DNA from: Chitinophagaceae bacterium | GTDB taxonomy: Bacteria; Bacteroidota; Bacteroidia; Chitinophagales; Chitinophagaceae | Direction of reading: 5' to 3' | Assembly: GCA_014379345.1 (NCBI GenBank) | Contig: JACMLY010000150.1 | Location: 1-64,000, forward strand | DNA: 64,000 nt | Part shown: positions 1 through 64,000 of the stretch, in pieces | Layout of the letters: each line of letters begins with the position of its first letter | Position numbering within the stretch: the first letter of the stretch is position 1 | Translations under genes and position numbers: made by a program | The notes under the pieces: generated by a model | Seen by the model: the letters and a program-made list of their open reading frames with translations, nothing else | Told to the model about the DNA's origin: nothing | The model's database searches: none

Positions 1-53
1 AGGTGATGATGAATAAATTACAACTTTTTATTCACTACTCACCACTGACCATC
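1..53. repeat. Intergenic inverted repeat, family F (cut by window edge)
   Basis: Bases 2-16 (GGTGATGATGAATAA) pair imperfectly with 28-43 (TTATTCACTACTCACC), and the CACCACTGACCAT tail extends the right side. The same vocabulary of GTGA/TCAC words recurs at 27199-27280 and as a half element at 16653-16670. What lies to its left is outside the window. Confidence 0.5.
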
Positions 54-164
54 TCGCCATTTGTCGCAAATTGCCCCTGATTTGTCGTGATCATGCATCT
101 ATGATTATCAGGGACTGTATTACTTTGCATGAGAAATTTAAGTACTGACTTCAAAAAAATAACA

Positions 165-590
165 ATGGAAATAGCAAACGAAAAAAAGATCACCGTTGAA
201 AGCACGGTAAATGCTCCGGTAGAAAAAGTATGGAAATACTGGACTTCTCCTGAGCACATTACAAAATGGAATTCCGCTTCTGACGATTGGCATACGCCTT
301 TCGCAGAAAATGATCTGCAGGTAGGGGGTAAATTTTCTTCGAGAATGGAAGCCAAGGATGGCAGCTTTGGGTTTGATTTTGGTGGTGTGTACGATGAAGT
401 AAAACAGCATGAACGCATCGCCTACACGCTTGGCGATGGCAGAACGGTAAGTGTAGATTTCGCGGGGAGCGGTAATCAAACCAACGTCACTGAAACCTTC
501 GATGCCGAAACAACAAATTCAGTTGAGCTACAAAGAGGCGGATGGCAGACAATCCTCAATAACTTCAAAAAATATGTCGAGTCAAATTAA
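165..590 (+). CDS. SRPBCC / AHSA1-type ligand-binding protein
   Basis: A 141-residue soluble protein of the START-like SRPBCC fold, AHSA1 (Hsp90 ATPase activator homologue 1-like) branch. Seen: an N-terminal strand followed by APVEKVWKYWTSPEHITKW, the usual helix-grip opening of the family, a GGKF strand near the first third, and a C-terminal amphipathic helix beginning RGGWQTILNNF. Family members bind hydrophobic ligands in a cavity; no substrate can be named here. An upstream in-frame ATG at 129 would add 12 residues, but the family normally begins just before the first strand, and a -7-like box (TTACTTTG, 120-127) would put the mRNA start close to 132, so the ATG at 165 is preferred. A distant paralogue lies at 16670-17131. 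Confidence 0.85.
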   Translation: MEIANEKKITVESTVNAPVEKVWKYWTSPEHITKWNSASDDWHTPFAENDLQVGGKFSSRMEAKDGSFGFDFGGVYDEVKQHERIAYTLGDGRTVSVDFAGSGNQTNVTETFDAETTNSVELQRGGWQTILNNFKKYVESN

Positions 591-665
591 CTACAAAAAT
601 TTTGGCAATGATCAGTCCGTTAATTATAAATCAGAATAATCATTTAATCACTCAAATCAGAAGTT

Positions 666-959
666 ATGATAATCGTTCACGATATTTTTATCTGCAAACC
701 AGGAAATGCTTCCAAGCTTGCAAAACTATTCAAAGAAGTAATGTCTGAAAATAGTGAAACACTTGATATCATGACTGATATGACAGGGCAATATAACAAG
801 GTACTGATCGTATCGCAGTACGAGAGTCTCTCCGCATATGAAAATAGCTGGAAAAAATATGAAGAAGATACTGACGCCAACCGGAAAATGAATGAAAAAA
901 TGAAAGGTTACCATGAGATGTATCTGTCCGGTTCACGGGAGATCTACAAAACCTGGTAA
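666..959 (+). CDS. Small dimeric alpha-beta barrel-like protein
   Basis: A 97-residue protein with no signal peptide. It starts with a beta strand (MIIVHDIFICKPG), then a helix rich in Lys and Glu, a second strand (KVLIVSQYESLSAYENSW) and a final amphipathic helix. This order resembles NIPSNAP/ABM-type dimeric alpha-beta barrels, in which an early strand ends in a PG turn and a later strand carries the S-L-xx-Y/W-E helix. That assignment is by pattern only; no catalytic residue is recognised. It lies 76 bases after the SRPBCC gene on the same strand and may be co-transcribed with it. The stop codon is followed within two bases by a long palindrome that can act as a terminator. Confidence 0.75.
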   Translation: MIIVHDIFICKPGNASKLAKLFKEVMSENSETLDIMTDMTGQYNKVLIVSQYESLSAYENSWKKYEEDTDANRKMNEKMKGYHEMYLSGSREIYKTW

Positions 960-960
960 T

Positions 961-1011
961 TTTTTTGCCACGGACTACACGGATTATCACGGATTAAATC
1001 CGTGGCAAAAA
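961..1011. repeat. Intergenic palindrome, family B (GCCACGGATTACACGG type)
   Basis: Arms TTTTTGCCACGGA (962-974) and TCCGTGGCAAAAA (999-1011) are perfect complements, with ACGGATTA words between them. It fills the gap between two convergent genes and has T-runs on both strands, so it can serve as a bidirectional terminator. A second family member is at 57418-57488. Confidence 0.85.
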
Positions 1012-1031
1012 GATCTTACCGCATTAGGTCC

Positions 1032-2183
1032 TTATGGTTTTATTTGAAATTGAACCGAAGCCTTCGTTTTTTCCCAGATCACATTGAGCATACCACCACC
1101 ACGGGCGGGTTTTATCTCCATCGTGAATTGTTCAATCACTTCAGGTAGTTGTTCCGACTGCATTGGTACATGCAGCACATCGAACGCAGGATTGTATTCG
1201 GTTCCCCACACATTCGCCTGGCTGTTAAACATCATCGTCCATCCTTGTTGGGAAGGAAGAGTCCAGATAGAATAGGCGCCGGCGGGTAGTTCCTTCTCAC
1301 CGAAGATCAGGGTGTGATCGGTCACCAGTCTTGTTGCCGCATTCGCACCGGTTCGCCAGAAACGATCGTAAGGCACTACTGCGCCAAAGATCGTTCGTCC
1401 CCTCACTCTCGGTCGTGAATACACGATCTTCAGAGAAGTGTTATTGAGCAAAGTAAATACTGAATCAGCCTGGTTGATTGCTACAGCACCTGCTGCGGTT
1501 TCCTGTGCAACAAAGCGATCAGTCAATGCCTTCAGGTCGAGTTTGTTCGTTACCAACGCTGTAACATTCCATGAAGATCCGATCGCATCAATAGATTTCA
1601 GCATTCCGTTTTTGTCAAGATACAGTGTCATCATACCGGTTACTGTGCTGCCCACATACAACTGATCCTTTGCTATTCTTTTAATGATATATTTCTTATT
1701 TGTACCGAAAGTCAGGTGTCCTGATACGAGGCTATCGCCAACACCCTTTGGCGCATAGTTTACCCAGAAAGGAATAAAATATCTAAACGGAGCACCAATC
1801 GCATTTGTCATTACCCCCCGTCCTGGGAATCGCGAAACAGTAAGAGTCCGGCCAGGCTGCTGTTGTTCAATAAAGGTTGAATCATCGCGAACGTATAATC
1901 GATAGTTCGCGATTAACTGCGGATCTCTGCCAGCTCTGAACGCATGTCCTTCCGCTGATTCAATGTCACCATTCGGGTAAAGTGTGCCCTTCATTTTTGT
2001 CACCGACACATTCGGTCTGGCCAGTACTTCCATGCTGAATTGATTTCCTTTTAATTCGTAATAGCCGGCCATGGTGGTGTCCTTGCCGAGTAGATAAACG
2101 AGATAGCCGGAAATGGGCTTGTTGTTTTGTGCAAACAAAAGTGTAGGCAGCATACACAAAAACAAAATAGTAGCACGTAGCAT
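1032..2183 (-). CDS. Secreted DUF2911 domain protein
   Basis: A 383-residue exported protein. Residues 1-18 form a signal peptide (MLRATILFLCMLPTLLFAQ). Residues about 250-380 match DUF2911 as known from Bacteroidota: SRPRVRGRTIFG, then PYDRFWRTGANAATR, then the LPAGAYSIWTLP and MMFNSQANVWGTEYN stretches. The first 240 residues are a separate beta-rich region describing a surface similar to repeat proteins reporting TPNGDI-type strands; I do not recognise it. DUF2911 has no established biochemical role. The gene ends towards the upstream convergent gene and is followed by the palindrome at 961-1011; its own upstream side (2184-2261) holds no clear promoter match. Confidence 0.85.
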   Translation of the reverse strand: MLRATILFLCMLPTLLFAQNNKPISGYLVYLLGKDTTMAGYYELKGNQFSMEVLARPNVSVTKMKGTLYPNGDIESAEGHAFRAGRDPQLIANYRLYVRDDSTFIEQQQPGRTLTVSRFPGRGVMTNAIGAPFRYFIPFWVNYAPKGVGDSLVSGHLTFGTNKKYIIKRIAKDQLYVGSTVTGMMTLYLDKNGMLKSIDAIGSSWNVTALVTNKLDLKALTDRFVAQETAAGAVAINQADSVFTLLNNTSLKIVYSRPRVRGRTIFGAVVPYDRFWRTGANAATRLVTDHTLIFGEKELPAGAYSIWTLPSQQGWTMMFNSQANVWGTEYNPAFDVLHVPMQSEQLPEVIEQFTMEIKPARGGGMLNVIWEKTKASVQFQIKP

Positions 2184-2261
2184 CAGAGAATTTTGTCTTA
2201 AGCTAGTTATATTTTTTTATGTGAACCCTATGTTTTTGCGAGATTTAACCTCGAAATAGCT

Positions 2262-2317
2262 CTCGCAAAGTCGTGAAGGCGCAAAGGTGATTGCTTTGCG
2301 TCTTCCCGTCTTTGCAA
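2262..2317. repeat. Intergenic inverted repeat, family A (CGCAAAG type)
   Basis: TCGCAAAG-TCGTGAAG-GCGCAAAG (2262-2285 region) faces TTTGCG-TCTTCCCG-TCTTTGC (2295-2315), giving a long hairpin with small mismatches. It sits 7 bases beyond the stop codon of the DUF1501 gene. GCAAAG-word hairpins of this sort are known as dispersed elements in many bacterial genomes; only one copy is in this window. Confidence 0.75.
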
Positions 2318-2323
2318 GAATTA

Positions 2324-3832
2324 TCATGCAATGATAGCATCGATCACTTTTCCGGCTACGTCGGTCAGCCTGAAAGGCCGGCCCTGGAAAGGATAGGTAA
2401 ATTGTTCATGATCGAATCCCAGCTGATGCAGGATAGTTGCCTGTACATCGAAGACCTCGGTTTTACCGCTAACAGCACTGTATCCGATCTCGTCTGTCTC
2501 GCCGTAACTGTACCCTTTTTTTATTCCACCACCCGCCATCCAGATGGTAAATGCTTCGGTATGATGGTCGCGGCCTTTATACGGGTTCTGCGCGCCATTC
2601 CGATTTTCCATCATCGGTGTACGGCCGAACTCTCCTGCCCAAACTACCAATGTTTCCTCGAGCATACCGCGTTGTTTCAGATCGAGGATCAAAGCGGTCA
2701 TTGCTTTATCTACCGACCTGTATTTATTGATCATCCCCACATTAAGTGCATTGCTTTCATGGTCGCCATGCGCGTCCCATCCCCAGTCAAACAATTGCAC
2801 AAAACGCACACCTTTTTCAACGAGTCTTCTCGCAAGCAGTACATTATTTGCAAAACTTGCTTTGCCTGGTTTGGTGCCATACATCTCGTGTACATACTCC
2901 GGTTCATTGTCAATATTCATTACTTCAGGAGCAGTGATCTGCATCCTGTAGGCCATTTCGTATTGTGATATGCGTGATAAGATCTCCGGATCCTGGTATT
3001 CTTCGTACTCCTGCTGGTTCGCTTTATTGATCGCATCGATAGAAGCTTTGCGAAGGTTACGGCTCATTCCCCTGGGATCGTTGATAAAAAGAACGGGATC
3101 TCCTTCGCTTCGGCATTGTACACCCTGGTACACAGAAGGCAAAAATCCACTGCCCCACACACTCTTACCGGCATCGGGTAAGGTACCGCCACTGGAAAGC
3201 ACAACAAAGCCCGGCAGGTTCTGGTTCTCTGTTCCCAATCCATAGGTAACCCAACTTCCTAAACTCGGCCTTCCTAACCTTGGACTTCCTGTATGTACCA
3301 GCAACTGAGCCGGTGCATGATTGAATTGATCGGTTGTAACTGCTTTCAGAAAAGTGACCTCGTCGGCAATGCTCGAAAAATGCGGCAGGTGATCACTGAT
3401 CCAGGAACCGCTTTCACCATGTTGTGAAAAATTGGCCTGTGGCCCCAGCATTTTCGGGATTCCGCGGATAAAAGCAAACTGCTTACCTGCGAGCAATGAA
3501 GGCGGACAATCCAGTCCATCCATTTTCATCAGCTCGGGTTTGTAATCAAACAATTCAAGTTGAGATGGCGCCCCTGCCATATGCAGAAAGATCACGCTCT
3601 TGGCCCTACCTGAAAACGGCGGCGATTTAGGTAACAACGGCCTGGCAGGATCAAATACCACCGGATTGTATTTACCTGATGAACTGCCACATCCGCCTAG
3701 TAAAGACCCGATGGCCAGAGCACCAAGTCCCATAGCACTCTCTTTTAAAAAATGCCTTCGGGTATGTGCCTGCATCGCTGTTCGTTGTGCCTCGCGAATC
3801 AGCCGCTGATCATGTATTTCCTGGCGAGTCAT
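2324..3832 (-). CDS. DUF1501 family exported protein with Tat/lipoprotein-type signal
   Basis: A 502-residue protein of the DUF1501 family (alkaline-phosphatase/sulfatase-like superfamily). The N terminus has a twin-arginine motif RRHFLK at 25-30, a hydrophobic stretch and LLGGC ending at Cys48, so export by Tat and lipid attachment are both plausible. Family landmarks seen are GRAKSVIFLHMAGAPSQLELFDYKP, the HGESGSWISDHLPH segment, FDWGWDAHGDHESN and VVWAGEFGRTPM. It starts 10 bases after the stop codon of the DUF1549/DUF1553 gene on the same strand, and the two families are known partners; they very likely form one operon and act at the cell envelope. The exact reaction is unknown. Confidence 0.9.
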   Translation of the reverse strand: MTRQEIHDQRLIREAQRTAMQAHTRRHFLKESAMGLGALAIGSLLGGCGSSSGKYNPVVFDPARPLLPKSPPFSGRAKSVIFLHMAGAPSQLELFDYKPELMKMDGLDCPPSLLAGKQFAFIRGIPKMLGPQANFSQHGESGSWISDHLPHFSSIADEVTFLKAVTTDQFNHAPAQLLVHTGSPRLGRPSLGSWVTYGLGTENQNLPGFVVLSSGGTLPDAGKSVWGSGFLPSVYQGVQCRSEGDPVLFINDPRGMSRNLRKASIDAINKANQQEYEEYQDPEILSRISQYEMAYRMQITAPEVMNIDNEPEYVHEMYGTKPGKASFANNVLLARRLVEKGVRFVQLFDWGWDAHGDHESNALNVGMINKYRSVDKAMTALILDLKQRGMLEETLVVWAGEFGRTPMMENRNGAQNPYKGRDHHTEAFTIWMAGGGIKKGYSYGETDEIGYSAVSGKTEVFDVQATILHQLGFDHEQFTYPFQGRPFRLTDVAGKVIDAIIA

Positions 3833-3842
3833 GTTTTCATTT

Positions 3843-6581
3843 TTAGTTTTTCATTACAACTTCATCAAGGTTCAGTAGGGCGTTGGCCACAACCATCAAT
3901 GCCGCACCCTCTGCAGTACTAAGCTCTTTATCTTCACCCGTGATAGAATAAGCACTGCTTTTATCTTTCGAAAATTCGTTGAAAGCAGTATGATAAAGCT
4001 CCATGAACAACTTTAATTTTTCCGGTGATATTGAAGCGTACAGCATGATTTCATACCCTTTGCTGATCTGCATTTTTACATCTTTCCCTCCTTCCCTCAT
4101 CATTCGTTTTGCAAATTGGGCGGCCATGTCTACGTACGCTGAATCATTCAATGTCACCAGGGCCTGCAGCGGAGTATTTGTTCTTATCCTCCTGGCATTA
4201 CAAACCACCCGTTGTGCACCATCAAACGAAATCATAGACGGATAAGGGGAGCTTCGTTTCCAGTAAGTGTACACGGCTCTGCGGTACCGGTCTTCACCGG
4301 AGCTGTTGAGCCATTGCGAACCATTGTAGGGAGAATTCCAGATGCCTGACGGCTGCCATGGCATTACGCTCTTCCCATACATTTTATCGCTCATCATACC
4401 GCTTATGCATAGATGTTGATCCCTCAACTGTTCGGCACTCAGCCTCAGCCTGGGTCCGCGCGCATACCATTTATTATACGGGTCTTTTTCCCTGAGTTCA
4501 GGAGTTAGCTTTGAATCCTGGCGATAAGTAGCGCTCATCACAAATTCTTTTAGCAATTTCTTCAGACTCCAGTTATAATCATGCATGAGCTGGTAGGCAT
4601 AATGATCTATTAATTCTTTGTGCGTAGGAGGAATGCCCTGCGTTCCCATATCTTCTAATGTTTCTGCGATGCCGGTGCCAAACAATTGTTCCCAAAGACG
4701 ATTGACAATGGTTCGGGATACGAGCGGATTGTTTTTATTCGTAAGCCATAGAGAAAGTCCCATCCTGTTTTTCGGGGCATTCGCCGGCATGGCCATACTT
4801 AATGATTTAGGTACGCCGGGCTCTACTTTTTTTCCTAACGTAAGCCGGTTACCTCTTTCGAAAACATGGGTTGCCCGCTGGATCGTAGTTGGATTTTCAA
4901 CCATAACCGGGGTAGTAGGAACCTGGGCTTTCATCAATGAGCGATATTTTTCCAATACGACTTTATAACCTGGTTGATCTTTTCCAGGCAATTGGCGGTT
5001 GAACGATATCCAGTTGATCTTCATATGAAAATCCTGGTTGCCAACCGGTACACTCGTATTCGAATAAGAAAAATAAATATCGTGTATACCTGCTTGTTGT
5101 AAGGATGGAAAAGAGCTAATCTGCCATTTGGAATTTAAAGCAGGTTTGATACTCGCAATTACTTCTCCGTCAGGTGAATCCATGTGTAATTTCAGAATAC
5201 CATTCTTCGTGTAAGGATTAAATTGAAACACCAATTCGTCAGCATGGCGGAGGTCAACTTTTTTCAATCTGAATAAAGCATTATTGCGGAGTAACAAGTC
5301 GCTGTTATTGCCGTCTATCACAGTGTTGACCAGACTGTCTGCTGTATTTGCATAGATAGCAGGTTGCCAGGTGCGCAAAAAATGTTTGGTGGCTTTCGAA
5401 TGATCTTCGTCTGAATATTTTTTTACCCAGTTAGTTACGGTCTCCAGCTCTCGGGACAGGGTGTCATTGAAAGTTCTTAACAGCGGATAGTCGCCGGGCT
5501 GGTCTTCATCACGGGAATTATTAAAGTAGCTCACAAAACTATAATACTCTTCATGGCGAAACGGATCATAGGGATGACTATGGCATTGCACACAGGAAAA
5601 CGTTGTGCCCATCAAGGCTTCCCAGGTAGTGTTCACCCGGTCGAGGACTGCAGCAGTGCGGAACTCTTCATTGTCGGTTCCTCCTTCATCATTCGTCATT
5701 GAATTTCTGCTGAAGGCGGTGGCAATATAATCGGCATCCAGGGGATCCGGGAGCAGATCGCCTGCTATTTGTTGTATTAAAAATTGATCATAGGGTTTGT
5801 CTTCATTAAAAGCCCCGATCACCCAATCGCGGTATTTCCAGATCTCTCTACCCACGTCGGCTTCATAGCCCTTGGTATCGGCATAACGGGCAAGGTCAAG
5901 CCACATGGCAGCCCAGCGTTCTCCGTAATGTTTCGATTCAAGTAGCGAGTCCACCAATATCTCGTATGCTTTCTCCGATGGATTGCTCAGGTATTTACCA
6001 GCGATTTCCTGCGGGGGGTACATGCCAATCAGGTCGAGACTTACTCTTCTGAGCAGAATAGCTTTGCCTGCCTGTTGTGATGGAGACAATTTGTTTTCTT
6101 TCAGGCGCTCAAAGATGAACCGGTCCACATCGTTTTTTATCCATGGATCCTCTTTTGGCGGAACGGATGTTTTCTGAACTGGAAGATAGGCCCAATGGTC
6201 GCCCCATTTAGCGCCCTGCCTGATCCAACGGGTAAGAATGTTTATCTCCCGGTCGCTAAGCGGTTCATGTCTGTAAGGCATGCGTTCCTCCGGATCATTG
6301 AGATTTATACGCCGGATCATTTCACTGTTGGCGGGATCCCCGGGAATAATGGCAGGCTTTCCTGATTCCGTATTCGCGAGTGCATCTTCCCTGAACAGCA
6401 CGCTAAAACCGGCTTTGGCTTTCACACCGCCATGGCAGGTAATGCATTTTTTATTGAGAATGGGTTTTACCTCAGCATTGAAATCTACCAATTCATCTTT
6501 TGTAAACCGAAATGAAATAAGTATACCAATCACTAAAAGCGAAACAACAACAAGGATCTTTTTACTTCCTGCAAACCTCAT
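3843..6581 (-). CDS. Planctomycete-type cytochrome protein (PSCyt1-DUF1549-DUF1553)
   Basis: A 912-residue membrane-anchored protein. A single N-terminal hydrophobic segment (ILVVVSLLVIGILISF) is followed by a PSCyt1 haem-binding motif CITCH, then DUF1549 (roughly residues 140-350, ending with a second CVQCH motif and HPYDPF), then DUF1553 (roughly 620-870). These domains are typical of Planctomycetota and occur also in Bacteroidota, nearly always beside DUF1501. The frame is open further upstream to a TTG at 6617, but the ATG at 6581 gives a standard signal-anchor start (MRFAGSKK) and is preferred. The two CxxCH motifs suggest covalent haem and an electron-transfer step outside the cytoplasm; the substrate is unknown. 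Confidence 0.9.
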   Translation of the reverse strand: MRFAGSKKILVVVSLLVIGILISFRFTKDELVDFNAEVKPILNKKCITCHGGVKAKAGFSVLFREDALANTESGKPAIIPGDPANSEMIRRINLNDPEERMPYRHEPLSDREINILTRWIRQGAKWGDHWAYLPVQKTSVPPKEDPWIKNDVDRFIFERLKENKLSPSQQAGKAILLRRVSLDLIGMYPPQEIAGKYLSNPSEKAYEILVDSLLESKHYGERWAAMWLDLARYADTKGYEADVGREIWKYRDWVIGAFNEDKPYDQFLIQQIAGDLLPDPLDADYIATAFSRNSMTNDEGGTDNEEFRTAAVLDRVNTTWEALMGTTFSCVQCHSHPYDPFRHEEYYSFVSYFNNSRDEDQPGDYPLLRTFNDTLSRELETVTNWVKKYSDEDHSKATKHFLRTWQPAIYANTADSLVNTVIDGNNSDLLLRNNALFRLKKVDLRHADELVFQFNPYTKNGILKLHMDSPDGEVIASIKPALNSKWQISSFPSLQQAGIHDIYFSYSNTSVPVGNQDFHMKINWISFNRQLPGKDQPGYKVVLEKYRSLMKAQVPTTPVMVENPTTIQRATHVFERGNRLTLGKKVEPGVPKSLSMAMPANAPKNRMGLSLWLTNKNNPLVSRTIVNRLWEQLFGTGIAETLEDMGTQGIPPTHKELIDHYAYQLMHDYNWSLKKLLKEFVMSATYRQDSKLTPELREKDPYNKWYARGPRLRLSAEQLRDQHLCISGMMSDKMYGKSVMPWQPSGIWNSPYNGSQWLNSSGEDRYRRAVYTYWKRSSPYPSMISFDGAQRVVCNARRIRTNTPLQALVTLNDSAYVDMAAQFAKRMMREGGKDVKMQISKGYEIMLYASISPEKLKLFMELYHTAFNEFSKDKSSAYSITGEDKELSTAEGAALMVVANALLNLDEVVMKN

Positions 6582-6830
6582 AGGCAACACTAAGAAAACG
6601 TTAGAAATGCGATTCAAAAACCCATGTACAATTTAAGCATTTTTGAGCTAGGAGATAAAGAGGGAATTGGATTTAAAATTAGCCATACGAAAGCAGAAGA
6701 GAGAAAAGTGGTAATCTATTCTCTCATCGCTTTGAAAAAAGTTTAGTTATAACCTGGTGTGACGAACCTACTAACGCAACATTTTACACCGTTGCGACTT
6801 CGTGATATTTTTAAGCATAAAACATTCCAC

Positions 6831-8645
6831 TCACCGGTATCCCACTGCCTGCAGTTCAAACAATTCTGCATAACGGTTACCGGCGGCTAGCAATTCTTCA
6901 TGCGTACCTAATTCCGTAACATGTCCATCATCGATTACTGCTATTCGGTCGGCGATACGTACAGTGGAAAAACGGTGCGAGATGACGATGCCTATGCGGC
7001 CTTTCAGATTTTCTTTTAGCTCGGCGAAAATTGCTGCTTCGGCCTCCGGATCGAGGGCTGAGGTCGGTTCGTCGAGGATCCAGATATCAGCATTTCGATA
7101 CATTATCCGGGCGAGTGCGAGCCGCTGCCATTCACCACCTGAAAGATCATGCCCTCCTTCAAACAGCCTGCCTACTTTTGAATCGAGTCCTTTCGGCATT
7201 TTTTTTACCAGCCACTCACTGCGTGAATCGCGCAGGGCCTTCAATACCTGTTCATCATCGGCATGGGCATAAGGCCAGCCCATTATAACGTTCTCCCTTA
7301 CGGACAATTCATAATTCGCGTAATCCTGGAACAGAACCCCGATCCGGCTGCGCAAGGCATCGGGGTCCATTTGTTTTACATCAATACCATTTATGCGAAC
7401 AGAGCCCTGGTGTGCATCGTAAAACCGGAGCAACAATTTTACGAGCGTGCTTTTTCCCGCACCATTTTCACCTACCAATGCAATCAGTTCACCACTTCTG
7501 ATTATAAGATCTAATGATTTAACTGCAGCGCCGGTTCCTCCGGGATAGGAAAAAGAGACGTCTTTGAATTCAATACCGGATATTGCGCCTTCGGGAATCG
7601 GAACTGGTTTTTCCGGAACGGGTATCAATGACCCGATGCCCAGAAAGGAAAAATAATCATCGAGAAAAGTGGTATGCTGGTCCACCGCTATAAATGTACT
7701 GGTGATTTGTCCAAGTGTTCCCGACACCGATGTAAATGCTCCGATCACAAGCACAACTCCCCCCGGGTTGATCGTTCCTTCAATGCCACGGATAGCTACA
7801 AACACATACGCTAACGCAAGCGTTGTTCCGCTTACGATCCCGCTGATCAGGGAGATACGTGAGCGCATACGATACATCCGTTGTCTCTGCGTAAAAAGAT
7901 CCTCGGAGAGTTTGCGGTATCTTCCCAACAAATAATCAGCCAGCACATAAGCCCTGATCTCTTTTGTTGTGCGAGGTTCCACCAGCAAGTCGGCCATATA
8001 TCCGCGTTCCCGTTCTTCAGGCGTTTCCTGGTAAAAGTATTTGTACAGCTTTGAGGTAACACGACTTTCAATTACCAGTGAGAGCAATGCAGAACCGAGC
8101 GCCAACACAACCAATATCCAGTGAAGGCTGGCAAGCAATCCCGCCATCAACACGATCGTTACGATATTGCCCGACAGGCCGAGTACCGACCAGGTGAGAT
8201 CTCCCGGTCTCCAGGACACATCGCGCTTGGCGCGTGCAAGCCGGTCGTGCCAATCCGAATTATCGAAATGGCCGAGATCTACTTTTGAAGCCTTTTCAAG
8301 TAGGCGACGTTCTGCTTCGAGCTCCACACGGCGTACGTATAATTCTCTTCCGGCTCCTACATAGGCACTCACTGCTCTTTGCACGGTGCTGGCAATCCAC
8401 AATCCTAATACGATAGGAAGAAGGTCCACAAAGTGCAACTCGTGAATCCGTGCTTCTGCGATCTTGTTCACCAGCATTGAACCTAATAGCACGGCAACAG
8501 GAGGCATGATGGCGCTGAACATTCCCAACAATGTATAACGGATAAGCAAACGTGGTGAGGCTGTCCACGCAAGCGCCAGGCCATGTCGCAGATTTTTTCT
8601 TACTCTGCTAAGCCGGCCCCCCGGTTTGGAAGAATTTTTTTCCAT
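6831..8645 (-). CDS. ABC transporter, fused permease and ATPase (half transporter)
   Basis: A 604-residue ABC-type exporter subunit. Residues about 30-320 form the membrane domain with hydrophobic stretches near 37-60, 73-95, 158-190 and 265-315. The ATPase follows: Walker A GENGAGKST (392-400), signature LSGGE (501-505), Walker B IWILDEPTS (521-529) and the switch histidine in VISHR (554-558). One polypeptide carries one of each domain, so a homodimer is expected. The sequence is of the MsbA/multidrug-like class, and the substrate cannot be told. The pirin-like gene upstream (8700-9410) is on the same strand with a gap of only 54 bases and may be co-transcribed. Confidence 0.93.
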   Translation of the reverse strand: MEKNSSKPGGRLSRVRKNLRHGLALAWTASPRLLIRYTLLGMFSAIMPPVAVLLGSMLVNKIAEARIHELHFVDLLPIVLGLWIASTVQRAVSAYVGAGRELYVRRVELEAERRLLEKASKVDLGHFDNSDWHDRLARAKRDVSWRPGDLTWSVLGLSGNIVTIVLMAGLLASLHWILVVLALGSALLSLVIESRVTSKLYKYFYQETPEERERGYMADLLVEPRTTKEIRAYVLADYLLGRYRKLSEDLFTQRQRMYRMRSRISLISGIVSGTTLALAYVFVAIRGIEGTINPGGVVLVIGAFTSVSGTLGQITSTFIAVDQHTTFLDDYFSFLGIGSLIPVPEKPVPIPEGAISGIEFKDVSFSYPGGTGAAVKSLDLIIRSGELIALVGENGAGKSTLVKLLLRFYDAHQGSVRINGIDVKQMDPDALRSRIGVLFQDYANYELSVRENVIMGWPYAHADDEQVLKALRDSRSEWLVKKMPKGLDSKVGRLFEGGHDLSGGEWQRLALARIMYRNADIWILDEPTSALDPEAEAAIFAELKENLKGRIGIVISHRFSTVRIADRIAVIDDGHVTELGTHEELLAAGNRYAELFELQAVGYR

Positions 8646-8699
8646 CGTATTACTAATATAATGGAAAGCTGCGTATTCAATCAGGATTAGTGGCAGGTA

Positions 8700-9410
8700 T
8701 TACAGCTCGATCACCATGATAATTGCGTCAGCAGACAATGCTTCGATCCTTACTGTGTCAATATCCCATAATGCAAGCCCGTCGCGGGTTCCAAGCAAGC
8801 GATATTGAACTTCAAAGGCACCTTCAACGGTAAAAACAAAAAGGCTTTTATGGGGATCAGCAAGTGTATACTCAATTTCTGACCTGGCCGAAAATTTTCC
8901 AATAAAGAACTTGGGATGAAGTAAAGGAGTTTTATGCTGCGATTGGCCGGATTGAAACAGGGCGATCAATTTGTTTTTATTTGTTTCAAAGTCAAAAGAG
9001 GTGACCTGGAAATTCAAAACAGGATCAACCGGCTTTTTGATCCATAGCTGTAAAAAATTGATGACGTCTTTTTCAAAAGGGTTGCTGATCTCGATGGTCG
9101 CCCCTCTTGGCATCGCAAAAAATTGTGCCTGCCCGGCCTTGATCACTGTTTGATTTGACAGGCTATCCTTATAAGCCAGCGCTCCAACCGTAGGTAAAAG
9201 AATGATGACAGAATCTGCTTGCACCGACAATTGCACACTTCGTTCTCCTGCAAGTGTATCATCATTCAAAACATACAGTTGGCCAAAGGATTTTTTATTT
9301 TCCTGCTGATAGTCTCCAAAATTGAATGTATTATAACTGCGAAACCAGGCCTTTTCGGTACGCCCTCGTTCTTCAGCCAAAAACATTTTTCCTTTTGAGT
9401 TATCAGGCAT
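8700..9410 (-). CDS. Pirin-like bicupin lacking the usual metal-binding histidines
   Basis: A 236-residue cytoplasmic protein. The first 55 residues follow the pirin/YhaK pattern closely: EERGRTEKAWFRSYNTFNFGDY, then FGQLYVLNDDTLAGE. Pirins next show a His-x-His segment (as in GMHPHRDMEI) that holds iron; here the equivalent stretch reads ERSVQLSVQADSVIILLPTVGAL and has no histidine. The C-terminal half is a second cupin-like beta region. Known pirins are Fe-dependent regulators or quercetinases; with the ligands lost this protein probably has a structural or sensory role, or binds no metal. It is upstream of, and on the same strand as, the ABC transporter. Confidence 0.8.
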   Translation of the reverse strand: MPDNSKGKMFLAEERGRTEKAWFRSYNTFNFGDYQQENKKSFGQLYVLNDDTLAGERSVQLSVQADSVIILLPTVGALAYKDSLSNQTVIKAGQAQFFAMPRGATIEISNPFEKDVINFLQLWIKKPVDPVLNFQVTSFDFETNKNKLIALFQSGQSQHKTPLLHPKFFIGKFSARSEIEYTLADPHKSLFVFTVEGAFEVQYRLLGTRDGLALWDIDTVRIEALSADAIIMVIEL

Positions 9411-9742
9411 GTGATATTTTTCTTTGATTGAGTAGATACTTAAACTGGCTGAATGGAAAACTGGTCCGTTAAGATATCACCATTTTTGTTTTCTTTTTGT
9501 ATGGATATCAATAATTGGTTGCCGACCGTATCGTGCTCCCTCCATTAATTTCCGCCGTTATCTCTTTGATCAATTTTGGTTCTACAAATTAGAAATCTGC
9601 AAATGCAAAGAGATTTAGCCAGAGTGGGAAGGAGATAATTCACAAAGGGATAAGAGGCAGAAGACAAAATGCTTCAGACGTGATCCGGTTTTTAGCCGGA
9701 GCTGGCGGCTATGATTTTCGTAAACTGGTCATGCAATTACCA
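9411..9742. other. Gene-free stretch between pirin-like and AAA ATPase genes
   Basis: No reading frame of quality is seen. The only structure is a short GC-rich hairpin around 9679-9710 (CCGG-TTTTTA-GCCGG and an AGCCGG/GGCGGCT pairing), without a T-run. Confidence 0.5.
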
Positions 9743-11176
9743 TTATGCAAATAATACATCCATCGAAAGGCTTTTTTGTACCAACCCAGCCGAATAGATA
9801 TTTTCTTTTATTCCATAAGTTGTGATCATTGTTACAAACAATATTTTTTTTGTTTTTGTCTTCTCCTTGAAAACATCAAGCTTACGCTGCAATTCTACCG
9901 CATAAGATTTATCGATGGCGTATTCAGCACTATAATATTTGATCTCACAGATATTGATACATCTGTCTGCGCGGTCGATCAAAAGATCGATCTGGGCCCC
10001 GGCGGCTCCTTTGCCAGGTACATAACGCCATGCGCTTTCCGTGGTCTGAATGCCTTCAATACCAAGTGCCTTTTTAATTTGGGCCGTATGTTTCATGCAG
10101 ACGGCTTCGAATGCCATTCCACTCCATGTTTTATAGGAAGCGCCCGCGCTTAATTTAATCCATATATCCTTTCCCGAAGACCTGGTTTTATCCATAAATT
10201 TTAAATAGAATAAAGAATATTCGTCGATCAGGCGATAGATAGCATCTTTCATTGCTTTTTCATAAGGAACAGCTGACCTGATGAAGCCTGATTCTTCCAG
10301 TTCTTCCAGCATCAATGTTGCTCGGCCTCCTGAACTGAGGCCACAGACCTCAATAATTTCCTGCCTTGTTAATCCTTTTCCTGTAGCGGCCAAGGCCCTG
10401 ACCACTTTAATATGGCTATCCGCTTTTTCAAAAAGAGAATTATAAAGGTTATTGAATTCGCCTGTTAGGATCCCATCTTTTGTAAAGCAGGCTTTTTCTA
10501 TTGCCTGTGTTGCGCTATCGCCTTTGTGTACGCTTTTGAGATATTGAGGAATGCCGCCAAAAGCCATATATACCTGAAGTGCCTGGTATTGATCCAGCTG
10601 AACACCCCTGCTTTTTAAATACGTTTCAGTTTCTGCTAAAGTAAAAGGTAGTAGCCGGATCTTTTGCGTAATGCGGTTATGAAGACCTCCTTTATTATTA
10701 ACGATATTGCGTATCATCCAGGAAGCTGCCGATCCACAGATGATCACTAGTACATTGTGTTGACGGCTTGCCCAGGCGTTCCAAAAATGTTCGAAGGCCG
10801 GAAGAAAGCCGGATTTTCTGGTATCCAGCCATGGAAATTCATCGAGAAAAATCACCCATTTTTTCTTTTTGTTTTTTGCTGAAAGGTACTGCTCCAGTGC
10901 ATGGAAGGCATTTATCCAGTTGTCTGGTGGGGCAAAAGTCAGTGCCGAGCCGGTTGCCGTTTGTATCGATTTGCTGAATTGTTGTAGCTGTGCCTTTAAA
11001 CTTCCTTCATACATGCCGGTTAATTCAAAGGCAAGATGTTCTTTAAAAAAGCTATGGATGAGAAATGTTTTTCCAACCCTTCGTCTTCCATACACCGCAA
11101 CGAGGCCGGCTTCCTTAGATAGCAGGGCCTGTTGTAACAGCTGCATTTCCTCTCTCCTGCCAATGATCTTTTCCAT
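9743..11176 (-). CDS. AAA+ ATPase with C-terminal DUF234 nuclease-like domain
   Basis: A 477-residue protein of the archaeal-type ATPase family (ATPase_2 plus DUF234). Walker A is GRRRVGKT at 30-37 and Walker B is VIFLDEFPWLD with Asp112-Glu113. A winged-helix stretch lies near 265-310 (GKGLTRQEIIEVCGLSSGG). The C-terminal domain shows a PD-(D/E)XK pattern: Asp397 in QIDLLID and Glu411-x-Lys413 in CEIKYY. Such proteins are common orphan genes in Bacteroidota and Archaea; their biological role is open, with mobile-element or toxin-like functions suggested for the family. Its upstream region carries a cluster of GGCCAAAA boxes (11207-11343) that probably controls it. No neighbour looks functionally tied to it. 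Confidence 0.88.
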   Translation of the reverse strand: MEKIIGRREEMQLLQQALLSKEAGLVAVYGRRRVGKTFLIHSFFKEHLAFELTGMYEGSLKAQLQQFSKSIQTATGSALTFAPPDNWINAFHALEQYLSAKNKKKKWVIFLDEFPWLDTRKSGFLPAFEHFWNAWASRQHNVLVIICGSAASWMIRNIVNNKGGLHNRITQKIRLLPFTLAETETYLKSRGVQLDQYQALQVYMAFGGIPQYLKSVHKGDSATQAIEKACFTKDGILTGEFNNLYNSLFEKADSHIKVVRALAATGKGLTRQEIIEVCGLSSGGRATLMLEELEESGFIRSAVPYEKAMKDAIYRLIDEYSLFYLKFMDKTRSSGKDIWIKLSAGASYKTWSGMAFEAVCMKHTAQIKKALGIEGIQTTESAWRYVPGKGAAGAQIDLLIDRADRCINICEIKYYSAEYAIDKSYAVELQRKLDVFKEKTKTKKILFVTMITTYGIKENIYSAGLVQKSLSMDVLFA

Positions 11177-11206
11177 ATTTGATTCAGGTTTCGAATATAT
11201 TAAGGC

Positions 11207-11343
11207 TTTTGGCCAGTTATATTTTCTTTATATGGGGCCAAAAATAACAAAAAATATGTAGTTTTGGCCGCGTATATAGAAAAACTTTCGGGCCAAAACA
11301 AGTAGCAAAGGCGGCAGCCATCTCATCTAATATGGGCCAAAAA
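11207..11343. promoter_or_regulatory. Cluster of five GGCCAAAA boxes upstream of the AAA ATPase
   Basis: GGCCAAAA occurs on the + strand at 11236-11243, 11291-11298 and 11335-11342, and on the - strand at 11207-11214 and 11262-11269. The first four are spaced 29, 26 and 29 bases apart, close to a multiple of the helix repeat. The nearest box ends about 30 bases before the ATPase start codon, where a -33 element would be expected. Seen: the boxes and spacing. Inferred: an operator array for an unknown DNA-binding protein. Confidence 0.55.
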
Positions 11344-11467
11344 CCAACTTGCTCCTTTTGAAGTGTTGTAAAGAGAGGATTGTAGCGAACTTTATAATTT
11401 TAGATCAGGGCAGGAACAAGGCAGTTTATGGTTATTTTTAAAATTCTTTGCAGGGTAAATCGATATT

Positions 11468-12202
11468 ATGACATACTGTTTGGGAATAAAAGTAAAAGAG
11501 GGTCTTGTAGCTATTGCTGACACCAGGATCACTTCGGGGACTGATACAAGTATTAAGGTGAAAATCATTACAGAGCAAAAAGATAAACATTCGCTATTCA
11601 TCATGACGAGCGGATTAAGATCCATCCGCGATAAGGCCACTGTGTATTTTAAAGAATTGATTGACCGGGACGAGTATGATAAGTTATATAAAGTTGTCAA
11701 TGCTTTCGGAGAACAGGTGCGGCGGGTGGCAGACGAAGACAAAACCTATCTTGAAAAATCAGGCTTCAAATTCGATCTTCACACCATTATAGGCGGCCAG
11801 TTGAAAGATGATGAGGAGCATAGACTATTTTTATTATACCCCGAAGGAAACTGGGTTGAGCTGGGGCATGGCGCACCATTTGTAGTGATAGGAAATTCAG
11901 GTCACGGTAAGGCAATATTGAACCGCACACTCAATGAAAATTCAAGCATGCGGCTGGCATTAAAAACAGGATTTCTTGCATTTGATTCTACCCGTGTGAG
12001 TTCAAATAATGTAGACTTCCCGATTGATGTTGTGTTATATAAAAAAGACAGCTTTTATATTGCCGAACACCGGTACGAGAAAAAAGATCTTGAAAATGTT
12101 TCGGCACAATGGGCTGAAGAATTGAAAAGCGCTCTGCAAAATATTCCGGAAGAATGGATGGACGTCACTTTTAATAAACTATCAAAACAATCATCAAGTT
12201 AA
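11468..12202 (+). CDS. Anbu-type proteasome homologue (Ntn hydrolase)
   Basis: A 244-residue protein of the Anbu family (COG3484, ancestral beta subunit). It opens MTYCLGIKVKEGLVAIADTR. After removal of Met the threonine becomes the N-terminal nucleophile, with the conserved Asp in IADTR and a Lys in the following strand, the usual proteasome arrangement. Later landmarks are the FIMTSGLRSIRDKA and FVVIGNSGHGKAILNR segments. Known Anbu proteins assemble into open ring or lock-washer particles; cellular substrates are unknown. The next gene starts on the base directly after this stop codon and encodes a transglutaminase-like protease, the usual Anbu partner. The alpha-E and ATP-grasp genes that often complete this cluster are not present here. 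Confidence 0.9.
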   Translation: MTYCLGIKVKEGLVAIADTRITSGTDTSIKVKIITEQKDKHSLFIMTSGLRSIRDKATVYFKELIDRDEYDKLYKVVNAFGEQVRRVADEDKTYLEKSGFKFDLHTIIGGQLKDDEEHRLFLLYPEGNWVELGHGAPFVVIGNSGHGKAILNRTLNENSSMRLALKTGFLAFDSTRVSSNNVDFPIDVVLYKKDSFYIAEHRYEKKDLENVSAQWAEELKSALQNIPEEWMDVTFNKLSKQSSS

Positions 12203-13045
12203 ATGAAATTGGAAATTTTCGCGGCACTGAAATACATTGTTTATTCCCCCAGTACGTTAATTCTAAATATACATGCATTCAGATCTCAGAAACAGATCGT
12301 TCTTGAAGAGGCATTGGTGATTGAACCGTACGTTAAAGTGGAAGAGTTAGTATCTCAACATCATGGAAACCGGTTTATCCGACTTGAATTATTAGAAGGG
12401 CAGATCTCAATAAGCTATAAGGCAACCGTTGACAACGCTTATAAGGAAACAGATCATACCAATCTAAAAGAAGTGCCTGTAGGCCAATTGGATTCTTCGG
12501 TATTTCCTTATTTATATCCGAGCAGGTATTGCCAATCTGATAAACTGTTTCGTTTTGCCCGGAATAAATTCGGGTATATCGAGAATCCTTTCTTAAAAGT
12601 ATTGGCTATCACCAATTGGATTCACTCGCATGTAGAATATTTGAGCGGCTCTACCAATGCGCATACCTCCGCGTATGATACGGTCACCGAGCTGTCAGGA
12701 GTGTGTAGGGATTTCGCACACCTGGGCATTGCATTATGCAGGGCATTAACTATACCTGCCCGTTATTTTACGGGGTATGCTTATAAATTGAAGCCCCAGG
12801 ATTTTCATGCCTGCTTTGAAGCATACCTGGGCGATGAATGGGTTTTGTTTGATGCCACAAAGCTTATTCCGCTAAATGCGCTGGTTAAAATTGCCACAGG
12901 CCGTGACGCCGCTGACAGTGCCGTTGCAAGCCTTTTTGGAAATCTTCTATGCCAGGACATACAGGTATCATGCAATGCAGCAGAAAATAATTTTGAGCCA
13001 TACTACTACGATGCTTCAAGACTTACCGGGTTAGCATATCAATAA
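12203..13045 (+). CDS. Transglutaminase-like cysteine protease of the Anbu cluster
   Basis: A 280-residue protein. The N-terminal 100 residues are the beta-rich domain found ahead of bacterial transglutaminase-like cores. The core has the catalytic triad Cys168 in ELSGVCRDFAH, His202 in DFHACFEAYL and Asp217 in WVLFDATKL. The start codon abuts the Anbu stop codon with no spacing, so translation is probably coupled. In other genomes this family sits with Anbu, an alpha-E protein and a circularly permuted ATP-grasp enzyme, and is thought to handle a peptide product or tag. Here the unit ends after this gene: the next gene is convergent and separated by an inverted repeat. Confidence 0.88.
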   Translation: MKLEIFAALKYIVYSPSTLILNIHAFRSQKQIVLEEALVIEPYVKVEELVSQHHGNRFIRLELLEGQISISYKATVDNAYKETDHTNLKEVPVGQLDSSVFPYLYPSRYCQSDKLFRFARNKFGYIENPFLKVLAITNWIHSHVEYLSGSTNAHTSAYDTVTELSGVCRDFAHLGIALCRALTIPARYFTGYAYKLKPQDFHACFEAYLGDEWVLFDATKLIPLNALVKIATGRDAADSAVASLFGNLLCQDIQVSCNAAENNFEPYYYDASRLTGLAYQ

Positions 13046-13114
13046 CGTTCATTGAACGAAACCAAATTGTCTGTCGCCATAAAAATGGGGATAAACTTTT
13101 TCAAGAGTAATTCC

Positions 13115-13226
13115 CCTTGTGTTCCTCCGTGCCATACCTCCTGTGCCTCTGTGGTTAAATTGATGCTAAACAATAAAGAGTATAACGATGCAAAAGTTTT
13201 TTAACCACAGGAGGTACACAGCGGGT
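13115..13226. repeat. Intergenic inverted repeat, family D (CTCTGTGGTTAAA type)
   Basis: The left arm reads CCTCCTGTGCCTCTGTGGTTAAA (13137-13159); the right arm starts TTTTTTAACCACAGGAGGT (13196-13215). It lies between the two convergent stop codons at 13045 and 13243. The second copy of the family is at 27837-27950, with the same arm words but a different loop. Confidence 0.8.
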
Positions 13227-13242
13227 GTGATAGTAGGGGGTT

Positions 13243-14163
13243 CTAAGTATTCATCACTTTTTCCATTGCCTCTCTCACTTGTTTTAGGAATGGTGGTATG
13301 ATAACAGCGGGATCACCGGGACTCAGTGTTTCAATCGGTAGAAATCCGCGATAAGAGGATGCCTTGATGATTCTGAAAAGTTTTACCAGATCCATATTCT
13401 CTGATTTTCCTTTATAGTTCAATTTTTCTTTTATCTGCCAATTCACCGCGTAAGAAATAGTTTTTTTTATTTCATCGTAAGGCTCATTTGTTACAAAACT
13501 TCCTGTATCGAGCACCAAGCCGAACCACTCACTGTTGATCCTTTTAATTAAATCAATGGTCTGGTCTGCTGTTTTTACAAAATCATTGTGATTTTGTAAG
13601 GCAATGATCACACCGTGTTTTTTTCCGTGTTCAACACATGTTCTAATATCCTCTGTCATCCAATCAGCGACCGCTTCCCACGTGAATTTTTCCGGCACCG
13701 CTTTTCCTGCGAATATCCTGATCACGGGCGCTCCTAATTTAGCAGCTGTTTCGATCCATTTTTTCACCAGCACAACATCTTTTGCTCTTATTGATTTATC
13801 AGGGTCTGTAAAATCATTACGGACGCCTGTGCCGCTAATGGCGACACCGAGTTGGTGCGCTTTTCTTTTTAATTGGTAGATGTATTCGTCGGAAGGGGGT
13901 TCTGGATAGCCGGGAAAGTAATAACCGGTAACGTCGGCTGCATCGAATCCCTGTACCGCACAAAATTCAATCATTTGCAGCAAGCTCGTCTCGCCACTTC
14001 TTAACGGTGTATTGAAAGAATAAGCATTCAGGCTTATTTTGAACCTGTTATTAACAGGGGCCGCCATATCAGCCGGTGACGCCACTGCTGAAAAACCTGC
14101 GAAAGGCAAGGTGGAAAGGGCTATTGAGGATTGAAGAAATTTCCTTCGTTCTAGTGCTGCCAT
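13243..14163 (-). CDS. Sugar phosphate isomerase/epimerase-type TIM barrel, exported
   Basis: A 306-residue protein of the xylose-isomerase-like TIM barrel family. The N terminus has a Tat-like motif (RRKFLQSS at 6-13) followed by a hydrophobic stretch, so it is probably exported to the periplasm. Barrel landmarks are the VQGFDAADVTGYYFPGY strand, ALQNHNDF with likely metal-binding residues, GLVLDTGSF and the closing GFLPIETLSPGD glutamate. Members isomerise or dehydrate keto sugars or inositols with a divalent metal. Substrate is not evident and no sugar operon is next to it; it is transcribed alone, facing the Anbu unit. Confidence 0.85.
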   Translation of the reverse strand: MAALERRKFLQSSIALSTLPFAGFSAVASPADMAAPVNNRFKISLNAYSFNTPLRSGETSLLQMIEFCAVQGFDAADVTGYYFPGYPEPPSDEYIYQLKRKAHQLGVAISGTGVRNDFTDPDKSIRAKDVVLVKKWIETAAKLGAPVIRIFAGKAVPEKFTWEAVADWMTEDIRTCVEHGKKHGVIIALQNHNDFVKTADQTIDLIKRINSEWFGLVLDTGSFVTNEPYDEIKKTISYAVNWQIKEKLNYKGKSENMDLVKLFRIIKASSYRGFLPIETLSPGDPAVIIPPFLKQVREAMEKVMNT

Positions 14164-14471
14164 AAATTTTAAATATTACAATGTACAAAGAGGCATTAAT
14201 GCGGCCCGGATTGCCGCAATGAATCTTTCTATTTACAATTTAGCATTTTATCCAACTTTGGAAAAAATACATTTCGCAAAAACAGGAGCGCCAAAATCAT
14301 GACTGGCATTGAGGTTCAAAGGACAAGAAGTTGTAAATGATTTTATCTAAATATTTGTTGCCTCTTACGCAACGGCATTCTCTTCAATAAAATGGGGAAT
14401 ACATATTAATCCGCAGCTGCTAATGTGGGCTCCCTCAACTGAGATATTTTTTCACTATCGGTTAAAGTTGG

Positions 14472-14812
14472 TCAGGTATTTTTTTTCTTTTTGAAATTTA
14501 TGAGTTTAAGGATATTGGTAGCCGCTTTTTCCCCGGGTATAAAGCCTGCTTCAATGGATGGTCTGTAATGAATGCCGCCGTAAAATCGGGATAGTCCGGC
14601 CTCAGCACGGTATGACTGGTGTTTGTACTATAAGAACTCATCCCCATCTTTAGTGAATGCGTCCATATAATTCGGGTATTTATTTTTTCTCTCTGTAGGG
14701 CCATTTTTGCGTTCTGATAAAACAAAAAAATTATTATGAAACTGACAATAAAAATACTTGTCACAACAGGATCCATTTTAAGCCTGCTTAAAATAGCCTG
14801 CAACAAAAACAA
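14472..14812 (-). pseudogene. Doubtful short reading frame, possibly frameshifted
   Basis: A frame opening with TTG at 14812 runs to 14498 and holds one hydrophobic segment (DPVVTSIFIVSFIIIFLFYQN). Near its end, at a CCCGGGGAAAAAG run around 14535-14545, shifting by one base gives a more protein-like ending (GEKAATNILKLINFKKKKNT) that stops at 14472-14474. I cannot name a family. It may be a decayed gene or noise. The rest of the 14164-14983 interval shows no other gene. Confidence 0.25.
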
Positions 14813-14983
14813 TCGTCCCGAAACTACCCCCGATAATATTTCGAACAGTTGAAAATCACCTTAAACCTGCGAATCATTAAAATATTTTTTTGAAATGCCT
14901 ACACACAGAGTATAAAACCTATGCTGCCGTTGCGCATTTCTTCAACCCTCATATAATCATATTCCATTTTTAAAAATACAATC

Positions 14984-15787
14984 ATGAACTTACCCACACC
15001 GCTCGATATTATTCTTGACCCCTTAACGCATTATATAGTTGCTATGTACACCTTGCTTATTTTGTGGGAAACATTCTTCCCCGCACGAAAGCTGGTTGAC
15101 ATTAAATACTGGAAAGTCAAGGGAATTATTGTTTTCATTTTTTATTTTTTTCTATCTTCCTATTTGCCTTTGGTCACTAATCCGGCCCTTGAGCAGTTCA
15201 GGTTGATTGACTTGTCACAACTCGGATCTTTCGAAGGCGCCATTATTGGTGTTCTGCTGTATGAGTTTGGCGTTTACATCTGGCACCGTCAAATGCATCG
15301 CTCTGATTTTTTGTGGAAAACCTTTCACCAGATGCATCATAGCGCCGAGCGCCTGGATACCTATGGAGCTTTCTTTTTTAGTCCTTTGGATATGATCGGG
15401 TGGACTGTACTTTCAAGTATATGTTTTGCTTTACTTGTCGGACTAAGCCCTCAGGCAGTTACTGCCACATTGCTGATAACAAATTTCCTGAGCATCTTTC
15501 AACATGCAAATATCAATACCCCGAAATGGTTAGGATATATTGTTCAAAGGCCCGAAAGCCATACTATACACCACGCAAAAAATATTCACGGAAGTAATTA
15601 TTCAGACCTTCCCCTTTTCGATATCTTATTTGGGACTTTCCAAAATCCGGTAACATATATTCATGAAACCGGTTTTTACAACGGGGCTTCAAACCGGGTT
15701 AAAGATATGTTGCTGTTTAAAGATGTTTCGACACCCCATAATATTAAAGAGAAAACCAACGAGATTAAAGTTCTGGATCTTTCCTGA
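14984..15787 (+). CDS. Fatty acid hydroxylase / sterol desaturase family membrane protein
   Basis: A 267-residue integral membrane di-iron protein. Hydrophobic segments lie near 15-32, 46-64, 80-99 and 137-172. The histidine clusters of the family are all present: His101 and His105 (WHRQMH), His115, His118 and His119 (HQMHH), His174, and His193, His196 and His197 (SHTIHH). These bind two irons that activate oxygen for hydroxylation or desaturation of a lipid. The substrate is unknown; sphingolipid, carotenoid and ether-lipid enzymes all belong to this family. It appears to be a single-gene unit and is followed by a family C palindrome 20 bases after the stop codon. Confidence 0.9.
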   Translation: MNLPTPLDIILDPLTHYIVAMYTLLILWETFFPARKLVDIKYWKVKGIIVFIFYFFLSSYLPLVTNPALEQFRLIDLSQLGSFEGAIIGVLLYEFGVYIWHRQMHRSDFLWKTFHQMHHSAERLDTYGAFFFSPLDMIGWTVLSSICFALLVGLSPQAVTATLLITNFLSIFQHANINTPKWLGYIVQRPESHTIHHAKNIHGSNYSDLPLFDILFGTFQNPVTYIHETGFYNGASNRVKDMLLFKDVSTPHNIKEKTNEIKVLDLS

Positions 15788-15807
15788 CAATGAATTTTTA
15801 CTGACCT

Positions 15808-15866
15808 GTGTTTCTATGATCTTATATGGTAAAAAATTTACCACATAGGATCATAGCAACATAGAA
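15808..15866. repeat. Intergenic palindrome, family C (TATGATCCTATGTGGTAAA type)
   Basis: TTTCTATGATCTTATATGGTAAA pairs with TTTACCACATAGGATCATAG (from 15838). It lies 20 bases after the hydroxylase stop codon. Copies at 34867-34970 and 39297-39379 share the arm sequence. Confidence 0.85.
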
Positions 15867-16669
15867 AATGCACATAGAAGATTTCTATTTTTTACATTCC
15901 GGGCCTGATTTGTTTTCGGGTGATTTGCTGATAGCTGCTCTGGGAAGAATATTTTTTATTTGCTATGTCAGTGCTCAGTTTTCCCCAGCCATTAAAACAT
16001 CGCTTATTTTTTAGTACCTGCATAGGCAAATAATTCTCATAGCAGTTTTCCAATTGCCTCTACAGACTATTGTGACCGCCGTGTTCTACCCCGTTCGATG
16101 AGTATGATGCTGGAAATTTCATACCGGCTAAAGCCGTTAAAATTATTAATCGATATTATATCGGTTTTGTTTAAAACAGGAGCCTGCTCATTGCTGTTGA
16201 CCGGAAATCTTGTATAGATCCGGAGCCAAAACACACTTCATCGGATGTAATCTTTTAGCTTTTTCTATGAAGACTAAAAAGGTTTAAATACCTATTAAAT
16301 CAACAAAACTTTTCCGGTTAAAACCGAATTTAGAACACCCCATCAGGGTGTAATCTTTGCAGACCAATTCATAGTTTAGAATGTGCGCCGTACCAGCAGC
16401 ATCTTTCTTGCAGGAAAATGTCGGATTTTCTAAAAGTTTGAAATCAGGTTTTCCGAAAAATATTTATTTAACTTTAATGGTTAGGAGATGCTGCTCCTAG
16501 GGAGCGGATCCACGATTGCGATGTGTTTTCTACAAAGCGTAAACTGCTGACGGAGTTTTTTGGGCTAATCGTGCGTGAATGATTATTTTTTTTCTGATAA
16601 GATATTTAAAAATTGAGAGTTTACAATTTTATAATTGATATTATATAAATTATCATTCACCACTCACCA
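15867..16669. other. Gene-free stretch of about 800 bases with short palindromes
   Basis: No convincing reading frame in either strand. Visible structure: CCGGCTAAAGCCG at about 16126-16138; a TTCCGGTTAAAACCGAA hairpin around 16313-16329; a 10-bp inverted repeat AGCAGCATCT (16395-16404) with AGATGCTGCT (16486-16495) enclosing 81 bases; and a TCATTCACCACTCACCAT half element (16653-16670) of repeat family F running into the stop codon of the next gene. It may be the remains of mobile or REP-like elements. Confidence 0.4.
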
Positions 16670-17131
16670 TCAGGGCTTCAATTGTTCCTGTGGTTCTGAT
16701 AATTGCTTTATTTTTTGCAAGGCTCTATCCCATGCTTCAGACATTGATTCGTAAAAATCCTCACCCATATCGCATTCTATGGATAAAGTTGTCTTGCCGT
16801 TCTTTTCAGTTAATTGATATATTTCCCGTCCGCCTTTCACTGCCTGTGCGATCTCACCTTCATAATCCTCGATATCATTAACAACAATGCCCTGGTACTC
16901 CATGGATAAAATTTCGCCGGGTATGTTTTGGACAACTTTCGCCACCATTCCACTTTTTGTATTATCTGTAAATATGGCTTTGCTGCCAACTTTCCAGTCA
17001 GTTTTGGCGTGCGTACCTTCGCTGAATTCTGCATACCATGCCCGCGTGCAGTCGTCATCCAGTAATACATCCCAAACTATTTCTTTTGGAGCACTTAATT
17101 CGATAGATTTTTTGATCGGTAGTGTTTTCAT
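16670..17131 (-). CDS. SRPBCC / AHSA1-type domain protein
   Basis: A 153-residue soluble protein with the START-like pattern: an opening strand SIELSAPKEIVWDVLLDDDCTRAWYAEF, a central GSKAIF strand, and a C-terminal helix beginning FYESMSEAWDRALQKI. The AHSA1 branch fits best. Ligand and partner are unknown. It is transcribed divergently from the GlxA-type regulator at 17287 with 155 bases between the start codons, so that regulator may control it. It differs clearly from the other SRPBCC protein at 165-590. Confidence 0.85.
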   Translation of the reverse strand: MKTLPIKKSIELSAPKEIVWDVLLDDDCTRAWYAEFSEGTHAKTDWKVGSKAIFTDNTKSGMVAKVVQNIPGEILSMEYQGIVVNDIEDYEGEIAQAVKGGREIYQLTEKNGKTTLSIECDMGEDFYESMSEAWDRALQKIKQLSEPQEQLKP

Positions 17132-17251
17132 GATTTGCGTTTGTGTGTTGAAAAATTAGATTAACTGATTCACCATATTTATAATGTTGTCCTGACAAAG
17201 CTATTGGCATTATTGCTATTTGAAAGGGTGCATATACGGCTTTCTGAGGTG

Positions 17252-17282
17252 TTGATTGCGACATTCGGTTGGGCTAGTTTTG
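17252..17282 (+). promoter_or_regulatory. Promoter of the GlxA-type regulator, near-leaderless
   Basis: TAGTTTTG at 17275-17282 is an exact TAnnTTTG -7 element and a TTG at 17252-17254 lies 20 bases upstream as the -33 element. The start codon begins at 17287, so the predicted transcript start falls at or within a few bases of the ATG. Confidence 0.6.
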
Positions 17283-17286
17283 TTGC

Positions 17287-18255
17287 ATGAAACAGATCTC
17301 TATCCTTGTTCCCGTCGGTGATGTTTCGCTAAGCTGCATCGAAGGCCCCTATACATTTTTTAATAAATCAAATGAATTTTTAATGAGCTCCGGGAAACCC
17401 CCGCTATTCAATGTACAGTTGGTCGGTCTCAATCGGAAGGGGCAGGTGTACGATAAATTTTTTACTATTTATCCGGACATTGCGATTACAGAATGGGATC
17501 AACCAGATCTCATCATCATACCTGCCGTGAAGGGTGATATACATGGGATGATCGAAGAAAACAGCGGGTTTCTACCCTGGATTTTGCAGCAGTATAAAAA
17601 CGGAGCAGAAGTGGCGAGTCTTTGTATGGGTGCATTTTTGCTTGGCGCCACAGGCTTACTGAGGCAAAAAAAATGTTCTACCCACTGGCTTGCGGCAAAT
17701 GATTTCAGGAAAATGTTCCCAGATATAAATCTTGTGTCGGACAAAATCATTACAGATGAACATGGAATTTATTCGAGCGCAGGTGGTAATTCTTTCTGGA
17801 ACCTTTTGTTATACTTATTAGAAAAATATACAGACCGTGAAATGGCAATCCGATGCGCTAAATATTTTGAAATCGAAATAGATCGTACAAACCAGTTGCC
17901 CTTTGTAGTGTTCAAAGGACCAAGAGATCACCAGGATGAGCCGATAAAAAAGGCGCAAACATTCATCGAAAATAATTTTCAGTCCAGAATAACCGTCGTC
18001 CAGTTATCCATTCTGTTTGGGATTGGGAGAAGATCGCTTGAGCGAAGATTTAAAAAAGCTACTTACATTACGGTTGCTGATTATATCCATAAAGTAAAAA
18101 TAGAAGCTGCAAAAAAAAGCATTGAAACCGGCAGAAAAAGCATAGATGAGATTATGAGGGATATTGGCTATACCGACACCAAAGCTTTCAGAACAATTTT
18201 TAAAAAGACCACAGGATTATCTCCTATAGAATACTGGAATAGATTCAACGCATAA
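17287..18255 (+). CDS. GlxA-type transcription regulator (DJ-1/PfpI domain plus AraC HTH)
   Basis: A 322-residue regulator. Residues 1-190 form the DJ-1/PfpI-like domain with the nucleophile-elbow cysteine Cys113 in ASLCMGAFLLG. Residues about 225-320 are the AraC-type double helix-turn-helix: VVQLSILFGIGRRSLERRFKKAT and then IDEIMRDIGYTDTKAFRTIFKKTTGLSPIEY, the standard ending. Such proteins sense small metabolites, often amines or aldehydes, through the first domain. The divergent SRPBCC gene at 16670-17131 is the most likely target besides itself. A clear promoter ends only four bases before the start codon. Confidence 0.9.
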   Translation: MKQISILVPVGDVSLSCIEGPYTFFNKSNEFLMSSGKPPLFNVQLVGLNRKGQVYDKFFTIYPDIAITEWDQPDLIIIPAVKGDIHGMIEENSGFLPWILQQYKNGAEVASLCMGAFLLGATGLLRQKKCSTHWLAANDFRKMFPDINLVSDKIITDEHGIYSSAGGNSFWNLLLYLLEKYTDREMAIRCAKYFEIEIDRTNQLPFVVFKGPRDHQDEPIKKAQTFIENNFQSRITVVQLSILFGIGRRSLERRFKKATYITVADYIHKVKIEAAKKSIETGRKSIDEIMRDIGYTDTKAFRTIFKKTTGLSPIEYWNRFNA

Positions 18256-18569
18256 ACAGGTATTTGTTAAGGTTGTCTTTACAGATGCGTCTTATCCCCG
18301 CTTGCCGTTAAATACCTGACTGCTCAAGGACTCGAGAACTTCCATGGGCAGATAACTTGATCAATGTGCAGCAGTTACGCTCCATCCCTATCCCCAACCA
18401 CTCAAAAGCAAGCTATCCAGCAATATATTCATCTACTGGTACAATTATTTAATGATTTTTTAGGGATGTATTTATCTTATTAACTATAAGCGTTTTAGCT
18501 TGTTTTTTTCCAATAAACTGATAAATTAGGTTACAAATCCATACTGAGGGCTTACTAATATATAAGAAT
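18256..18569. other. Gene-free stretch ahead of the ECF sigma gene
   Basis: No reading frame or hairpin of note. The last 100 bases are very AT-rich (TTATTAACTATAAGCG and CTAATATATAAG) and should contain the promoter of the sigma gene, but no TAnnTTTG match is present, which would be consistent with a promoter read by an alternative sigma factor, possibly the encoded one. Confidence 0.4.
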
Positions 18570-19175
18570 ATGATGAAAGTTGAGCGGAGTTACACGGACG
18601 ATGAACTTGTAGATTCCATAGAAAGAGGCAAAGATTTAAACGGCGCCATCTTATACATATATCAACAATATTCAGATTCTGTAAGTTCTTTTATTAAAAA
18701 TCATGGGGGGAGTGTTCAGGATGCTGAGGATGTTTTCCAGGAAACGGTGGTAGCTTTTTTAAATATCATCAAAAATGGAAAGTATCGTAAAGAGTCAAGT
18801 GTGAAAACATTCCTGGTATCTGTGGCGAAAAATATCTGGTACAATGAGATAAAGAAAAGAGAAAGTTCTTACAACAGGGAAAAGATATTTGAAACCAGCA
18901 GGGACCTTAAAGAAGCTGATGTCAGTCATTACATCAGCGACCGTGAAATGAAGCAGCAATTCAGGGATTTATTGAATCAGCTTGATGAATCCTGCAGAAA
19001 AATTCTCTTGCTTTTTTACTATGAGAATCTTTCGATGAAAGAGATGGTTGATTATCTGCCTTACGAGAATGAACAGGTTGTAAGGAATAAAAAATATAAA
19101 TGTTTGCAGCATCTCACGGGTTTCGTAAAACAAAATCCATCAATGATAGAAAAATTAAAAGCCACCAATAAATAA
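18570..19175 (+). CDS. ECF-type RNA polymerase sigma factor
   Basis: A 201-residue sigma-70 family protein with only regions 2 and 4. Region 2 spans about 22-95 with DAEDVFQETVVAFLNII as the core-binding and -10 recognition helix pair and VKTFLVSVAKNIWYNEIKKRE after it. Region 4 spans about 130-190, including LDESCRKILLLFYYENLSMKEMVDYL and a helix-turn-helix with VVRNKKYKCLQHL. It starts a two-gene unit: the anti-sigma-like TPR protein begins six bases after this stop codon. Convergent to them is the TPR-CHAT unit. Regulation by the partner membrane protein is the usual arrangement for such sigma factors. Confidence 0.93.
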   Translation: MMKVERSYTDDELVDSIERGKDLNGAILYIYQQYSDSVSSFIKNHGGSVQDAEDVFQETVVAFLNIIKNGKYRKESSVKTFLVSVAKNIWYNEIKKRESSYNREKIFETSRDLKEADVSHYISDREMKQQFRDLLNQLDESCRKILLLFYYENLSMKEMVDYLPYENEQVVRNKKYKCLQHLTGFVKQNPSMIEKLKATNK

Positions 19176-19181
19176 TTTACA

Positions 19182-19952
19182 ATGTCACCAAACAATGCGA
19201 ATTTATTGATAGATCATCTGGATAAATCTCTTGAAGGAAAAGAATTGGAGGAGGTTGACCAGTTGATCCGGAATGATGAAGAAGCGGCAAATGAGTGGAA
19301 GTTGCTTCAGTTCACAGCATCAAATATTTACGAAGCAGGTTTATATGCACAGGTGGCTGCTGTCAAAGATCAGTATGCTGCCGGTAAGAGCAATGTTGGG
19401 TCGCAACGCACCAATGGTGGTATAGTACGAACCATGACTCGGAAAATGATGCGCGTAGCAGCCGTTCTTTTGTTCGTGAGTATTTCTGCAGTACTATATA
19501 AGTATATATCTGTTAATGACTCTAAGTTATATAATGAATATTATTCGTCCTATGAATTGAATACAACCAGAAGCCTGGGTGATGACAACGGACTGGATAA
19601 TGCCTACAAGAATAAAAATTGGAATGATGTTGTTGCAATCGTGAACGGAATACAGGATAAAAGTAGCAAGCATTTTTTCCTGGCGGGAGTAGCTAATCTG
19701 GAATTAAAACAATACGGACAAGCGATCAATGCATTTCAATCTGTGATCAATAAAAACCAGGTTGCAGGAGATGATTATTTTGGCGATGAAGCCGGGTATT
19801 ATTTAGCCATGAGTTATTTGGCCAATCGCGAAGCAGACAAGGCAGTACCCATCCTGGAGAAAATAAAGAAAGATAAAAGTCATTTATATAACCAGGCTGT
19901 CAGCAAAATGGGGATGGATTTTACAATTCTTGCGTTTAAAGCTCGTAACTAA
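19182..19952 (+). CDS. Single-span anti-sigma-like protein with periplasmic TPR region
   Basis: A 256-residue protein. Residues 1-85 are acidic and helical (LLIDHLDKSLEGKELEEVDQLIRNDEEA), the pattern of the cytoplasmic sigma-binding part of Bacteroidota anti-sigma factors, but without a zinc motif. Residues 91-107 form one membrane span (RVAAVLLFVSISAVLYKY). Residues 135-240 look like two to three TPR helices (HFFLAGVANLELKQYGQAINAFQSVI and YYLAMSYLANREADKAVPILEKI) and would lie in the periplasm. It is coupled to the ECF sigma gene by a six-base gap. The function as anti-sigma factor is inferred from position and topology, not from a recognised domain. Confidence 0.8.
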   Translation: MSPNNANLLIDHLDKSLEGKELEEVDQLIRNDEEAANEWKLLQFTASNIYEAGLYAQVAAVKDQYAAGKSNVGSQRTNGGIVRTMTRKMMRVAAVLLFVSISAVLYKYISVNDSKLYNEYYSSYELNTTRSLGDDNGLDNAYKNKNWNDVVAIVNGIQDKSSKHFFLAGVANLELKQYGQAINAFQSVINKNQVAGDDYFGDEAGYYLAMSYLANREADKAVPILEKIKKDKSHLYNQAVSKMGMDFTILAFKARN

Positions 19953-20176
19953 TTGATTATAAAGGCAAAGAAAAATTCAAAATAAGGTTACATTTTATTT
20001 AGCAGCGATTACTAATATATAGAACAGGTTCTTTGAAATGCAGCCGTCACTTTTTTAAGAAGCAAAATTTGAAATGCTGTTTGAGCCAATAACATCTAAG
20101 CCCTAAACCGGAGAAACAGAATGTTGGTCAAACGATAAAGCGCAACGCTAATATCCAGAAAAACCATCCAGGTCCG

Positions 20177-20340
20177 GATCCAATGAAAGAAACCGAAACC
20201 ATGTCCAATGAAACCAGTCCAGATCCAATGAAAGAAACCGAAACCATGTCCAATGAAACCAGTCCAGATCCAATGAAAGAAACCGAACCATGTCCAATGA
20301 AACCAGTCCAGATCCAATGAAAGAAGCCGAAACCATACCG
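20177..20340. repeat. 45-bp tandem repeat, about 3.5 units
   Basis: Units start at GATCCAATGAAAG at 20177, 20222, 20267 and 20311; the lengths are 45, 45 and 44 bases, the last having lost one A. The fourth unit decays after about 30 bases. Each unit contains CCAATGAAA twice, 25 and 20 bases apart, and weaker CCAATG words continue to 20470. A length divisible by three suggests a coding origin, but the 44-base unit breaks the + frame, and no frame has a convincing start. The - strand is open with a Trp/Phe/Gly-rich translation unlike any protein I know. Confidence 0.9.
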
Positions 20341-20510
20341 GTTGAAAAGCCATCCAATCCCAATGAAACCTATTCCTATGAAGAAACCTTATCAATATCA
20401 AATGAAGCCATCCAATCTATCCAAAATGAAAATCAGTCCAGAAGCTATCTAATCCAGTGATCCAATCCCATGAACTCAACCCTGATCGTAAAAAGTCGAC
20501 ACACTGAAAT
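20341..20510. other. Gene-free remainder between the sigma unit and the CHAT gene
   Basis: Together with 19953-20176 this fills the gap between two convergent units. It continues the degenerate CCAATGAAA words. An 11-bp perfect inverted repeat, AAAAAGTCGAC (20490-20500) and GTCGACTTTTT (20559-20569), followed by nine T on the + strand, overlaps the end of the CHAT gene and could end transcripts arriving from the sigma unit. Confidence 0.5.
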
Positions 20511-23354
20511 CTAAGTTCGCACAACCTCTTTTCTTAAAATCTTCTGTTTATGAATTGCGTCGACTTTTTTTTTCATTCTTACAGCTGCAAGCAGTAATAT
20601 TCCCGGAACAGATAAAAAAATTAGCGCCCATTTAGTCTTTGATGGCGGCTCACAAATAGGTTCAATATCTCCAATAAGGATGAGATTTGACCAGTAGCCC
20701 GGATTTTTTGAGTGCTCGGACTTCTTGATATAATCGATCTTAGCCAGCTGTAAGGCCTTTGATTTTGTATATCCTTGTTTCAGGTATACGTGAAATTGTT
20801 TCAGTATCTCACAAGTAGCTTTATCGTTCGCTTTCCATAAACTATTGATAGAGCTGGCGCAACCGGCATATGCAAACCCTCTGGCCAGGCTGATCACTCC
20901 TTCGTTGTTTACCAATTCTCCATCACCGGTTTCACATGCGCTGACAATAACAAGTTTGGTAGCATCCATTTGTAAGCCATAAAGTTCCTCGAGGTACAAA
21001 CGGTCTTCCAGTAACGAATTGCTGTGAGGATAAAACGCAATATAAGATCCGGCTGCATTATTGATATTGGCTACTGCATGCGTTGCAAGATGTACAACAG
21101 GATACGTATTGACATCTTTTAAGAACTTCTCTTTGGTAGCTGTATAGTCTCTGTATTGCACACCTTCAAGATCTTTGATCTCTTCCCACGAAGCCGGCAG
21201 GCGATTCCAGGTTGCGATGCCTCTCTTTGCCGGATCAAGGTTCGACTGTCCGGCAAATGGAGCGAATGCTAAACTGGAATATGTTCCGGGTAGGGCTTTT
21301 TTGCCTATGGCTGAAATAAAACGGGAGGAAAGCTGGTAACTGATAACTGTTGTTTCTACCAGGCTTGCAGAACTGCCATGTACAGGAAGTGATTCAAATG
21401 GGAGGAAATATAAAATACCATCCGGAATAATGATCCACTCATTCTTTTGTGTAATATTTGATTTTAGCGGATGTATTAATTGCTGGTATATTTTGTTCCC
21501 AATGATTTGTCCTTTGAATTTTCTTCCACTCTCTGTATTCCTGAGTAGGTTGAGCCAGTCTGTGATCCGTTGCTGCAATACCGGGAAAGAGTCAATTTCA
21601 ACATGGCGGGTACTGTTACTTGTGATAATGAACGCATGCAGTTTCACCGGTGTGGCATAAAAACTGATCAACGCCTGATCACCAGTTAATTTTTCCTGCA
21701 GGTCTTTTATCCGGGGGTAAGAATCATCGTATTTCAGTTTATAATATTTACTGTTTTGCTCCAGCTGTTTATAGAGCAGTGACAGTTCGATCTCATATCC
21801 CTCTTTCTCTCGTGTGATGCCTTCTATTTCCGTTTTGTCATGCGACAGATCCAGTTTAACGTTCAGCCGGGCTATATTGTATTTTATATTTTTAGTTCTG
21901 TCTGTGAGGGACGCTTCCTCCGCATTCATTCTGGAGATCATTTGCTCCTTTAAATTCGACGCAACCACAGACCCTTTGTTACGTTCACTGATTAAAAATG
22001 CTTTTTCAAGATAGCCGCTATCGGGTTGCAATCGTTGCAATTCGATGCATACAAATATGGCTTTCTCATAAATCTGCCTGCTTCTCTTTTTAAGTAGCAG
22101 TTTTGCATCATCGGTATCGTAAGTCTTTTCAATATAATCAAGCAACCGGAGAGTAAGTTCGTACACCTCATAAGAAGCCCTTAAATATTTGACTTGAGGA
22201 TTGGTCTTATACATCAATTCAAAAACCATTGCTTTTTGGAATAGAGCCTCAAAAAGTCTATAGTACGCAAATGCCTCTGTAAATCTTGAAGGGTTAGAAT
22301 AAATATCAGAATTCTTGAAATTGCTAAACAACATGATCGCTTTTTGCAGGCAGTTAAGGGTGGTATGATACTGTTTCCGTTGTATAAAAACTTCTGCCCG
22401 GTACAGTTGGTTAATGGCGATATCCAGATTGTTAACACGAATATTCTTTTGGTTTAACAGGGACTCAAGTCTGTCTAAAAAATAGACGGATGAATCGGTT
22501 TGTTTTAATTCTAATTGAACAAATGCCATTTCATTATATACTCCCGGTAATTCCAATGCATTCACTTTTCGAAAACATTGCAATGCATCAGTGTATTTTT
22601 TAAGTCCCGCATTAGCGCGGCCCATATTCATATAAATATAATTGGCCGATACTTTGTATTTCAGGATATCATTATAGATGCCCAATGAAGAATTGTAGTC
22701 GCCTAATTTATAAAAGGCAGTAGCGATATTGGTGCTGATGTTCACTGCCGAAACCGTATCCAATGGAGTTTTGTCTTTTAAGAGTGCAAGTGCCTGCCTG
22801 AAATAATTTTTACTTTGATTGTAGTTACCGTTATCGTAATACAAGGCGCCCAAAGCGTTATACAATCTCGCTTTATCCTCACTGATTGTAGAAAGATTGA
22901 TGAGTACTTCCGCTTTCCGTAGAAAAAATCTTGCCGAATCGAAATTATTCAAATGGTAATAGGCGGAGCCGGTGTACACATATGTTCTGAAAATCAAGGA
23001 ATCGTTGACCGAGTGATTTGCCTTATTAAAATGTACGGCATTCAGGTAAGCATTCTTGGCGTCAACATATCTGCCTTGAACATCGAGCAGAATGCCCTTT
23101 TTTACATAGGCATGGAACAACAAGATCTCGTTATAACAGGCGCTTGTTTCTAATTTATCGATTACCTGTTGAAACAGCAATATTGCATGACTATCTGTTT
23201 CATCTGTAGGATTGGAGAGGTTGAATAACTTATCGGCTCTATTGTAAATATGACTTGTCTCTGTATAGCAGGGATTGTTGTTTCCTGCACCGGCAATGGC
23301 GAAGAAAAGATTAAATATGATTAACCATAAAAATCTGCCGGCATAGGATTGCAC
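20511..23354 (-). CDS. TPR-CHAT caspase-like protease, membrane anchored
   Basis: A 947-residue protein starting at a GTG; a stop codon lies three codons upstream in frame, so no longer start exists. Residues 1-23 are a signal peptide. TPR-type helices fill about 80-460 (for example YNALGALYYDNGNYNQSKNYFRQAL). A coiled-coil stretch covers 465-540. The CHAT domain covers about 560-895, with catalytic candidates His759 in VVHLATHA and Cys807 in VSACETGDGE, then GVISLARGFAYAGC and the closing W-S. A membrane span (909-925) and a basic tail follow. The topology places TPR and CHAT in the periplasm. It is last in a unit with a lipoprotein and a small membrane protein, and convergent to an ECF sigma unit. 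Confidence 0.92.
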   Translation of the reverse strand: MQSYAGRFLWLIIFNLFFAIAGAGNNNPCYTETSHIYNRADKLFNLSNPTDETDSHAILLFQQVIDKLETSACYNEILLFHAYVKKGILLDVQGRYVDAKNAYLNAVHFNKANHSVNDSLIFRTYVYTGSAYYHLNNFDSARFFLRKAEVLINLSTISEDKARLYNALGALYYDNGNYNQSKNYFRQALALLKDKTPLDTVSAVNISTNIATAFYKLGDYNSSLGIYNDILKYKVSANYIYMNMGRANAGLKKYTDALQCFRKVNALELPGVYNEMAFVQLELKQTDSSVYFLDRLESLLNQKNIRVNNLDIAINQLYRAEVFIQRKQYHTTLNCLQKAIMLFSNFKNSDIYSNPSRFTEAFAYYRLFEALFQKAMVFELMYKTNPQVKYLRASYEVYELTLRLLDYIEKTYDTDDAKLLLKKRSRQIYEKAIFVCIELQRLQPDSGYLEKAFLISERNKGSVVASNLKEQMISRMNAEEASLTDRTKNIKYNIARLNVKLDLSHDKTEIEGITREKEGYEIELSLLYKQLEQNSKYYKLKYDDSYPRIKDLQEKLTGDQALISFYATPVKLHAFIITSNSTRHVEIDSFPVLQQRITDWLNLLRNTESGRKFKGQIIGNKIYQQLIHPLKSNITQKNEWIIIPDGILYFLPFESLPVHGSSASLVETTVISYQLSSRFISAIGKKALPGTYSSLAFAPFAGQSNLDPAKRGIATWNRLPASWEEIKDLEGVQYRDYTATKEKFLKDVNTYPVVHLATHAVANINNAAGSYIAFYPHSNSLLEDRLYLEELYGLQMDATKLVIVSACETGDGELVNNEGVISLARGFAYAGCASSINSLWKANDKATCEILKQFHVYLKQGYTKSKALQLAKIDYIKKSEHSKNPGYWSNLILIGDIEPICEPPSKTKWALIFLSVPGILLLAAVRMKKKVDAIHKQKILRKEVVRT

Positions 23355-23403
23355 TGTGGTTTAAGTTGTGCAATGGAACGTTTATCGGCATACGCATATT
23401 GTA

Positions 23404-24303
23404 TCAGGAGCGCGTTATTACGATTAATGGTGGTCTGGGATTGCCTTTTACTGAAATCAGCTGCTGGTTTATTATATTCGACCTTTTTTGCTGCACATAA
23501 TCAACGACTGCTTGTGGAACCTGGGATTTCTTTTCATAATATACCATTTGAACATCCATTTTCTGTAGAGCTTTGCTGCTTTTATCGTTCAGTTTATAGT
23601 AAACAGAAACTCTAATTGCCGTTCCATTAACCGGATTACGGCCAAAGGCTTCATTCTCTAAAGTCTTTTTTAAATCAATGGTACCACTGATACTTTTGAT
23701 CTTTACTTTTTTATTTGAAGTAGAAAACTCACATTTATCGTTACCATCGTCATCATCATCATCGTCCTCATCAGGGTTAGCGATACAAATTGAGCTGGTT
23801 TGGAGGTTGGCGTCGAAATAAGGCTGTGCGGTTGTTTGATTTTTCCCCAGTATATGGATGCTGTCAACATAAGATGCTCCGGAAAGGATAAGGGTTTGAA
23901 GACAGGTATCCTTGGTGCCAATTTTCACAAAGGCGACGATATATCGCAAACCGGTTTCACTTTTAGTGACATTAATGCTACCGCTCAATGAATCGAGTAC
24001 CAATCCCTGGGGCCATGAATAATATTTTCCCGCACCAGGGTCATTCAGCGGTTTAACAATATGATCTTTTCCCGATTTTGATTCGTTGTAGATCAAGGAA
24101 TCCTTGTACTTCGGCCCATTCGGGCATTGCATGTTAGATGATCCTTCAGGAAGTATTCCGGCCGGAGATTCCTGCCGAAGAATCGAATCGATGTTAACTT
24201 TTTCAGGAAATACCTCTTCTGTTTGTCCGTTTTTTGAACAGGCGAAAAGATATACCAATGCCAGAAATATAAGCGCATTGCGACTTAAAACTTTCTTTTT
24301 CAT
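23404..24303 (-). CDS. Lipoprotein of unknown function with poly-aspartate segment
   Basis: A 299-residue protein. The N terminus is a lipoprotein signal (NALIFLALVYLFAC) with Cys22 as the lipid site. The body is beta-rich with Cys pairs. Residues 178-189 are an almost unbroken Asp/Glu run (DEDDDDDDDGND) encoded by a trinucleotide repeat at 23743-23772; it resembles loops that bind calcium. The stop codon lies 49 bases before the start of the TPR-CHAT gene, on the same strand. I do not recognise a domain. A role as a surface partner of the CHAT protease is possible but rests on position only. Confidence 0.8.
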   Translation of the reverse strand: MKKKVLSRNALIFLALVYLFACSKNGQTEEVFPEKVNIDSILRQESPAGILPEGSSNMQCPNGPKYKDSLIYNESKSGKDHIVKPLNDPGAGKYYSWPQGLVLDSLSGSINVTKSETGLRYIVAFVKIGTKDTCLQTLILSGASYVDSIHILGKNQTTAQPYFDANLQTSSICIANPDEDDDDDDDGNDKCEFSTSNKKVKIKSISGTIDLKKTLENEAFGRNPVNGTAIRVSVYYKLNDKSSKALQKMDVQMVYYEKKSQVPQAVVDYVQQKRSNIINQQLISVKGNPRPPLIVITRS

Positions 24304-24386
24304 GGGGTTGGGATCAGGGTTAAAACAAAATATAAAAAATTTCCGGAGATTTCAATTTTCCGTTGATCTTTATTTGCTTTGCAAAA

Positions 24387-24569
24387 TCATATTGATAAAG
24401 CCAACCTGCTAAACTCCTGTATTAAAATAACACTATAGGCCAGGCAATAAAGCATTGCAAATCCGACAAACAAAAGAAAGGATTTGCTTTGCCGAGAATA
24501 ATATTTATAAAATGGCAGTTCTATCTCCCTCGTTTGAGCAGTTGACAAAAAATCATCTTTCATTTCCAT
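24387..24569 (-). CDS. Small single-span membrane protein
   Basis: A 60-residue protein with a charged N-terminal half (MEMKDDFLSTAQTREIELP) and one hydrophobic helix in the C-terminal half (FLLFVGFAMLYCLAYSVILI). The frame extends upstream to a TTG at 24629, but the ATG at 24569 gives a usual start. It is first in line on the - strand ahead of the lipoprotein (83-base gap) and the TPR-CHAT protease. No family is recognised; small size makes the call uncertain. Confidence 0.55.
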   Translation of the reverse strand: MEMKDDFLSTAQTREIELPFYKYYSRQSKSFLLFVGFAMLYCLAYSVILIQEFSRLALSI

Positions 24570-24756
24570 AATTGATCTTTTAAAATTATTGTAGAGGATC
24601 TGCTGCTCATTGCCTCTGGAATATTGCAACTGATTTATATTAGTACATACCGGGCTAAGTTTTGTAACCAGAACATTAAAATTTTCTCAACATCCTCTAC
24701 TACAGATAGCGGGGATTTGTGTATCATTGATTGCCATTGCTTTATGCAAGTGAAAT

Positions 24757-25854
24757 TCATTGCAGTCCTTCCCACCAGGCAGTGGATTGAATTGTATCGT
24801 TTAAATAAACCGGCTCCCCGATAAGTGGATGCAAAAGTTCAACTTTTTTACGCTTCGCCTCTTCTATTATCCTGATCATAGGCTCATCCCATGGGTGGAC
24901 AGACAGGGAGAATTTCGACCAATGCACGGGTAGTAATCTTTTAGCATTTAGATCCTGCGAAGCCTGAACTACTTCTTCCGGCATCATGTGAATGTATTTC
25001 CAGTTATTATCGTATTGGCCGTTTTCAAGAATGGCAAGATCAAAAGGACCAAACTTATTTCCGATTGTGGCAAAGTGCTTGTCATAACCCGAATCGCCAC
25101 CTATAAAGATCTTCATGGTAGGTGTTTGAAAAATAAATGACATCCATAAAGTCTGATTCCGTTTAAATCCCCGGCCTGAAAAATGCCTGGCAGGGGCCGT
25201 ATTTACGGTAAAGCCTTCCTCCAATAGCACTTCTTCATTCCAATCCCTTTCAATAATAATATTCTTGTCAAATCCCCAACGCTCCAAATGCTCACCCACC
25301 CCAAGACCCGTTATTACTTTATTTATTTTAGGCTTCAGCTTTTTGATCGTATCGTAATCAAGATGGTCCCAATGATCATGGGTGATGAACAGGTAATCGA
25401 TCTCCGGAATTCCGTCTGTTGTATACACATCACTCCCTTTAAAACTCCGCGTTGTGAATTTTATCGGGGATGCACTTCCGCTTAAAACAGGATCAACCAG
25501 GATTTTTTTGCCATCAATTTGCATGAAGTATGACGAATGACCGAACCAAACCAGAATGTCCTTATCCCGATCGAGGTGTAAAAGGTCAATCGTTTTAGAA
25601 GGCAGTACTGCGGATGGGGTGCCTCTTTTGTTCCTTCCAAAGAAAAATTCTTTCATAACACCATAGTAGCTGGCTCCCTCCGTCAGGGCTGGTGTTTTAC
25701 TGAGATTCCGGAATTGTCCGTCTTTATAATAGGGAGATTTCCGGATCAGCTCAAGCCGCTCACCCGATACAGCACTGCCAAATTGGGGCCGTTGCATAAA
25801 TACATATACCGCAATGATCAAAATGATTATTATAATTGCAATCACTATAAGCAT
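24757..25854 (-). CDS. Metallo-beta-lactamase-fold hydrolase, NAPE-PLD/UlaG-like
   Basis: A 365-residue protein with an N-terminal membrane anchor (LIVIAIIIIILIIAVYVFM). The metallo-hydrolase motif is FITHDHWDHLDYD, followed by the His in PARHFSGRGF, the Asp in FIGGDSGYD and the final His in LPVHWSKF. The WFGHSSYFMQIDGKKILVDPVLSG opening and the overall length fit the branch that includes N-acyl-phosphatidylethanolamine phospholipase D and UlaG lactonases. An envelope-facing phospholipase or phosphodiesterase is a reasonable guess. It is a single-gene unit; the GH172 gene is divergent. Confidence 0.88.
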   Translation of the reverse strand: MLIVIAIIIIILIIAVYVFMQRPQFGSAVSGERLELIRKSPYYKDGQFRNLSKTPALTEGASYYGVMKEFFFGRNKRGTPSAVLPSKTIDLLHLDRDKDILVWFGHSSYFMQIDGKKILVDPVLSGSASPIKFTTRSFKGSDVYTTDGIPEIDYLFITHDHWDHLDYDTIKKLKPKINKVITGLGVGEHLERWGFDKNIIIERDWNEEVLLEEGFTVNTAPARHFSGRGFKRNQTLWMSFIFQTPTMKIFIGGDSGYDKHFATIGNKFGPFDLAILENGQYDNNWKYIHMMPEEVVQASQDLNAKRLLPVHWSKFSLSVHPWDEPMIRIIEEAKRKKVELLHPLIGEPVYLNDTIQSTAWWEGLQ

Positions 25855-26053
25855 GTGTTTAATTCATTTTTTATTGGTTAATTCGTCTGAGGTTACGTGT
25901 TAAAAGTGCGATTGTAGCCATGCCAAGGTAGGGCCATTGAAACCTGTCAGGACAAGGTTATCGCACAACTTATAACATACAATGACGAAACTGGCAGCAA
26001 ATCATTTTAAAAATGCCAAAAAATAAACTACGCCGAAATTTAAACCTTTGCAT

Positions 26054-27199
26054 ATGCGCTCAATACTTTTTTTAGCAGTTACATTTCTTGCATCGTCGCT
26101 GGTCATTGCACAAAGATCAAATTTCAACGGGTTGGATATGAACCTGGGAAACCTGTACAGGTTGTCCGATGCCAAAACAAGATCAATCAGCCCCGAAAAC
26201 TTTACCGGAGAGCCCGGCAAGGGGGGTATGATGCCGCTTAAACAAGGCGTAAGTGGAAACCAGGCCCGGGACTTGGGACTTGGATGGAAAGTAAATCCTT
26301 ATGTATATATCGAAGGGGGCAAAACGATCACGTTGGCAGAAATACAGGGTTCCGGTGCAGTTCAACATATCTGGATGACACCTACAGGCAACTGGCGTTT
26401 TTCTATACTTCGGATTTATTGGGATGATGAAAAGGAACCGTCGGTAGAAGTTCCTGTTGGAGACTTTTTTGGAATGGGTTGGGGCGAATATGCTCATTTA
26501 AATTCCCTACCGGTAACCGTTAATCCGGGAAGTGCATTTAACTCTTACTGGGTAATGCCTTTTCGAAGAAAATGTAAGATTACGATGGAGAATCTGAGCG
26601 TCGATAGAATGAATGTGTATTACCAGGTTGATTATACCTTAACCAGTGTGCCTGAAGACGCTGCTTATTTTCACGCACAGTTCAGAAGGAATAATCCTAC
26701 CCAGGGGTCATTATATACTTTGGTCGATAGTATTAGGGGGAAAGGTCAGTATGTTGGAACATATATGGCCTGGGGTGTCAATAACAATGGATGGTGGGGT
26801 GAGGGTGAAATAAAATTTTTTATGGATGGAGATAAAGAATTTCCTACGATCAATGGTACCGGTACCGAAGATTATTTTTGTGGTTCATATAATTTTGAAA
26901 ATAGGAAAACGCGGCAATACCAGGAATTTTCGACTGCTTATGCGGGTTTGCACCAGGTGGTGCGACCTGATGGTGTATACACTTCGCAACAGCGATTTGG
27001 TATGTACCGCTGGCATATTGTAGATCCGATCCGTTTCGAGAAAGATCTAAAAATTACCATACAAGATCTGGGATGGCGAAGCGAAGGGCGCTATTTACCA
27101 CAGCAGTCTGATATCAGTTCCGTTGTGTATTGGTACCAGACAGAACCGCATGCTCCTTTTCCAAAGCTTCCGGAAAAAAATAAACTGGAAACGAACTAG
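26054..27199 (+). CDS. DUF2961 glycoside hydrolase family 172 protein
   Basis: A 381-residue secreted protein. Residues 1-20 are a signal peptide (MRSILFLAVTFLASSLVIAQ). The DUF2961/GH172 landmarks are IQGSGAVQHIWMTP, the FFGMGWGEYAHLNSLP segment, NSYWVMPFRRK, and GTGTEDYFCGSYNF with the catalytic-region glutamate. The founding members act on alpha-D-fructofuranosides or alpha-D-arabinofuranosides; the substrate here is unknown. A TTG two codons upstream is in frame, but the ATG at 26054 begins the signal peptide. A -7-like AACCTTTG ends four bases before it. It is followed directly by repeat family F. Confidence 0.9.
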   Translation: MRSILFLAVTFLASSLVIAQRSNFNGLDMNLGNLYRLSDAKTRSISPENFTGEPGKGGMMPLKQGVSGNQARDLGLGWKVNPYVYIEGGKTITLAEIQGSGAVQHIWMTPTGNWRFSILRIYWDDEKEPSVEVPVGDFFGMGWGEYAHLNSLPVTVNPGSAFNSYWVMPFRRKCKITMENLSVDRMNVYYQVDYTLTSVPEDAAYFHAQFRRNNPTQGSLYTLVDSIRGKGQYVGTYMAWGVNNNGWWGEGEIKFFMDGDKEFPTINGTGTEDYFCGSYNFENRKTRQYQEFSTAYAGLHQVVRPDGVYTSQQRFGMYRWHIVDPIRFEKDLKITIQDLGWRSEGRYLPQQSDISSVVYWYQTEPHAPFPKLPEKNKLETN

Positions 27200-27280
27200 G
27201 TGAGTGGTGAGTGGTGAATTGTGAGAGTGAAAATATTCAATTCATTCTAAATAAAATAATAACACATTGACCATTCACCA
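27199..27280. repeat. Intergenic inverted repeat, family F (GTGAGTGGTGAATTG type)
   Basis: GGTGAGTGGTGAGTGGTGAATTG (from 27199) faces TTGACCATTCACC (27267-27279). The left arm starts on the last base of the GH172 stop codon. Similar words are found at 1-53 and 16653-16670. Confidence 0.7.
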
Positions 27281-27305
27281 AAAAACCCCGCATAGACATG
27301 CAGGG
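27280..27305 (-). terminator. Intrinsic terminator pointing left, no gene assigned
   Basis: On the - strand CCCTGCAT (305-298 reversed), loop GTCT, ATGCGGGG and then six T. One C-A mismatch interrupts the eight-base stem. The genes on both sides are on the + strand, so this terminator would serve a short - strand transcript from 27306-27404, or antisense transcription. Confidence 0.55.
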
Positions 27306-27404
27306 TATTCAAAACTAACTTGCTTTATGAAATTACAATTGTTAAGACGACATAAAAAAGCATTGCTTGCGCTTGTCGAAAATATTTTAATAAAATAAAA
27401 TAAC

Positions 27405-27809
27405 ATGAAACCGACAATCAATTGCATTACACTTCCGGTTGATGACCTAAGGCAATCGTTTAAGTTTTACCGCGATGGATTGGGTTTATTGGCAGATGAG
27501 CCTGATGAATCCAGCGACCATGTAGCATTTACGTTAGATGGAAAACTGTATCTGGTGATTCTGTTACGACATGAATTCAGAAAGTTCACAGAATTGGCAA
27601 ATCAGGACAATGCTGCTAAAGGATCATCTGAATGTATTGTGAGTTATTTCACCTCCAATAAGGAAGAAGTGGATATAATTCTGAAGAATGTTGAAAAAGC
27701 AGGTGGTGTATCAACGGGAAATGCGGTTGAGCGGCCCTGGGGTTATGCCGGGTATTTCAAAGATCCTGATGATCATTTGTGGGAAATAATGTGGAATCCC
27801 GCACTTTGA
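27405..27809 (+). CDS. VOC (glyoxalase/bleomycin-resistance) family protein
   Basis: A 134-residue protein of two beta-alpha-beta-beta-beta modules: it opens TINCITLPVDDLRQSFKFYRDGLGL and closes RPWGYAGYFKDPDDHLWEIMWNP, the standard VOC signature with a C-terminal metal glutamate. Metal-ligand positions are only partly canonical (no His at the start of module one). It may be a dioxygenase-like or binding protein; no substrate can be named. A family D repeat follows 28 bases after the stop codon. Confidence 0.88.
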   Translation: MKPTINCITLPVDDLRQSFKFYRDGLGLLADEPDESSDHVAFTLDGKLYLVILLRHEFRKFTELANQDNAAKGSSECIVSYFTSNKEEVDIILKNVEKAGGVSTGNAVERPWGYAGYFKDPDDHLWEIMWNPAL

Positions 27810-27836
27810 AGAGCAGTGTGATATCATTCAGAACTG

Positions 27837-27950
27837 TGTGACTCTGTGCGACACCTCCTTCGCCTTTGTGGTTAAATGGGTCTTACATCCAAAGACTCCA
27901 ATGCTGCAGGAGTTTTTTAACCACAGAGGCGCGGGAGGTATGCCGGAGTG
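27837..27950. repeat. Intergenic inverted repeat, family D, second copy
   Basis: ACACCTCCTTCGCCTTTGTGG plus TTAAA (27851-27876) faces TTTTTTAACCACAGAGGCG (27913-27931) and a GGGAGGTAT tail. Arm words match the copy at 13115-13226. Confidence 0.8.
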
Positions 27951-28081
27951 TTCTGCCATCCATAGGATTTTCAAATGGAAAGTTTCATTGTTACAATATT
28001 TACCAACTTTAAGGCATCGGATTTTAAAAATCGATAACAAACATTATCATTGTTTCTTTTTTACCAATTTAACTGCAAGCC

Positions 28082-30247
28082 TTGCGTATATTTTTTCTAT
28101 ACCTTATCTGCCTTTGTTGTTCTTCCATGCAGGCGCAAAAAAAGAACGGGTCATATAAATTACGTATTCACAAATCCAGTTCACCGATTAAGATCGATGG
28201 TGTTATGGATGAAGTCTCCTGGCAACAGGCCGAATCAGCCAGTGATTTTTTCATGGTATTGCCGATGGATACAAGCCATGCGAAAGTTCGTACTGAAGTG
28301 AGAATGACCTATGATGATCAGTTTCTATATCTTATTGCAACCTGCTTCCATGCAGTTCCGGGTCCTTACTATGTCGAATCATTAAGGCGCGATTTTGCTT
28401 TTGGCAAGAATGATAATTTTCTATTGTTCATGGACCCTTTCGACGACCAGACCAACGGTTTTTCATTTGGAGCCAATGCTGCGGGGGCGCAGTGGGACGG
28501 CACCATGTATGAAGGGGGAAAAGTAGATCTGAGTTGGGATAACAAATGGGAATCAGTTGTGAAGAATGATGATGACAAATGGGTTTTCGAAATGGCTCTG
28601 CCATTCAAATCCATACGCTATAAAAAGGGCATTTCCGAGTGGGGCATCAACTTCAGCAGGCTGGATCTGAAAACCACCGAAAAGAGCAGTTGGACTCCTG
28701 TGCCTCGGCAATTTCCGACTGCTTCCCTTGCCTATTCAGGAATACTGGTATGGGATCAACCGCCACCACCTGCCGGTGCAAACATATCTTTGATCCCCTA
28801 TGTGCTCGGCGGAAGCGTCAAGGATTATGAAAATAATAAACCTAGTGAATACAAGAAGGAAATCGGGCTCGATGTTAAAGTAGCAATCACCTCGTCCCTG
28901 AATCTCGACCTGACTGTAAATCCGGATTTCTCACAGGTGGAAGTAGACCGCCAGGTTACCAACCTCGACCGGTTTGAATTATTTTTTCCGGAAAGACGGC
29001 AATTTTTTCTTGAGAACGGAGACCTGTTTGCCAACTTTGGCTATCAAACCATACGACCTTTTTTTTCAAGGCGTATTGGACTTGAAGCACCAATTCGTTT
29101 CGGCGCACGGCTAAGCGGTAAACCAAGTAAGAATTGGAGACTGGGACTTATGAATATGCAAACAGGAAAAGTTAGAGAACTCGGGCTTCCTTCACAAAAT
29201 TTTACCGTAGCTTCTCTGCAACGAAAAGTGTTTTCGCGATCTAATATCGGGCTGATCTTTATAAATAAGCAATCACTGAATTATCAGCGAGATTCTGCCA
29301 AGCCGGCTTTTTCAGATTACAACCGGAATATAGGGGCCGAATGCAACCTGGCATCATCCAATAATTTGTGGACGGGGAAAATGATGTGGCTTAAATCCTT
29401 TAGCCCAAAGCTTTCAGGAAAAGATATGGTGCACGCCGCACACCTGCAATATTCCAGCCGCCGCTTGTTTGTTTGGTGGCAGCACGAATATGTAGGCAAA
29501 AACTATAATGCCGAAACAGGATATACGCCCCGGAGAAATTATATTAAGCTCAATCCACAGATCGGGTATACTTTCTTTCCCAAAGGAAGTAAGGTATTGA
29601 GTCATGGACCAAAGTTTTTTTATGGAGGATTTTTCAATGAATCGTTTAAGAGAACAGATGATGAACATTTCCTGGGATATATCATAGCCTTCCGAAACCA
29701 GGGCAGCTTTCTGGGATGGGTTGCGCACGACTATGTAAAACTTTTATTACCATTTGATCCGACAAATTCACTGAAGGATACACTGGCACGTGGAACCGAA
29801 CACCGGTGGTATGCATACGGAACAGATTTTATTTCAAAGCCGCAAAGCGTTTTTACCTTCGGTTTTTCAACGCGTTATGGCGGTTATTATGCGCACGGCA
29901 CACGTTTGAATCTTACCGCCGATCTTGGTTACCGGGTTCAACCGTATATCAGCCTTGCTGTTAACACAAGCTATAATCATATCACCCTGCCAATGCCCTG
30001 GAATAAAACAACATTCTGGCTGATCGGTCCCAGATTGGACATTACCATGACCAATAAATTATTCTTCACCACCTTTTTTCAATACAACGGCCAGTTAAAA
30101 AACATGAACCTGAATACGCGTTTCCAATGGCGATATAAACCTGCATCCGATCTGTTCATTGTATATACCGATAATTATTTTCCTGCTCCTTTATCCGTTC
30201 GCAACAGGGCGTTGGTTTTGAAGTTGACCTACTGGTGGAACATGTAA
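28082..30247 (+). CDS. DUF5916 outer-membrane protein with CBM9-like N-terminal domain
   Basis: A 721-residue secreted protein. The signal peptide (RIFFLYLICLCCSSMQAQ) begins at a TTG: a stop codon lies four codons upstream in frame and there is no in-frame ATG before residue 16, so TTG is the only start that keeps the signal peptide. Residues about 25-215 are the carbohydrate-binding family 9-like domain (SSPIKIDGVMDEVSWQQAE). The rest is the DUF5916 beta-barrel-like part (VNPDFSQVEVDRQVTNLDRF, FPERRQFFLENGDLF) ending in an aromatic strand. The function is unknown in this family. It precedes the two-component genes on the same strand with a gap of about 100 bases. Confidence 0.9.
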   Translation: MRIFFLYLICLCCSSMQAQKKNGSYKLRIHKSSSPIKIDGVMDEVSWQQAESASDFFMVLPMDTSHAKVRTEVRMTYDDQFLYLIATCFHAVPGPYYVESLRRDFAFGKNDNFLLFMDPFDDQTNGFSFGANAAGAQWDGTMYEGGKVDLSWDNKWESVVKNDDDKWVFEMALPFKSIRYKKGISEWGINFSRLDLKTTEKSSWTPVPRQFPTASLAYSGILVWDQPPPPAGANISLIPYVLGGSVKDYENNKPSEYKKEIGLDVKVAITSSLNLDLTVNPDFSQVEVDRQVTNLDRFELFFPERRQFFLENGDLFANFGYQTIRPFFSRRIGLEAPIRFGARLSGKPSKNWRLGLMNMQTGKVRELGLPSQNFTVASLQRKVFSRSNIGLIFINKQSLNYQRDSAKPAFSDYNRNIGAECNLASSNNLWTGKMMWLKSFSPKLSGKDMVHAAHLQYSSRRLFVWWQHEYVGKNYNAETGYTPRRNYIKLNPQIGYTFFPKGSKVLSHGPKFFYGGFFNESFKRTDDEHFLGYIIAFRNQGSFLGWVAHDYVKLLLPFDPTNSLKDTLARGTEHRWYAYGTDFISKPQSVFTFGFSTRYGGYYAHGTRLNLTADLGYRVQPYISLAVNTSYNHITLPMPWNKTTFWLIGPRLDITMTNKLFFTTFFQYNGQLKNMNLNTRFQWRYKPASDLFIVYTDNYFPAPLSVRNRALVLKLTYWWNM

Positions 30248-30346
30248 AAAATACACCCGAACTGGTTTGATAGCAGAAATTCTTCGCTTCGTCGCATCAT
30301 TTCCCAAAAAAACTTTTTTGTGTGATTAATGACATTAATTTGTTGA

Positions 30347-31390
30347 ATGCGCACATCATGGTATCAGAATAAATGGTTCACGTTGCTTCTACATGTTGCC
30401 GCATGGATCGTTTGGCTCTCATTGCCCGTCCTTTTGGCACCACCGGATAGGGGTGGCGACCCGTCTCCGGTTACAGAGCGCTCACAGTTACATTACTATA
30501 CCCGTTTTATTATGCAGTTGTTCTGGGGTGGAATATTCTATCTGAATTTTTATGTATTGATTCCAAAATTAGCATACAAAAAAAGTTATTGGCTGTTCGC
30601 ATTTCTCCTCGTTCTTGTGCTTTTGTGGATGATAGTACAATCATGGTTGTTATTTGCAGTATGGGTAGAATCAAAACATTTTAATATTTCGAGAAATATT
30701 CTGATCAATTTTTTAATTTATCTTTTCATACTGGCCTCCAGCACAGCTTTTCGATTGATCAATGATAAAATAAAAACGGAAAGGAATGTCAAAGAAAGAG
30801 AAAATGAAAATCTGAAAACCGAATTATCCCTTTTGCGATCGCAGGTCAATCCGCATTTTATGTTTAACATTCTGAACAATATGGTGGCTATGGCCCGGAA
30901 GCGTTCGGAAGATCTGGAACCTTCACTCATCAAACTTTCCGCTTTAATGCGTTATATGTTGTATGAAGCGGATGAAGACAAGGTATCCCTCGAAAAAGAA
31001 ATCGAATACCTCCAAAGCTATGTTGACCTGCAGCAACAACGGTTTGGAAAAAATATGAAGCTCGTGGTGGATTTTAAGAAAGTGGATGATAATTATAAAA
31101 TCGAACCCATGTTATTGATCCCATTTGTTGAAAATGCATACAAGCATGGTACGGGTATGATTGAAAATGCACAGATTGAAATTGAATTAAGAGCAGAAAA
31201 AAATGTGCTTCATTTTTCTGTGCGGAATAAATTTAATAATCTATCGCAGGAAGTGAAGGATACGACTTCGGGGATTGGGCTGACGAATGTGACCAGGCGT
31301 TTAAACTTATTATACGGAGAAGAACACAGCCTGCTGATCACGAAAAAGGATCACTGGTTTACCGTATCACTCCAACTAAATCTGCATTGA
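30347..31390 (+). CDS. LytS-type sensor histidine kinase
   Basis: A 347-residue membrane kinase. Four hydrophobic segments are at about 12-31, 55-73, 82-104 and 118-135. A short coiled linker leads to the His_kinase domain: His170 in RSQVNPHFMFNILNN is the phospho-acceptor, followed by the ATP-binding N box (LLIPFVENAYKHG) and G box (SGIGLTNVTRRL). It has no separate sensor domain, so the signal is likely membrane-related. The stop codon overlaps the start of the response-regulator gene by one base (TGATG), which shows translational coupling. Confidence 0.93.
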   Translation: MRTSWYQNKWFTLLLHVAAWIVWLSLPVLLAPPDRGGDPSPVTERSQLHYYTRFIMQLFWGGIFYLNFYVLIPKLAYKKSYWLFAFLLVLVLLWMIVQSWLLFAVWVESKHFNISRNILINFLIYLFILASSTAFRLINDKIKTERNVKERENENLKTELSLLRSQVNPHFMFNILNNMVAMARKRSEDLEPSLIKLSALMRYMLYEADEDKVSLEKEIEYLQSYVDLQQQRFGKNMKLVVDFKKVDDNYKIEPMLLIPFVENAYKHGTGMIENAQIEIELRAEKNVLHFSVRNKFNNLSQEVKDTTSGIGLTNVTRRLNLLYGEEHSLLITKKDHWFTVSLQLNLH

Positions 31391-32106
31391 TGATCCGATG
31401 TATAGCAGTAGATGATGAGCCATTGGCTTTGGAATTGCTGGAAGATAATATCAGCAAAGTCCCTTTTCTGCAATTGACAGCTTCCTGTAGCAATGCAATA
31501 GAAGCCATGAAAGTACTGCAGGAACAAACGGTGGACCTGATTTTTCTTGATATTCAAATGCCGGGCCTTACCGGACTACAGTTCATAGAGACCATGGTAC
31601 AGAAGCCAATGGTTATACTGATAACTGCATACGAAAAACATGCGTTAGAGGCATTCGGCCTTAGCGTTATCGATTATCTGGTTAAACCTGTTGCATTCGA
31701 TAGGTTTGTAAAAGCATGTAATAAGGCGTTCGAACTTCATCAATTGAAGACAAAAAATAAAGACGCCGGGTATCAAAATGCCCCTGAATATTTTTTTGTG
31801 AATGTTGACTATACACTATTAAAGGTGGTGTATGCTGATATTACCTATATAGAAGGATTGAAAGATTATATCAAGATCCATCTCCAAAACTCGCCGAGGC
31901 CGGTTATTACCCGTATGAGCATGAAATCAATGGAAGAACAACTTCCCGCATCTAATTTTATCCGGGTGCATAAATCCTATATTATTTCTATCTCACATAT
32001 CACCGCGGTCAGGAAAACCAGCGTTTTTATAGGCAGTTTGGAACTCCCGATCAGCGATAATTACCGCGATTCAATGGCCCTCATTACAGGCAGGTTTTCT
32101 TCCTAA
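31390..32106 (+). CDS. LytTR-type response regulator
   Basis: A 239-residue regulator when counted from a TTG one codon upstream, 238 from the preferred ATG. The receiver domain has acidic residues Asp8-Asp9, the phospho-acceptor Asp54 in FLDIQMPG, Thr in ILITAYEKHA and the Lys in YLVKPV. The LytTR DNA-binding domain fills about 135-238 (ITYIEGLKDYIKIHL, FIRVHKSYIISISHI). It is translationally coupled to the kinase. The next gene, an outer-membrane receptor 100 bases downstream, is a likely target; a conserved binding site could not be identified by eye. Confidence 0.93.
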   Translation: MIRCIAVDDEPLALELLEDNISKVPFLQLTASCSNAIEAMKVLQEQTVDLIFLDIQMPGLTGLQFIETMVQKPMVILITAYEKHALEAFGLSVIDYLVKPVAFDRFVKACNKAFELHQLKTKNKDAGYQNAPEYFFVNVDYTLLKVVYADITYIEGLKDYIKIHLQNSPRPVITRMSMKSMEEQLPASNFIRVHKSYIISISHITAVRKTSVFIGSLELPISDNYRDSMALITGRFSS

Positions 32107-32180
32107 GCATCTCCATTCCTGTTTCGTCGCATGATTATGTCCCATCGTCTCATTTACTGAAGAGCAACCTTACCTGCAAT

Positions 32181-32188
32181 TAGCTTTG
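32181..32188 (+). promoter_or_regulatory. Promoter -7 element ahead of the outer-membrane receptor
   Basis: TAGCTTTG is an exact TAnnTTTG element, 21 bases before the ATG at 32210, giving a leader of about 18 bases. No clear -33 TTTG is present at the proper distance, as expected if an activator such as the adjacent LytTR regulator is needed. Confidence 0.5.
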
Positions 32189-32209
32189 CAATACCTCAAA
32201 TGAAGTGTT

Positions 32210-34840
32210 ATGAAATTTTTTTTAAGTACGCTGTTGCCGGTCTTTTTCTTTTTTAATGGGCTCGCCCAACAGCCAACCGGTATGAATGGCAATATCCCTC
32301 CCGGTAGAGGCCCAGGAAATATCGGCCATGTTTTTGGCAAGGTAGTAGACACTGCGGGAAAAGCTATTAGCGAGGCATCCGTTATTTTATTACAGAGCCG
32401 CCTGGATACAGTTACCAAAAAAAGCAAGGATGTTTTGCTGAAAGGAATGACCGCGCAGAAAAACGGAGATTTTAGTTTTGAGGATTTACCGGTGTCCGGG
32501 AATTTTACCGTAAAAATCTCGGCAACAGGTTATTCAACCACTGAACAAAAGATTTCTTTCAGGCCTGCACCTGGTGTAGCGCCGTCATTTGACAAGGACT
32601 TGGGCAAAATAAAATTACTTACCGATACAAAAGAACTGGAAACAGTTATCGTTACGGCAAATACTTCATCATTGCGGTTAGATATAGATAAAAAAGTGTT
32701 CACTGTCGATAAAAATATAGTCAGTGCAGGCGGAACTGCTCTTGATGTCATGAAAAATGTTCCCAGTATAAATGTGGATATTGACGGGAACGTCTCTTTG
32801 CGCAATGCTGCTCCCCAACTTTTTGTTGATGGCCGCCCAACAACACTGTCTCTCGATCAGATTCCGGCCGACGCCATTGAAAGCGTGGAAGTCATCACCA
32901 ATCCTTCTGCCAAGTATGATGCTTCCGGTGGAGGAGCAGGGATCTTAAATATTGTTTTGAAGAAAAATAAAAAAACCGGTTACAATGGGAATATTAGAGC
33001 AGGGATTGATAAACGAGGAGCATTGAATGGTGGATTTGATTTTAATGCAAGGCAGAATAAAGTAAATTTTTTCGGAAGCATAAATGTGAACCAGATGAAG
33101 GGCCGCACCACGGGAACAACCGATCGATTCAATTTTCTGGATTCTCCCCAGACAATTGTCAATCAGGTCAACAATAATAAAACTTCCGGGGCATTTGTAT
33201 TTGGCCGTGCGGGGCTTGATTATTTCTTAACAAACCGCACTACCCTATCCCTGGCAGGGTTTAAAGTAAGAGGCGAATTCAATCCCTACGAGCTGATCAA
33301 TATTAATACCGATAGTTTATACCAGGGTGGAATGATTCAGGGCTTTCGTGATCGCCTTTCAACCGGTAACCGGGTATTTAACGGACAGGGTTTGTCGTTC
33401 GGGATGAAATACCTGTTTCCAAAAGCAGGCGAGGAATTGACTTTCGATGCCAATTATTTTTCCGGAAAAAGTGAGAACAATGCTTTTTATACAACCAATA
33501 ATTACGCGGGAGTTACAGGCAGTACAATTAAAGGCACAACTTTACAAAAAATATTGGGCGATGGAAATGACTGGAACTTCATTTTACAATCCGATTATAT
33601 AAAGCCTGTTAATACTAAAACAAAATTGGAAGCAGGCCTGCGTGCAGCCTTTCGAAGCCGCGAAAACAATAACAACAATTATACTGCTGATTCTTCCGGA
33701 GCATACATTCTTATCCCTAATGCATCGAGCAATTATAATAATAACGATAATGTGTATGCAGCTTATGCCAGTATTACCAGCAGCATAAAAAATTTCGGGT
33801 ATAAGATCGGGCTGCGTGCTGAAAGTTCAAATTACCAGGGTGAACTTGTGAATAATAGCCAGAAATTCAGCAACAGTTATCCGGTAAGTTTATTTCCTTC
33901 CATATTTTTAAGCCAGAAACTTAACAATAGCCAGGAACTGCAGTTGAGTTATACACGCCGGATCAATCGTCCAAACTTTTTTCAGTTGATCCCCTTTGTT
34001 GATTATTCCGACGAATTGAACATTACACAAGGCAATCCCGGCCTGGTACCCGAATTCACCAATTCGCTTGAAATGTCTTATTTGAAAACATTTAATGGTA
34101 AAAACACGTTTCTTAGCTCAGTATATTATAAGAAGACAACTGACCTGATCACTCGATTCCTCGACAAGGGCGTCAATCCGTTTACAGGTAAAGACGCCAT
34201 TATTAATACATATATCAATGCAAATTCAAGTCAGTCTTATGGAGCTGAATTTACCACACAGATTTTTCCGGTGAAATGGTGGGATTTTACTACTAATGTG
34301 AATGTATATAATTCCGCGATCGATGCAGGTGCGTCCAAAACACAATCACAGGTTGGTATGTGGAGCTGGTTCGGTAAAGTCAATAATAATTTTAAATTGC
34401 CTTCAGATTTCAGCCTGCAACTTTCCGCTTCTTATCAGTCAAAAACAAACCTGCTTGCCGGCAGCGGTGGTGGGTTTGGCGGGCCTCCCGGCGCAAGAGG
34501 AGGATCAGGTGGTGGCCCCGGCGGTGGTGGCGGTGGATTCGGACAGGCGCAGAGTGCCTCACAGGGTTATATCAAATCATTTTATAGCGTTGACATTGCA
34601 GTAAAGAAAAGTTTTTTGAAAAACAAAGCCGCTTCCGCCATTCTGAGTTTTAGCGATATTTTCAGAACAAAGATTACAGAACAGCATTCGGAAAGTGATT
34701 ACTTCATTCAGGATTATAGCCGTTTACGCGACCCGCAAATGGTAAGACTGACACTCACCTATCGCTTTGGTAAAGTAGATGCAAGTCTATTTAAAAGAAA
34801 GAGTATGGGAACTGAAAATACAACCGAAGGAATGCAATAG
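32210..34840 (+). CDS. TonB-dependent-receptor-like outer-membrane beta-barrel protein
   Basis: An 876-residue outer-membrane protein. After a signal peptide (1-19, FLSTLLPVFFFFNGLAQ) comes a Gly/Pro-rich linker, a carboxypeptidase-regulatory-like domain (HVFGKVVDTAGKAISEASVILL), then a plug-like domain (ALDVMKNVPSINVDIDGNVSLR, IESVEVITNPSAKYDASGG) and a large barrel of the OMP_b-brl_3 type with RINRPNFFQLIPF in its core. An extended Gly-rich loop lies around residues 755-785. No TonB box and no SusD partner is seen, so it is not a classic polysaccharide-utilisation receptor. It sits behind the LytS/LytTR pair. Confidence 0.9.
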   Translation: MKFFLSTLLPVFFFFNGLAQQPTGMNGNIPPGRGPGNIGHVFGKVVDTAGKAISEASVILLQSRLDTVTKKSKDVLLKGMTAQKNGDFSFEDLPVSGNFTVKISATGYSTTEQKISFRPAPGVAPSFDKDLGKIKLLTDTKELETVIVTANTSSLRLDIDKKVFTVDKNIVSAGGTALDVMKNVPSINVDIDGNVSLRNAAPQLFVDGRPTTLSLDQIPADAIESVEVITNPSAKYDASGGGAGILNIVLKKNKKTGYNGNIRAGIDKRGALNGGFDFNARQNKVNFFGSINVNQMKGRTTGTTDRFNFLDSPQTIVNQVNNNKTSGAFVFGRAGLDYFLTNRTTLSLAGFKVRGEFNPYELININTDSLYQGGMIQGFRDRLSTGNRVFNGQGLSFGMKYLFPKAGEELTFDANYFSGKSENNAFYTTNNYAGVTGSTIKGTTLQKILGDGNDWNFILQSDYIKPVNTKTKLEAGLRAAFRSRENNNNNYTADSSGAYILIPNASSNYNNNDNVYAAYASITSSIKNFGYKIGLRAESSNYQGELVNNSQKFSNSYPVSLFPSIFLSQKLNNSQELQLSYTRRINRPNFFQLIPFVDYSDELNITQGNPGLVPEFTNSLEMSYLKTFNGKNTFLSSVYYKKTTDLITRFLDKGVNPFTGKDAIINTYINANSSQSYGAEFTTQIFPVKWWDFTTNVNVYNSAIDAGASKTQSQVGMWSWFGKVNNNFKLPSDFSLQLSASYQSKTNLLAGSGGGFGGPPGARGGSGGGPGGGGGGFGQAQSASQGYIKSFYSVDIAVKKSFLKNKAASAILSFSDIFRTKITEQHSESDYFIQDYSRLRDPQMVRLTLTYRFGKVDASLFKRKSMGTENTTEGMQ

Positions 34841-34866
34841 TTAGTCAGGAATAGTCATAAAATAAT

Positions 34867-34970
34867 TTCTTCTATGTTTCTATGTGGTAAATCTCCTGCA
34901 CCGTTTTGAAACTGTCCTTGATCAGGAAATTTACCACATAGAATCATAGAAACATAGAAGGAACATAGAA
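34867..34970. repeat. Intergenic inverted repeat, family C, second copy
   Basis: TTCTATGTTTCTATGTGGTAAAT (left) faces ATTTACCACATAGAATCATAG with an AAACATAGAAGGAACATAGAA tail (34929-34970). It begins 27 bases after the receptor stop codon. The loop differs from the other copies while the arms are conserved. Confidence 0.85.
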
Positions 34971-35039
34971 TTTCTCATCGATAACTAATTAAAAACGCTG
35001 GTTGTTTTTATCTAAAACTAATTTGAATAAAACCGAAGT

Positions 35040-37424
35040 ATGAAACGATTTGTCACGAGTCCATTGTTCGTAATAACCTCAACCATACCAATGATCATTG
35101 TCATGGTGTCCTTGTTGAAAATTTCATTGGCTGGCGATCATTCTCCCAGTGCCGAACATTCATACCAGGACAGTGCCTCATTTGTAAAACGAATCGCCAA
35201 TAAGAATGGTCCAACCCTCGGTTATTCTTCAGGATCGGGTATTAAGATCATCCTGATAAATGGGCTTGCTTTTAAGGATCTGAACAGGAACGAAGAGTTG
35301 GATAAATATGAAGACTGGCGTCTTTCGGCAGACGTGCGTGCAAAAGATCTTGCTTCGAAACTTTCTATCGATCAGATTGCAGGATTAATGCTTTACAGCA
35401 AGCACCAGTCCATCCCTGCCGCCAGCGGCGGATTTATAGCTGGTACCTACAATGGAAGATCGTTTATTGAAAGTGGTGCCAATGCAGCTGATCTCTCTGA
35501 TCAGCAAAAAGAATTTTTGGTTAAAGACAATGTCAGACATGTGCTGATAACATCTGTTCAAAGTCCGGAAGTGGCAGCGAGATGGAATAATAATGCGCAG
35601 GCGCTGGTTGAAGGTACCGGGTTTGGCATACCAGCAAATAACAGCTCTGATCCACGACATGGAACAATAGCCGATGCCGAATACAATGCCGGAGCCGGGG
35701 GATCAATTTCCATGTGGCCGGGATCACTTGGATTAGCAGCTACTTTCGATCCGGCCCTGGTTGAAGAATTTGGCCATATAGCGGCTACTGAGTACCGGGC
35801 GCTTGGAATTGCTACAGCCTTATCACCCCAGGTTGATCTGGCTACTGAGCCCCGTTGGTACCGGGCGAGTGGAACCTTCGGCGAAGATCCACTATTGTCA
35901 ACGGATATAGGAAGAGCCTATATTGACGGATTTCAAACATCGCGAGGTGATAAAGAAATCGTCGGTGGATGGGGATTTGGCAGCGTGAATGCAATGGTCA
36001 AACACTGGCCCGGAGGAGGAAGCGGAGAAGGCGGCCGTGATGCACATTACGGGTATGGAAAATATGCGGTATATCCCGGGAAAAATTTTGAGAACCATTT
36101 CGTTCCATTTGTTGAAGGAGCTTTCAAATTAAAAGGAAAAACGAAAATGGCCTCGGCAGTAATGCCTTATTATACGATTTCATTTAACCAGGATAAAAAA
36201 AATAATGAGAATGTGGGTAACAGCTACAACAGTTATATCATTAACGAGCTGCTTCGGAATAAATATAAATATGATGGGGTTGTTTGCACAGACTGGAATG
36301 TGACAGGTGATGAAACAGCAGTTGATATCTTTTTCACCGGAAAATCCTGGGGCGTAGAAAAATTATCAGTAGCAGAACGGCACTATAAAATATTAATGGC
36401 AGGAGTAGATCAGTTTGGCGGTAACAATGATGCGGCGCCGGTTAAGGAAGCCTACAATATGGGAGCTAAACAACATGGGGAGGCTTTTATCCGCGCACGT
36501 TTTTTACGGTCGGCTGTACGATTGCTAAAAAATATTTTCCGGGTGGGCCTGTTTGAGAACCCTTATCTGGATGAAAAAGATTCAAAAAAAATTGTAGGTA
36601 AACCTGATTTTATGACTGCCGGATATAATGCGCAGTTAAAGTCGGTTGTCATGTTGAAGAACAGGAACAACATACTTCCACTGGAAAAAAATAAAATGGT
36701 TTACATTCCTAAACGATATACTCCTCCCGGGAGAAATTTCCTGGGTGCACCTATCGCGGAAAAACTGGACTACCCGATAAACATAGAAACTGTTAAAAAG
36801 TATTTTAAGATTACCGATGACCCCGACCAGGCAGACTATGCCCTTGTATTCATAAACAGCCCTAATACAGGAGGCGGATACAATAGTGAAGAGGCAAAGG
36901 CCGGAGGCACGGGATATACGCCTATCAGCCTTCAATATGGCGAGTACGCGGCAACCAATGCACGCGAACCCAGCATGGCCGGTGGCGACCCACTGGAAAA
37001 ATTTACGAACCGGTCTTATAATGGAAAAAAAGTGAAAGCGATTAACATAACGGATTTAACAATGATCACTGAAACAGCCGCGAAAATGAAAGGTAAACCC
37101 ATCATCGTTTCTATGAATATGTCGAACCCCACCATATTTGGGGAGTTTGAAAAATATGTGGATGCAATTATTGTAAACTTCAGTGTGCAGGGTCAGGCGA
37201 TCCTAGACATATTATCGGGAAATGTGGAACCCTCGGGTCTTCTACCGTTTCAAATGCCTTCCGACATGGTAACAGTGGAAGCACAATTTGAAGATGTTCC
37301 GCATGACATGAAGACATATATTGACGGGCAAAGCAATGCCTACGGTTTTGCTTTTGGATTAAATTGGAAAGGAGTGATCAATGACGTTCGAACAAAAAAA
37401 TACAAAATAGCCGCCGTCAAATAA
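35040..37424 (+). CDS. Glycoside hydrolase family 3 protein (beta-glucosidase-like)
   Basis: A 794-residue exported enzyme. The N terminus has a hydrophobic signal or anchor (IIVMVSLLKISLAG). An EF-hand-like stretch, KDLNRNEELDKYEDWR, precedes the first domain. The GH3 TIM barrel has MVKHWPGGGSGEGGRD as the substrate loop and VVCTDWNV with the nucleophile aspartate. The C-terminal alpha/beta sandwich is present (VVMLKNRNNILPLEK, and GLLPFQMPSDM near the end). GH3 enzymes remove terminal glucose, xylose or GlcNAc; the exact sugar is not decided by sequence alone. It appears to be a single gene closed by a perfect terminator. Confidence 0.92.
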   Translation: MKRFVTSPLFVITSTIPMIIVMVSLLKISLAGDHSPSAEHSYQDSASFVKRIANKNGPTLGYSSGSGIKIILINGLAFKDLNRNEELDKYEDWRLSADVRAKDLASKLSIDQIAGLMLYSKHQSIPAASGGFIAGTYNGRSFIESGANAADLSDQQKEFLVKDNVRHVLITSVQSPEVAARWNNNAQALVEGTGFGIPANNSSDPRHGTIADAEYNAGAGGSISMWPGSLGLAATFDPALVEEFGHIAATEYRALGIATALSPQVDLATEPRWYRASGTFGEDPLLSTDIGRAYIDGFQTSRGDKEIVGGWGFGSVNAMVKHWPGGGSGEGGRDAHYGYGKYAVYPGKNFENHFVPFVEGAFKLKGKTKMASAVMPYYTISFNQDKKNNENVGNSYNSYIINELLRNKYKYDGVVCTDWNVTGDETAVDIFFTGKSWGVEKLSVAERHYKILMAGVDQFGGNNDAAPVKEAYNMGAKQHGEAFIRARFLRSAVRLLKNIFRVGLFENPYLDEKDSKKIVGKPDFMTAGYNAQLKSVVMLKNRNNILPLEKNKMVYIPKRYTPPGRNFLGAPIAEKLDYPINIETVKKYFKITDDPDQADYALVFINSPNTGGGYNSEEAKAGGTGYTPISLQYGEYAATNAREPSMAGGDPLEKFTNRSYNGKKVKAINITDLTMITETAAKMKGKPIIVSMNMSNPTIFGEFEKYVDAIIVNFSVQGQAILDILSGNVEPSGLLPFQMPSDMVTVEAQFEDVPHDMKTYIDGQSNAYGFAFGLNWKGVINDVRTKKYKIAAVK

Positions 37425-37460
37425 TAGATCCAACTTATCATCTTCGTAATCAATACTTAC

Positions 37461-37488
37461 ACTCCTGTCTTACGACAGGAGTTTTTTT
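37461..37488 (+). terminator. Intrinsic terminator of the GH3 gene
   Basis: ACTCCTGTC (37461-37469), loop TTAC, GACAGGAGT (37474-37482), then a run of seven T. It lies 37 bases after the stop codon. Confidence 0.9.
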
Positions 37489-37611
37489 ATTGCAGAGCTT
37501 CAGAAATTCTAGCATTTCCTTAACGCTGTTTTGACGACTTATTAACATCGTTAAAAGCATGTATGGCGTTATTTATGCGATATCAATTAATAACAAAAAA
37601 TAAAAAAAGCT

Positions 37612-38202
37612 ATGAAAAGAAGAAACGTAGGAATCAGCAGCTTGGTAGTGATAGCTGCAATCGTCTTGGCAGGATGTGGTGTTCAATCGTATGTAGAAAA
37701 AGATCCTTCAGTTGATCTTAAAAACTATAAAACGTTTGCCTGGATAAATGAGCGCGGAACAAAGCAGGAGACCGGCAAATCGTATAAGGATTTTAAGCAA
37801 ACCTATATGATGGAGCTGGTGACTTCTGAGTTGGAAAAAAATGGATGGCAAAAGGCCAAATCAAATCCTGATGTATTGATCGATTATGATATCATGATCG
37901 AAAATGAAACACGCAGAACATCAGAATCTGTTTATTCACGCTCTGCCGTAAGGTATTTTTATAATCCTTATACTGGTCGCATCAACTCTTATTATTATCC
38001 ATCCAGGTATATGGGGGAAAATAACTACACCGTGCCGTACAAGTCCGGAACAATTACCATTAACATAGTGGATAACGAATCCGACAAACTGGTTTGGCAG
38101 GGTTGGGCCGAAACAGAGGTTACAAAAAAGACCATTTCCAAAGACGATATGGAAAAAATAGTGAAGTCAATTTTCAAAAAATTGGACATAGCTAAAAGAT
38201 AA
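37612..38202 (+). CDS. DUF4136 domain lipoprotein
   Basis: A 196-residue lipoprotein with a signal ending in LAGC (Cys22). The DUF4136 pattern follows: VDLKNYKTFAWI, a helix with LVTSELEKNGWQKAKSNPDVLIDYDI, and a final strand LVWQGWAETEVT followed by a helix ending in FKKLDIAKR. DUF4136 proteins are periplasmic or outer-membrane lipoproteins of unknown role, common in Bacteroidota. It is a single gene with its own terminator. Confidence 0.9.
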   Translation: MKRRNVGISSLVVIAAIVLAGCGVQSYVEKDPSVDLKNYKTFAWINERGTKQETGKSYKDFKQTYMMELVTSELEKNGWQKAKSNPDVLIDYDIMIENETRRTSESVYSRSAVRYFYNPYTGRINSYYYPSRYMGENNYTVPYKSGTITINIVDNESDKLVWQGWAETEVTKKTISKDDMEKIVKSIFKKLDIAKR

Positions 38203-38222
38203 AATGCCAGGACATCTTTTGA

Positions 38223-38250
38223 AAAGCCACCTCGTCCGGTGGCTTTTTTT
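38223..38250 (+). terminator. Intrinsic terminator of the DUF4136 gene
   Basis: GCCACC (38226-38231), loop TCGTCC, GGTGGC (38238-38243), flanked by AAA and followed by seven T. It is 20 bases after the stop codon. Confidence 0.9.
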
Positions 38251-38458
38251 ATGAGTAGAAGCTCAAAACGCCGATGCAAACAGCTAAAATGTTTTAGCAG
38301 AACAGGCGGTATTAAAATAAAAATAATTTTAGGAAGTTTGAACTTTTTGGCTCAAAAATGGCGTATCTTTTATATCCTGTATTACTCCTTGTTCATCCAA
38401 TACAATTGTTATTTAACTGAGGTTAGATCCCAATTAAATCACTCAAAAAGATCAAACT

Positions 38459-38755
38459 ATGAAACCACATCAATCCCCTGTTATCAATGAGAAAAAAAAG
38501 ACCATTGCATTCTACATTGAAAACCCCTGCGCGGATCATATTTCACTCACCGGTAGTTTTAATCACTGGGCAAAAGATGACCTTCCCCTGATACCGGAAA
38601 GGGATGGATTGTGGAGCATAGAAATCCCCATGTTGCCGCATGGCAAATACCACTATAAGTTCCTCATTGACGATCGCATGTTGATGGAAGATATCGAGAA
38701 CCAATACCGCGAACCCGATGGAGTTACAGGTTGGAATAGCGTTCTGGAAGTATAA
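38459..38755 (+). CDS. Stand-alone CBM48 / AMPK-type glycogen-binding domain protein
   Basis: A 98-residue cytoplasmic protein consisting only of a carbohydrate-binding module 48: KTIAFYIENPCADHISLTGSF, NHWAKDDLPL and GKYHYKFLIDD are the family signature with its aromatic sugar-binding residues (Trp in NHW, Trp in GLWSIEI). Such domains usually sit at the N terminus of branching enzymes or the beta subunit of AMPK. No catalytic domain follows in this frame or in the next gene, so the protein must act as a free adaptor that binds alpha-glucan, perhaps recruiting a partner. Confidence 0.85.
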   Translation: MKPHQSPVINEKKKTIAFYIENPCADHISLTGSFNHWAKDDLPLIPERDGLWSIEIPMLPHGKYHYKFLIDDRMLMEDIENQYREPDGVTGWNSVLEV

Positions 38756-38823
38756 AATTCATTTTCCTTTATTCAGGCCCAACTATTGATAGCGTGGTAT
38801 TTTTCTGTTCACAATTCAATTGT

Positions 38824-39282
38824 TTACAGGGTCAGTTCCATTTTTATATTTGAACGGCTGTATTCACTCATCCCCTCCAGGGGAACTTCTGTAAATCCAA
38901 GTTTACGATATAGAAGAATGGCAGGTTCGAGTAGGGTATTTGAGAACAAGATTAGTTTTTTACCTTTTAGTTCTGCTACTTTTTTAAATGCAGCGTGACT
39001 GAGCGCCTCGGCGATACCTTTGCGTCGAAAGTTTTCATCAACTCCCATCTTCGAAAATTCATAAGTGTCATTATCTATTTTGATAAGAGCAACTACACCA
39101 GCCACAACATGATCGTACTTGGCAACAAGTATGCTTCCACCTGTTTGAAGAATGGCTTCTTCAGGTTTTGTAAGTATGTATTCATCCCTTGACTCGATGC
39201 GAAAATATTTTTCGATCCATACACGATTCAGTGAGTCAAAATATGGTTGATGCATGGGTTCGTATTCAATTATTGTGATCAT
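38824..39282 (-). CDS. GNAT family N-acetyltransferase
   Basis: A 152-residue acetyltransferase. The acetyl-CoA site is visible as MGVDENFRRKGIAEALSHAA (R/Q-x-x-G-x-A variant), preceded by a strand ILVAKYDHVVAGVVALI and followed by LILFSNTLLEPAILLYRKLGFTEVPL, the usual C-terminal fold of the family. The amine substrate is not evident. The gene runs towards the CBM48 gene. The family C repeat at 39297 lies upstream of its start codon, beyond the decarboxylase stop. Confidence 0.88.
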   Translation of the reverse strand: MITIIEYEPMHQPYFDSLNRVWIEKYFRIESRDEYILTKPEEAILQTGGSILVAKYDHVVAGVVALIKIDNDTYEFSKMGVDENFRRKGIAEALSHAAFKKVAELKGKKLILFSNTLLEPAILLYRKLGFTEVPLEGMSEYSRSNIKMELTL

Positions 39283-39296
39283 TAAATAGATTTTTA

Positions 39297-39379
39297 CTAT
39301 GTTTCCCTTATGTTTCTATGATCCTATGTGGTAAATTTTTTTACCACATAGGATCATAGAAACATAGCAAGAACATAGG
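39297..39379. repeat. Intergenic palindrome, family C, third and best copy
   Basis: TATGTTTCTATGATCCTATG then TGGTAAA on the left is mirrored exactly by TTTACCACATAGGATCATAG then AAACATAG on the right, with only a few T between them. The stem is about 27 bases with no mismatch. It lies 3' of the decarboxylase gene. Confidence 0.9.
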
Positions 39380-39462
39380 AAGATAAAATTCATCGGGGCT
39401 TTTTTTAAATTGTTATATGCGTTATACAGTGAAATTTGGAAAAAGCCATGCTGTTTCAATCA

Positions 39463-40944
39463 TTAAACCAATGAATAATTTTTTTCATATAATTCTTTTC
39501 CGATTCGTCGTGTTGCATCGATCAGGATCTCAAAATCTTCGAGCCGGCTTCTGTGATTGGTAATAGCTACACGAATGGCATACCTGCCTTGTAACAATGT
39601 ATAAGAAGGCGCCGCAATCCCCTGCTCCTGCAATTGCATCAGTATATTTTTATTAAGTGTGTTCAGCTCCTCTTCTGAGAGATTACCCGGGTTGTACCGG
39701 TAGCAAACAATATTCAACGACACATCGGCCAACAATTCAAAATTATCTGCCTGTTCAACCAGTTTTGAAAGGAATTGTGCCTGTTGGATATTCTGCCTGA
39801 TCAAACGCTGGTATTTTTCAATGCCATGTTCTTTCAATGACATCCACACCTTCAATGCCTTAAAACCCCTCGATAGCTCCATACCAAAATTAGAAAAGGG
39901 TTCAGGTCCTGCAGCAAGTCCTTTTTCATGACTTAATAAATAATTCGCAGATACCGAAAAGGCATTGCGGTGCGCGTCTCCATCGCGTATCAATACGCAT
40001 CCTACTTCATAGTTTACGTATAACCATTTGTGGAAGTCAAATGCCAGGCTATCTGCCTTTTCAATTCCTGCCAGCTGCTGTTCGAATTCGGGAAGCAGTT
40101 TTGGAATGGCGCCAAAAGCGCCATCAACATGAAACCAGCAAGCTTCCTTCTTGGAAATAGATGCCAGTTCATCCAGATCGTCGATAGCTCCTGTATTTAC
40201 AGTACCTGCATTACCGATAATGCAAAAAGGCAACAACCCGGATTGCTTATCACTCGCTATCATATCTCTTAGGGCATCCAACCGGATACGATAATGTTCA
40301 TCAACAGGAACTAATCGCAGATAATCACTGCCAACACCGATGACTTCGATCGCTTTTTTCACACAGGTATGTGTTTCAGAAGAAGTATATACAACCAATT
40401 GGCCATTGACAGCCTGCAATCCTTTTGCCCTTATATTTTTATTGTACTGATTTCTTGCCGCAATCAATGCTGTGATATTGGCAATGCTGCCGCCACTCAA
40501 CAGTATACCTGTTGATGAATCAGGAAAACCGAACATTTGTTTACTCCAGTCGATTACCTGGTTTTCTACATACATCGCCACATGATCGCCGATTGCATTA
40601 TTCGGATTCATTCCTGCAGCAAGCATGTCGGCCAGCATGCCAAGGGGAGTGCCGCCACCTTCAACCCATGACCAGAACCTCGGGTGTATATTTCCTTTTG
40701 TGTAAGGCAGTATATGTTTGGTAAATTCCTGGTAAATATTTTCCGGTTGCTGGGGAAGATAAGGCAATGAATTTTTGAAATGTTGTTTTGTATCGGCAGG
40801 AATTGCTTTCCATACCGGCCTTTGGCGTACCTGTTGCAGGTAATCAAACATGTCATCGATCATTTTATGACCGAGCGTTCTTAATGCATTCCAATCAGCA
40901 GGATCGAGCGTTTCTTCCTGTAACAAAACCGGATCATTTTTCAT
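39463..40944 (-). CDS. PLP-dependent group II decarboxylase (aromatic-L-amino-acid type)
   Basis: A 493-residue enzyme of the group II amino-acid decarboxylase family. The PLP lysine is Lys306 in FDFHKWLYV, the ring-stacking His192 lies in SETHTC, and Asp274 in FHVDGAFG contacts the pyridine nitrogen. The N-terminal HPRFWSWVEGGGTPLGMLADML is typical of the DOPA/tryptophan decarboxylase branch. It should release an amine and CO2 from an aromatic or other bulky amino acid. The divergent MocR-type gene at 41091 probably regulates it. Confidence 0.92.
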   Translation of the reverse strand: MKNDPVLLQEETLDPADWNALRTLGHKMIDDMFDYLQQVRQRPVWKAIPADTKQHFKNSLPYLPQQPENIYQEFTKHILPYTKGNIHPRFWSWVEGGGTPLGMLADMLAAGMNPNNAIGDHVAMYVENQVIDWSKQMFGFPDSSTGILLSGGSIANITALIAARNQYNKNIRAKGLQAVNGQLVVYTSSETHTCVKKAIEVIGVGSDYLRLVPVDEHYRIRLDALRDMIASDKQSGLLPFCIIGNAGTVNTGAIDDLDELASISKKEACWFHVDGAFGAIPKLLPEFEQQLAGIEKADSLAFDFHKWLYVNYEVGCVLIRDGDAHRNAFSVSANYLLSHEKGLAAGPEPFSNFGMELSRGFKALKVWMSLKEHGIEKYQRLIRQNIQQAQFLSKLVEQADNFELLADVSLNIVCYRYNPGNLSEEELNTLNKNILMQLQEQGIAAPSYTLLQGRYAIRVAITNHRSRLEDFEILIDATRRIGKELYEKNYSLV

Positions 40945-41090
40945 ATTACTGTTTTACAAGAGTGAAATTAATCAAGATGTAATTGCTGAACAACCGAATA
41001 CAGGTTACCCATCTTGCAAAATTCCTGTATTTAGCCAATGGAAAACAGATTCAGTTTTAGTAATTTCGACTATATCAGATTCCTTCACAT

Positions 41091-42530
41091 ATGGCCAAGA
41101 TCAAATTTTCGTCCGAAGATCATATTTATATGCAGGTAGCGGAAGGCATTGAAAAAATGATAAGCGACGATGTACTCCGCTTAGGAGATAAATTGCCTTC
41201 TGTAAGGGTTTTAAGTGATGAGTACGGGATCAGTATGGGTACGGCATTCCAGGCCTATTATCATTTAGAAGGAAAAGGCCTGATTGAATCCAGGCCAAAA
41301 TCAGGTTATTATGTTCGTTTTAATCAACGGCGCTTTCCGGCTCTTCCAAAAACAGTTGGTGCTTTTCCCATTGCAAGTGATGTGAGTATAAAGGATATGA
41401 TCGCCACCGTTTATAAAGACATTACTGCTGTGGATGTTATCAATTTTGCTATTGGAGTGCCTGCAGTCGAATTGCTGCCTGCTGCAAAAATCAACAAATC
41501 AGTGTTACACGCTTTACGCCATTCGAAAGATCATTGCATAGGGTATGAACATTTTCAAGGCAATATTGAGTTGAGGAAACAAATAGCCAGGTTGGCTTTT
41601 AATTGGGGCGGAAACATAACCCCGGATGAAGTGGTGATTACTACCGGATGCATGGAAGCACTGGTTATTTGTTTGCGCGCCATCACTAAACCCGGTGATA
41701 TGGTAGTAGTAGAAAAGCCAGCCTATTTCGGCATCTACCAGGCCATGGAAAGCCTGGGACTGAAAGCAGTAGAGATTTCCTGCGATCCCGAAACAGGTCC
41801 CGATCTGGACAATCTCGAAAAGATACTTCAACAATTTCCTGTAAAAGCCTGCCTGCTGGTACCCAATTTCAGTAACCCTATCGGAAGTTGCATGCCCGAT
41901 GAAAATAAGCGCCGCCTGGTTGAGATCATTACAAAATACAATACACCCCTAATCGAAGATGATATTTATGGTGAATTATATTTTGGAAAGAACCGCCCAA
42001 GGACCTGCAAATATTACGACAAGAAAGGTCTTGTTATGCATTGCTCATCTTTTTCAAAGTCTTTGGCCCCGGGTTACCGCGTCGGCTGGATAATACCTGG
42101 AAAATTTCTAGACACTGTTAAACAAATAAAAATGATGCATACGTTGAGCAGTCCAACATTGACCCAGGCTGCGATGGCCCATTTTTTAAGTATTGGCAGA
42201 TATGAATACCACTTGAAGAATCTGAGGAAGGCATTGCATACACAGTGTTTGAAATATATGCAGGGAATAATGCAATATTTTCCGACCGATACGAAAATGT
42301 CGAGGCCCCAGGGTGGTTTTGTATTATGGGTAGAATTGAATCCTACACTGAACGCGTATAAATTGTGTACGGAAGCGCTCAAACATCATATCTCAATTGC
42401 ACCAGGACAAATTTTTTCAGCCAGTAGTCATTATTCAAATTATGTTCGGATCAGCTACGGAAAGCCCTGGAATGAAGATGTTGAATATGGATTGATGATG
42501 TTGGGGCGATTGATTAAAAAGATGGGTTGA
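41091..42530 (+). CDS. MocR-type regulator (GntR wHTH fused to aminotransferase domain)
   Basis: A 479-residue protein. Residues 1-75 are the GntR winged helix (GDKLPSVRVLSDEYGISMGTAFQAYYHLE). Residues about 95-475 are an aminotransferase class I/II fold with the PLP lysine Lys323 in SFSKSLAPGYRVGW. Known members (PdxR, GabR, DdlR) use PLP or its adducts to switch transcription of a divergent gene. Here the divergent gene encodes a PLP decarboxylase and lies 146 bases away, which makes it the natural target. An aminotransferase role cannot be excluded. Confidence 0.92.
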   Translation: MAKIKFSSEDHIYMQVAEGIEKMISDDVLRLGDKLPSVRVLSDEYGISMGTAFQAYYHLEGKGLIESRPKSGYYVRFNQRRFPALPKTVGAFPIASDVSIKDMIATVYKDITAVDVINFAIGVPAVELLPAAKINKSVLHALRHSKDHCIGYEHFQGNIELRKQIARLAFNWGGNITPDEVVITTGCMEALVICLRAITKPGDMVVVEKPAYFGIYQAMESLGLKAVEISCDPETGPDLDNLEKILQQFPVKACLLVPNFSNPIGSCMPDENKRRLVEIITKYNTPLIEDDIYGELYFGKNRPRTCKYYDKKGLVMHCSSFSKSLAPGYRVGWIIPGKFLDTVKQIKMMHTLSSPTLTQAAMAHFLSIGRYEYHLKNLRKALHTQCLKYMQGIMQYFPTDTKMSRPQGGFVLWVELNPTLNAYKLCTEALKHHISIAPGQIFSASSHYSNYVRISYGKPWNEDVEYGLMMLGRLIKKMG

Positions 42531-42539
42531 TGTGAAAAC

Positions 42540-42616
42540 GATTAGCCGATTAGCCAACAAAAGTTTAAGATTCGCCAGGTATGAATTATTGTATTCATTG
42601 GCTAATTTGCTAATGA
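42540..42616. repeat. Intergenic inverted repeat, family G (GATTAGCC type)
   Basis: GATTAGCCGATTAGCCAA (42540-42557) faces TTGGCTAATTTGCTAATG (42598-42615). It spans the gap between two convergent stop codons, and its right arm supplies the last two codons of the acyl-CoA ligase gene. Confidence 0.75.
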
Positions 42617-44409
42617 TAGATTCGCTCGATCGCATCACGGAATTTTTCCATCACCACTTTTCGTTTTAGGCTGAGCTTAGGCGTCATCTCGCCGGTTTCA
42701 ACACTCCATTCATTGGGAAGTAATTCAAATTTTTTTATCTGTTCTACCGGATTAAAATATTTATTGAAGCTTTCTACAAGGTCGGCATACATTTCTATTA
42801 CTTTCGGATTCCGAATCAATGCTTCGTTGTTTGTTTCGCTGACACTGTTTTGCCTGGCCCACTCTTTTAAGTTTGAAAAAGAAGGTATGATCAACGATCC
42901 GACAAATTTCTGATCTGCCCCAACAACCATCACCTGCTCAACAAACATGGACTCTTTTAATTTGTTTTCAATAGCCAGCGGTGCTACATATTTTCCGCCG
43001 CTTGTTTTAAACAGTTCTTTTTTGCGGTCGGTAATTTTTAAGAATCTTCCCGGTGCTTTTCCGTTTTCATCGATCATCATTCCGATATCACCCGTATAAA
43101 ACCAACCATCAATCACCGATTCTGCCGTTAGTTGCGGACTTTTATAATAGCCCATCATTACATTTGGACCTTTACATAGGATCTCTCCATCTTCGGCGAT
43201 CCTTACCTCAACGTTCTTGATCAGCGGCCCAACCGCACCAAACTTTCTGTCTTTTACCTGGTGACTGTTAACACTGATAACAGGCGAAGTTTCCGTTAAT
43301 CCGTATCCTTCGAGAATAGGAATTCTTGCTGCGGTAAAGATTCTTATCAATCTAACCTGGCAAGCCGCTCCGCCAGAAACAATGCATTTAATATTATTGC
43401 CTAAAGCTTCTCTCCATTTAGTAAAAATGATTTTGTTGGCCAAAGCCAGTTGAATATTGTACGCCGCACCCATATTCTTGTTGATCTCAAACTTTGTTGC
43501 CAGATCGTGCGCCCAGAAAAACAATTTCTTTTTGATGCCGGTGAGCTCCCCACCCTTGCTCATTATACGATCGTATACTTTCTCCAATAGCCTGGGTACT
43601 GTAGTGAACAAATGCGGTTTTAGTTCTTTCAGGTTATCGCCGATGCTTTCGAGGCTTTCTGCATAATAAATGGAAATGCCTTTATACAGATAGAGATAAG
43701 TAACCATTCTTTCAAAAATATGATTGAGTGGTAAGAAACTCAGGGCCCGCATATTTTCCCCAGGTGGGAAACAGGGCATGGAATCCATAACGTTGCTTAA
43801 AATATTTTTATGCGATAGCATGACGCCCTTTGGTTTGCCTGTGGTGCCTGAAGTATAAATGATTGTTGCCAGGTCTTCATAATCAAGCTTATCTGAAATT
43901 GACTTGATCAATTTCTTATTTTCTTCAGTCACAGGCACCAACATTTCCTTCCAATGCTTTGCATTTACTACCTGCTCAAAAGTGTAAATCTCTTGTATGG
44001 AAGGAACCCGGTCTTTCAGACTTAAGACTTTATGGTAAGATTCCTGGTCATTCACGTAGACAACCTTAACCTCTGCATCTTTTAAAATGTATTCGAGTTC
44101 ATTTACATTAATGGTTGGATAGATAGGAGTTAAGATTGCGCCGATCTGTTGTACTGCAAGGTCAACCATGATCCATTCCGGCCGGTTCTTTGAAAGAAGG
44201 GCTATTTTATCACGTCCCTCGGCCGACATATCTCCCTGGCTAATTCCCAATTTTAATAGGCCTGCACTGAGTTTGTTCACAGTTTCTTGTATCTCCTGGG
44301 TGCTGTAAGCACGCCATTTCCCATTTTCCTTTCCGGAAAGCATGTCAGGAAGCGGCGATCTTTCGAGATTGTATTCGAGGCAATCGAACAGGCGTTTGGG
44401 GTCGGTCAT
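42610..44409 (-). CDS. Long-chain fatty-acid-CoA ligase (AMP-forming)
   Basis: A 599-residue adenylate-forming enzyme of the long-chain acyl-CoA synthetase class. The AMP-binding signature is IIYTSGTTGKPKGVMLSH. Further landmarks are LEGYGLTETSP, WFYTGDIG and the hinge LKITDRKKELFKTSGGKYVAP with the catalytic-loop lysines. It activates free fatty acids for breakdown or lipid synthesis at the membrane. A TTG three codons upstream (44418) is in frame, but the ATG at 44409 is standard. It is convergent with the MocR gene; the gap of 42531-42609 contains repeat family G. Confidence 0.93.
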   Translation of the reverse strand: MTDPKRLFDCLEYNLERSPLPDMLSGKENGKWRAYSTQEIQETVNKLSAGLLKLGISQGDMSAEGRDKIALLSKNRPEWIMVDLAVQQIGAILTPIYPTINVNELEYILKDAEVKVVYVNDQESYHKVLSLKDRVPSIQEIYTFEQVVNAKHWKEMLVPVTEENKKLIKSISDKLDYEDLATIIYTSGTTGKPKGVMLSHKNILSNVMDSMPCFPPGENMRALSFLPLNHIFERMVTYLYLYKGISIYYAESLESIGDNLKELKPHLFTTVPRLLEKVYDRIMSKGGELTGIKKKLFFWAHDLATKFEINKNMGAAYNIQLALANKIIFTKWREALGNNIKCIVSGGAACQVRLIRIFTAARIPILEGYGLTETSPVISVNSHQVKDRKFGAVGPLIKNVEVRIAEDGEILCKGPNVMMGYYKSPQLTAESVIDGWFYTGDIGMMIDENGKAPGRFLKITDRKKELFKTSGGKYVAPLAIENKLKESMFVEQVMVVGADQKFVGSLIIPSFSNLKEWARQNSVSETNNEALIRNPKVIEMYADLVESFNKYFNPVEQIKKFELLPNEWSVETGEMTPKLSLKRKVVMEKFRDAIERIYH

Positions 44410-44672
44410 ATTGGGCAATGTTAGAATGAAACAACAACTTAATCATTTTCAAATTACCAAATAAGTGTAAATAAACAAAGTGGTGTATGGGCAATGGTGA
44501 ATCGTGATTATTTCGGGCAGGAAATAAATTTTCGCTTGACGATTGAGCAGCTGACCGCCGGCAGCAGGTTGAGAGTTGAAAATTGGATATTTGCTGGTAG
44601 GAAGCACCATTTCCTGGTAAACAGGCATGAATAATCAAAGGCGATCTTCCACCGTCGAGGTCCTCAAAAACC

Positions 44673-45692
44673 CTATTTAACTGCCGTTGCCTGGTAATAC
44701 TGCCCTTCGGGCAATTTGAATACGCGGTTCTTTTGAAATGTATTGAATTTATTGTATTCGTCGGTATGCGTTGTCGTCCATACCTGAAATGCAGCCAGGT
44801 CTTTTGCAATGCCGAAAATCCATTGATTGTATGCATCGAACATACCAGCTTTTAACAGCTGTGTGTGATAATCAAACAAACGGTATGGCAAACGGTTTCC
44901 GGTGCCCGTATTCCAATCAAGGATAAACCTTGTACGGAGTGCTACCAGGGATTCAGGTGTTACACCACTACTTACAACAGATGCATTTTTCTTCATTGTT
45001 TCCAGAAAAGCTCTTACAAATTCATTCTTTGTATTCTGATTTTTCGACATGTCTGCGTCCGCAAATAATTTCTTATATCCATCCAGTAATAGATTCCTGA
45101 TTTCTGCGGTACGTTTGCTGTAGCTCTCGAGATTTACAAAAAGTTCTCCGTACACAATTCCCCAGACTTTGTCTAACGAGAAATAATAATACTTTGCTGC
45201 GTTATAATAATTGCCTGAATAATTAGGTTCAACTTCGATTCCCCTTTCCCATAGTTTAACTGCCTCTGCAAAATCTTTTTTGCTCCATAGCATTTCTCCG
45301 TATTCATTGTGCAATACTCCGCTTTTAGGAAATTTTTTGATGGCAATCTTGTACATTTTTTCACATTCCTTTCTTTCTTCAATGGCTTTGTATACCATTC
45401 CTAATATTTGGTAGCTCTGAATATCCGCGTTGCTCGCATCGGCCAAAGGTTTTGCAGTTTCAAGGGCCTTTACATAATCGCGATGCAAATAATAAGCAAA
45501 CGCCAGGTCTTTCTTGATCTCAAAATTATCCGGATCAGCTTGTAATGACTTGTTTAAAACAAGGATCGCATTGCTGTAATCACCCTGGCGTATAAATGTT
45601 TTTGCCGTTTGATGCGTTGACGCACTATCCTGCGCTATGATTGCAGTGCTGATAAAAAAACCCAAGCTTATTGCAATAAGGAAATTCTTCAT
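44673..45692 (-). CDS. Secreted TPR protein
   Basis: A 339-residue protein with a signal peptide (FLIAISLGFFISTAIIAQ). Residues about 25-180 hold four to five TPR helices (TFIRQGDYSNAILVLNKSLQADPDN, KKDFAEAVKLWERGIEVEPNYSGN). The C-terminal half (200-330) is a helical region without a name, ending KLPEGQYYQ. It probably acts in the periplasm as a protein-interaction scaffold. It appears alone; the gap of 254 bases to the acyl-CoA ligase start holds no gene. Confidence 0.8.
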   Translation of the reverse strand: MKNFLIAISLGFFISTAIIAQDSASTHQTAKTFIRQGDYSNAILVLNKSLQADPDNFEIKKDLAFAYYLHRDYVKALETAKPLADASNADIQSYQILGMVYKAIEERKECEKMYKIAIKKFPKSGVLHNEYGEMLWSKKDFAEAVKLWERGIEVEPNYSGNYYNAAKYYYFSLDKVWGIVYGELFVNLESYSKRTAEIRNLLLDGYKKLFADADMSKNQNTKNEFVRAFLETMKKNASVVSSGVTPESLVALRTRFILDWNTGTGNRLPYRLFDYHTQLLKAGMFDAYNQWIFGIAKDLAAFQVWTTTHTDEYNKFNTFQKNRVFKLPEGQYYQATAVK

Positions 45693-45910
45693 CGATATAA
45701 TATTTTAGTGATAGTTTCTGCAACTATTATACCCGTAATCGGGCACGGAATAATTCAATTGCAGATTTTCAAAGATAAGTGATCAATATGGTTGGAAATT
45801 TGGTGGGATTAAAGTTTGGCTTCGCATTAGGACTGGAATGTATTAAAAACCTATAAGTTCTTTGTCAGACCTTTACAATTGGTAAGATATCTTACGGGTT
45901 TAGGCCCCGG

Positions 45911-47143
45911 TCATTCATAAATAAGATGTGTAAGCAATCCATCACGCAGTTTAGGCTCGAACCATGTGCTTTTTGGTGGCATAACATTGCCACTATCGGC
46001 AATTGCGAATAATTGATCAATGCTTACGGGATACAAACTAAAAGCCACGGCCATCTCGCCTGAGTTTACCCTGTTTTCCAGCTCCTTTAAACCGCGTATA
46101 CCCCCCACAAAATCGATTCGTTTATCGGTACGCTGATCTTTTATACCTACTAATTTATTCAGAATATTGTTCGATAAAATGGTCACGTCCAGCACTCCGA
46201 TAGGGTCATTGTGATAGGTACCATTCCTCGCCGTAAGGATATACCATTGATTATTTAAATACATTCCAAATTCATGCAACTGAGCCGGGCGAAAAGGTTC
46301 AGGGCTCGAAGTGAGCAAAAAATCTTCCTGCAAATGGCTGATGAATTGCTCTGCCGGGTATCCATTAAGGTCTTTTACTACGCGGTTATAGTCGAGTATA
46401 TGCAATTCACTGGAGGGAAACAAAGTAGTTAAAAAATAATCTGCTCCGGTAGTTTTTTTGGTGCCCAATGATTGTCTTACTTTGGCCGCGGAAGCTGCAC
46501 GATGGTGTCCGTCGGCTATATAAGTATGAGGAACTTCTGATTGGAATAGTTTGCTTATGGTGGTAATTATTGAGTTATCGTTCACAACCCAGATAGTATG
46601 GCTTATTGCATCCTCTGCAATAAAATCGTACACGGGGTCATGATTGTTTTTCCATAACTCAATAATGGAATCTATTTCAGCCACATTTTTATAGGCCAGA
46701 AAAACATTACCGGTTTGTGCACCGGTCGTTTTTATATGGTTGATCCTGTCCTGCTCTTTCTCAGGCCGGGTAAATTCATGTTTTTTTATAATATCGTTTT
46801 CGTAATCTTCTATCGAACTTCCGCATACCAGTCCCGTCTGACTTTTTCCATTCATAACCAGTTTATAGATATAATAACAATACTTTTCTTCACGGAAGAG
46901 AATATTGCGTTGTAAAAAAGCGGCCAGGTTTTTCTTGGCGGTATCGTATACTTCCTGTGAATGAACATCAGTATTTTCAGGAAGATTGATCTCTGATTTG
47001 GTAATATGCAGGAAGGAGAAAGGATTGCCGGCCGCATCTTCTTTGGCTTCTTTGCTATTCAGTACATCATAAGGCCGTGAGGCAACTTGTTTTGCATATT
47101 GCGGTTGGGGACGTAGCGCTTTAAAAGGAGCAATAATTGCCAT
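45911..47143 (-). CDS. DUF1015 family protein
   Basis: A 410-residue cytoplasmic protein. It opens IIAPFKALRPQPQYAKQVASRPYDVLNSKEA, the defining motif of DUF1015, and includes the core motif PHTYIADGHHRAASA. The family has no proven activity but sits next to serine-biosynthesis genes in many genomes, as here with serC 297 bases upstream on the same strand; a broken GxxExxY gene lies between them. A role tied to serine or a serine-derived intermediate is inferred from that neighbourhood only. Confidence 0.9.
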   Translation of the reverse strand: MAIIAPFKALRPQPQYAKQVASRPYDVLNSKEAKEDAAGNPFSFLHITKSEINLPENTDVHSQEVYDTAKKNLAAFLQRNILFREEKYCYYIYKLVMNGKSQTGLVCGSSIEDYENDIIKKHEFTRPEKEQDRINHIKTTGAQTGNVFLAYKNVAEIDSIIELWKNNHDPVYDFIAEDAISHTIWVVNDNSIITTISKLFQSEVPHTYIADGHHRAASAAKVRQSLGTKKTTGADYFLTTLFPSSELHILDYNRVVKDLNGYPAEQFISHLQEDFLLTSSPEPFRPAQLHEFGMYLNNQWYILTARNGTYHNDPIGVLDVTILSNNILNKLVGIKDQRTDKRIDFVGGIRGLKELENRVNSGEMAVAFSLYPVSIDQLFAIADSGNVMPPKSTWFEPKLRDGLLTHLIYE

Positions 47144-47168
47144 ACTTCTGATTAAATGATTTTATGAA

Positions 47169-47429
47169 TTAGCAACATGTCTGATTAAAATGATTTACTA
47201 GGCCCACTTTCTCATTTTTATAAAATATAGTCATTTCTTTTTCTGAAACAAATGGGATTTGTTTCAGCCGGAATTCAACTTCTACAGCTCTTTGGTAAAT
47301 CAATTCCTGAAATCCGCATCCTAATATTTTATGCACTTCAAAGGCTGCGGCAAGAACTTTTCCTGTTATTTCCGAATGCTTGTAGCGAGGGTTAACAAAA
47401 GTCGCATACCCGTCATTCAGAAAATCAGT
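47169..47429 (-). pseudogene. GxxExxY protein remnant, no start and internally shortened
   Basis: An open frame of 86 codons without ATG, GTG or TTG near its beginning. Its translation contains HSEITGKVLAAAFEVHKILG followed by CGFQELIYQRAVEVEFRLK, a clear match to the N-terminal half of the GxxExxY family (normally about 125 residues). After FYKNEKVG it jumps to LVNHFNQTC, which resembles the C-terminal LINFN segment, so the central catalytic-like half is missing. It lies between serC and the DUF1015 gene and is the only decayed family member in this window. Confidence 0.75.
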
Positions 47430-47439
47430 CTAATCATAA

Positions 47440-48513
47440 TCAGAAGTTCTTTTCTGCAAATGACTTCATAAGTTGGGTTAATACCTTCACTGATTCCAAT
47501 GGAAGTGCATTATATAAAGAAACGCGAAAACCACCTGTGGTGCGATGACCTTTAATTCCTATTATGCCATTCTGTTTGCATTCATCCAGAAATTTATTTT
47601 CAAGAACAGGATCTGTCATCACAAAACAAACATTCATTTTACTGCGATCTTCTTTGGCCACAGTTCCCTTGAAACAGGGTAAACTATCTATGGTTTCGTA
47701 TAGCAGGGTTGATTTTTCATGATTGATCTTTTGAATGGCTGCAACGCCCCCCGATTTTTTCAGCCAGCGTAACGTAAGCATACAAACGTACACCGCAAAT
47801 ACAGGCGGAGTATTTAGTAAGGATCCGTTTTCGATATGATTTCGGTAATCCATCATTACCGGTATCTTGCGATTTACTTTTCCTAGTATTTTTTTGCTTG
47901 CCACCACCAGGTTCACACCCGCCGCACCAAGGTTTTTTTGAGCGCCGGCATAAATAAGATCAAATTTATTGAAATCAATTTCCCTGCTGAGGATATCACT
48001 ACTCATATCGGCAACAAGGGGAACACCGGCATTATAAAATAAAGAAAGATCCTGCCATTGGGTACCATAAATTGTGTTGTTGGTGGTGATATGTAGGTAT
48101 TTTGCTGTTTTTGGCACTGAGAATTGCTTTGGCAGATATGTATAGCCAGCTTCTTTCGAACTGCACACTACCTCAACATGACCAAAAAGCCGCGCCTCTT
48201 TAATGGCTTTTGCGCCCCAGATATCGGTATCTGTATAGGCCGCAATTTCTGTTTCATTGAGCAGGTTCATCGGCACCTGAAAAAACTGTGTGGATGCGCC
48301 GCCATGTAAATACATTACTTCGTGGTGGTCATCCAGTTGCATCAGTTCTTTTACAAGGCTGATCGCTTCATCCATCACGGCCTTAAATGCATCGGTACGG
48401 TGTCCGATCTCAAGTATGGATAAGCCTGTATTGTTGAAATTCACAACAGCTTTACCAGCTTCTTCAAATACTTCCTGGGGAAGGATACTTGGCCCCGGGT
48501 TAAAATTATGCAT
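47440..48513 (-). CDS. serC: Phosphoserine aminotransferase
   Basis: A 357-residue PLP enzyme that turns 3-phosphohydroxypyruvate and glutamate into phosphoserine and 2-oxoglutarate in serine biosynthesis. The opening HNFNPGPSILPQEV and the segment YLHGGASTQFFQVPMNLL, which binds the cofactor phosphate, are diagnostic. The PLP lysine is Lys193 in IYAGAQKNLG. The closing GGFRVSLYNALPLESVKVL is the usual end. A GTG one codon upstream is in frame, but the ATG at 48513 matches the family start. A TAnnTTTG element at 48548-48555 predicts a 31-base leader. Confidence 0.96.
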   Translation of the reverse strand: MHNFNPGPSILPQEVFEEAGKAVVNFNNTGLSILEIGHRTDAFKAVMDEAISLVKELMQLDDHHEVMYLHGGASTQFFQVPMNLLNETEIAAYTDTDIWGAKAIKEARLFGHVEVVCSSKEAGYTYLPKQFSVPKTAKYLHITTNNTIYGTQWQDLSLFYNAGVPLVADMSSDILSREIDFNKFDLIYAGAQKNLGAAGVNLVVASKKILGKVNRKIPVMMDYRNHIENGSLLNTPPVFAVYVCMLTLRWLKKSGGVAAIQKINHEKSTLLYETIDSLPCFKGTVAKEDRSKMNVCFVMTDPVLENKFLDECKQNGIIGIKGHRTTGGFRVSLYNALPLESVKVLTQLMKSFAEKNF

Positions 48514-48547
48514 CACGTATGCAGCGATTTAAAAGTTAAAAGAGTTG

Positions 48548-48555
48548 CAAAAGTA
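48548..48555 (-). promoter_or_regulatory. Promoter -7 element of serC
   Basis: On the - strand TACTTTTG is an exact TAnnTTTG match 35 bases before the serC ATG. No convincing -33 element is seen. Confidence 0.45.
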
Positions 48556-48590
48556 TTTATTTCGTGGCATAGAGCGAATTGAATCTGCAA

Positions 48591-49556
48591 TTACTCACAT
48601 ATTTTCTGTGAGTGCTGCCCTTTTTTCCACAAAGCATTTAGTTTTTCAAACTCTATGAGTTCTGTGTCATTGAATGCCTTATTAGAAAGATTTTTCAGAT
48701 CGGGTTGGCCCGCATTCACCCAGGCAGTGTACCAGAAAGATGCTACTGCATAAATAGATTGCCTCATTCTTCTTTCAACCATATTATTCATCATGTTATT
48801 ATAAGCGATCGTATAGGCCGACGAATATTGACGAACTATGATGCCATTCCTGCTTTCAAACGAAAACTTCCGGTCGGCCTGGAACAGATTGCTCAATTTT
48901 TTTTCGATTGATAGAACGCTGTCAGCCGCCAAAGCGCTTTCAAGCACTCTTTGCCATGTGAAATGCAAGGGATTTGATATATAGCCTGCCTTTCCAATGA
49001 AAAAATCCCAATCTTTATCTGCAAGTAATTCGGGTATGCGTGATTCCCAAAACCCGTGAATGCCATGCTGGCCTGTCAATTGACCATTGTGATTGCTGCT
49101 GGCGTGTAAAGGCACATGAGCATCGGCAATGTAATGGCCCAGCTCCGCAGACAGTTTTACTATTTTTGCCTGGTCCTTTTCTTTGAAAGCATTGGTGAGC
49201 CCGTACAGCATGGTCTGTATCCACCAGGGCACGATACCATATTTTTTCACACTGTCTTCTGAATATTGCTTGACGGCTTCCTCCCATTTGCGGGGTAATG
49301 AATCGAATGGATATTTGCCGTAATGGTCTATGTCAATATAATGACGGGGACCTTCTTCCAAAATTGCATATCTTCTCTTGTCAGGATCAACTGCATGTTC
49401 GCCTAAGAATTCGATATAAGGTTTATATAACACCATCATTTCCGGTGGCAACAGAAAAACAGCATAGGTATTAATCCGGCGGTGGGCATAAAATCCCCAG
49501 GAAAAACTTTTAGTATATACTAACAACAAAATCATACATATTACTATGCGTTTCAT
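48591..49556 (-). CDS. Zinc-dependent phospholipase C / S1-P1 nuclease-type hydrolase
   Basis: A 321-residue secreted protein with a signal peptide (VICMILLLVYTKSFS). Mature Trp at SWGFYAHRRIN begins the tri-zinc site, followed by RHYIDIDHYG, then ELGHYIADAHVPLHASSNHNGQ and HGIHGFWESRIPE. This set of His, Asp and Trp residues matches the zinc-dependent phospholipase C and S1/P1 nuclease superfamily. Substrate (phospholipid or single-strand nucleic acid) is not decided. Its start codon overlaps the stop codon of the DUF502 gene by four bases, so both are translated from one mRNA. Confidence 0.88.
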   Translation of the reverse strand: MKRIVICMILLLVYTKSFSWGFYAHRRINTYAVFLLPPEMMVLYKPYIEFLGEHAVDPDKRRYAILEEGPRHYIDIDHYGKYPFDSLPRKWEEAVKQYSEDSVKKYGIVPWWIQTMLYGLTNAFKEKDQAKIVKLSAELGHYIADAHVPLHASSNHNGQLTGQHGIHGFWESRIPELLADKDWDFFIGKAGYISNPLHFTWQRVLESALAADSVLSIEKKLSNLFQADRKFSFESRNGIIVRQYSSAYTIAYNNMMNNMVERRMRQSIYAVASFWYTAWVNAGQPDLKNLSNKAFNDTELIEFEKLNALWKKGQHSQKICE

Positions 49557-50230
49557 TGTACTTCTTTTTCCTTTCCCGGTGCTGAAAACGAGTGTTGAAC
49601 CGGATTATCTTCTTCTATATCTGTAACACCGCCGGAGATGGCGAATTTCATGGCATCTCCCGAGCTCACCTCGGGCAGTGCACGCACACGTTCTTTTTTT
49701 ACAAAATAAAGATCGCCGGTGAATGCATATGACTTAGGAACATAGACGGCCACATGTTCGTTCAGCCCAAAATCTGAAACATCCTGCTGGGTAATAAAAC
49801 CTATCCGCCACACGTCAGGCGCACCTATATTTATCAGGGCCGGCTTGTTGAACTTACGTTTGTTACCCGCAAAGGCTTCAAAAAAATCTTTGACAGTCGA
49901 GTAGATCAGCTTGACGCCAGGTACCCTTTCCAATACCTTATCAAGCAAGGCCACCAACCGGCCCACTATAAACGAGGAGGAAATATATCCTACCAGTACT
50001 ACTATAACAACAACAAGAACAAATCCTAAACCGGGAATTTCCCTTGGATTTCCCTGGGCATCCGAACCCAGAAGATCAGGAAAAAGTTGTCCGATAACAT
50101 CGGGCAATATATTGTCGATAAAATTGAACAAAGCAGTTACTGCCCAAATAGTTATAGCTATTGGAGCCAATATGATAAGCCCCTGGAGAAAGTACTGTAA
50201 TAACTTGCGGAATGCGAAGGAAGACTTCAT
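49553..50230 (-). CDS. DUF502 family inner-membrane protein
   Basis: A 225-residue membrane protein. Membrane segments are at 14-37 (QGLIILAPIAITIWAVTALFNFI) and 67-90 (GLGFVLVVVIVVLVGYISSS). The family motifs RLVALLDKVLERVPGVKLIYSTVKDFFEAF and VAVYVPKSYAFTGDLYFVKKERV are both present. No activity is known for DUF502. It leads a two-gene unit with the overlapping zinc hydrolase. A -7 element lies at 50248-50255, and the divergent TetR gene starts 171 bases away. Confidence 0.9.
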   Translation of the reverse strand: MKSSFAFRKLLQYFLQGLIILAPIAITIWAVTALFNFIDNILPDVIGQLFPDLLGSDAQGNPREIPGLGFVLVVVIVVLVGYISSSFIVGRLVALLDKVLERVPGVKLIYSTVKDFFEAFAGNKRKFNKPALINIGAPDVWRIGFITQQDVSDFGLNEHVAVYVPKSYAFTGDLYFVKKERVRALPEVSSGDAMKFAISGGVTDIEEDNPVQHSFSAPGKEKEVQ

Positions 50231-50247
50231 GATTAGTAATTAGCTGC

Positions 50248-50255
50248 CAAAGTTA
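50248..50255 (-). promoter_or_regulatory. Promoter -7 element of the DUF502 unit
   Basis: On the - strand TAACTTTG is an exact TAnnTTTG match, 17 bases before the ATG. The -33 side is weak. Confidence 0.45.
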
Positions 50256-50356
50256 AGTATTCCGCAATGCCTGCTCCGGTGAAAAAACGATCATATCCTT
50301 CATGAAAACATTTTGCCGTTTGAATCAATTCCAACATTTTAACTAAAAAAAACGCG

Positions 50357-50393
50357 GGAAACTTTGGTAACGAAAAAAGTTTCCATAGTTTTG
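50357..50393 (+). promoter_or_regulatory. Promoter and inverted-repeat operator of the tetR-RND efflux operon
   Basis: TTTG at 50363-50366 and TAGTTTTG at 50386-50393 form a near-ideal Bacteroidota promoter with 19 bases between them. A perfect 9-bp inverted repeat, GGAAACTTT (50357-50365) and AAAGTTTCC (50376-50384), overlaps the -33 element and the spacer. A bound repressor there would block polymerase. The start codon at 50402 is only eight bases after the -7 box. Confidence 0.75.
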
Positions 50394-50401
50394 CGGCCAA
50401 T

Positions 50402-51043
50402 ATGATGATCGCAGAAATAAACACAAGGGAACGCATCAGGCAAAAAGCGGATGAATTGTTTATGAGGTATGGGCTGCGTAGTGTGAGCATGGATGATATC
50501 GCCAACGCATTAGGTATTAGCAAGAAAACGATTTACCAGTTTTTTGCTGACAAAAATGAACTCGTCGACGCTGTATTGGAAGAAACGCTTGCTTACAACA
50601 AGCAAAATTGCGATAGAAACCGCAGTGGTTCTGCAAATGCGGTGGAAGAAATCTTTCTGTCGATGGATATTGCCGAGCAGATATTTCGCAATATGCATCC
50701 GTCTGTTGTATATGATATGCAGAAATATCATCCGCAGGCTTTTGCCAGATTTTTAAAACATAAGAATGATTATCTCTATAATATCATTCTCAAAAATTTG
50801 GAGCGCGGTATTGAAGAGGAATTGTACAGGCCTGAGATCGATATAGAGATTCTGTCGCGGTTCAGGGTCGAAAGCATGCTGATGTCATTTAATCCGGAGT
50901 TCTATATCGGCCAAAAACATAATCTCGCAGAAGTTGAGCAGCAACTCATAGAGCATTTTCTTTTTGGAATAGCTTCTCTTAAAGGCCATAAACTGATTCT
51001 TAAATATCAACAAGACAGAACAAAAAAGCAACATAAAAAATGA
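50402..51043 (+). CDS. TetR/AcrR family transcription regulator of an RND efflux operon
   Basis: A 213-residue repressor-type protein. Residues 9-55 are the helix-turn-helix (RIRQKADELFMRYGLRSVSMDD, then IANALGISKKTIYQFFADKNELV). The remaining residues are the helical ligand-binding and dimer domain, which varies between members. Its stop codon overlaps the tolC-type start codon by four bases, so it is the first gene of the efflux operon and very likely controls it and itself through the inverted repeat at 50357-50384. The inducer is unknown. Confidence 0.93.
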   Translation: MMIAEINTRERIRQKADELFMRYGLRSVSMDDIANALGISKKTIYQFFADKNELVDAVLEETLAYNKQNCDRNRSGSANAVEEIFLSMDIAEQIFRNMHPSVVYDMQKYHPQAFARFLKHKNDYLYNIILKNLERGIEEELYRPEIDIEILSRFRVESMLMSFNPEFYIGQKHNLAEVEQQLIEHFLFGIASLKGHKLILKYQQDRTKKQHKK

Positions 51044-52446
51044 AACCTTATCCAACAGGCCTTATCAGAATTATCCTGGCCATAATTACAGTACCGATAG
51101 GTCTTAGCGCTTTCTCACAAGGCAGGCACGAATTGTCTGTTAGGCAGGCTGTGGATTATGCGGCAAAAAACAATGTGCAGGTAAAAAATGCATTGGTGAA
51201 TGTAGATATCCAACAGCAGACCAACCGCGAGATTACCGGATTGGCATACCCGCAATTGAATGGCAACCTGGGGGCAACATATAATCCCAATGTAGCAGTA
51301 TCGGTATTTCCCAATTTTATAGCTGCGGGAACCTATGGCGTACTGGCACAGGAGGGAGTGAAAGATGCGAATGGCAACCCTATCCTTTCACCAACCGATT
51401 TTGGAATTATCCAGGCCCAGTTTGGAACGAAGTACAATGCAAACGCGGGATTGGATCTTAGCCAGATACTTTTCGACGGCCAGGTATTCATTGGATTGAA
51501 AGCCCGGAAAACATCCATCGACTTTCAAAAAAAGAATGTTGAGGTAACCCAGGAACAGATAAAGGCAAATATTTATAAAATCTACTATCAGTTGGTAGTG
51601 AGTAAAACACAAATCGAGTTGCTGGATGCCAATATCAGCAGGCTTGAAAAATTATTGAGCGATACCAGGGAAATATATAAAAATGGGTTTGCTGAAAAAT
51701 TAGATGTAGACAAGGTGTCTGTGCAGATCGCCAACCTGCAAACAGAAAGGTTGAAAGCGCTCAATAGCATTGAAAACGGGTATTTTGGATTGAAATTCTT
51801 AATGGGAATGCCCATCCGGGATTCGCTGGTACTTACGGATTCATTAAGTGATGACCAGATTAAGGGCGGGCTTCTCGAAAATACAGCATATCAATATTCC
51901 GACAGAAAGGAGTTCCAATACGCGGAACTGAATAAAAAGTTGAATGAGTTTAATATACGTCGTTACAAGTTAAGCAAGCTGCCCACTGCAAGCTTAAATG
52001 CCGGGTATTCGAAAATTGCACAACGGGATAAGTTTGATTTTTATAAAGGAGAATATTTCACCGCTTCTTCTGTTTCATTGCGTATCAATGTTCCGATTTT
52101 TAATGGATTTGCAACAAATGCCAGGATAAGGAGAGCGGAGCTTGAGCTACAGCAAACCGTCAACAACATAGATAACCTCAGGCTATCTATTGATAATGAA
52201 GTGGAGCAGGCAAGAACAAATTTCAGATCAGCGGTTGCAACAATGGATTTTCAAAGAAAGAATATGGAACTGGCTGTACAGGTCTACGATCAAACCAAAA
52301 AGAAATATGAAATGGGATTGGGGTCGAACATCGAAATAAACGCTGCTCAGACTGATTTGAAAGCTGCACAAACGAATTATATCAATTCTCTTTACGATGC
52401 AATCATTGCCAGAATAGATTTCTTAAAAGCAACAGGTAAACTATAA
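51040..52446 (+). CDS. TolC-family outer-membrane efflux protein
   Basis: A 468-residue protein with a signal peptide (1-27, ILAIITVPIGLSAFSQ). The mature protein opens ELSVRQAVDYAAKNNVQVKNALVNVDI and has the two structural repeats of TolC proteins, with long helices (IKANIYKIYYQLVVSKTQIELLDANI) and the second repeat RKNMELAVQVYDQTKKKYEMGLGSNIEINAAQTDL. It forms the outer-membrane tunnel of the tripartite pump whose adaptor and permease follow. The gene is coupled to tetR by a four-base overlap. Confidence 0.93.
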   Translation: MKPYPTGLIRIILAIITVPIGLSAFSQGRHELSVRQAVDYAAKNNVQVKNALVNVDIQQQTNREITGLAYPQLNGNLGATYNPNVAVSVFPNFIAAGTYGVLAQEGVKDANGNPILSPTDFGIIQAQFGTKYNANAGLDLSQILFDGQVFIGLKARKTSIDFQKKNVEVTQEQIKANIYKIYYQLVVSKTQIELLDANISRLEKLLSDTREIYKNGFAEKLDVDKVSVQIANLQTERLKALNSIENGYFGLKFLMGMPIRDSLVLTDSLSDDQIKGGLLENTAYQYSDRKEFQYAELNKKLNEFNIRRYKLSKLPTASLNAGYSKIAQRDKFDFYKGEYFTASSVSLRINVPIFNGFATNARIRRAELELQQTVNNIDNLRLSIDNEVEQARTNFRSAVATMDFQRKNMELAVQVYDQTKKKYEMGLGSNIEINAAQTDLKAAQTNYINSLYDAIIARIDFLKATGKL

Positions 52447-52462
52447 TAGACAAACCAACTAC

Positions 52463-53656
52463 ATGACTTATAAACTTAATCATATGCGAAACATGTTTAA
52501 AACTGGCTCCATCGTAATGCTCACGATATTACTGGCGGCATGCGGTAGTTCAACCAAGGAAGAGAAAGGAGCATTGAATGATAAAAAAGTGCAGCTGGAG
52601 AAACTAAAGACTGATCAAAAAAAGTTAGGCGCCGATATCGTAGCGCTTGAAAACGAAATTGCCAAATTAGACACATCGGCAGGAGTAAAAGAAAAAGAAA
52701 AGCTGGTCACGCTTTCTGTGATCGAACCAGGTAAGTTTACTCATTACATTGATCTGCAGGGTAGAGTTGATGCCGAAAACATAGCCTATGTAACGCCACG
52801 AGGAATGGGTGGAATGGTCACTGGTATTTATGTAAAGCAGGGGCAGCAGGTTTCAAAGGGACAATTGTTGTTACGCCTCGATAATGCTGTTGAGCAAAAA
52901 CAGATCGAACAGCTACAAACGCAATTGAGTTACGCAAAAGATATCTATCAGCGTCAGCAAAATCTTTGGAATCAGAATATTGGCACAGAGGTGCAGGTTC
53001 TTACTGCAAAAAATAATGTGGAAACTTTGGAAAAACAGATAGCTACCTCCCGACAGTCGCTTTCAAATGCAAATGTGTATGCACAAATAAGTGGCGTGGC
53101 CGATGAAGTAAATATTAAAGTGGGTGAAACATTTTCGCCACAAACCGCCGCCATGACGGGTATCCGCATTGTTAATACGAATGATTTGAAAATAGTAGCG
53201 GCCGTGCCCGAAAATTACTTGGGACGCGTAGGGGTGGGAACTAATTTGCTTATTACCCTTCCCGAACAGAACAATGATACGCTAAGGTCGAAAGTAAATG
53301 TAGCAGGTAAGATCATCGATCCGAATACCCGTGCTTTCAATATTGAAGCTAAAATTCCGTCGGGCAAAAAGCTCAAACCGAATCAACTTGCGATGGTTAA
53401 GATCCAGGACTATGCTTCGTCCGCAGCAATCAGCATTCCAGTTAACACATTGCAGAATGATGATAAAGGCAAGTTTGTAATGGTTGCTGTAAAAGAGAAT
53501 GGAAAAATGATCGCCCGTAAACGTCCCATCAATATAGGAGAACTGTACGGGGACAGGTTGGAAGTTAAGAGTGGCCTGCAAAGCGGTGATACATTAATTA
53601 TTGAAGGATTCCAGGGACTTTATGACGGCCAGTTAATTACAACTTCACAGGCTTAA
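52463..53656 (+). CDS. RND efflux periplasmic adaptor (membrane fusion protein)
   Basis: A 397-residue lipoprotein (390 if started at the second ATG, 52484, which gives the tighter signal MRNMFKTGSIVMLTILLAAC). After the lipid Cys comes an unusual coiled coil, about 35-60 (LEKLKTDQKKLGADIVALENEIAKLD). The adaptor core follows: lipoyl half-motifs VTGIYVKQGQQVSKGQLLLRLD and the returning ISGVADEVNIKVGETFSP enclose a helical hairpin, and the beta-barrel and membrane-proximal domains complete it. It links the permease to the TolC-type protein. The gap to the upstream gene is 16 bases. Confidence 0.92.
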   Translation: MTYKLNHMRNMFKTGSIVMLTILLAACGSSTKEEKGALNDKKVQLEKLKTDQKKLGADIVALENEIAKLDTSAGVKEKEKLVTLSVIEPGKFTHYIDLQGRVDAENIAYVTPRGMGGMVTGIYVKQGQQVSKGQLLLRLDNAVEQKQIEQLQTQLSYAKDIYQRQQNLWNQNIGTEVQVLTAKNNVETLEKQIATSRQSLSNANVYAQISGVADEVNIKVGETFSPQTAAMTGIRIVNTNDLKIVAAVPENYLGRVGVGTNLLITLPEQNNDTLRSKVNVAGKIIDPNTRAFNIEAKIPSGKKLKPNQLAMVKIQDYASSAAISIPVNTLQNDDKGKFVMVAVKENGKMIARKRPINIGELYGDRLEVKSGLQSGDTLIIEGFQGLYDGQLITTSQA

Positions 53657-53750
53657 TTAAATGATTGTTGCGAAAGAAAACGATGAGGAGTCGGTTATCA
53701 ACAAGCAAAAAATAAATCAGAGACAATCACAATGCTGTTAAAATAATTCT

Positions 53751-56700
53751 ATGAGTGCTTTAGAAAATATAAAAGGACGATTTAAACAGTTTGGGCCAAC
53801 AACCTGGAGTATAAAAAATAAATCATCAATATATCTCCTGATTCTTTTTGTTAGTCTGGCAGGAATTTACCAGTTTGTTACATTGCCAAAAGCGCAGTAT
53901 CCGGATATCGTTATCCCTACCATTTATGTGCAAACAATTTATGTTGGTAACTCTCCCCGGGATATAGAAAACCTGGTAACACAGCCAATAGAAAAACAAA
54001 TAAAGGGGATAACGGGAGCGAAAATTAATAAAGTCACCAGCACATCCGTGCAGGATTACTCTGCAATAACTGTAGAATTTGATACCGATGTTACGACGGA
54101 TATCGCCCTTCAAAAAGTAAAAGATGCTGTTGATAAGGCGAAGACTGATCTACCCACCGATCTTACCGAAGAGCCCTCAACAATGGAAGTGAGCTTTTCC
54201 GACATGCCGATCATGTATGTAAACGTAAGTGGTGATTATGATGTAATGCGGTTAAAAAAATATGCGGATGAATTACAGGACAGGTTGGAGGAATTGTCAC
54301 AGATTAACCGGGTAGATCTTGTGGGTGCTCCTGAGAGGGAATTTCAGATAAACGTTGATAATTTCCGGATGCAGAATGCAGGCATCACGTACGATGATAT
54401 TGCGAATGCAGTAGCACGGGAAAATTTGGATATTTCCGGTGGTTTACTGGATGTTGGGAACACAAAACGAAACCTTCAATTAAAAGGACAATTTAAGACA
54501 GCATTCGATATTGAAAAGGTGGTGGTGAGGAATACAAAGGGAGCGCCTATTTACCTGAAGGATATAGCAGCGATCACGGATACGATAAAGGAAACGGAAA
54601 GCTTTGCACGACTCAATGGAAAAAAGGTAATCACATTAAATATAATTAAGCGTGCAGGAGAAAATCTGATCGAAACTTCTGATGATGTAAAAAGAGTGGT
54701 GGATGAGTTAAGGGCTACCCAGTTTCCTAAAAACCTTGAAGTGGTAATAACCGGCGACCAGAGTAAACTTACCCGCACTTCTTTCAATGAACTGGTGAAT
54801 ACGATCGTTATTGGATTTTTGCTGGTGTTGATCATCCTCATGTTTTTCATGGGTGTTTCCAATGCATTTTTTGTTGCATTGTCGGTGCCACTGAGTATGT
54901 TCGTCGCATTTTTATTTCTGCCGGCAGCTGAGGTCATCATAGGTTCAGATCTTACATTGAATTTCATGGTTCTTTTTGCGCTCTTATTTGGTTTGGGAAT
55001 TATTGTAGATGATGCGATTGTTGTTATTGAAAACACCCATCGTATCCTCGTACAAAGCAAGGGGACACTTACGCCGGAAAAATCAGCGATCATGGCTGCC
55101 GGTGAAGTCTTTGTTCCTGTATTGGCTGGCACACTCACCACCCTGGCCCCCTTTGTGCCATTGTTGTTCTGGCCAGGCATCATTGGAAAGTTTATGATCT
55201 ACCTGCCTACGATGCTCATTTTTACATTGGCTGCATCGCTGATAGTGGCATTTATCATGAATCCTGTATTTGCCGTGGACTTTATGAACCATGATGAACA
55301 TGCGACAGCTAAGCGCAAAAGAGAAATTTTCCGAAAACCTGGTTTATGGATTGCGTTGGGCTTAGGAATATTGTTGGATCTTATGCAATTCAGATTTCTT
55401 GGAAACCTGATCATATTTATAGCATTGATGGTATTGTTCAATCATTTTATTTTGAATGATGTCATACACAGATTTCAGAACCGCTTTCTTCCCTGGTTGA
55501 TGAGCCATTATGAAAGTTTGTTGCGTTGGGGATTAAGAGGATGGCGCCCGGTTTGGTTATTATTGGCAACAATCGGTTTGTTCATTTTTTCAATCATCTT
55601 TTTTGTAGCAAGACAGGTACCCGTGGTATTTTTTCCCAGCGGTGATCCTAACCAGGTGTTTGTATATATGAAATTGCCGGTTGGAACAGACGTACAATAT
55701 ACTGACTCAATAGCTGAGATTCTGGAGAAAAGAGTTTACAAGGTGCTGGATATGGAAAATGGCAAGTCAAACCCGATGGTAGAAAGTGTGATCACCAATA
55801 TTGCAGTAGGTGCCGCCGATCCTATGAGTGGCGATAGAAGTACTAGACCGGAATTGGGACGTATTCAAATATCTTTTGTTGAATTTGAAAAGCGTCATGG
55901 AAAGTCCTCGGCCCCTTACCTGGATTCTATCCGGGCCGTGGTAAAGGGCATTCCCGGGGCTGAATTGTCTGTAAACCAAGAGCAGGGTGGGCCGCCAACT
56001 GAGCCGCCGATCAACATCGAGATCAGCAGTGAAAATTTCGATGATCTTATAAAAACCTCGGTTGCATTGAAAAATTATCTGGATTCAATTCAAACACCAG
56101 GAGTAGAAGAATTAAAAATGGATGTGGATCTATCGAATCCGGAAATTGCGTTTACTGTGGACAGAGAGCGAGCCCTGATTGAAGGCGTTTCATCGGGACA
56201 GATCGGGATGGCAATAAGAACTGCAATATTTGGAAGAGAAGTTTCTAAAATCAAAGATGGCGAAGACGAGTATAAGATTCAATTGCGCAATACTGAGATA
56301 CAAAGAAATGATCTTGCAAGCATCATGAATATGAATATAAGTTTTCAGGATATGTCCTCAGGCGGTGAGATAAAACGTGTTCCTGTTAGCTCGGTTGTGA
56401 AGGTTGATTATACCAGTACTCTTGGAAGCGTTAAACGCAAGGATCAAAAAAGAGTGATCACGCTTACTTCAAATGTTTTGGTAACACAGGGATACACTCC
56501 AACTGCTGTGAACACCGAACTGGCGGGACATATTGCCGAATTCTCGGAAAGACCGGATGTAGCCGAAACAGTTACTATACGTCAGACTGGTGAGGGAGAA
56601 CAACAGGCAGAGACTGGCGCATTTTTATTGCAGGCTTTGGTGATAGCCCTGATGTTGATCTTGTTTATCCTGATTATTCAATTTAATTCGGTGGGTAGAT

Positions 56701-57344
56701 CTGTGATCATTCTCACAGAGATTATATTCAGCGTGATCGGTGTGCTGCTAGGTTTCGGTATCACAAGAATGGAGGTTTCGGTTGTGATGACGGGAATTGG
56801 AATTGTAGGTCTTGCCGGTATAGTTATCAAAAATGGTATTCTTGTAATTGAATTTGCAGACGAGCTGAGAGCAAGGGGAATGAAAACCCGTGAAGCGATC
56901 GTTCAGGCTGGTAAAACGCGTATCATACCGGTAATGCTTACGGCAATAGCCGCAATTCTTGGTCTTATTCCATTGGCAGTGGGATTTAACATAGATTTTG
57001 TTCGGATGTTTTCCGACTTTGATCCGAATATCTTCTTCGGTGGCGATAACGCCGTATTCTGGAAGCCGTTATCGTGGACAATCATCTTTGGGCTATTGTT
57101 TGCATTCTTCATGACGTTATTGATCCTGCCAAGCATGTACCTTATTGCAGAAAGATTGAAGCGCCCGATGCGTAGAATGTACGGTGGTAAATGGATTTCC
57201 TTCTTGGGCATACCTCCCTTGACTTTCATATTTATGATTCTCATGGTGGTCACTATGTTCAGGCACCAATATGAAGTAGCCCGGCGGAAAAGGAGACTAA
57301 AAGATCAGTCAGTTGATAAAACATTTATCGGAAGCTGGTTTTAA
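53751..57344 (+). CDS. RND efflux permease (HAE1/CusA-like class)
   Basis: A 1197-residue inner-membrane pump, longer than the usual 1030-1050. TM1 is near 24-44. The proton-relay aspartates are Asp420-Asp421 in GIIVDDAIVVIENTHRI (TM4). Two periplasmic porter loops, about 45-340 and 625-880, follow the family plan (QYPDIVIPTIYVQTIYVG). The extra length lies partly at about 515-595 after TM6, with a charged stretch (HDEHATAKRKREIFRKPG) and two added hydrophobic helices, and partly before the last span (DFDPNIFFGGDNAVFWKP). The pump exports drugs or metabolites using proton flow. Terminator follows. Confidence 0.94.
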   Translation: MSALENIKGRFKQFGPTTWSIKNKSSIYLLILFVSLAGIYQFVTLPKAQYPDIVIPTIYVQTIYVGNSPRDIENLVTQPIEKQIKGITGAKINKVTSTSVQDYSAITVEFDTDVTTDIALQKVKDAVDKAKTDLPTDLTEEPSTMEVSFSDMPIMYVNVSGDYDVMRLKKYADELQDRLEELSQINRVDLVGAPEREFQINVDNFRMQNAGITYDDIANAVARENLDISGGLLDVGNTKRNLQLKGQFKTAFDIEKVVVRNTKGAPIYLKDIAAITDTIKETESFARLNGKKVITLNIIKRAGENLIETSDDVKRVVDELRATQFPKNLEVVITGDQSKLTRTSFNELVNTIVIGFLLVLIILMFFMGVSNAFFVALSVPLSMFVAFLFLPAAEVIIGSDLTLNFMVLFALLFGLGIIVDDAIVVIENTHRILVQSKGTLTPEKSAIMAAGEVFVPVLAGTLTTLAPFVPLLFWPGIIGKFMIYLPTMLIFTLAASLIVAFIMNPVFAVDFMNHDEHATAKRKREIFRKPGLWIALGLGILLDLMQFRFLGNLIIFIALMVLFNHFILNDVIHRFQNRFLPWLMSHYESLLRWGLRGWRPVWLLLATIGLFIFSIIFFVARQVPVVFFPSGDPNQVFVYMKLPVGTDVQYTDSIAEILEKRVYKVLDMENGKSNPMVESVITNIAVGAADPMSGDRSTRPELGRIQISFVEFEKRHGKSSAPYLDSIRAVVKGIPGAELSVNQEQGGPPTEPPINIEISSENFDDLIKTSVALKNYLDSIQTPGVEELKMDVDLSNPEIAFTVDRERALIEGVSSGQIGMAIRTAIFGREVSKIKDGEDEYKIQLRNTEIQRNDLASIMNMNISFQDMSSGGEIKRVPVSSVVKVDYTSTLGSVKRKDQKRVITLTSNVLVTQGYTPTAVNTELAGHIAEFSERPDVAETVTIRQTGEGEQQAETGAFLLQALVIALMLILFILIIQFNSVGRSVIILTEIIFSVIGVLLGFGITRMEVSVVMTGIGIVGLAGIVIKNGILVIEFADELRARGMKTREAIVQAGKTRIIPVMLTAIAAILGLIPLAVGFNIDFVRMFSDFDPNIFFGGDNAVFWKPLSWTIIFGLLFAFFMTLLILPSMYLIAERLKRPMRRMYGGKWISFLGIPPLTFIFMILMVVTMFRHQYEVARRKRRLKDQSVDKTFIGSWF

Positions 57345-57392
57345 ATAAGTGTTGCTAAACAGTCAGGCAGTTGCTACGGTTGGTTAAGGTTC

Positions 57393-57424
57393 GCCATCCC
57401 GGAAAACCGGGATGGCATTTTTTT
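57393..57424 (+). terminator. Intrinsic terminator of the RND efflux operon
   Basis: GCCATCCCGG (57393-57402), loop AAAA, CCGGGATGGC (57407-57416), then ATTTTTTT. It lies 48 bases after the permease stop codon. The T-run is shared with the next palindrome. Confidence 0.93.
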
Positions 57425-57488
57425 GCCACGAATTACACGGATTACCACTAATTAATTCGTGCTAATCCGTGTAATCCGTGGCAAAAAA
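57418..57488. repeat. Intergenic palindrome, family B, second copy
   Basis: TTTTTTTGCCACG (57418-57430) and CGTGGCAAAAAAA (57476-57488 region) are complementary; inside, ATTACACGGATTA faces TAATCCGTGTAAT. It follows the RND terminator immediately. The other copy is at 961-1011. Confidence 0.85.
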
Positions 57489-57520
57489 AATTCTTTTACC
57501 TTCACACAAACTTTAAATCA

Positions 57521-58312
57521 ATGAGAACAAATCATGAAATAGACTATCAGATTCATGGTGAAGAAATGCAGTATGTGGAAGTGGAACTTGATCCCAATGA
57601 AACTGCGATTGCTGAAAGCGGCGCCTTTATGATGATGGAGGATGGAATTCAAATGGAAACCATTTTCGGGGATGGAGCAAAAGCAAACCAGGGATTTATG
57701 GGGAAACTGATGTCTGCAGGAAAAAGGCTTCTTACAGGCGAAAGTTTATTTATGACCGCATTCACAAATACGTCCCAAGGCAAAAAGAAAGTCAGTTTTG
57801 CCTCTCCTTATCCCGGAAAAATAATCCTGATGGATTTACTGAAAATGGGTGGTAAAGTTGTTTGCCAGAAAGATTCTTTTCTCTGCGCAGCAAAGGGTGT
57901 TTCAGTAGGCATTGAGTTCCAGCGCAAGCTTGGTACGGGATTGTTTGGTGGAGAAGGATTTATTATGCAAAAACTGGAAGGCGATGGTTTGGCATTTGTA
58001 CATGCGGGTGGACATGTTACAGAAAAAGAATTACAACCCGGACAATTATTGAAAGTAGACACAGGATGTATAGTGGCATTCAGCCAAACGGTAGAGTACG
58101 ACATTCAATTTGTGGGCGGAATAAAAAATACCTTATTTGGAGGCGAAGGTTTGTTCTTTGCAACTCTTCGCGGTCCTGGAAAAGTATGGATCCAGACACT
58201 ACCTATCAGCCGCCTTGCCGGGCGAATACTCAGTTACGGAACAGTAAGACGCAAAGAAGAAGGAAGCCTTTTAGGTGGAGTTGGAAATGCGCTTGATGGG
58301 GATGGATGGTAG
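57521..58312 (+). CDS. TIGR00266 / AIM24 family protein
   Basis: A 263-residue cytoplasmic protein of the AIM24 family (TIGR00266). It opens YQIHGEEMQYVEVELDPNETAIAESGAFMMM, the family start, and carries KVVCQKDSFLCAAKGVSVGIEFQRKLGTGLFGGEGF and LFGGEGLFFATLRGPGKVWIQTLPISRLAGRI. It has a double-stranded beta-helix fold; the role in bacteria is unknown. It faces the Bax-inhibitor gene, and the gap is filled by a family E palindrome. Confidence 0.92.
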   Translation: MRTNHEIDYQIHGEEMQYVEVELDPNETAIAESGAFMMMEDGIQMETIFGDGAKANQGFMGKLMSAGKRLLTGESLFMTAFTNTSQGKKKVSFASPYPGKIILMDLLKMGGKVVCQKDSFLCAAKGVSVGIEFQRKLGTGLFGGEGFIMQKLEGDGLAFVHAGGHVTEKELQPGQLLKVDTGCIVAFSQTVEYDIQFVGGIKNTLFGGEGLFFATLRGPGKVWIQTLPISRLAGRILSYGTVRRKEEGSLLGGVGNALDGDGW

Positions 58313-58314
58313 GG

Positions 58315-58380
58315 CGAAGTACGAAGTGCAATGTACGAAGTTAATCTACTTCGTACATCGTACTTATAACTTCGTACTTA
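58315..58380. repeat. Intergenic inverted repeat, family E (ACGAAGT type)
   Basis: AAGTACGAAGTGCAATGTACG then AAGT faces ACTTCGTACATCGTACTT and TAACTTCGTACTT. The arms consist of tandem ACGAAGT words. It occupies the whole gap between the two convergent stop codons. Confidence 0.8.
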
Positions 58381-58382
58381 GC

Positions 58383-59138
58383 TTATCTTTTTGCAAATTT
58401 CGAAAGCAACCTCAGTACCTCGATGTACAACCATACAATAGTAACAAGTAAGCCGAAAGCTCCATACCATTCCATATATTTCGGAGCTCCCATGGCAGAG
58501 CCCTGTTCGATCATATCAAAATCCAGAATAAGATTCAATGCTGCAATCGCCACGACCGCCAGGGAAAATACAATGCCCCATGTACCACTACTATGTATCA
58601 AGGGCATTTCAATATTGAAAAAGCGTAATACAAAAGCCAATAAATAAAATACTGCAATACCTGCTGTCGCGGTAAAGATGATAGCCTTAAATTTTTCGGT
58701 GGCTTTAATTACTCCAAAACGGTACAAGGCAAACATTGCTATCACAACTCCAAAAGTAATTCCCACAGCCTGCATGACGATATTTGGAGCAATCTGTGAA
58801 AAAGCATCATTGTAATAAGCAGAGATGCCTCCAACAAAAACGCCCTCCACCAAAGCATAAACCGGTGCAAGAAACGAAGCCCATACCGGTTTAAAAGCGA
58901 GTATCAAAGCAACCACCAATCCTCCGATCGCGGAACCAATTATCCAGGGCATAATATTAACCCCGTCAGCGGCGGCCTTCCATGTAAAGGAAGCGGCTCC
59001 TAAAACCAGTATCATTAATATTCCGAATTTATTAAGCGTTCCTTTTTCCGTCATCACGCCGGCATCACCTGTTGCGCCAATCGTTTTTTCAAAGTTCTTT
59101 TCACTAAGGGCAGGATTTCCCGATTTTAAAAATGCCAT
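58383..59138 (-). CDS. Bax inhibitor-1 / YccA family membrane protein
   Basis: A 251-residue membrane protein with seven hydrophobic segments. It opens FLKSGNPALSEKNF, typical of bacterial YccA-like members of the BI-1 family, and ends in LYIEVLRLLSKFAKR. An in-frame ATG eight codons upstream (59162) exists, but the ATG at 59138 matches the family start. Related proteins are pH-sensitive calcium leak channels or interact with FtsH; which applies here is unknown. Confidence 0.9.
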   Translation of the reverse strand: MAFLKSGNPALSEKNFEKTIGATGDAGVMTEKGTLNKFGILMILVLGAASFTWKAAADGVNIMPWIIGSAIGGLVVALILAFKPVWASFLAPVYALVEGVFVGGISAYYNDAFSQIAPNIVMQAVGITFGVVIAMFALYRFGVIKATEKFKAIIFTATAGIAVFYLLAFVLRFFNIEMPLIHSSGTWGIVFSLAVVAIAALNLILDFDMIEQGSAMGAPKYMEWYGAFGLLVTIVWLYIEVLRLLSKFAKR

Positions 59139-59181
59139 AGGTTTAGTTTTTATTTGAAACAAGATACAAATTTAAAAATAT

Positions 59182-59290
59182 GTACGATGTGAGATGTGGG
59201 ATGTATGATGTTAAATATCTTGATCAGTTAAATTCTTAAAACTCCTCCCCCTAAACGTACATCAAACATCGAACATCTAAAATCGTACTT
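59182..59290. repeat. Intergenic inverted repeat, family E-like (GATGTACGATG type)
   Basis: GTACGATGTGAGATGTGGGATGTATG (from 59182) faces ACGTACATCAAACATCG and AACATCTAAAATCGTAC (59255-59288). The right arm ends two bases before the alpha/beta hydrolase stop codon. Arm words differ from the 58315 copy, but the design of short tandem words in opposite directions is the same. Confidence 0.7.
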
Positions 59291-59291
59291 A

Positions 59292-60185
59292 CTAAAGCTG
59301 TGTTATGGTGGAGTTATTGTTTTGAACGCCAGTAGTTAAGTGAAGCAATACTTCTTTTATCTCTTTATATTTTGTCCATGGAATAAAATGGTTGCCCCCT
59401 GGAAGCATATGTTCTTCGATGCTTTTTGCATGCACGAGCAATTTTTTTGCGTACGAAACATTTCCCGGTGGTACCCAGGTATCCTTATCCCCATGAATAA
59501 AGTAAACAGGACAATTTATTTTGGTGTAAGCCTCTTTTAATTTAACAAGATCCTTTTTTAAATACCACAACTCCATATTTGAAGGCCGGAAAGCTCCCGG
59601 TACTAACAAATTCAGAGGAGTATTGAAAAGCAGTGGCCTCCATTTCTCCGGTTTTTCAACATCGGGATCTACCGAGCCCGATATTAGAACCAACCCCGCA
59701 AAGAAATCGGGGTTATTTGCAGCTAGTAAAATGATCATGGGACCACCCAGTGAATGACCCACAAGGAAAATGGGCTTGCCGTTATTTAATTTGTGTAATA
59801 AGGGGCTCATCAACTCCGACTGACGTTGCAGGTTTTCCGCCTTGCCAAAATCACTGTATCCGAATCCGGGTCGATCAATCGAGATCATCCTGTATTTGCC
59901 TAGGAGGTCCTTGTCTTCAAGATAGTTGGAGAAAGCATTCCAACTTCCTGGCGTGCCATGAATGAACACAAGTGTTGGCAGGCTGTCTTCACCTGTTTGC
60001 GCATAATGAATATTTCTCCCTTCAATTTTTTCTGTTGCTGTTTTTAGAATCAATCCCTTCTGCTCAAACTCTTTTTTCATTTCATCATCTGCCTTGCGAA
60101 AGGTCATACAGCTCTGAGCAAAAATGATCCATACAATTAAAATGATCACAAATACAATCATAGACTTCATAAAAAAACGTTTCAT
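59292..60185 (-). CDS. Membrane-anchored alpha/beta hydrolase
   Basis: A 297-residue hydrolase with an N-terminal hydrophobic segment (FVIILIVWIIFAQSC), so it is exported and possibly lipid-anchored. The catalytic triad is Ser145 in VGHSLGG, the Asp in HGDKDTWVPPG and the His in PGGNHFIPW. The oxyanion loop is FIHGTPGSWNAF. Substrate is unknown; epoxide hydrolases, esterases and acylhydrolases share this pattern. It lies 87 bases downstream of the ricT gene on the same strand and may be read from it. Confidence 0.9.
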   Translation of the reverse strand: MKRFFMKSMIVFVIILIVWIIFAQSCMTFRKADDEMKKEFEQKGLILKTATEKIEGRNIHYAQTGEDSLPTLVFIHGTPGSWNAFSNYLEDKDLLGKYRMISIDRPGFGYSDFGKAENLQRQSELMSPLLHKLNNGKPIFLVGHSLGGPMIILLAANNPDFFAGLVLISGSVDPDVEKPEKWRPLLFNTPLNLLVPGAFRPSNMELWYLKKDLVKLKEAYTKINCPVYFIHGDKDTWVPPGNVSYAKKLLVHAKSIEEHMLPGGNHFIPWTKYKEIKEVLLHLTTGVQNNNSTITQL

Positions 60186-60272
60186 CTATCGGGGTTTGAA
60201 GATAGCCGGCAATAAGCGAACAGCTCCATAATAAAAGTTACGGAACAGTTATACAAGTAGTTCAAAACTTTG

Positions 60273-61469
60273 TTAAGTTTTTGGATTATTCCTTCTATCA
60301 TCCCTTCGCGGACGATTGGGAGGTACAGGCTTGTTAGGTTGAGGCCGTGATTGTTGATTTTGATGTTTCTTTCTTTTTTCTGCTTTTTCAAGCGTTCTTA
60401 AACTGATCTGGCCTACAACATCTACGAACTCAGGTTCTACCTCTTTTGGTTTCTGGCTGGTAACTTCAACAGCCTCGAGTTCCTGTGGTATGATGCCTTG
60501 CGAATTCTGCTGTTTGATCTTCTTTACCCTTTCTATAGGTACCGGGTAATGTTTACTGCTATCTGGCAGGATATACCACATCAGGTTCCTGAAAATATCT
60601 TTCTTAATGAGTATGGCTGTTCCTTTAGCTACCTGGATGGAATCGGCATTTTCAGGAAAATGCTGCAGTGCATCGAGATAAGTGTCTAATTCGTAATTTA
60701 AACAGCATTTTAACCGCCCACACTGACCGCTTAGCTTACTTTGGTTAATAGAGAGGTTCTGATACCTGGCCGCAGTTGTATTGACCGATTTAAAATCGGT
60801 TAACCAGGTAGCACAACACAGTTCACGTCCGCAACTTCCAATGCCTCCAACCTTTCCTGCTTCCTGCCTGGCTCCAATCTGCCGCATCTCTACCTTCACC
60901 CTGAACTCCTTTGCATACAATTTTATAAGTTCCCTGAAATCAACCCGGTCATCGGCAATATAAAAGAAGGTAGCTTTTCGCCCATCGGCCTGAATTTCAA
61001 CCTCGCTGATCTTCATATCCAGGTTTAATTGCCTCGCAATGGCCCTTGAACGTATAACTGCCTCCCTTTCACGTACTTTATTCTGAGCCATGATCTCAAG
61101 ATCCTTGTCCGTAGCATGTCGCATTACTTTCTTTATTTCTGCATCGAATTCCTGAATGCCTTTTTTCTTTAATTGAATTCGTACAATTTCACCTGTAAGG
61201 TTAACTTCTCCTACATCAAACCCACTCACACCTTCCACACATATCATATCGCCTTTTTCCAATTGGTGAACCGTTGTATTCCTGAAATAATCTTTACGGC
61301 TCCCATTATTGAAGCTCACCTCGATAATCCGGCAAAAACTTTCAGGATCGCTGATTGGTAGGTTGATCAGCCAATCATAGGCATTCATACGATTACAGCC
61401 TCCTGTGCTACACCCTCCATTGCTTTTGCACCCATTTGGCTTGCCCGTTCCGCAATTACTACAGCCCAT
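60273..61469 (-). CDS. ricT: PSP1-domain regulatory protein RicT-like
   Basis: A 398-residue cytoplasmic protein. Residues about 55-140 give the PSP1 core, and the conserved cysteine motifs GIGSCGRELCCATWLTDF and LSGQCGRLKCCLNYE identify the RicT/YaaT family. In Bacillus the RicA-RicF-RicT complex carries iron-sulfur clusters and tunes RNA decay; the partners are not in this window. The N terminus (residues 1-25) has five cysteines in an unusual CxxC/GG-rich extension. The C-terminal tail (345-398) is basic and Pro-rich. The gene follows holB on the same strand, an order shared with Firmicutes. Confidence 0.92.
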   Translation of the reverse strand: MGCSNCGTGKPNGCKSNGGCSTGGCNRMNAYDWLINLPISDPESFCRIIEVSFNNGSRKDYFRNTTVHQLEKGDMICVEGVSGFDVGEVNLTGEIVRIQLKKKGIQEFDAEIKKVMRHATDKDLEIMAQNKVREREAVIRSRAIARQLNLDMKISEVEIQADGRKATFFYIADDRVDFRELIKLYAKEFRVKVEMRQIGARQEAGKVGGIGSCGRELCCATWLTDFKSVNTTAARYQNLSINQSKLSGQCGRLKCCLNYELDTYLDALQHFPENADSIQVAKGTAILIKKDIFRNLMWYILPDSSKHYPVPIERVKKIKQQNSQGIIPQELEAVEVTSQKPKEVEPEFVDVVGQISLRTLEKAEKRKKHQNQQSRPQPNKPVPPNRPRRDDRRNNPKT

Positions 61470-61763
61470 CTATTACAAGAATTGAAAATTTGAGAAATAT
61501 GTTTGGCCTGCAACAAGATGAAGATGATACACTGATTGTGTTACTTACTAAACCGCCTGATAAATACTGTTCAACTATGCCAAAAAAATTCGAACAGAAC
61601 TAAACGGTCCCCGGCTATACGGGTTATAAAGCTAATTATAGAGAAGTAAGATGACTTACCAATACGTTTCTACACAATCTCCATGTATAACCTTCCTTCC
61701 TCACTGATTCTTCTTTCTTCATCGGCCTGTTTACAAATATAAGTCTAAACGCTGAAATCCGGT

Positions 61764-63023
61764 TTATGTGATATGTACCAGCTTGTGATTAGCTAATATA
61801 TGGTATAATTTGATGGTTAAGGCATGGAAAAGCATCTTTGCATGGGCATTTCGTTCAATATAATAAGATGCCCTGTCTAATTCCTCAACAATGGCCTGTT
61901 GTTGCGAAATATCGGCGATATGGTTAAGTCTTTTTGCAAAATCCTTTTCATTCTCAGGCATAACAAAGCCCGGAAGGTTTGCAGTACTGCCTTCTTCCAT
62001 GATCCTCAACCTTACTGCCTGTTCAAGCAAATGATTGCAGTACCGCAGAAATTGCTTTTGCCTTTCGCGGCCAAGTTTACTGATTTCTTCCACCCATTTT
62101 ACCTGCGCTACCGGTCCTGTTTTTAGGATGGCATTCAGCCAGTCACGCAGCAGGCTTTCCCAATCTTCCGCGGCATGTTGTAATAATTGCAGTGCTTCGC
62201 GGTAATTTCCTTCTGCTACGGAGGCTATTTGACGAGCCTGGTCCGCAGCAACTTTGGCGCGATTTACAAGAGCAGATTCCACTTCGGTAGTCTCCAATGA
62301 AGGGATCCTGATCAACTGTGTACGCGACAAAATGGTAGGCAAAATCTGAGATTCATTTTCGGTTACCAGAATAAATAATGTATTGGGCGGAGGCTCTTCG
62401 ATAAGCTTCAAAAGTTTGTTGCCTTCATTCCCCAGATACTCGGGCATCCAAACAATCAACACCTTATACTCACTTTCAAAACTCTTAAGATTTAGTTTTC
62501 GGATGATATCATTGCATTCCTGTGCTGTGATATTGCCTTGTTTGTTTTCAGCGCCTATAAATTGAAGCCAGTCATAAATATTCCCGTATGGATACAGAGA
62601 AATGAATTCACGCCATTCCTGAATATAATCGGTACTGATGGGAGGAGTGCCTGTTTTTTTTGTAATCACCGGATACGAAAAGTGAATATCCGGGTGAACC
62701 ATAGCCTTCATTTTTGAATAAGAAGGATGTTTTTGCATCCAGTGATCCGGCCCTCCCTCAGGGTCTGTAGATGAGGAAACGGGTATCTTTTTGTCTTGTA
62801 GATCGGTTCCAAATAATGGATCTTCCCGTAGACTGTTTTCTTCGCTCCGATTCAAGGGGGCGGGATTCAGGCAAATAAAACCTGCCAGGGCCATTGCCAG
62901 CGGTAAAGCTCCGCTACCTTCTTTTCCTGCAAATAATAAAGCATGGCTAAGGCGGTTATTTTGTACCAGCTCAACCAGATGTATTTTTGTTTCTGTTTGC
63001 CCTATCACGTCTTTAAAAAGCAT
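61764..63023 (-). CDS. holB: DNA polymerase III delta-prime-like subunit
   Basis: A 419-residue clamp-loader subunit. It opens MLFKDVIGQTETKIHLVELVQNNRLSHALLF, typical of HolB. The P-loop reads AGKEGSGALPLA and lacks the GKT/S, as in the non-hydrolysing delta-prime subunits. The central segment EYLGNEGNKLLKLIEEPPPNTLFILVTENESQILPTILSRTQLI is the classic SRC-like motif region (SRT in place of SRC). The C-terminal part is the helical collar domain. It helps load the sliding clamp during replication. The gene directly precedes ricT, a conserved pairing. Confidence 0.92.
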   Translation of the reverse strand: MLFKDVIGQTETKIHLVELVQNNRLSHALLFAGKEGSGALPLAMALAGFICLNPAPLNRSEENSLREDPLFGTDLQDKKIPVSSSTDPEGGPDHWMQKHPSYSKMKAMVHPDIHFSYPVITKKTGTPPISTDYIQEWREFISLYPYGNIYDWLQFIGAENKQGNITAQECNDIIRKLNLKSFESEYKVLIVWMPEYLGNEGNKLLKLIEEPPPNTLFILVTENESQILPTILSRTQLIRIPSLETTEVESALVNRAKVAADQARQIASVAEGNYREALQLLQHAAEDWESLLRDWLNAILKTGPVAQVKWVEEISKLGRERQKQFLRYCNHLLEQAVRLRIMEEGSTANLPGFVMPENEKDFAKRLNHIADISQQQAIVEELDRASYYIERNAHAKMLFHALTIKLYHILANHKLVHIT

Positions 63024-63435
63024 AGAGCGCGAAGATAGCCAATCAGAATTTTTATACGCCTAAAGAAAAAACCGCTCCAGGGAGCGGCTTAAAAGTGTTG
63101 AGTAGATCAGTATCAATGGTCTTCAACAGATAATTGGATAGAGGGTAGGGGTCTTAAGAATTTTAATGTATTGTTTAGGTTGCTCTTGCGGTTTTTTAAA
63201 GGATCGATTTAAAATTTTTCAAAGGTATCAGGATCAGGATTTTCTTGGTATCGGATTCAACAATGTAAAGTTGCAAACAAAAACGCGCGGGTCTTAATTT
63301 TTTCGATTAACGATCTGTTTCTATCGATTTTCGGGAAAATTTGTTCGATTATGCAACATATAAATAGTCAATAGTGATTGATGAAAACGGGGATAATGTT
63401 CAGGGAAGCATCCGATTCTTTACTTTTAGCCTTGT
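63024..63435. other. Gene-free stretch between holB and the methyltransferase gene
   Basis: No protein gene is visible in 412 bases. It contains the left-pointing terminator at 63066-63090 and an AT-rich region with runs of A and T around 63180-63310. The left part must hold the holB promoter and a leader, or a small RNA read leftwards. Confidence 0.45.
63066..63090 (-). terminator. Left-pointing intrinsic terminator ahead of holB
   Basis: On the - strand AAGCCGCTC, loop CCTG, GAGCGGTTTTTTC: a six-base GC stem with one mismatch beyond it and six T. It ends about 43 bases upstream of the holB start codon, with no known gene on the - strand before it inside the window. It may close a small RNA or act as an attenuator in a holB leader. 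Confidence 0.65.
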
Positions 63436-64000
63436 ATGAAATTGTTACAAACGCTTACCGAATATTTTGCCATTGCAAGACTTCAAAGGGACATGGCGGC
63501 ATTTTTTCCCGCTTTCAAAGACCAAAAGTTTTGGCTCGACCGTTTAAAAGCAATAGATAACAATGTGCAATCTGCTCACAATAGCAGCCATATTCTTCAA
63601 TTCCTTATTGCCATATTGAAACTTGATCCCGCGGTGCAGGGATGTATAGTTGAGGCAGGCGCTTATAAGGGTGGCGGTACCAGTAAGATCAGTTTATTTT
63701 CGAAACATGTAAACCGCAGACTTATAGTTTTTGATTCTTTCGAAGGCTTGCCAGAGAATGAGGAGCCGCATATGAATAGTACTGAAGGCCATACTATTAA
63801 AGATTGGTTCAAGGGAGGAAATTTTGCGGGTTCATTAGCAGAAGTTCGATCAAATGTAGAGCGGTACGGCAATATTGATGTTTGTGAATTTATGCCAGGT
63901 TGGTTTGAACAAACAATGCCTTTATTCAATAAACCTGTAGCATTGGCTTATCTGGATGTAGATCTTGCCAGCAGTGCACGCACTTGCTTAAAATACATTT
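63436..64000 (+). CDS. TylF/MycF-type SAM-dependent methyltransferase, cut by window edge
   Basis: An open frame of 188 codons from the ATG at 63436, still open at the edge. Its translation shows a Class I methyltransferase of the macrocin-O-methyltransferase (TylF) type: GCIVEAGAYKGGGTSKIS is motif I, RLIVFDSFEGLPENEE carries the acidic motif for the cofactor ribose, and LAYLDVDLASSARTCLKYI is the typical second acidic strand of the family. The reaction is O-methylation of a sugar or other small metabolite in relatives. The C-terminal part and neighbours lie outside the window. Confidence 0.88.
   Translation, partial: MKLLQTLTEYFAIARLQRDMAAFFPAFKDQKFWLDRLKAIDNNVQSAHNSSHILQFLIAILKLDPAVQGCIVEAGAYKGGGTSKISLFSKHVNRRLIVFDSFEGLPENEEPHMNSTEGHTIKDWFKGGNFAGSLAEVRSNVERYGNIDVCEFMPGWFEQTMPLFNKPVALAYLDVDLASSARTCLKYI

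Follow-up and report, generated by a model that had tools for sequence, protein, structure and literature searches.

Organization of the locus

The window analyzed here is a stretch of 64,000 nucleotides from a Chitinophagaceae bacterium (GCA_014379345.1, contig JACMLY010000150.1, positions 1 to 64,000). The five genes attributed to it by an earlier note are all present as described: a gene for an ECF sigma factor, coupled across a gap of 6 bases to one for a single-span anti-sigma protein, and, convergent with these, an operon coding for a small membrane protein, a lipoprotein and a large TPR-CHAT protein (Table 1). The stop codons of the anti-sigma and CHAT genes are 558 bases apart, and in this gap begins a feature absent from that note, namely a third transcription unit, headed by one of three copies of a promoter-like motif that the note also lacks.

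Table 1. Coordinates of genes and sites at the sigma/anti-sigma/TPR-CHAT locus
Feature	Position	Strand	Basis or remark
ECF sigma factor gene, 201 aa	18570-19175	+	ORF plus Pfam/TIGR profile matches
Single-span anti-sigma protein gene, 256 aa	19182-19952	+	Predicted topology: N domain in the cytoplasm, a single membrane helix, then a loop and TPRs in the periplasm
TPR-CHAT protease gene, 947 aa, GTG start	20511-23354	-	Predicted periplasmic; signal sequence, C-terminal membrane anchor
Lipoprotein gene, 299 aa	23404-24303	-	Kept in the sub-family of the window
Small membrane protein gene, 60 aa	24387-24569	-	Not conserved
Third transcription unit, predicted	20019-20578	+	Without conserved reading frame
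Promoter motif 5' of sigma gene	18529-18559	+	GGTTACA-N17-TACTAAT
Promoter motif copy, begins 34 bases past the anti-sigma stop	19986-20018	+	
Promoter motif 5' of small protein/lipoprotein/CHAT operon	24637-24669	-	
Arg130-Ser131 codons, proposed cut site in periplasmic juxtamembrane loop of the anti-sigma protein	19569-19574	+	
Codon of catalytic Cys807, CHAT	20934-20936	-	
Codon of catalytic His759, CHAT	21078-21080	-	
Codon of Glu725, predicted S1-pocket residue of CHAT	21180-21182	-	Covaries with the anti-sigma cut-site residue

The encoded proteins

The sigma factor is recovered by the Pfam Sigma70_r2 (5.5e-11) and TIGR02937 sigma70-ECF (3.1e-19) profiles, with region 4 scoring 22.5 bits, below the 25.7-bit cut-off. 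It comprises regions 2 and 4 only, which, together with its coupling to the next gene, fits an ECF sigma/anti-sigma pair. The product of that next gene carries C-terminal TPRs detectable by profile search; in its structure model a helix covers residues 83-110, coinciding with the hydrophobic stretch, and further helices occupy residues 136 to 255. Compared with the PDB, this model gave a best E of 0.007, the matches listed being TPR or helical-repeat proteins. Ten of 21 members have an N domain with a weak match to Pfam zf-HC2, an anti-sigma-type domain (3.5e-4 for the best of them); the window protein is not among them. A profile search of the PDB with the N domain recovered no anti-sigma proteins; two weak matches of the whole-protein profile to the N domains of MucA and RseA (E 0.087 and 0.14, respectively) were lost with the N domain alone and were set aside.

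In the TPR-CHAT protein, profile searches detect a CHAT domain (1e-47) in addition to TPRs. The predicted catalytic residues lie in the motifs HLATHA (His759) and SACETG (Cys807), and both are invariant across the 42 aligned members, giving the His-Cys pair of clan CD CHAT proteases. By eye, the protein displays a hydrophobic N terminus, a C-terminal hydrophobic stretch and a basic tail. The best structure match of its model is Csx29 (8eex; Z 28.4, rmsd 3.1 over 385 residues), although the catalytic domain did not recover it when PDB sequences were searched; separase (5fby) gave Z 25.6 and rmsd 3.4 over 314 residues, a Z that TPR-only proteins equal against this model. A phage origin was considered and rejected, as the protein had no match in 50,697 phage records.

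The lipoprotein had no Pfam, NCBIfam or PADLOC match up to an E of 1. Its lipobox cysteine, Cys22, is invariant in all 21 aligned sequences, and its C terminus bears an RPP motif.

Conservation of the gene neighborhood

Among 244 Chitinophagaceae genomes, 42 code for the anti-sigma protein and 42 for the CHAT protein; 40 code for both, leaving two with each alone (Fisher p 5.6e-41, with kinship ignored). Thus, the association extends well beyond the source genome. The two genes lie on opposite strands and face each other in all 40 family-A loci compared, and this order is kept even as identities drop to 22-30%. Similar gene sets occur in other families of the class; in family B, the sigma, anti-sigma and CHAT genes mostly form one tight run.

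The earlier note suggested the lipoprotein and the small membrane protein as possible sensor parts. The lipoprotein gene accompanies the CHAT gene in 38 of the 40 family-A loci; it was not found beside most CHAT genes of other families. The 60-aa protein has no relative 5' of the lipoprotein gene in other loci and, being thus not conserved, is unlikely to be a sensor.

A shared promoter motif and the third transcription unit

The promoter-like motif GGTTACA-N17-TACTAAT is present in three copies at the locus and in none of 100 shuffles. All three matches to a slightly looser form in the 5.1 Mb genome of the source organism are at this locus (two matches for the reversed control), and the exact motif has 30 matches, spread over 19 of the 244 genomes; half of these (15) fall at the locus, in eight genomes, and the reversed control has 12 matches. 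Across the loci of the window and its relatives, the corresponding slots are filled at 36 of 41 sigma genes, 21 of 25 third units (counting loci with the gap) and 10 of 36 CHAT operons, against an expectation from the off-site rate of 0.002-0.006 matches per slot. The slot at the sigma gene was taken to span -150 to +120 because some sigma starts are called too far upstream (e.g., L007, L050 and L061). The sigma operon therefore shares a promoter motif with its candidate target operons, and the copy 5' of the sigma gene suggests autoregulation. The motif was not found 5' of the CHAT operon in the Niastella and Longitalea loci; feedback via the CHAT protein is therefore not universal.

The third unit contains 45-base repeats and ends in a AAAAAGTCGAC/GTCGACTTTTT hairpin that overlaps the 3' end of the CHAT gene. 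We considered it as a protein gene and rejected this for the clade of the window, in which no conserved reading frame was seen. An Rfam search of the window returned a single sub-threshold match, taken as chance, and that of six relatives returned only tRNAs.

Covariation between the proposed cut site and the predicted CHAT pocket

An arginine at position 130, in the predicted periplasmic loop, is present in 44 of 45 anti-sigma proteins amid variable neighboring residues, and is followed mostly by glycine or serine (Ser131 in the window protein). In 115 anti-sigma/CHAT pairs from across the phylum, the residue at this site tracks position 725 of the CHAT protein: arginine occurs with Glu725 in 79 of 79 pairs, and methionine or lysine with a residue other than glutamate in 36 of 36. 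The pattern was first noticed on 59 CHAT proteins; with 80 pairs, 725 was the sole CHAT column out of 815 in which the residues did not overlap. A further 35 pairs, for which a nearby sigma gene was required, brought no exception (30 Arg/Glu, two Met/non-Glu and three Lys/non-Glu); of the earlier 80, three (L116, L120 and L083) showed no neighboring sigma gene. In 17 of the 35 later pairs the CHAT gene lies 2-6 kb away, and some partners may therefore be misassigned. The P1 residue was read from a single alignment column, in which distant relatives may be misaligned. The 115 leave out L150 (a cut-off CHAT), L223 (CHAT more than 10 kb away), L190, L192, L194, L226 and L233 (no intact His, Cys and 725 in the alignment), anti-sigma genes for which the stretch held no CHAT gene or none at 6 kb or less, and L138, where the true protein has Arg-Gly.

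In the CHAT model, strands 694-698 and 731-735 flank residue 725; His759 follows the third strand and Cys807 the fourth. PMC4626109 and PMC4357240 describe acidic residues in this region that meet a P1 arginine: Asp163 of RgpB, Asp365 of MALT1 and, in a model, Glu917 of Caenorhabditis elegans separase. By fold position, residue 725 is predicted to occupy the place at which a P1 arginine is recognized in clan CD proteases. Arg130 and its covariation with 725 lend specific support to the proposal of the earlier note that the anti-sigma protein is cut in its periplasmic part by a periplasmic CHAT protease. One might instead envisage the CHAT protein and the anti-sigma TPRs as a non-proteolytic sensor complex, a split form of the Myxococcus protein DdvA, with the conserved residues serving in binding. 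The DdvA entries (8rot and 8rw5), titled anti-sigma factor and CHAT domain-containing protein, are the 9th and 10th Foldseek matches of the CHAT model, and both window proteins bear TPRs; however, such a complex would account poorly for an invariant His759/Cys807 pair and a covarying residue at an S1-type place, and we hold it to be very improbable.

Only about three evolutionary changes underlie the covariation, two of them on well-supported branches, and a sign test cannot reach 0.05. The Lys clade is nested in an Arg clade (SH-aLRT 99 in a quick tree), and a single clade uniting the two Met groups is not rejected (p-AU 0.487). So small a number of changes speaks for a reading in which the gene pair is kept by descent with no signaling role, and the loop arginine serves the folding of the first TPR. 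Yet, the gene order has persisted through the sequence divergence noted above and in other families, the operons share a promoter motif, and a role in the fold would not follow residue 725 of another protein; this is the reading to which we give the least credence, and very little at that.

Many anti-sigma proteins that lack a CHAT neighbor nonetheless have the arginine. Among 60 additional ones, 19 had no CHAT gene in the stretch examined, of which 13 have arginine and two lysine. Likewise, the family D proteins L138, L141, L142 and L173 have Arg-Gly with no CHAT gene within 12-14 kb; in wider stretches from this family, one genome (G102) has a Glu725 CHAT gene roughly 3 kb away from that for the sigma factor, a second has only a weak partial match and a third has none. 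The arginine is kept in these proteins and could therefore be structural or read by another enzyme. This would suit a scheme in which the CHAT protein is solely an effector of the regulon that cuts other envelope proteins, while a DegS-like or other protease opens the anti-sigma protein, as would the sigma-type promoter of the CHAT operon in the window and nine other loci. However, a pure effector need not track the loop, whereas the P1-position residue and 725 change together in every one of the 115 pairs, and the mostly tight gene run of family B likewise counts against it; we regard the effector scheme as unlikely.

A probable membrane-spanning sigma switch

We consider it probable that the locus codes for a membrane-spanning sigma switch in which the caspase-like CHAT protein is the site-1 protease. 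In the order of steps that we propose, the anti-sigma protein would bind the ECF sigma factor through its N domain and keep it at the inner membrane in the resting state. Upon an envelope signal, the TPR-CHAT protein, presumably anchored on the periplasmic side of the membrane, would cut the anti-sigma protein after Arg130 in the exposed juxtamembrane loop. The stump would then probably be degraded by an RseP-like M50 protease, of which the genome codes for one (G000:C94), and by cytoplasmic proteases, freeing the sigma factor to act at the GGTTACA-N17-TACTAAT promoters, from which it would transcribe the sigma and CHAT operons and the third transcript. The result would be a positive feedback loop.

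The source genome bears, apart from its Arg-type locus, a Met-type anti-sigma gene and a gene for a CHAT protein with Ser725 on two other contigs. More broadly, the Bacteroidota might possess many such sigma switches working in parallel as one large family, in which every switch has a caspase-like site-1 protease to itself. A code of one residue would keep them separate: the anti-sigma cut site has Arg, Met or Lys, and residues 725 and 844 in the CHAT pocket match it, with single genomes holding more than one code; on this wider proposal we are evenly poised. To our knowledge, little is understood of envelope signaling via the many ECF sigma factors of the Bacteroidota, and few of the proteases acting on their anti-sigma proteins have been identified. 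If correct, a site-1 protease of the caspase type, for which a single cut residue and a specificity pocket can be predicted, would offer a testable mechanism for more than 100 loci, as well as orthogonal pairs of protease and substrate ready for use.

Relationship to known systems

A search of the open literature by title and abstract did not recover the Bacteroidota set of sigma factor, TPR anti-sigma protein and CHAT protein, although ECF classification work may describe a CHAT-neighbored group; an ECF sigma factor, CHAT domain and anti-sigma protein came up together only in PMC10028731.

The control of RseA and sigmaE by DegS and RseP is one of the site-1 protease systems outlined in PMC10028731. 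The locus resembles it in a single-span anti-sigma protein, a proposed first cut in the periplasm, an available M50 protease and an ECF sigma factor with its own promoter motif. In contrast to DegS, the proposed site-1 enzyme is a clan CD cysteine protease rather than an HtrA serine protease, and the anti-sigma protein, unlike RseA, has a TPR domain as its periplasmic part. The DdvS/DdvA system of Myxococcus xanthus likewise combines an ECF sigma factor with a CHAT domain and an anti-sigma factor that spans the membrane (PMC4374960; titles of PDB entries 8rot and 8rw5); DdvA itself carries the CHAT domain, whereas separate genes encode the two parts in the window, as they do throughout the 115 pairs. 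Separase resembles the CHAT protein in a caspase-type domain placed after a helical part (5fby), and acidic residues read its P1 arginine (PMC4626109 and PMC9729208); unlike the CHAT protein, it is eukaryotic, cuts cohesin and has no link to sigma factors.

Csx29, the CHAT protease of type III-E CRISPR systems, is cytoplasmic and switched by Cas7-11 and target RNA. The window CHAT protein has, by eye, a signal-like N terminus and a C-terminal hydrophobic helix, and the anti-sigma protein a membrane span, features that point away from a cytoplasmic location. No CRISPR-like array repeat was found in positions 14000-30000, nor any match to the RAMP protein profile (PF03787) in the genome, which is 97.96% complete; a CRISPR link was rejected on these results. 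In gene content the locus parallels the CASP/Craspase locus, which unites a TPR-CHAT protease (Csx29), a sigma-factor inhibitor (Csx30) and an ECF sigma factor (CASP-sigma) (PMC10028731 and PMC9729208). Three copies of the sigma motif lie inside the CASP locus itself (PMC10028731), and PMC9729208 places Lys670 of the Craspase CHAT protein at the position of separase Asp2151. If the proposed switch is real, it would be a natural relative of Craspase that operates without RNA guidance.

A conserved sigma–anti-sigma–CHAT locus

All five genes that the earlier note had read in this locus were recovered as described (see the table), and the co-occurrence and order that it proposed to test are borne out for the anti-sigma and CHAT genes by a survey of 244 genomes of the family. 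With E < 1e-14 as the limit for the anti-sigma protein and E up to 1e-60 for CHAT, each of the two is found in 42 genomes and both in 40, a contingency that ignores kinship; the named holders of the CHAT gene comprise Niastella, Longitalea and a Chitinophagaceae MAG. The anti-sigma gene occurs without CHAT in G205 (79% complete) and G220, and CHAT without the anti-sigma gene in G028 and G118. In G220 what is left of the anti-sigma gene lacks the N domain and has Pro replacing the loop Arg, which weakly suggests decay after loss. By hand count, 34 of the 40 genomes have the two genes near each other on a single contig and six have them on separate contigs: in G023, G122 and G208 one of them sits at a contig end, and in G063, G239 and G242 they look truly apart, because the stretch downstream of the anti-sigma gene has no CHAT. 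They face each other in all 40 loci of family A, the sub-family of this locus, in which both fall within the fetched stretch, and 38 of these also have the lipoprotein gene. In the distant locus L066 the gap between the two genes holds several extra same-direction reading frames, two having CxxCH motifs. A further sub-family (L189, L194, L196, L221, L225) shows FTE/FVE-R-G/S, with a CHAT gene or fragment 4.2–4.5 kb off on the opposite strand.

Features of the locus and of related gap stretches
Feature	Coordinates	Observation
Sigma gene	18570-19175	ECF model TIGR02937, 3.1e-19
Single-span TPR protein (anti-sigma) gene	19182-19952 (+)	
Third unit	20019-20578 (+)	45-base repeats
TPR-CHAT gene, convergent	20511-23354	PF12770, 1e-47
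Lipoprotein gene	23404-24303	
Small membrane protein gene	24387-24569	
Motif copy 1		begins 41 bases ahead of sigma start codon
Motif copy 2		begins 34 bases past anti-sigma stop
Motif copy 3		upstream of small membrane protein gene
L049 gap stretch	1757-2053 (of L049)	
L066 anti-CHAT gap	~10,624-15,266 (of L066)	4.6 kb

The CHAT protein and the conserved Arg of the anti-sigma loop

His759 and Cys807, which the earlier note placed in the right motifs, are invariant in 42/42 CHAT proteins. By eye, the N terminus is signal-sequence-like and the C terminus span-like, followed by basic residues; hence, the protease domain would sit in the periplasm. AlphaFold models the anti-sigma protein with confidence (mean pLDDT 89) and CHAT fairly well (pLDDT 81.7). 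Best among the structural matches of the CHAT model is the Craspase protein Csx29 (8eey, Z 29.1, rmsd 10.8 over 498; 8eex, Z 28.4, rmsd 3.1 over 385); separase 5fby (Z 25.6, rmsd 3.4 over 314) comes next, with the TPR-only 4wne (Z 25.4) about level with the separases by virtue of the TPR half. Foldseek also ranks a Myxococcus protein, DdvA, 9th–10th; this transmembrane anti-sigma factor is listed as CHAT domain-containing. In the model, His759 follows strand three and Cys807 strand four of the catalytic domain, the order of clan CD.

Between the membrane and the TPRs of the anti-sigma protein, positions 125 to 137 are variable save Arg130, kept in 44/45 sub-family members and followed by Gly (30), Ser (11) or Asp (4, one of them in L069, the Pro exception). 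Arg130 is also the most conserved residue of the whole anti-sigma protein over 49 Arg-type pairs, though the count of 45 is the fairer, since the 49 were selected on Arg. Relatives from other families of the class likewise have Arg-Gly/Ser, apart from L126. Families B, where sigma, anti-sigma and CHAT mostly form one tight run, and C, where CHAT lies 0.2–2.2 kb downstream, have Met in this column, then mostly Gly, Ser or Asp. Three loci of one other family (L205, L208, L217) show Gln or Leu there, and their fetched stretches hold no CHAT; these are possible natural CHAT-free controls.

Covariation of anti-sigma residue 130 with CHAT residue 725

Among columns 690–900 of 59 CHAT proteins, only 725 is acidic in Arg-type and non-acidic in Met-type systems. 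Over 80 pairs it is the sole column of 815 in which the residues of the two types do not overlap, being Glu in 49/49 Arg-type and Leu, Ser, Ala, Phe, Trp or Gly in 31/31 Met-type pairs. A broad anti-sigma profile run over the phylum supplied 60 more loci and 35 usable pairs: 30 Arg/Glu, two Met/non-Glu and three of a new Lys type, with Met, Ile or Val at 725 and Glu at 844. Altogether, Glu725 is present in 79/79 Arg pairs and absent from 36/36 others, all 115 CHAT proteins being distinct. On a CHAT tree made without columns 725 and 844, the anti-sigma residue changes three times and column 725 three times, too few independent events for a sign test. The Lys clade is nested within an Arg clade (SH-aLRT 99, quick tree), with Arg/Glu relatives L232 and L234, and the two Met groups may belong to a single clade. 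Glu725 is the common state, as it is also found in 13 of the 15 CHAT proteins that are not the nearest partner of an anti-sigma protein, and its loss accompanies Met and Lys.

Residue 725 lies between strands one (694–698) and two (731–735) of the modelled domain. PMC4626109 and PMC4357240 place the binding of P1 Arg in this region, by Asp163 of RgpB, Asp365 of MALT1 and a Glu or Asp of separases (C. elegans Glu917 from a model). Column 844 is Asp in 77 of the 79 Arg pairs and a gap in two; matched by distance after the Cys, Asp844 would be equivalent to separase Asp2151, which, according to PMC9729208, reads P1 Arg and has Lys670 as its Craspase counterpart.

A shared promoter motif and a third transcript

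GGTTACA-N(14-20)-TACTAATAT has three copies in the window and none in 100 shuffles. The looser GTTACA-N(15-19)-TACTAATA has three matches in the 5.14 Mb genome, namely the three locus sites, against two for the reversed control. In relatives' loci, taking at least 12/14 correct letters as a match, the motif fills the sigma slot in 36/41, the third slot in 21 of the 25 loci with a gap, and that of the CHAT operon in 10/36, where the off-site rate predicts 0.002–0.006 per slot; all three are filled in the window, L044, L058 and L067, and the Niastella and Longitalea loci yielded no such site before the CHAT operon. Across the 244 genomes, 30 exact matches to the motif fall in 19 genomes (reversed control 12, hand-summed); 15 of these matches are at this locus, in eight genomes. 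Thus, the sigma factor very probably drives its own operon together with the third transcript, and the CHAT operon as well in some of the relatives. In L055 and L065 the motif stands twice in tandem in the gap behind the anti-sigma gene, with an GGGAAGCAGCTACTGCTTCCC hairpin further on.

No conserved reading frame was seen in the third unit of the window and its nearest kin, and the transcript may be a regulatory RNA. Compared with shuffles, the stretch folds worse in the window (z 2.96), and folding is far better for three 97-base units of L049 (z -4.4 to -6.0). Such frame-less stretches behind a sigma-type promoter are seen in the window, L049, L046 and L007, and end in a GTCGAC terminator-like hairpin; those of Niastella and Longitalea consist of hairpin units in many copies with GAAACCTG motifs, and that of the window of unstructured repeats. 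At this position 12 distant loci encode similar lipoproteins (L053, L054, L056, L058, L059, L062, L064, L066, L067, L076, L080, L083); that of L053, the sole one scanned, is a DUF4382 protein (1.3e-19). A lipocalin-like protein precedes the gap lipoprotein in four loci (in L067 at 19.8 bits, under the cut-off).

Proposed mechanism and comparison with known systems

On the simplest reading, CHAT would act as a site-1 protease cutting the anti-sigma protein after Arg130, whereupon the single M50 protease (one is encoded in this genome) could release the sigma factor for self-reinforcing expression; the TPRs of CHAT, those of the anti-sigma protein and the lipoprotein are candidate activators. 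Against this mechanism, Arg is kept in 13/19 extra anti-sigma proteins without CHAT in the fetched stretch and in those of family D; these may rely on a CHAT elsewhere in the genome or on another enzyme. Our confidence in the proposed mechanism is also slightly lowered by the distance of 2–6 kb to CHAT in 17 of the 35 new pairs. The genome of the window also has a Met-type sigma/anti-sigma pair (L160, contig C163) and, on contig C36, a Ser725 CHAT of the matching clade (L124), which the former may use; together they are possibly a second, insulated switch.

We found no description of the sigma/TPR anti-sigma/CHAT set in the open literature searched. Its proposed working resembles that of the DegS/RseA cascade, here with a caspase-type first protease, and that of Craspase, here without CRISPR; we claim membership in neither.
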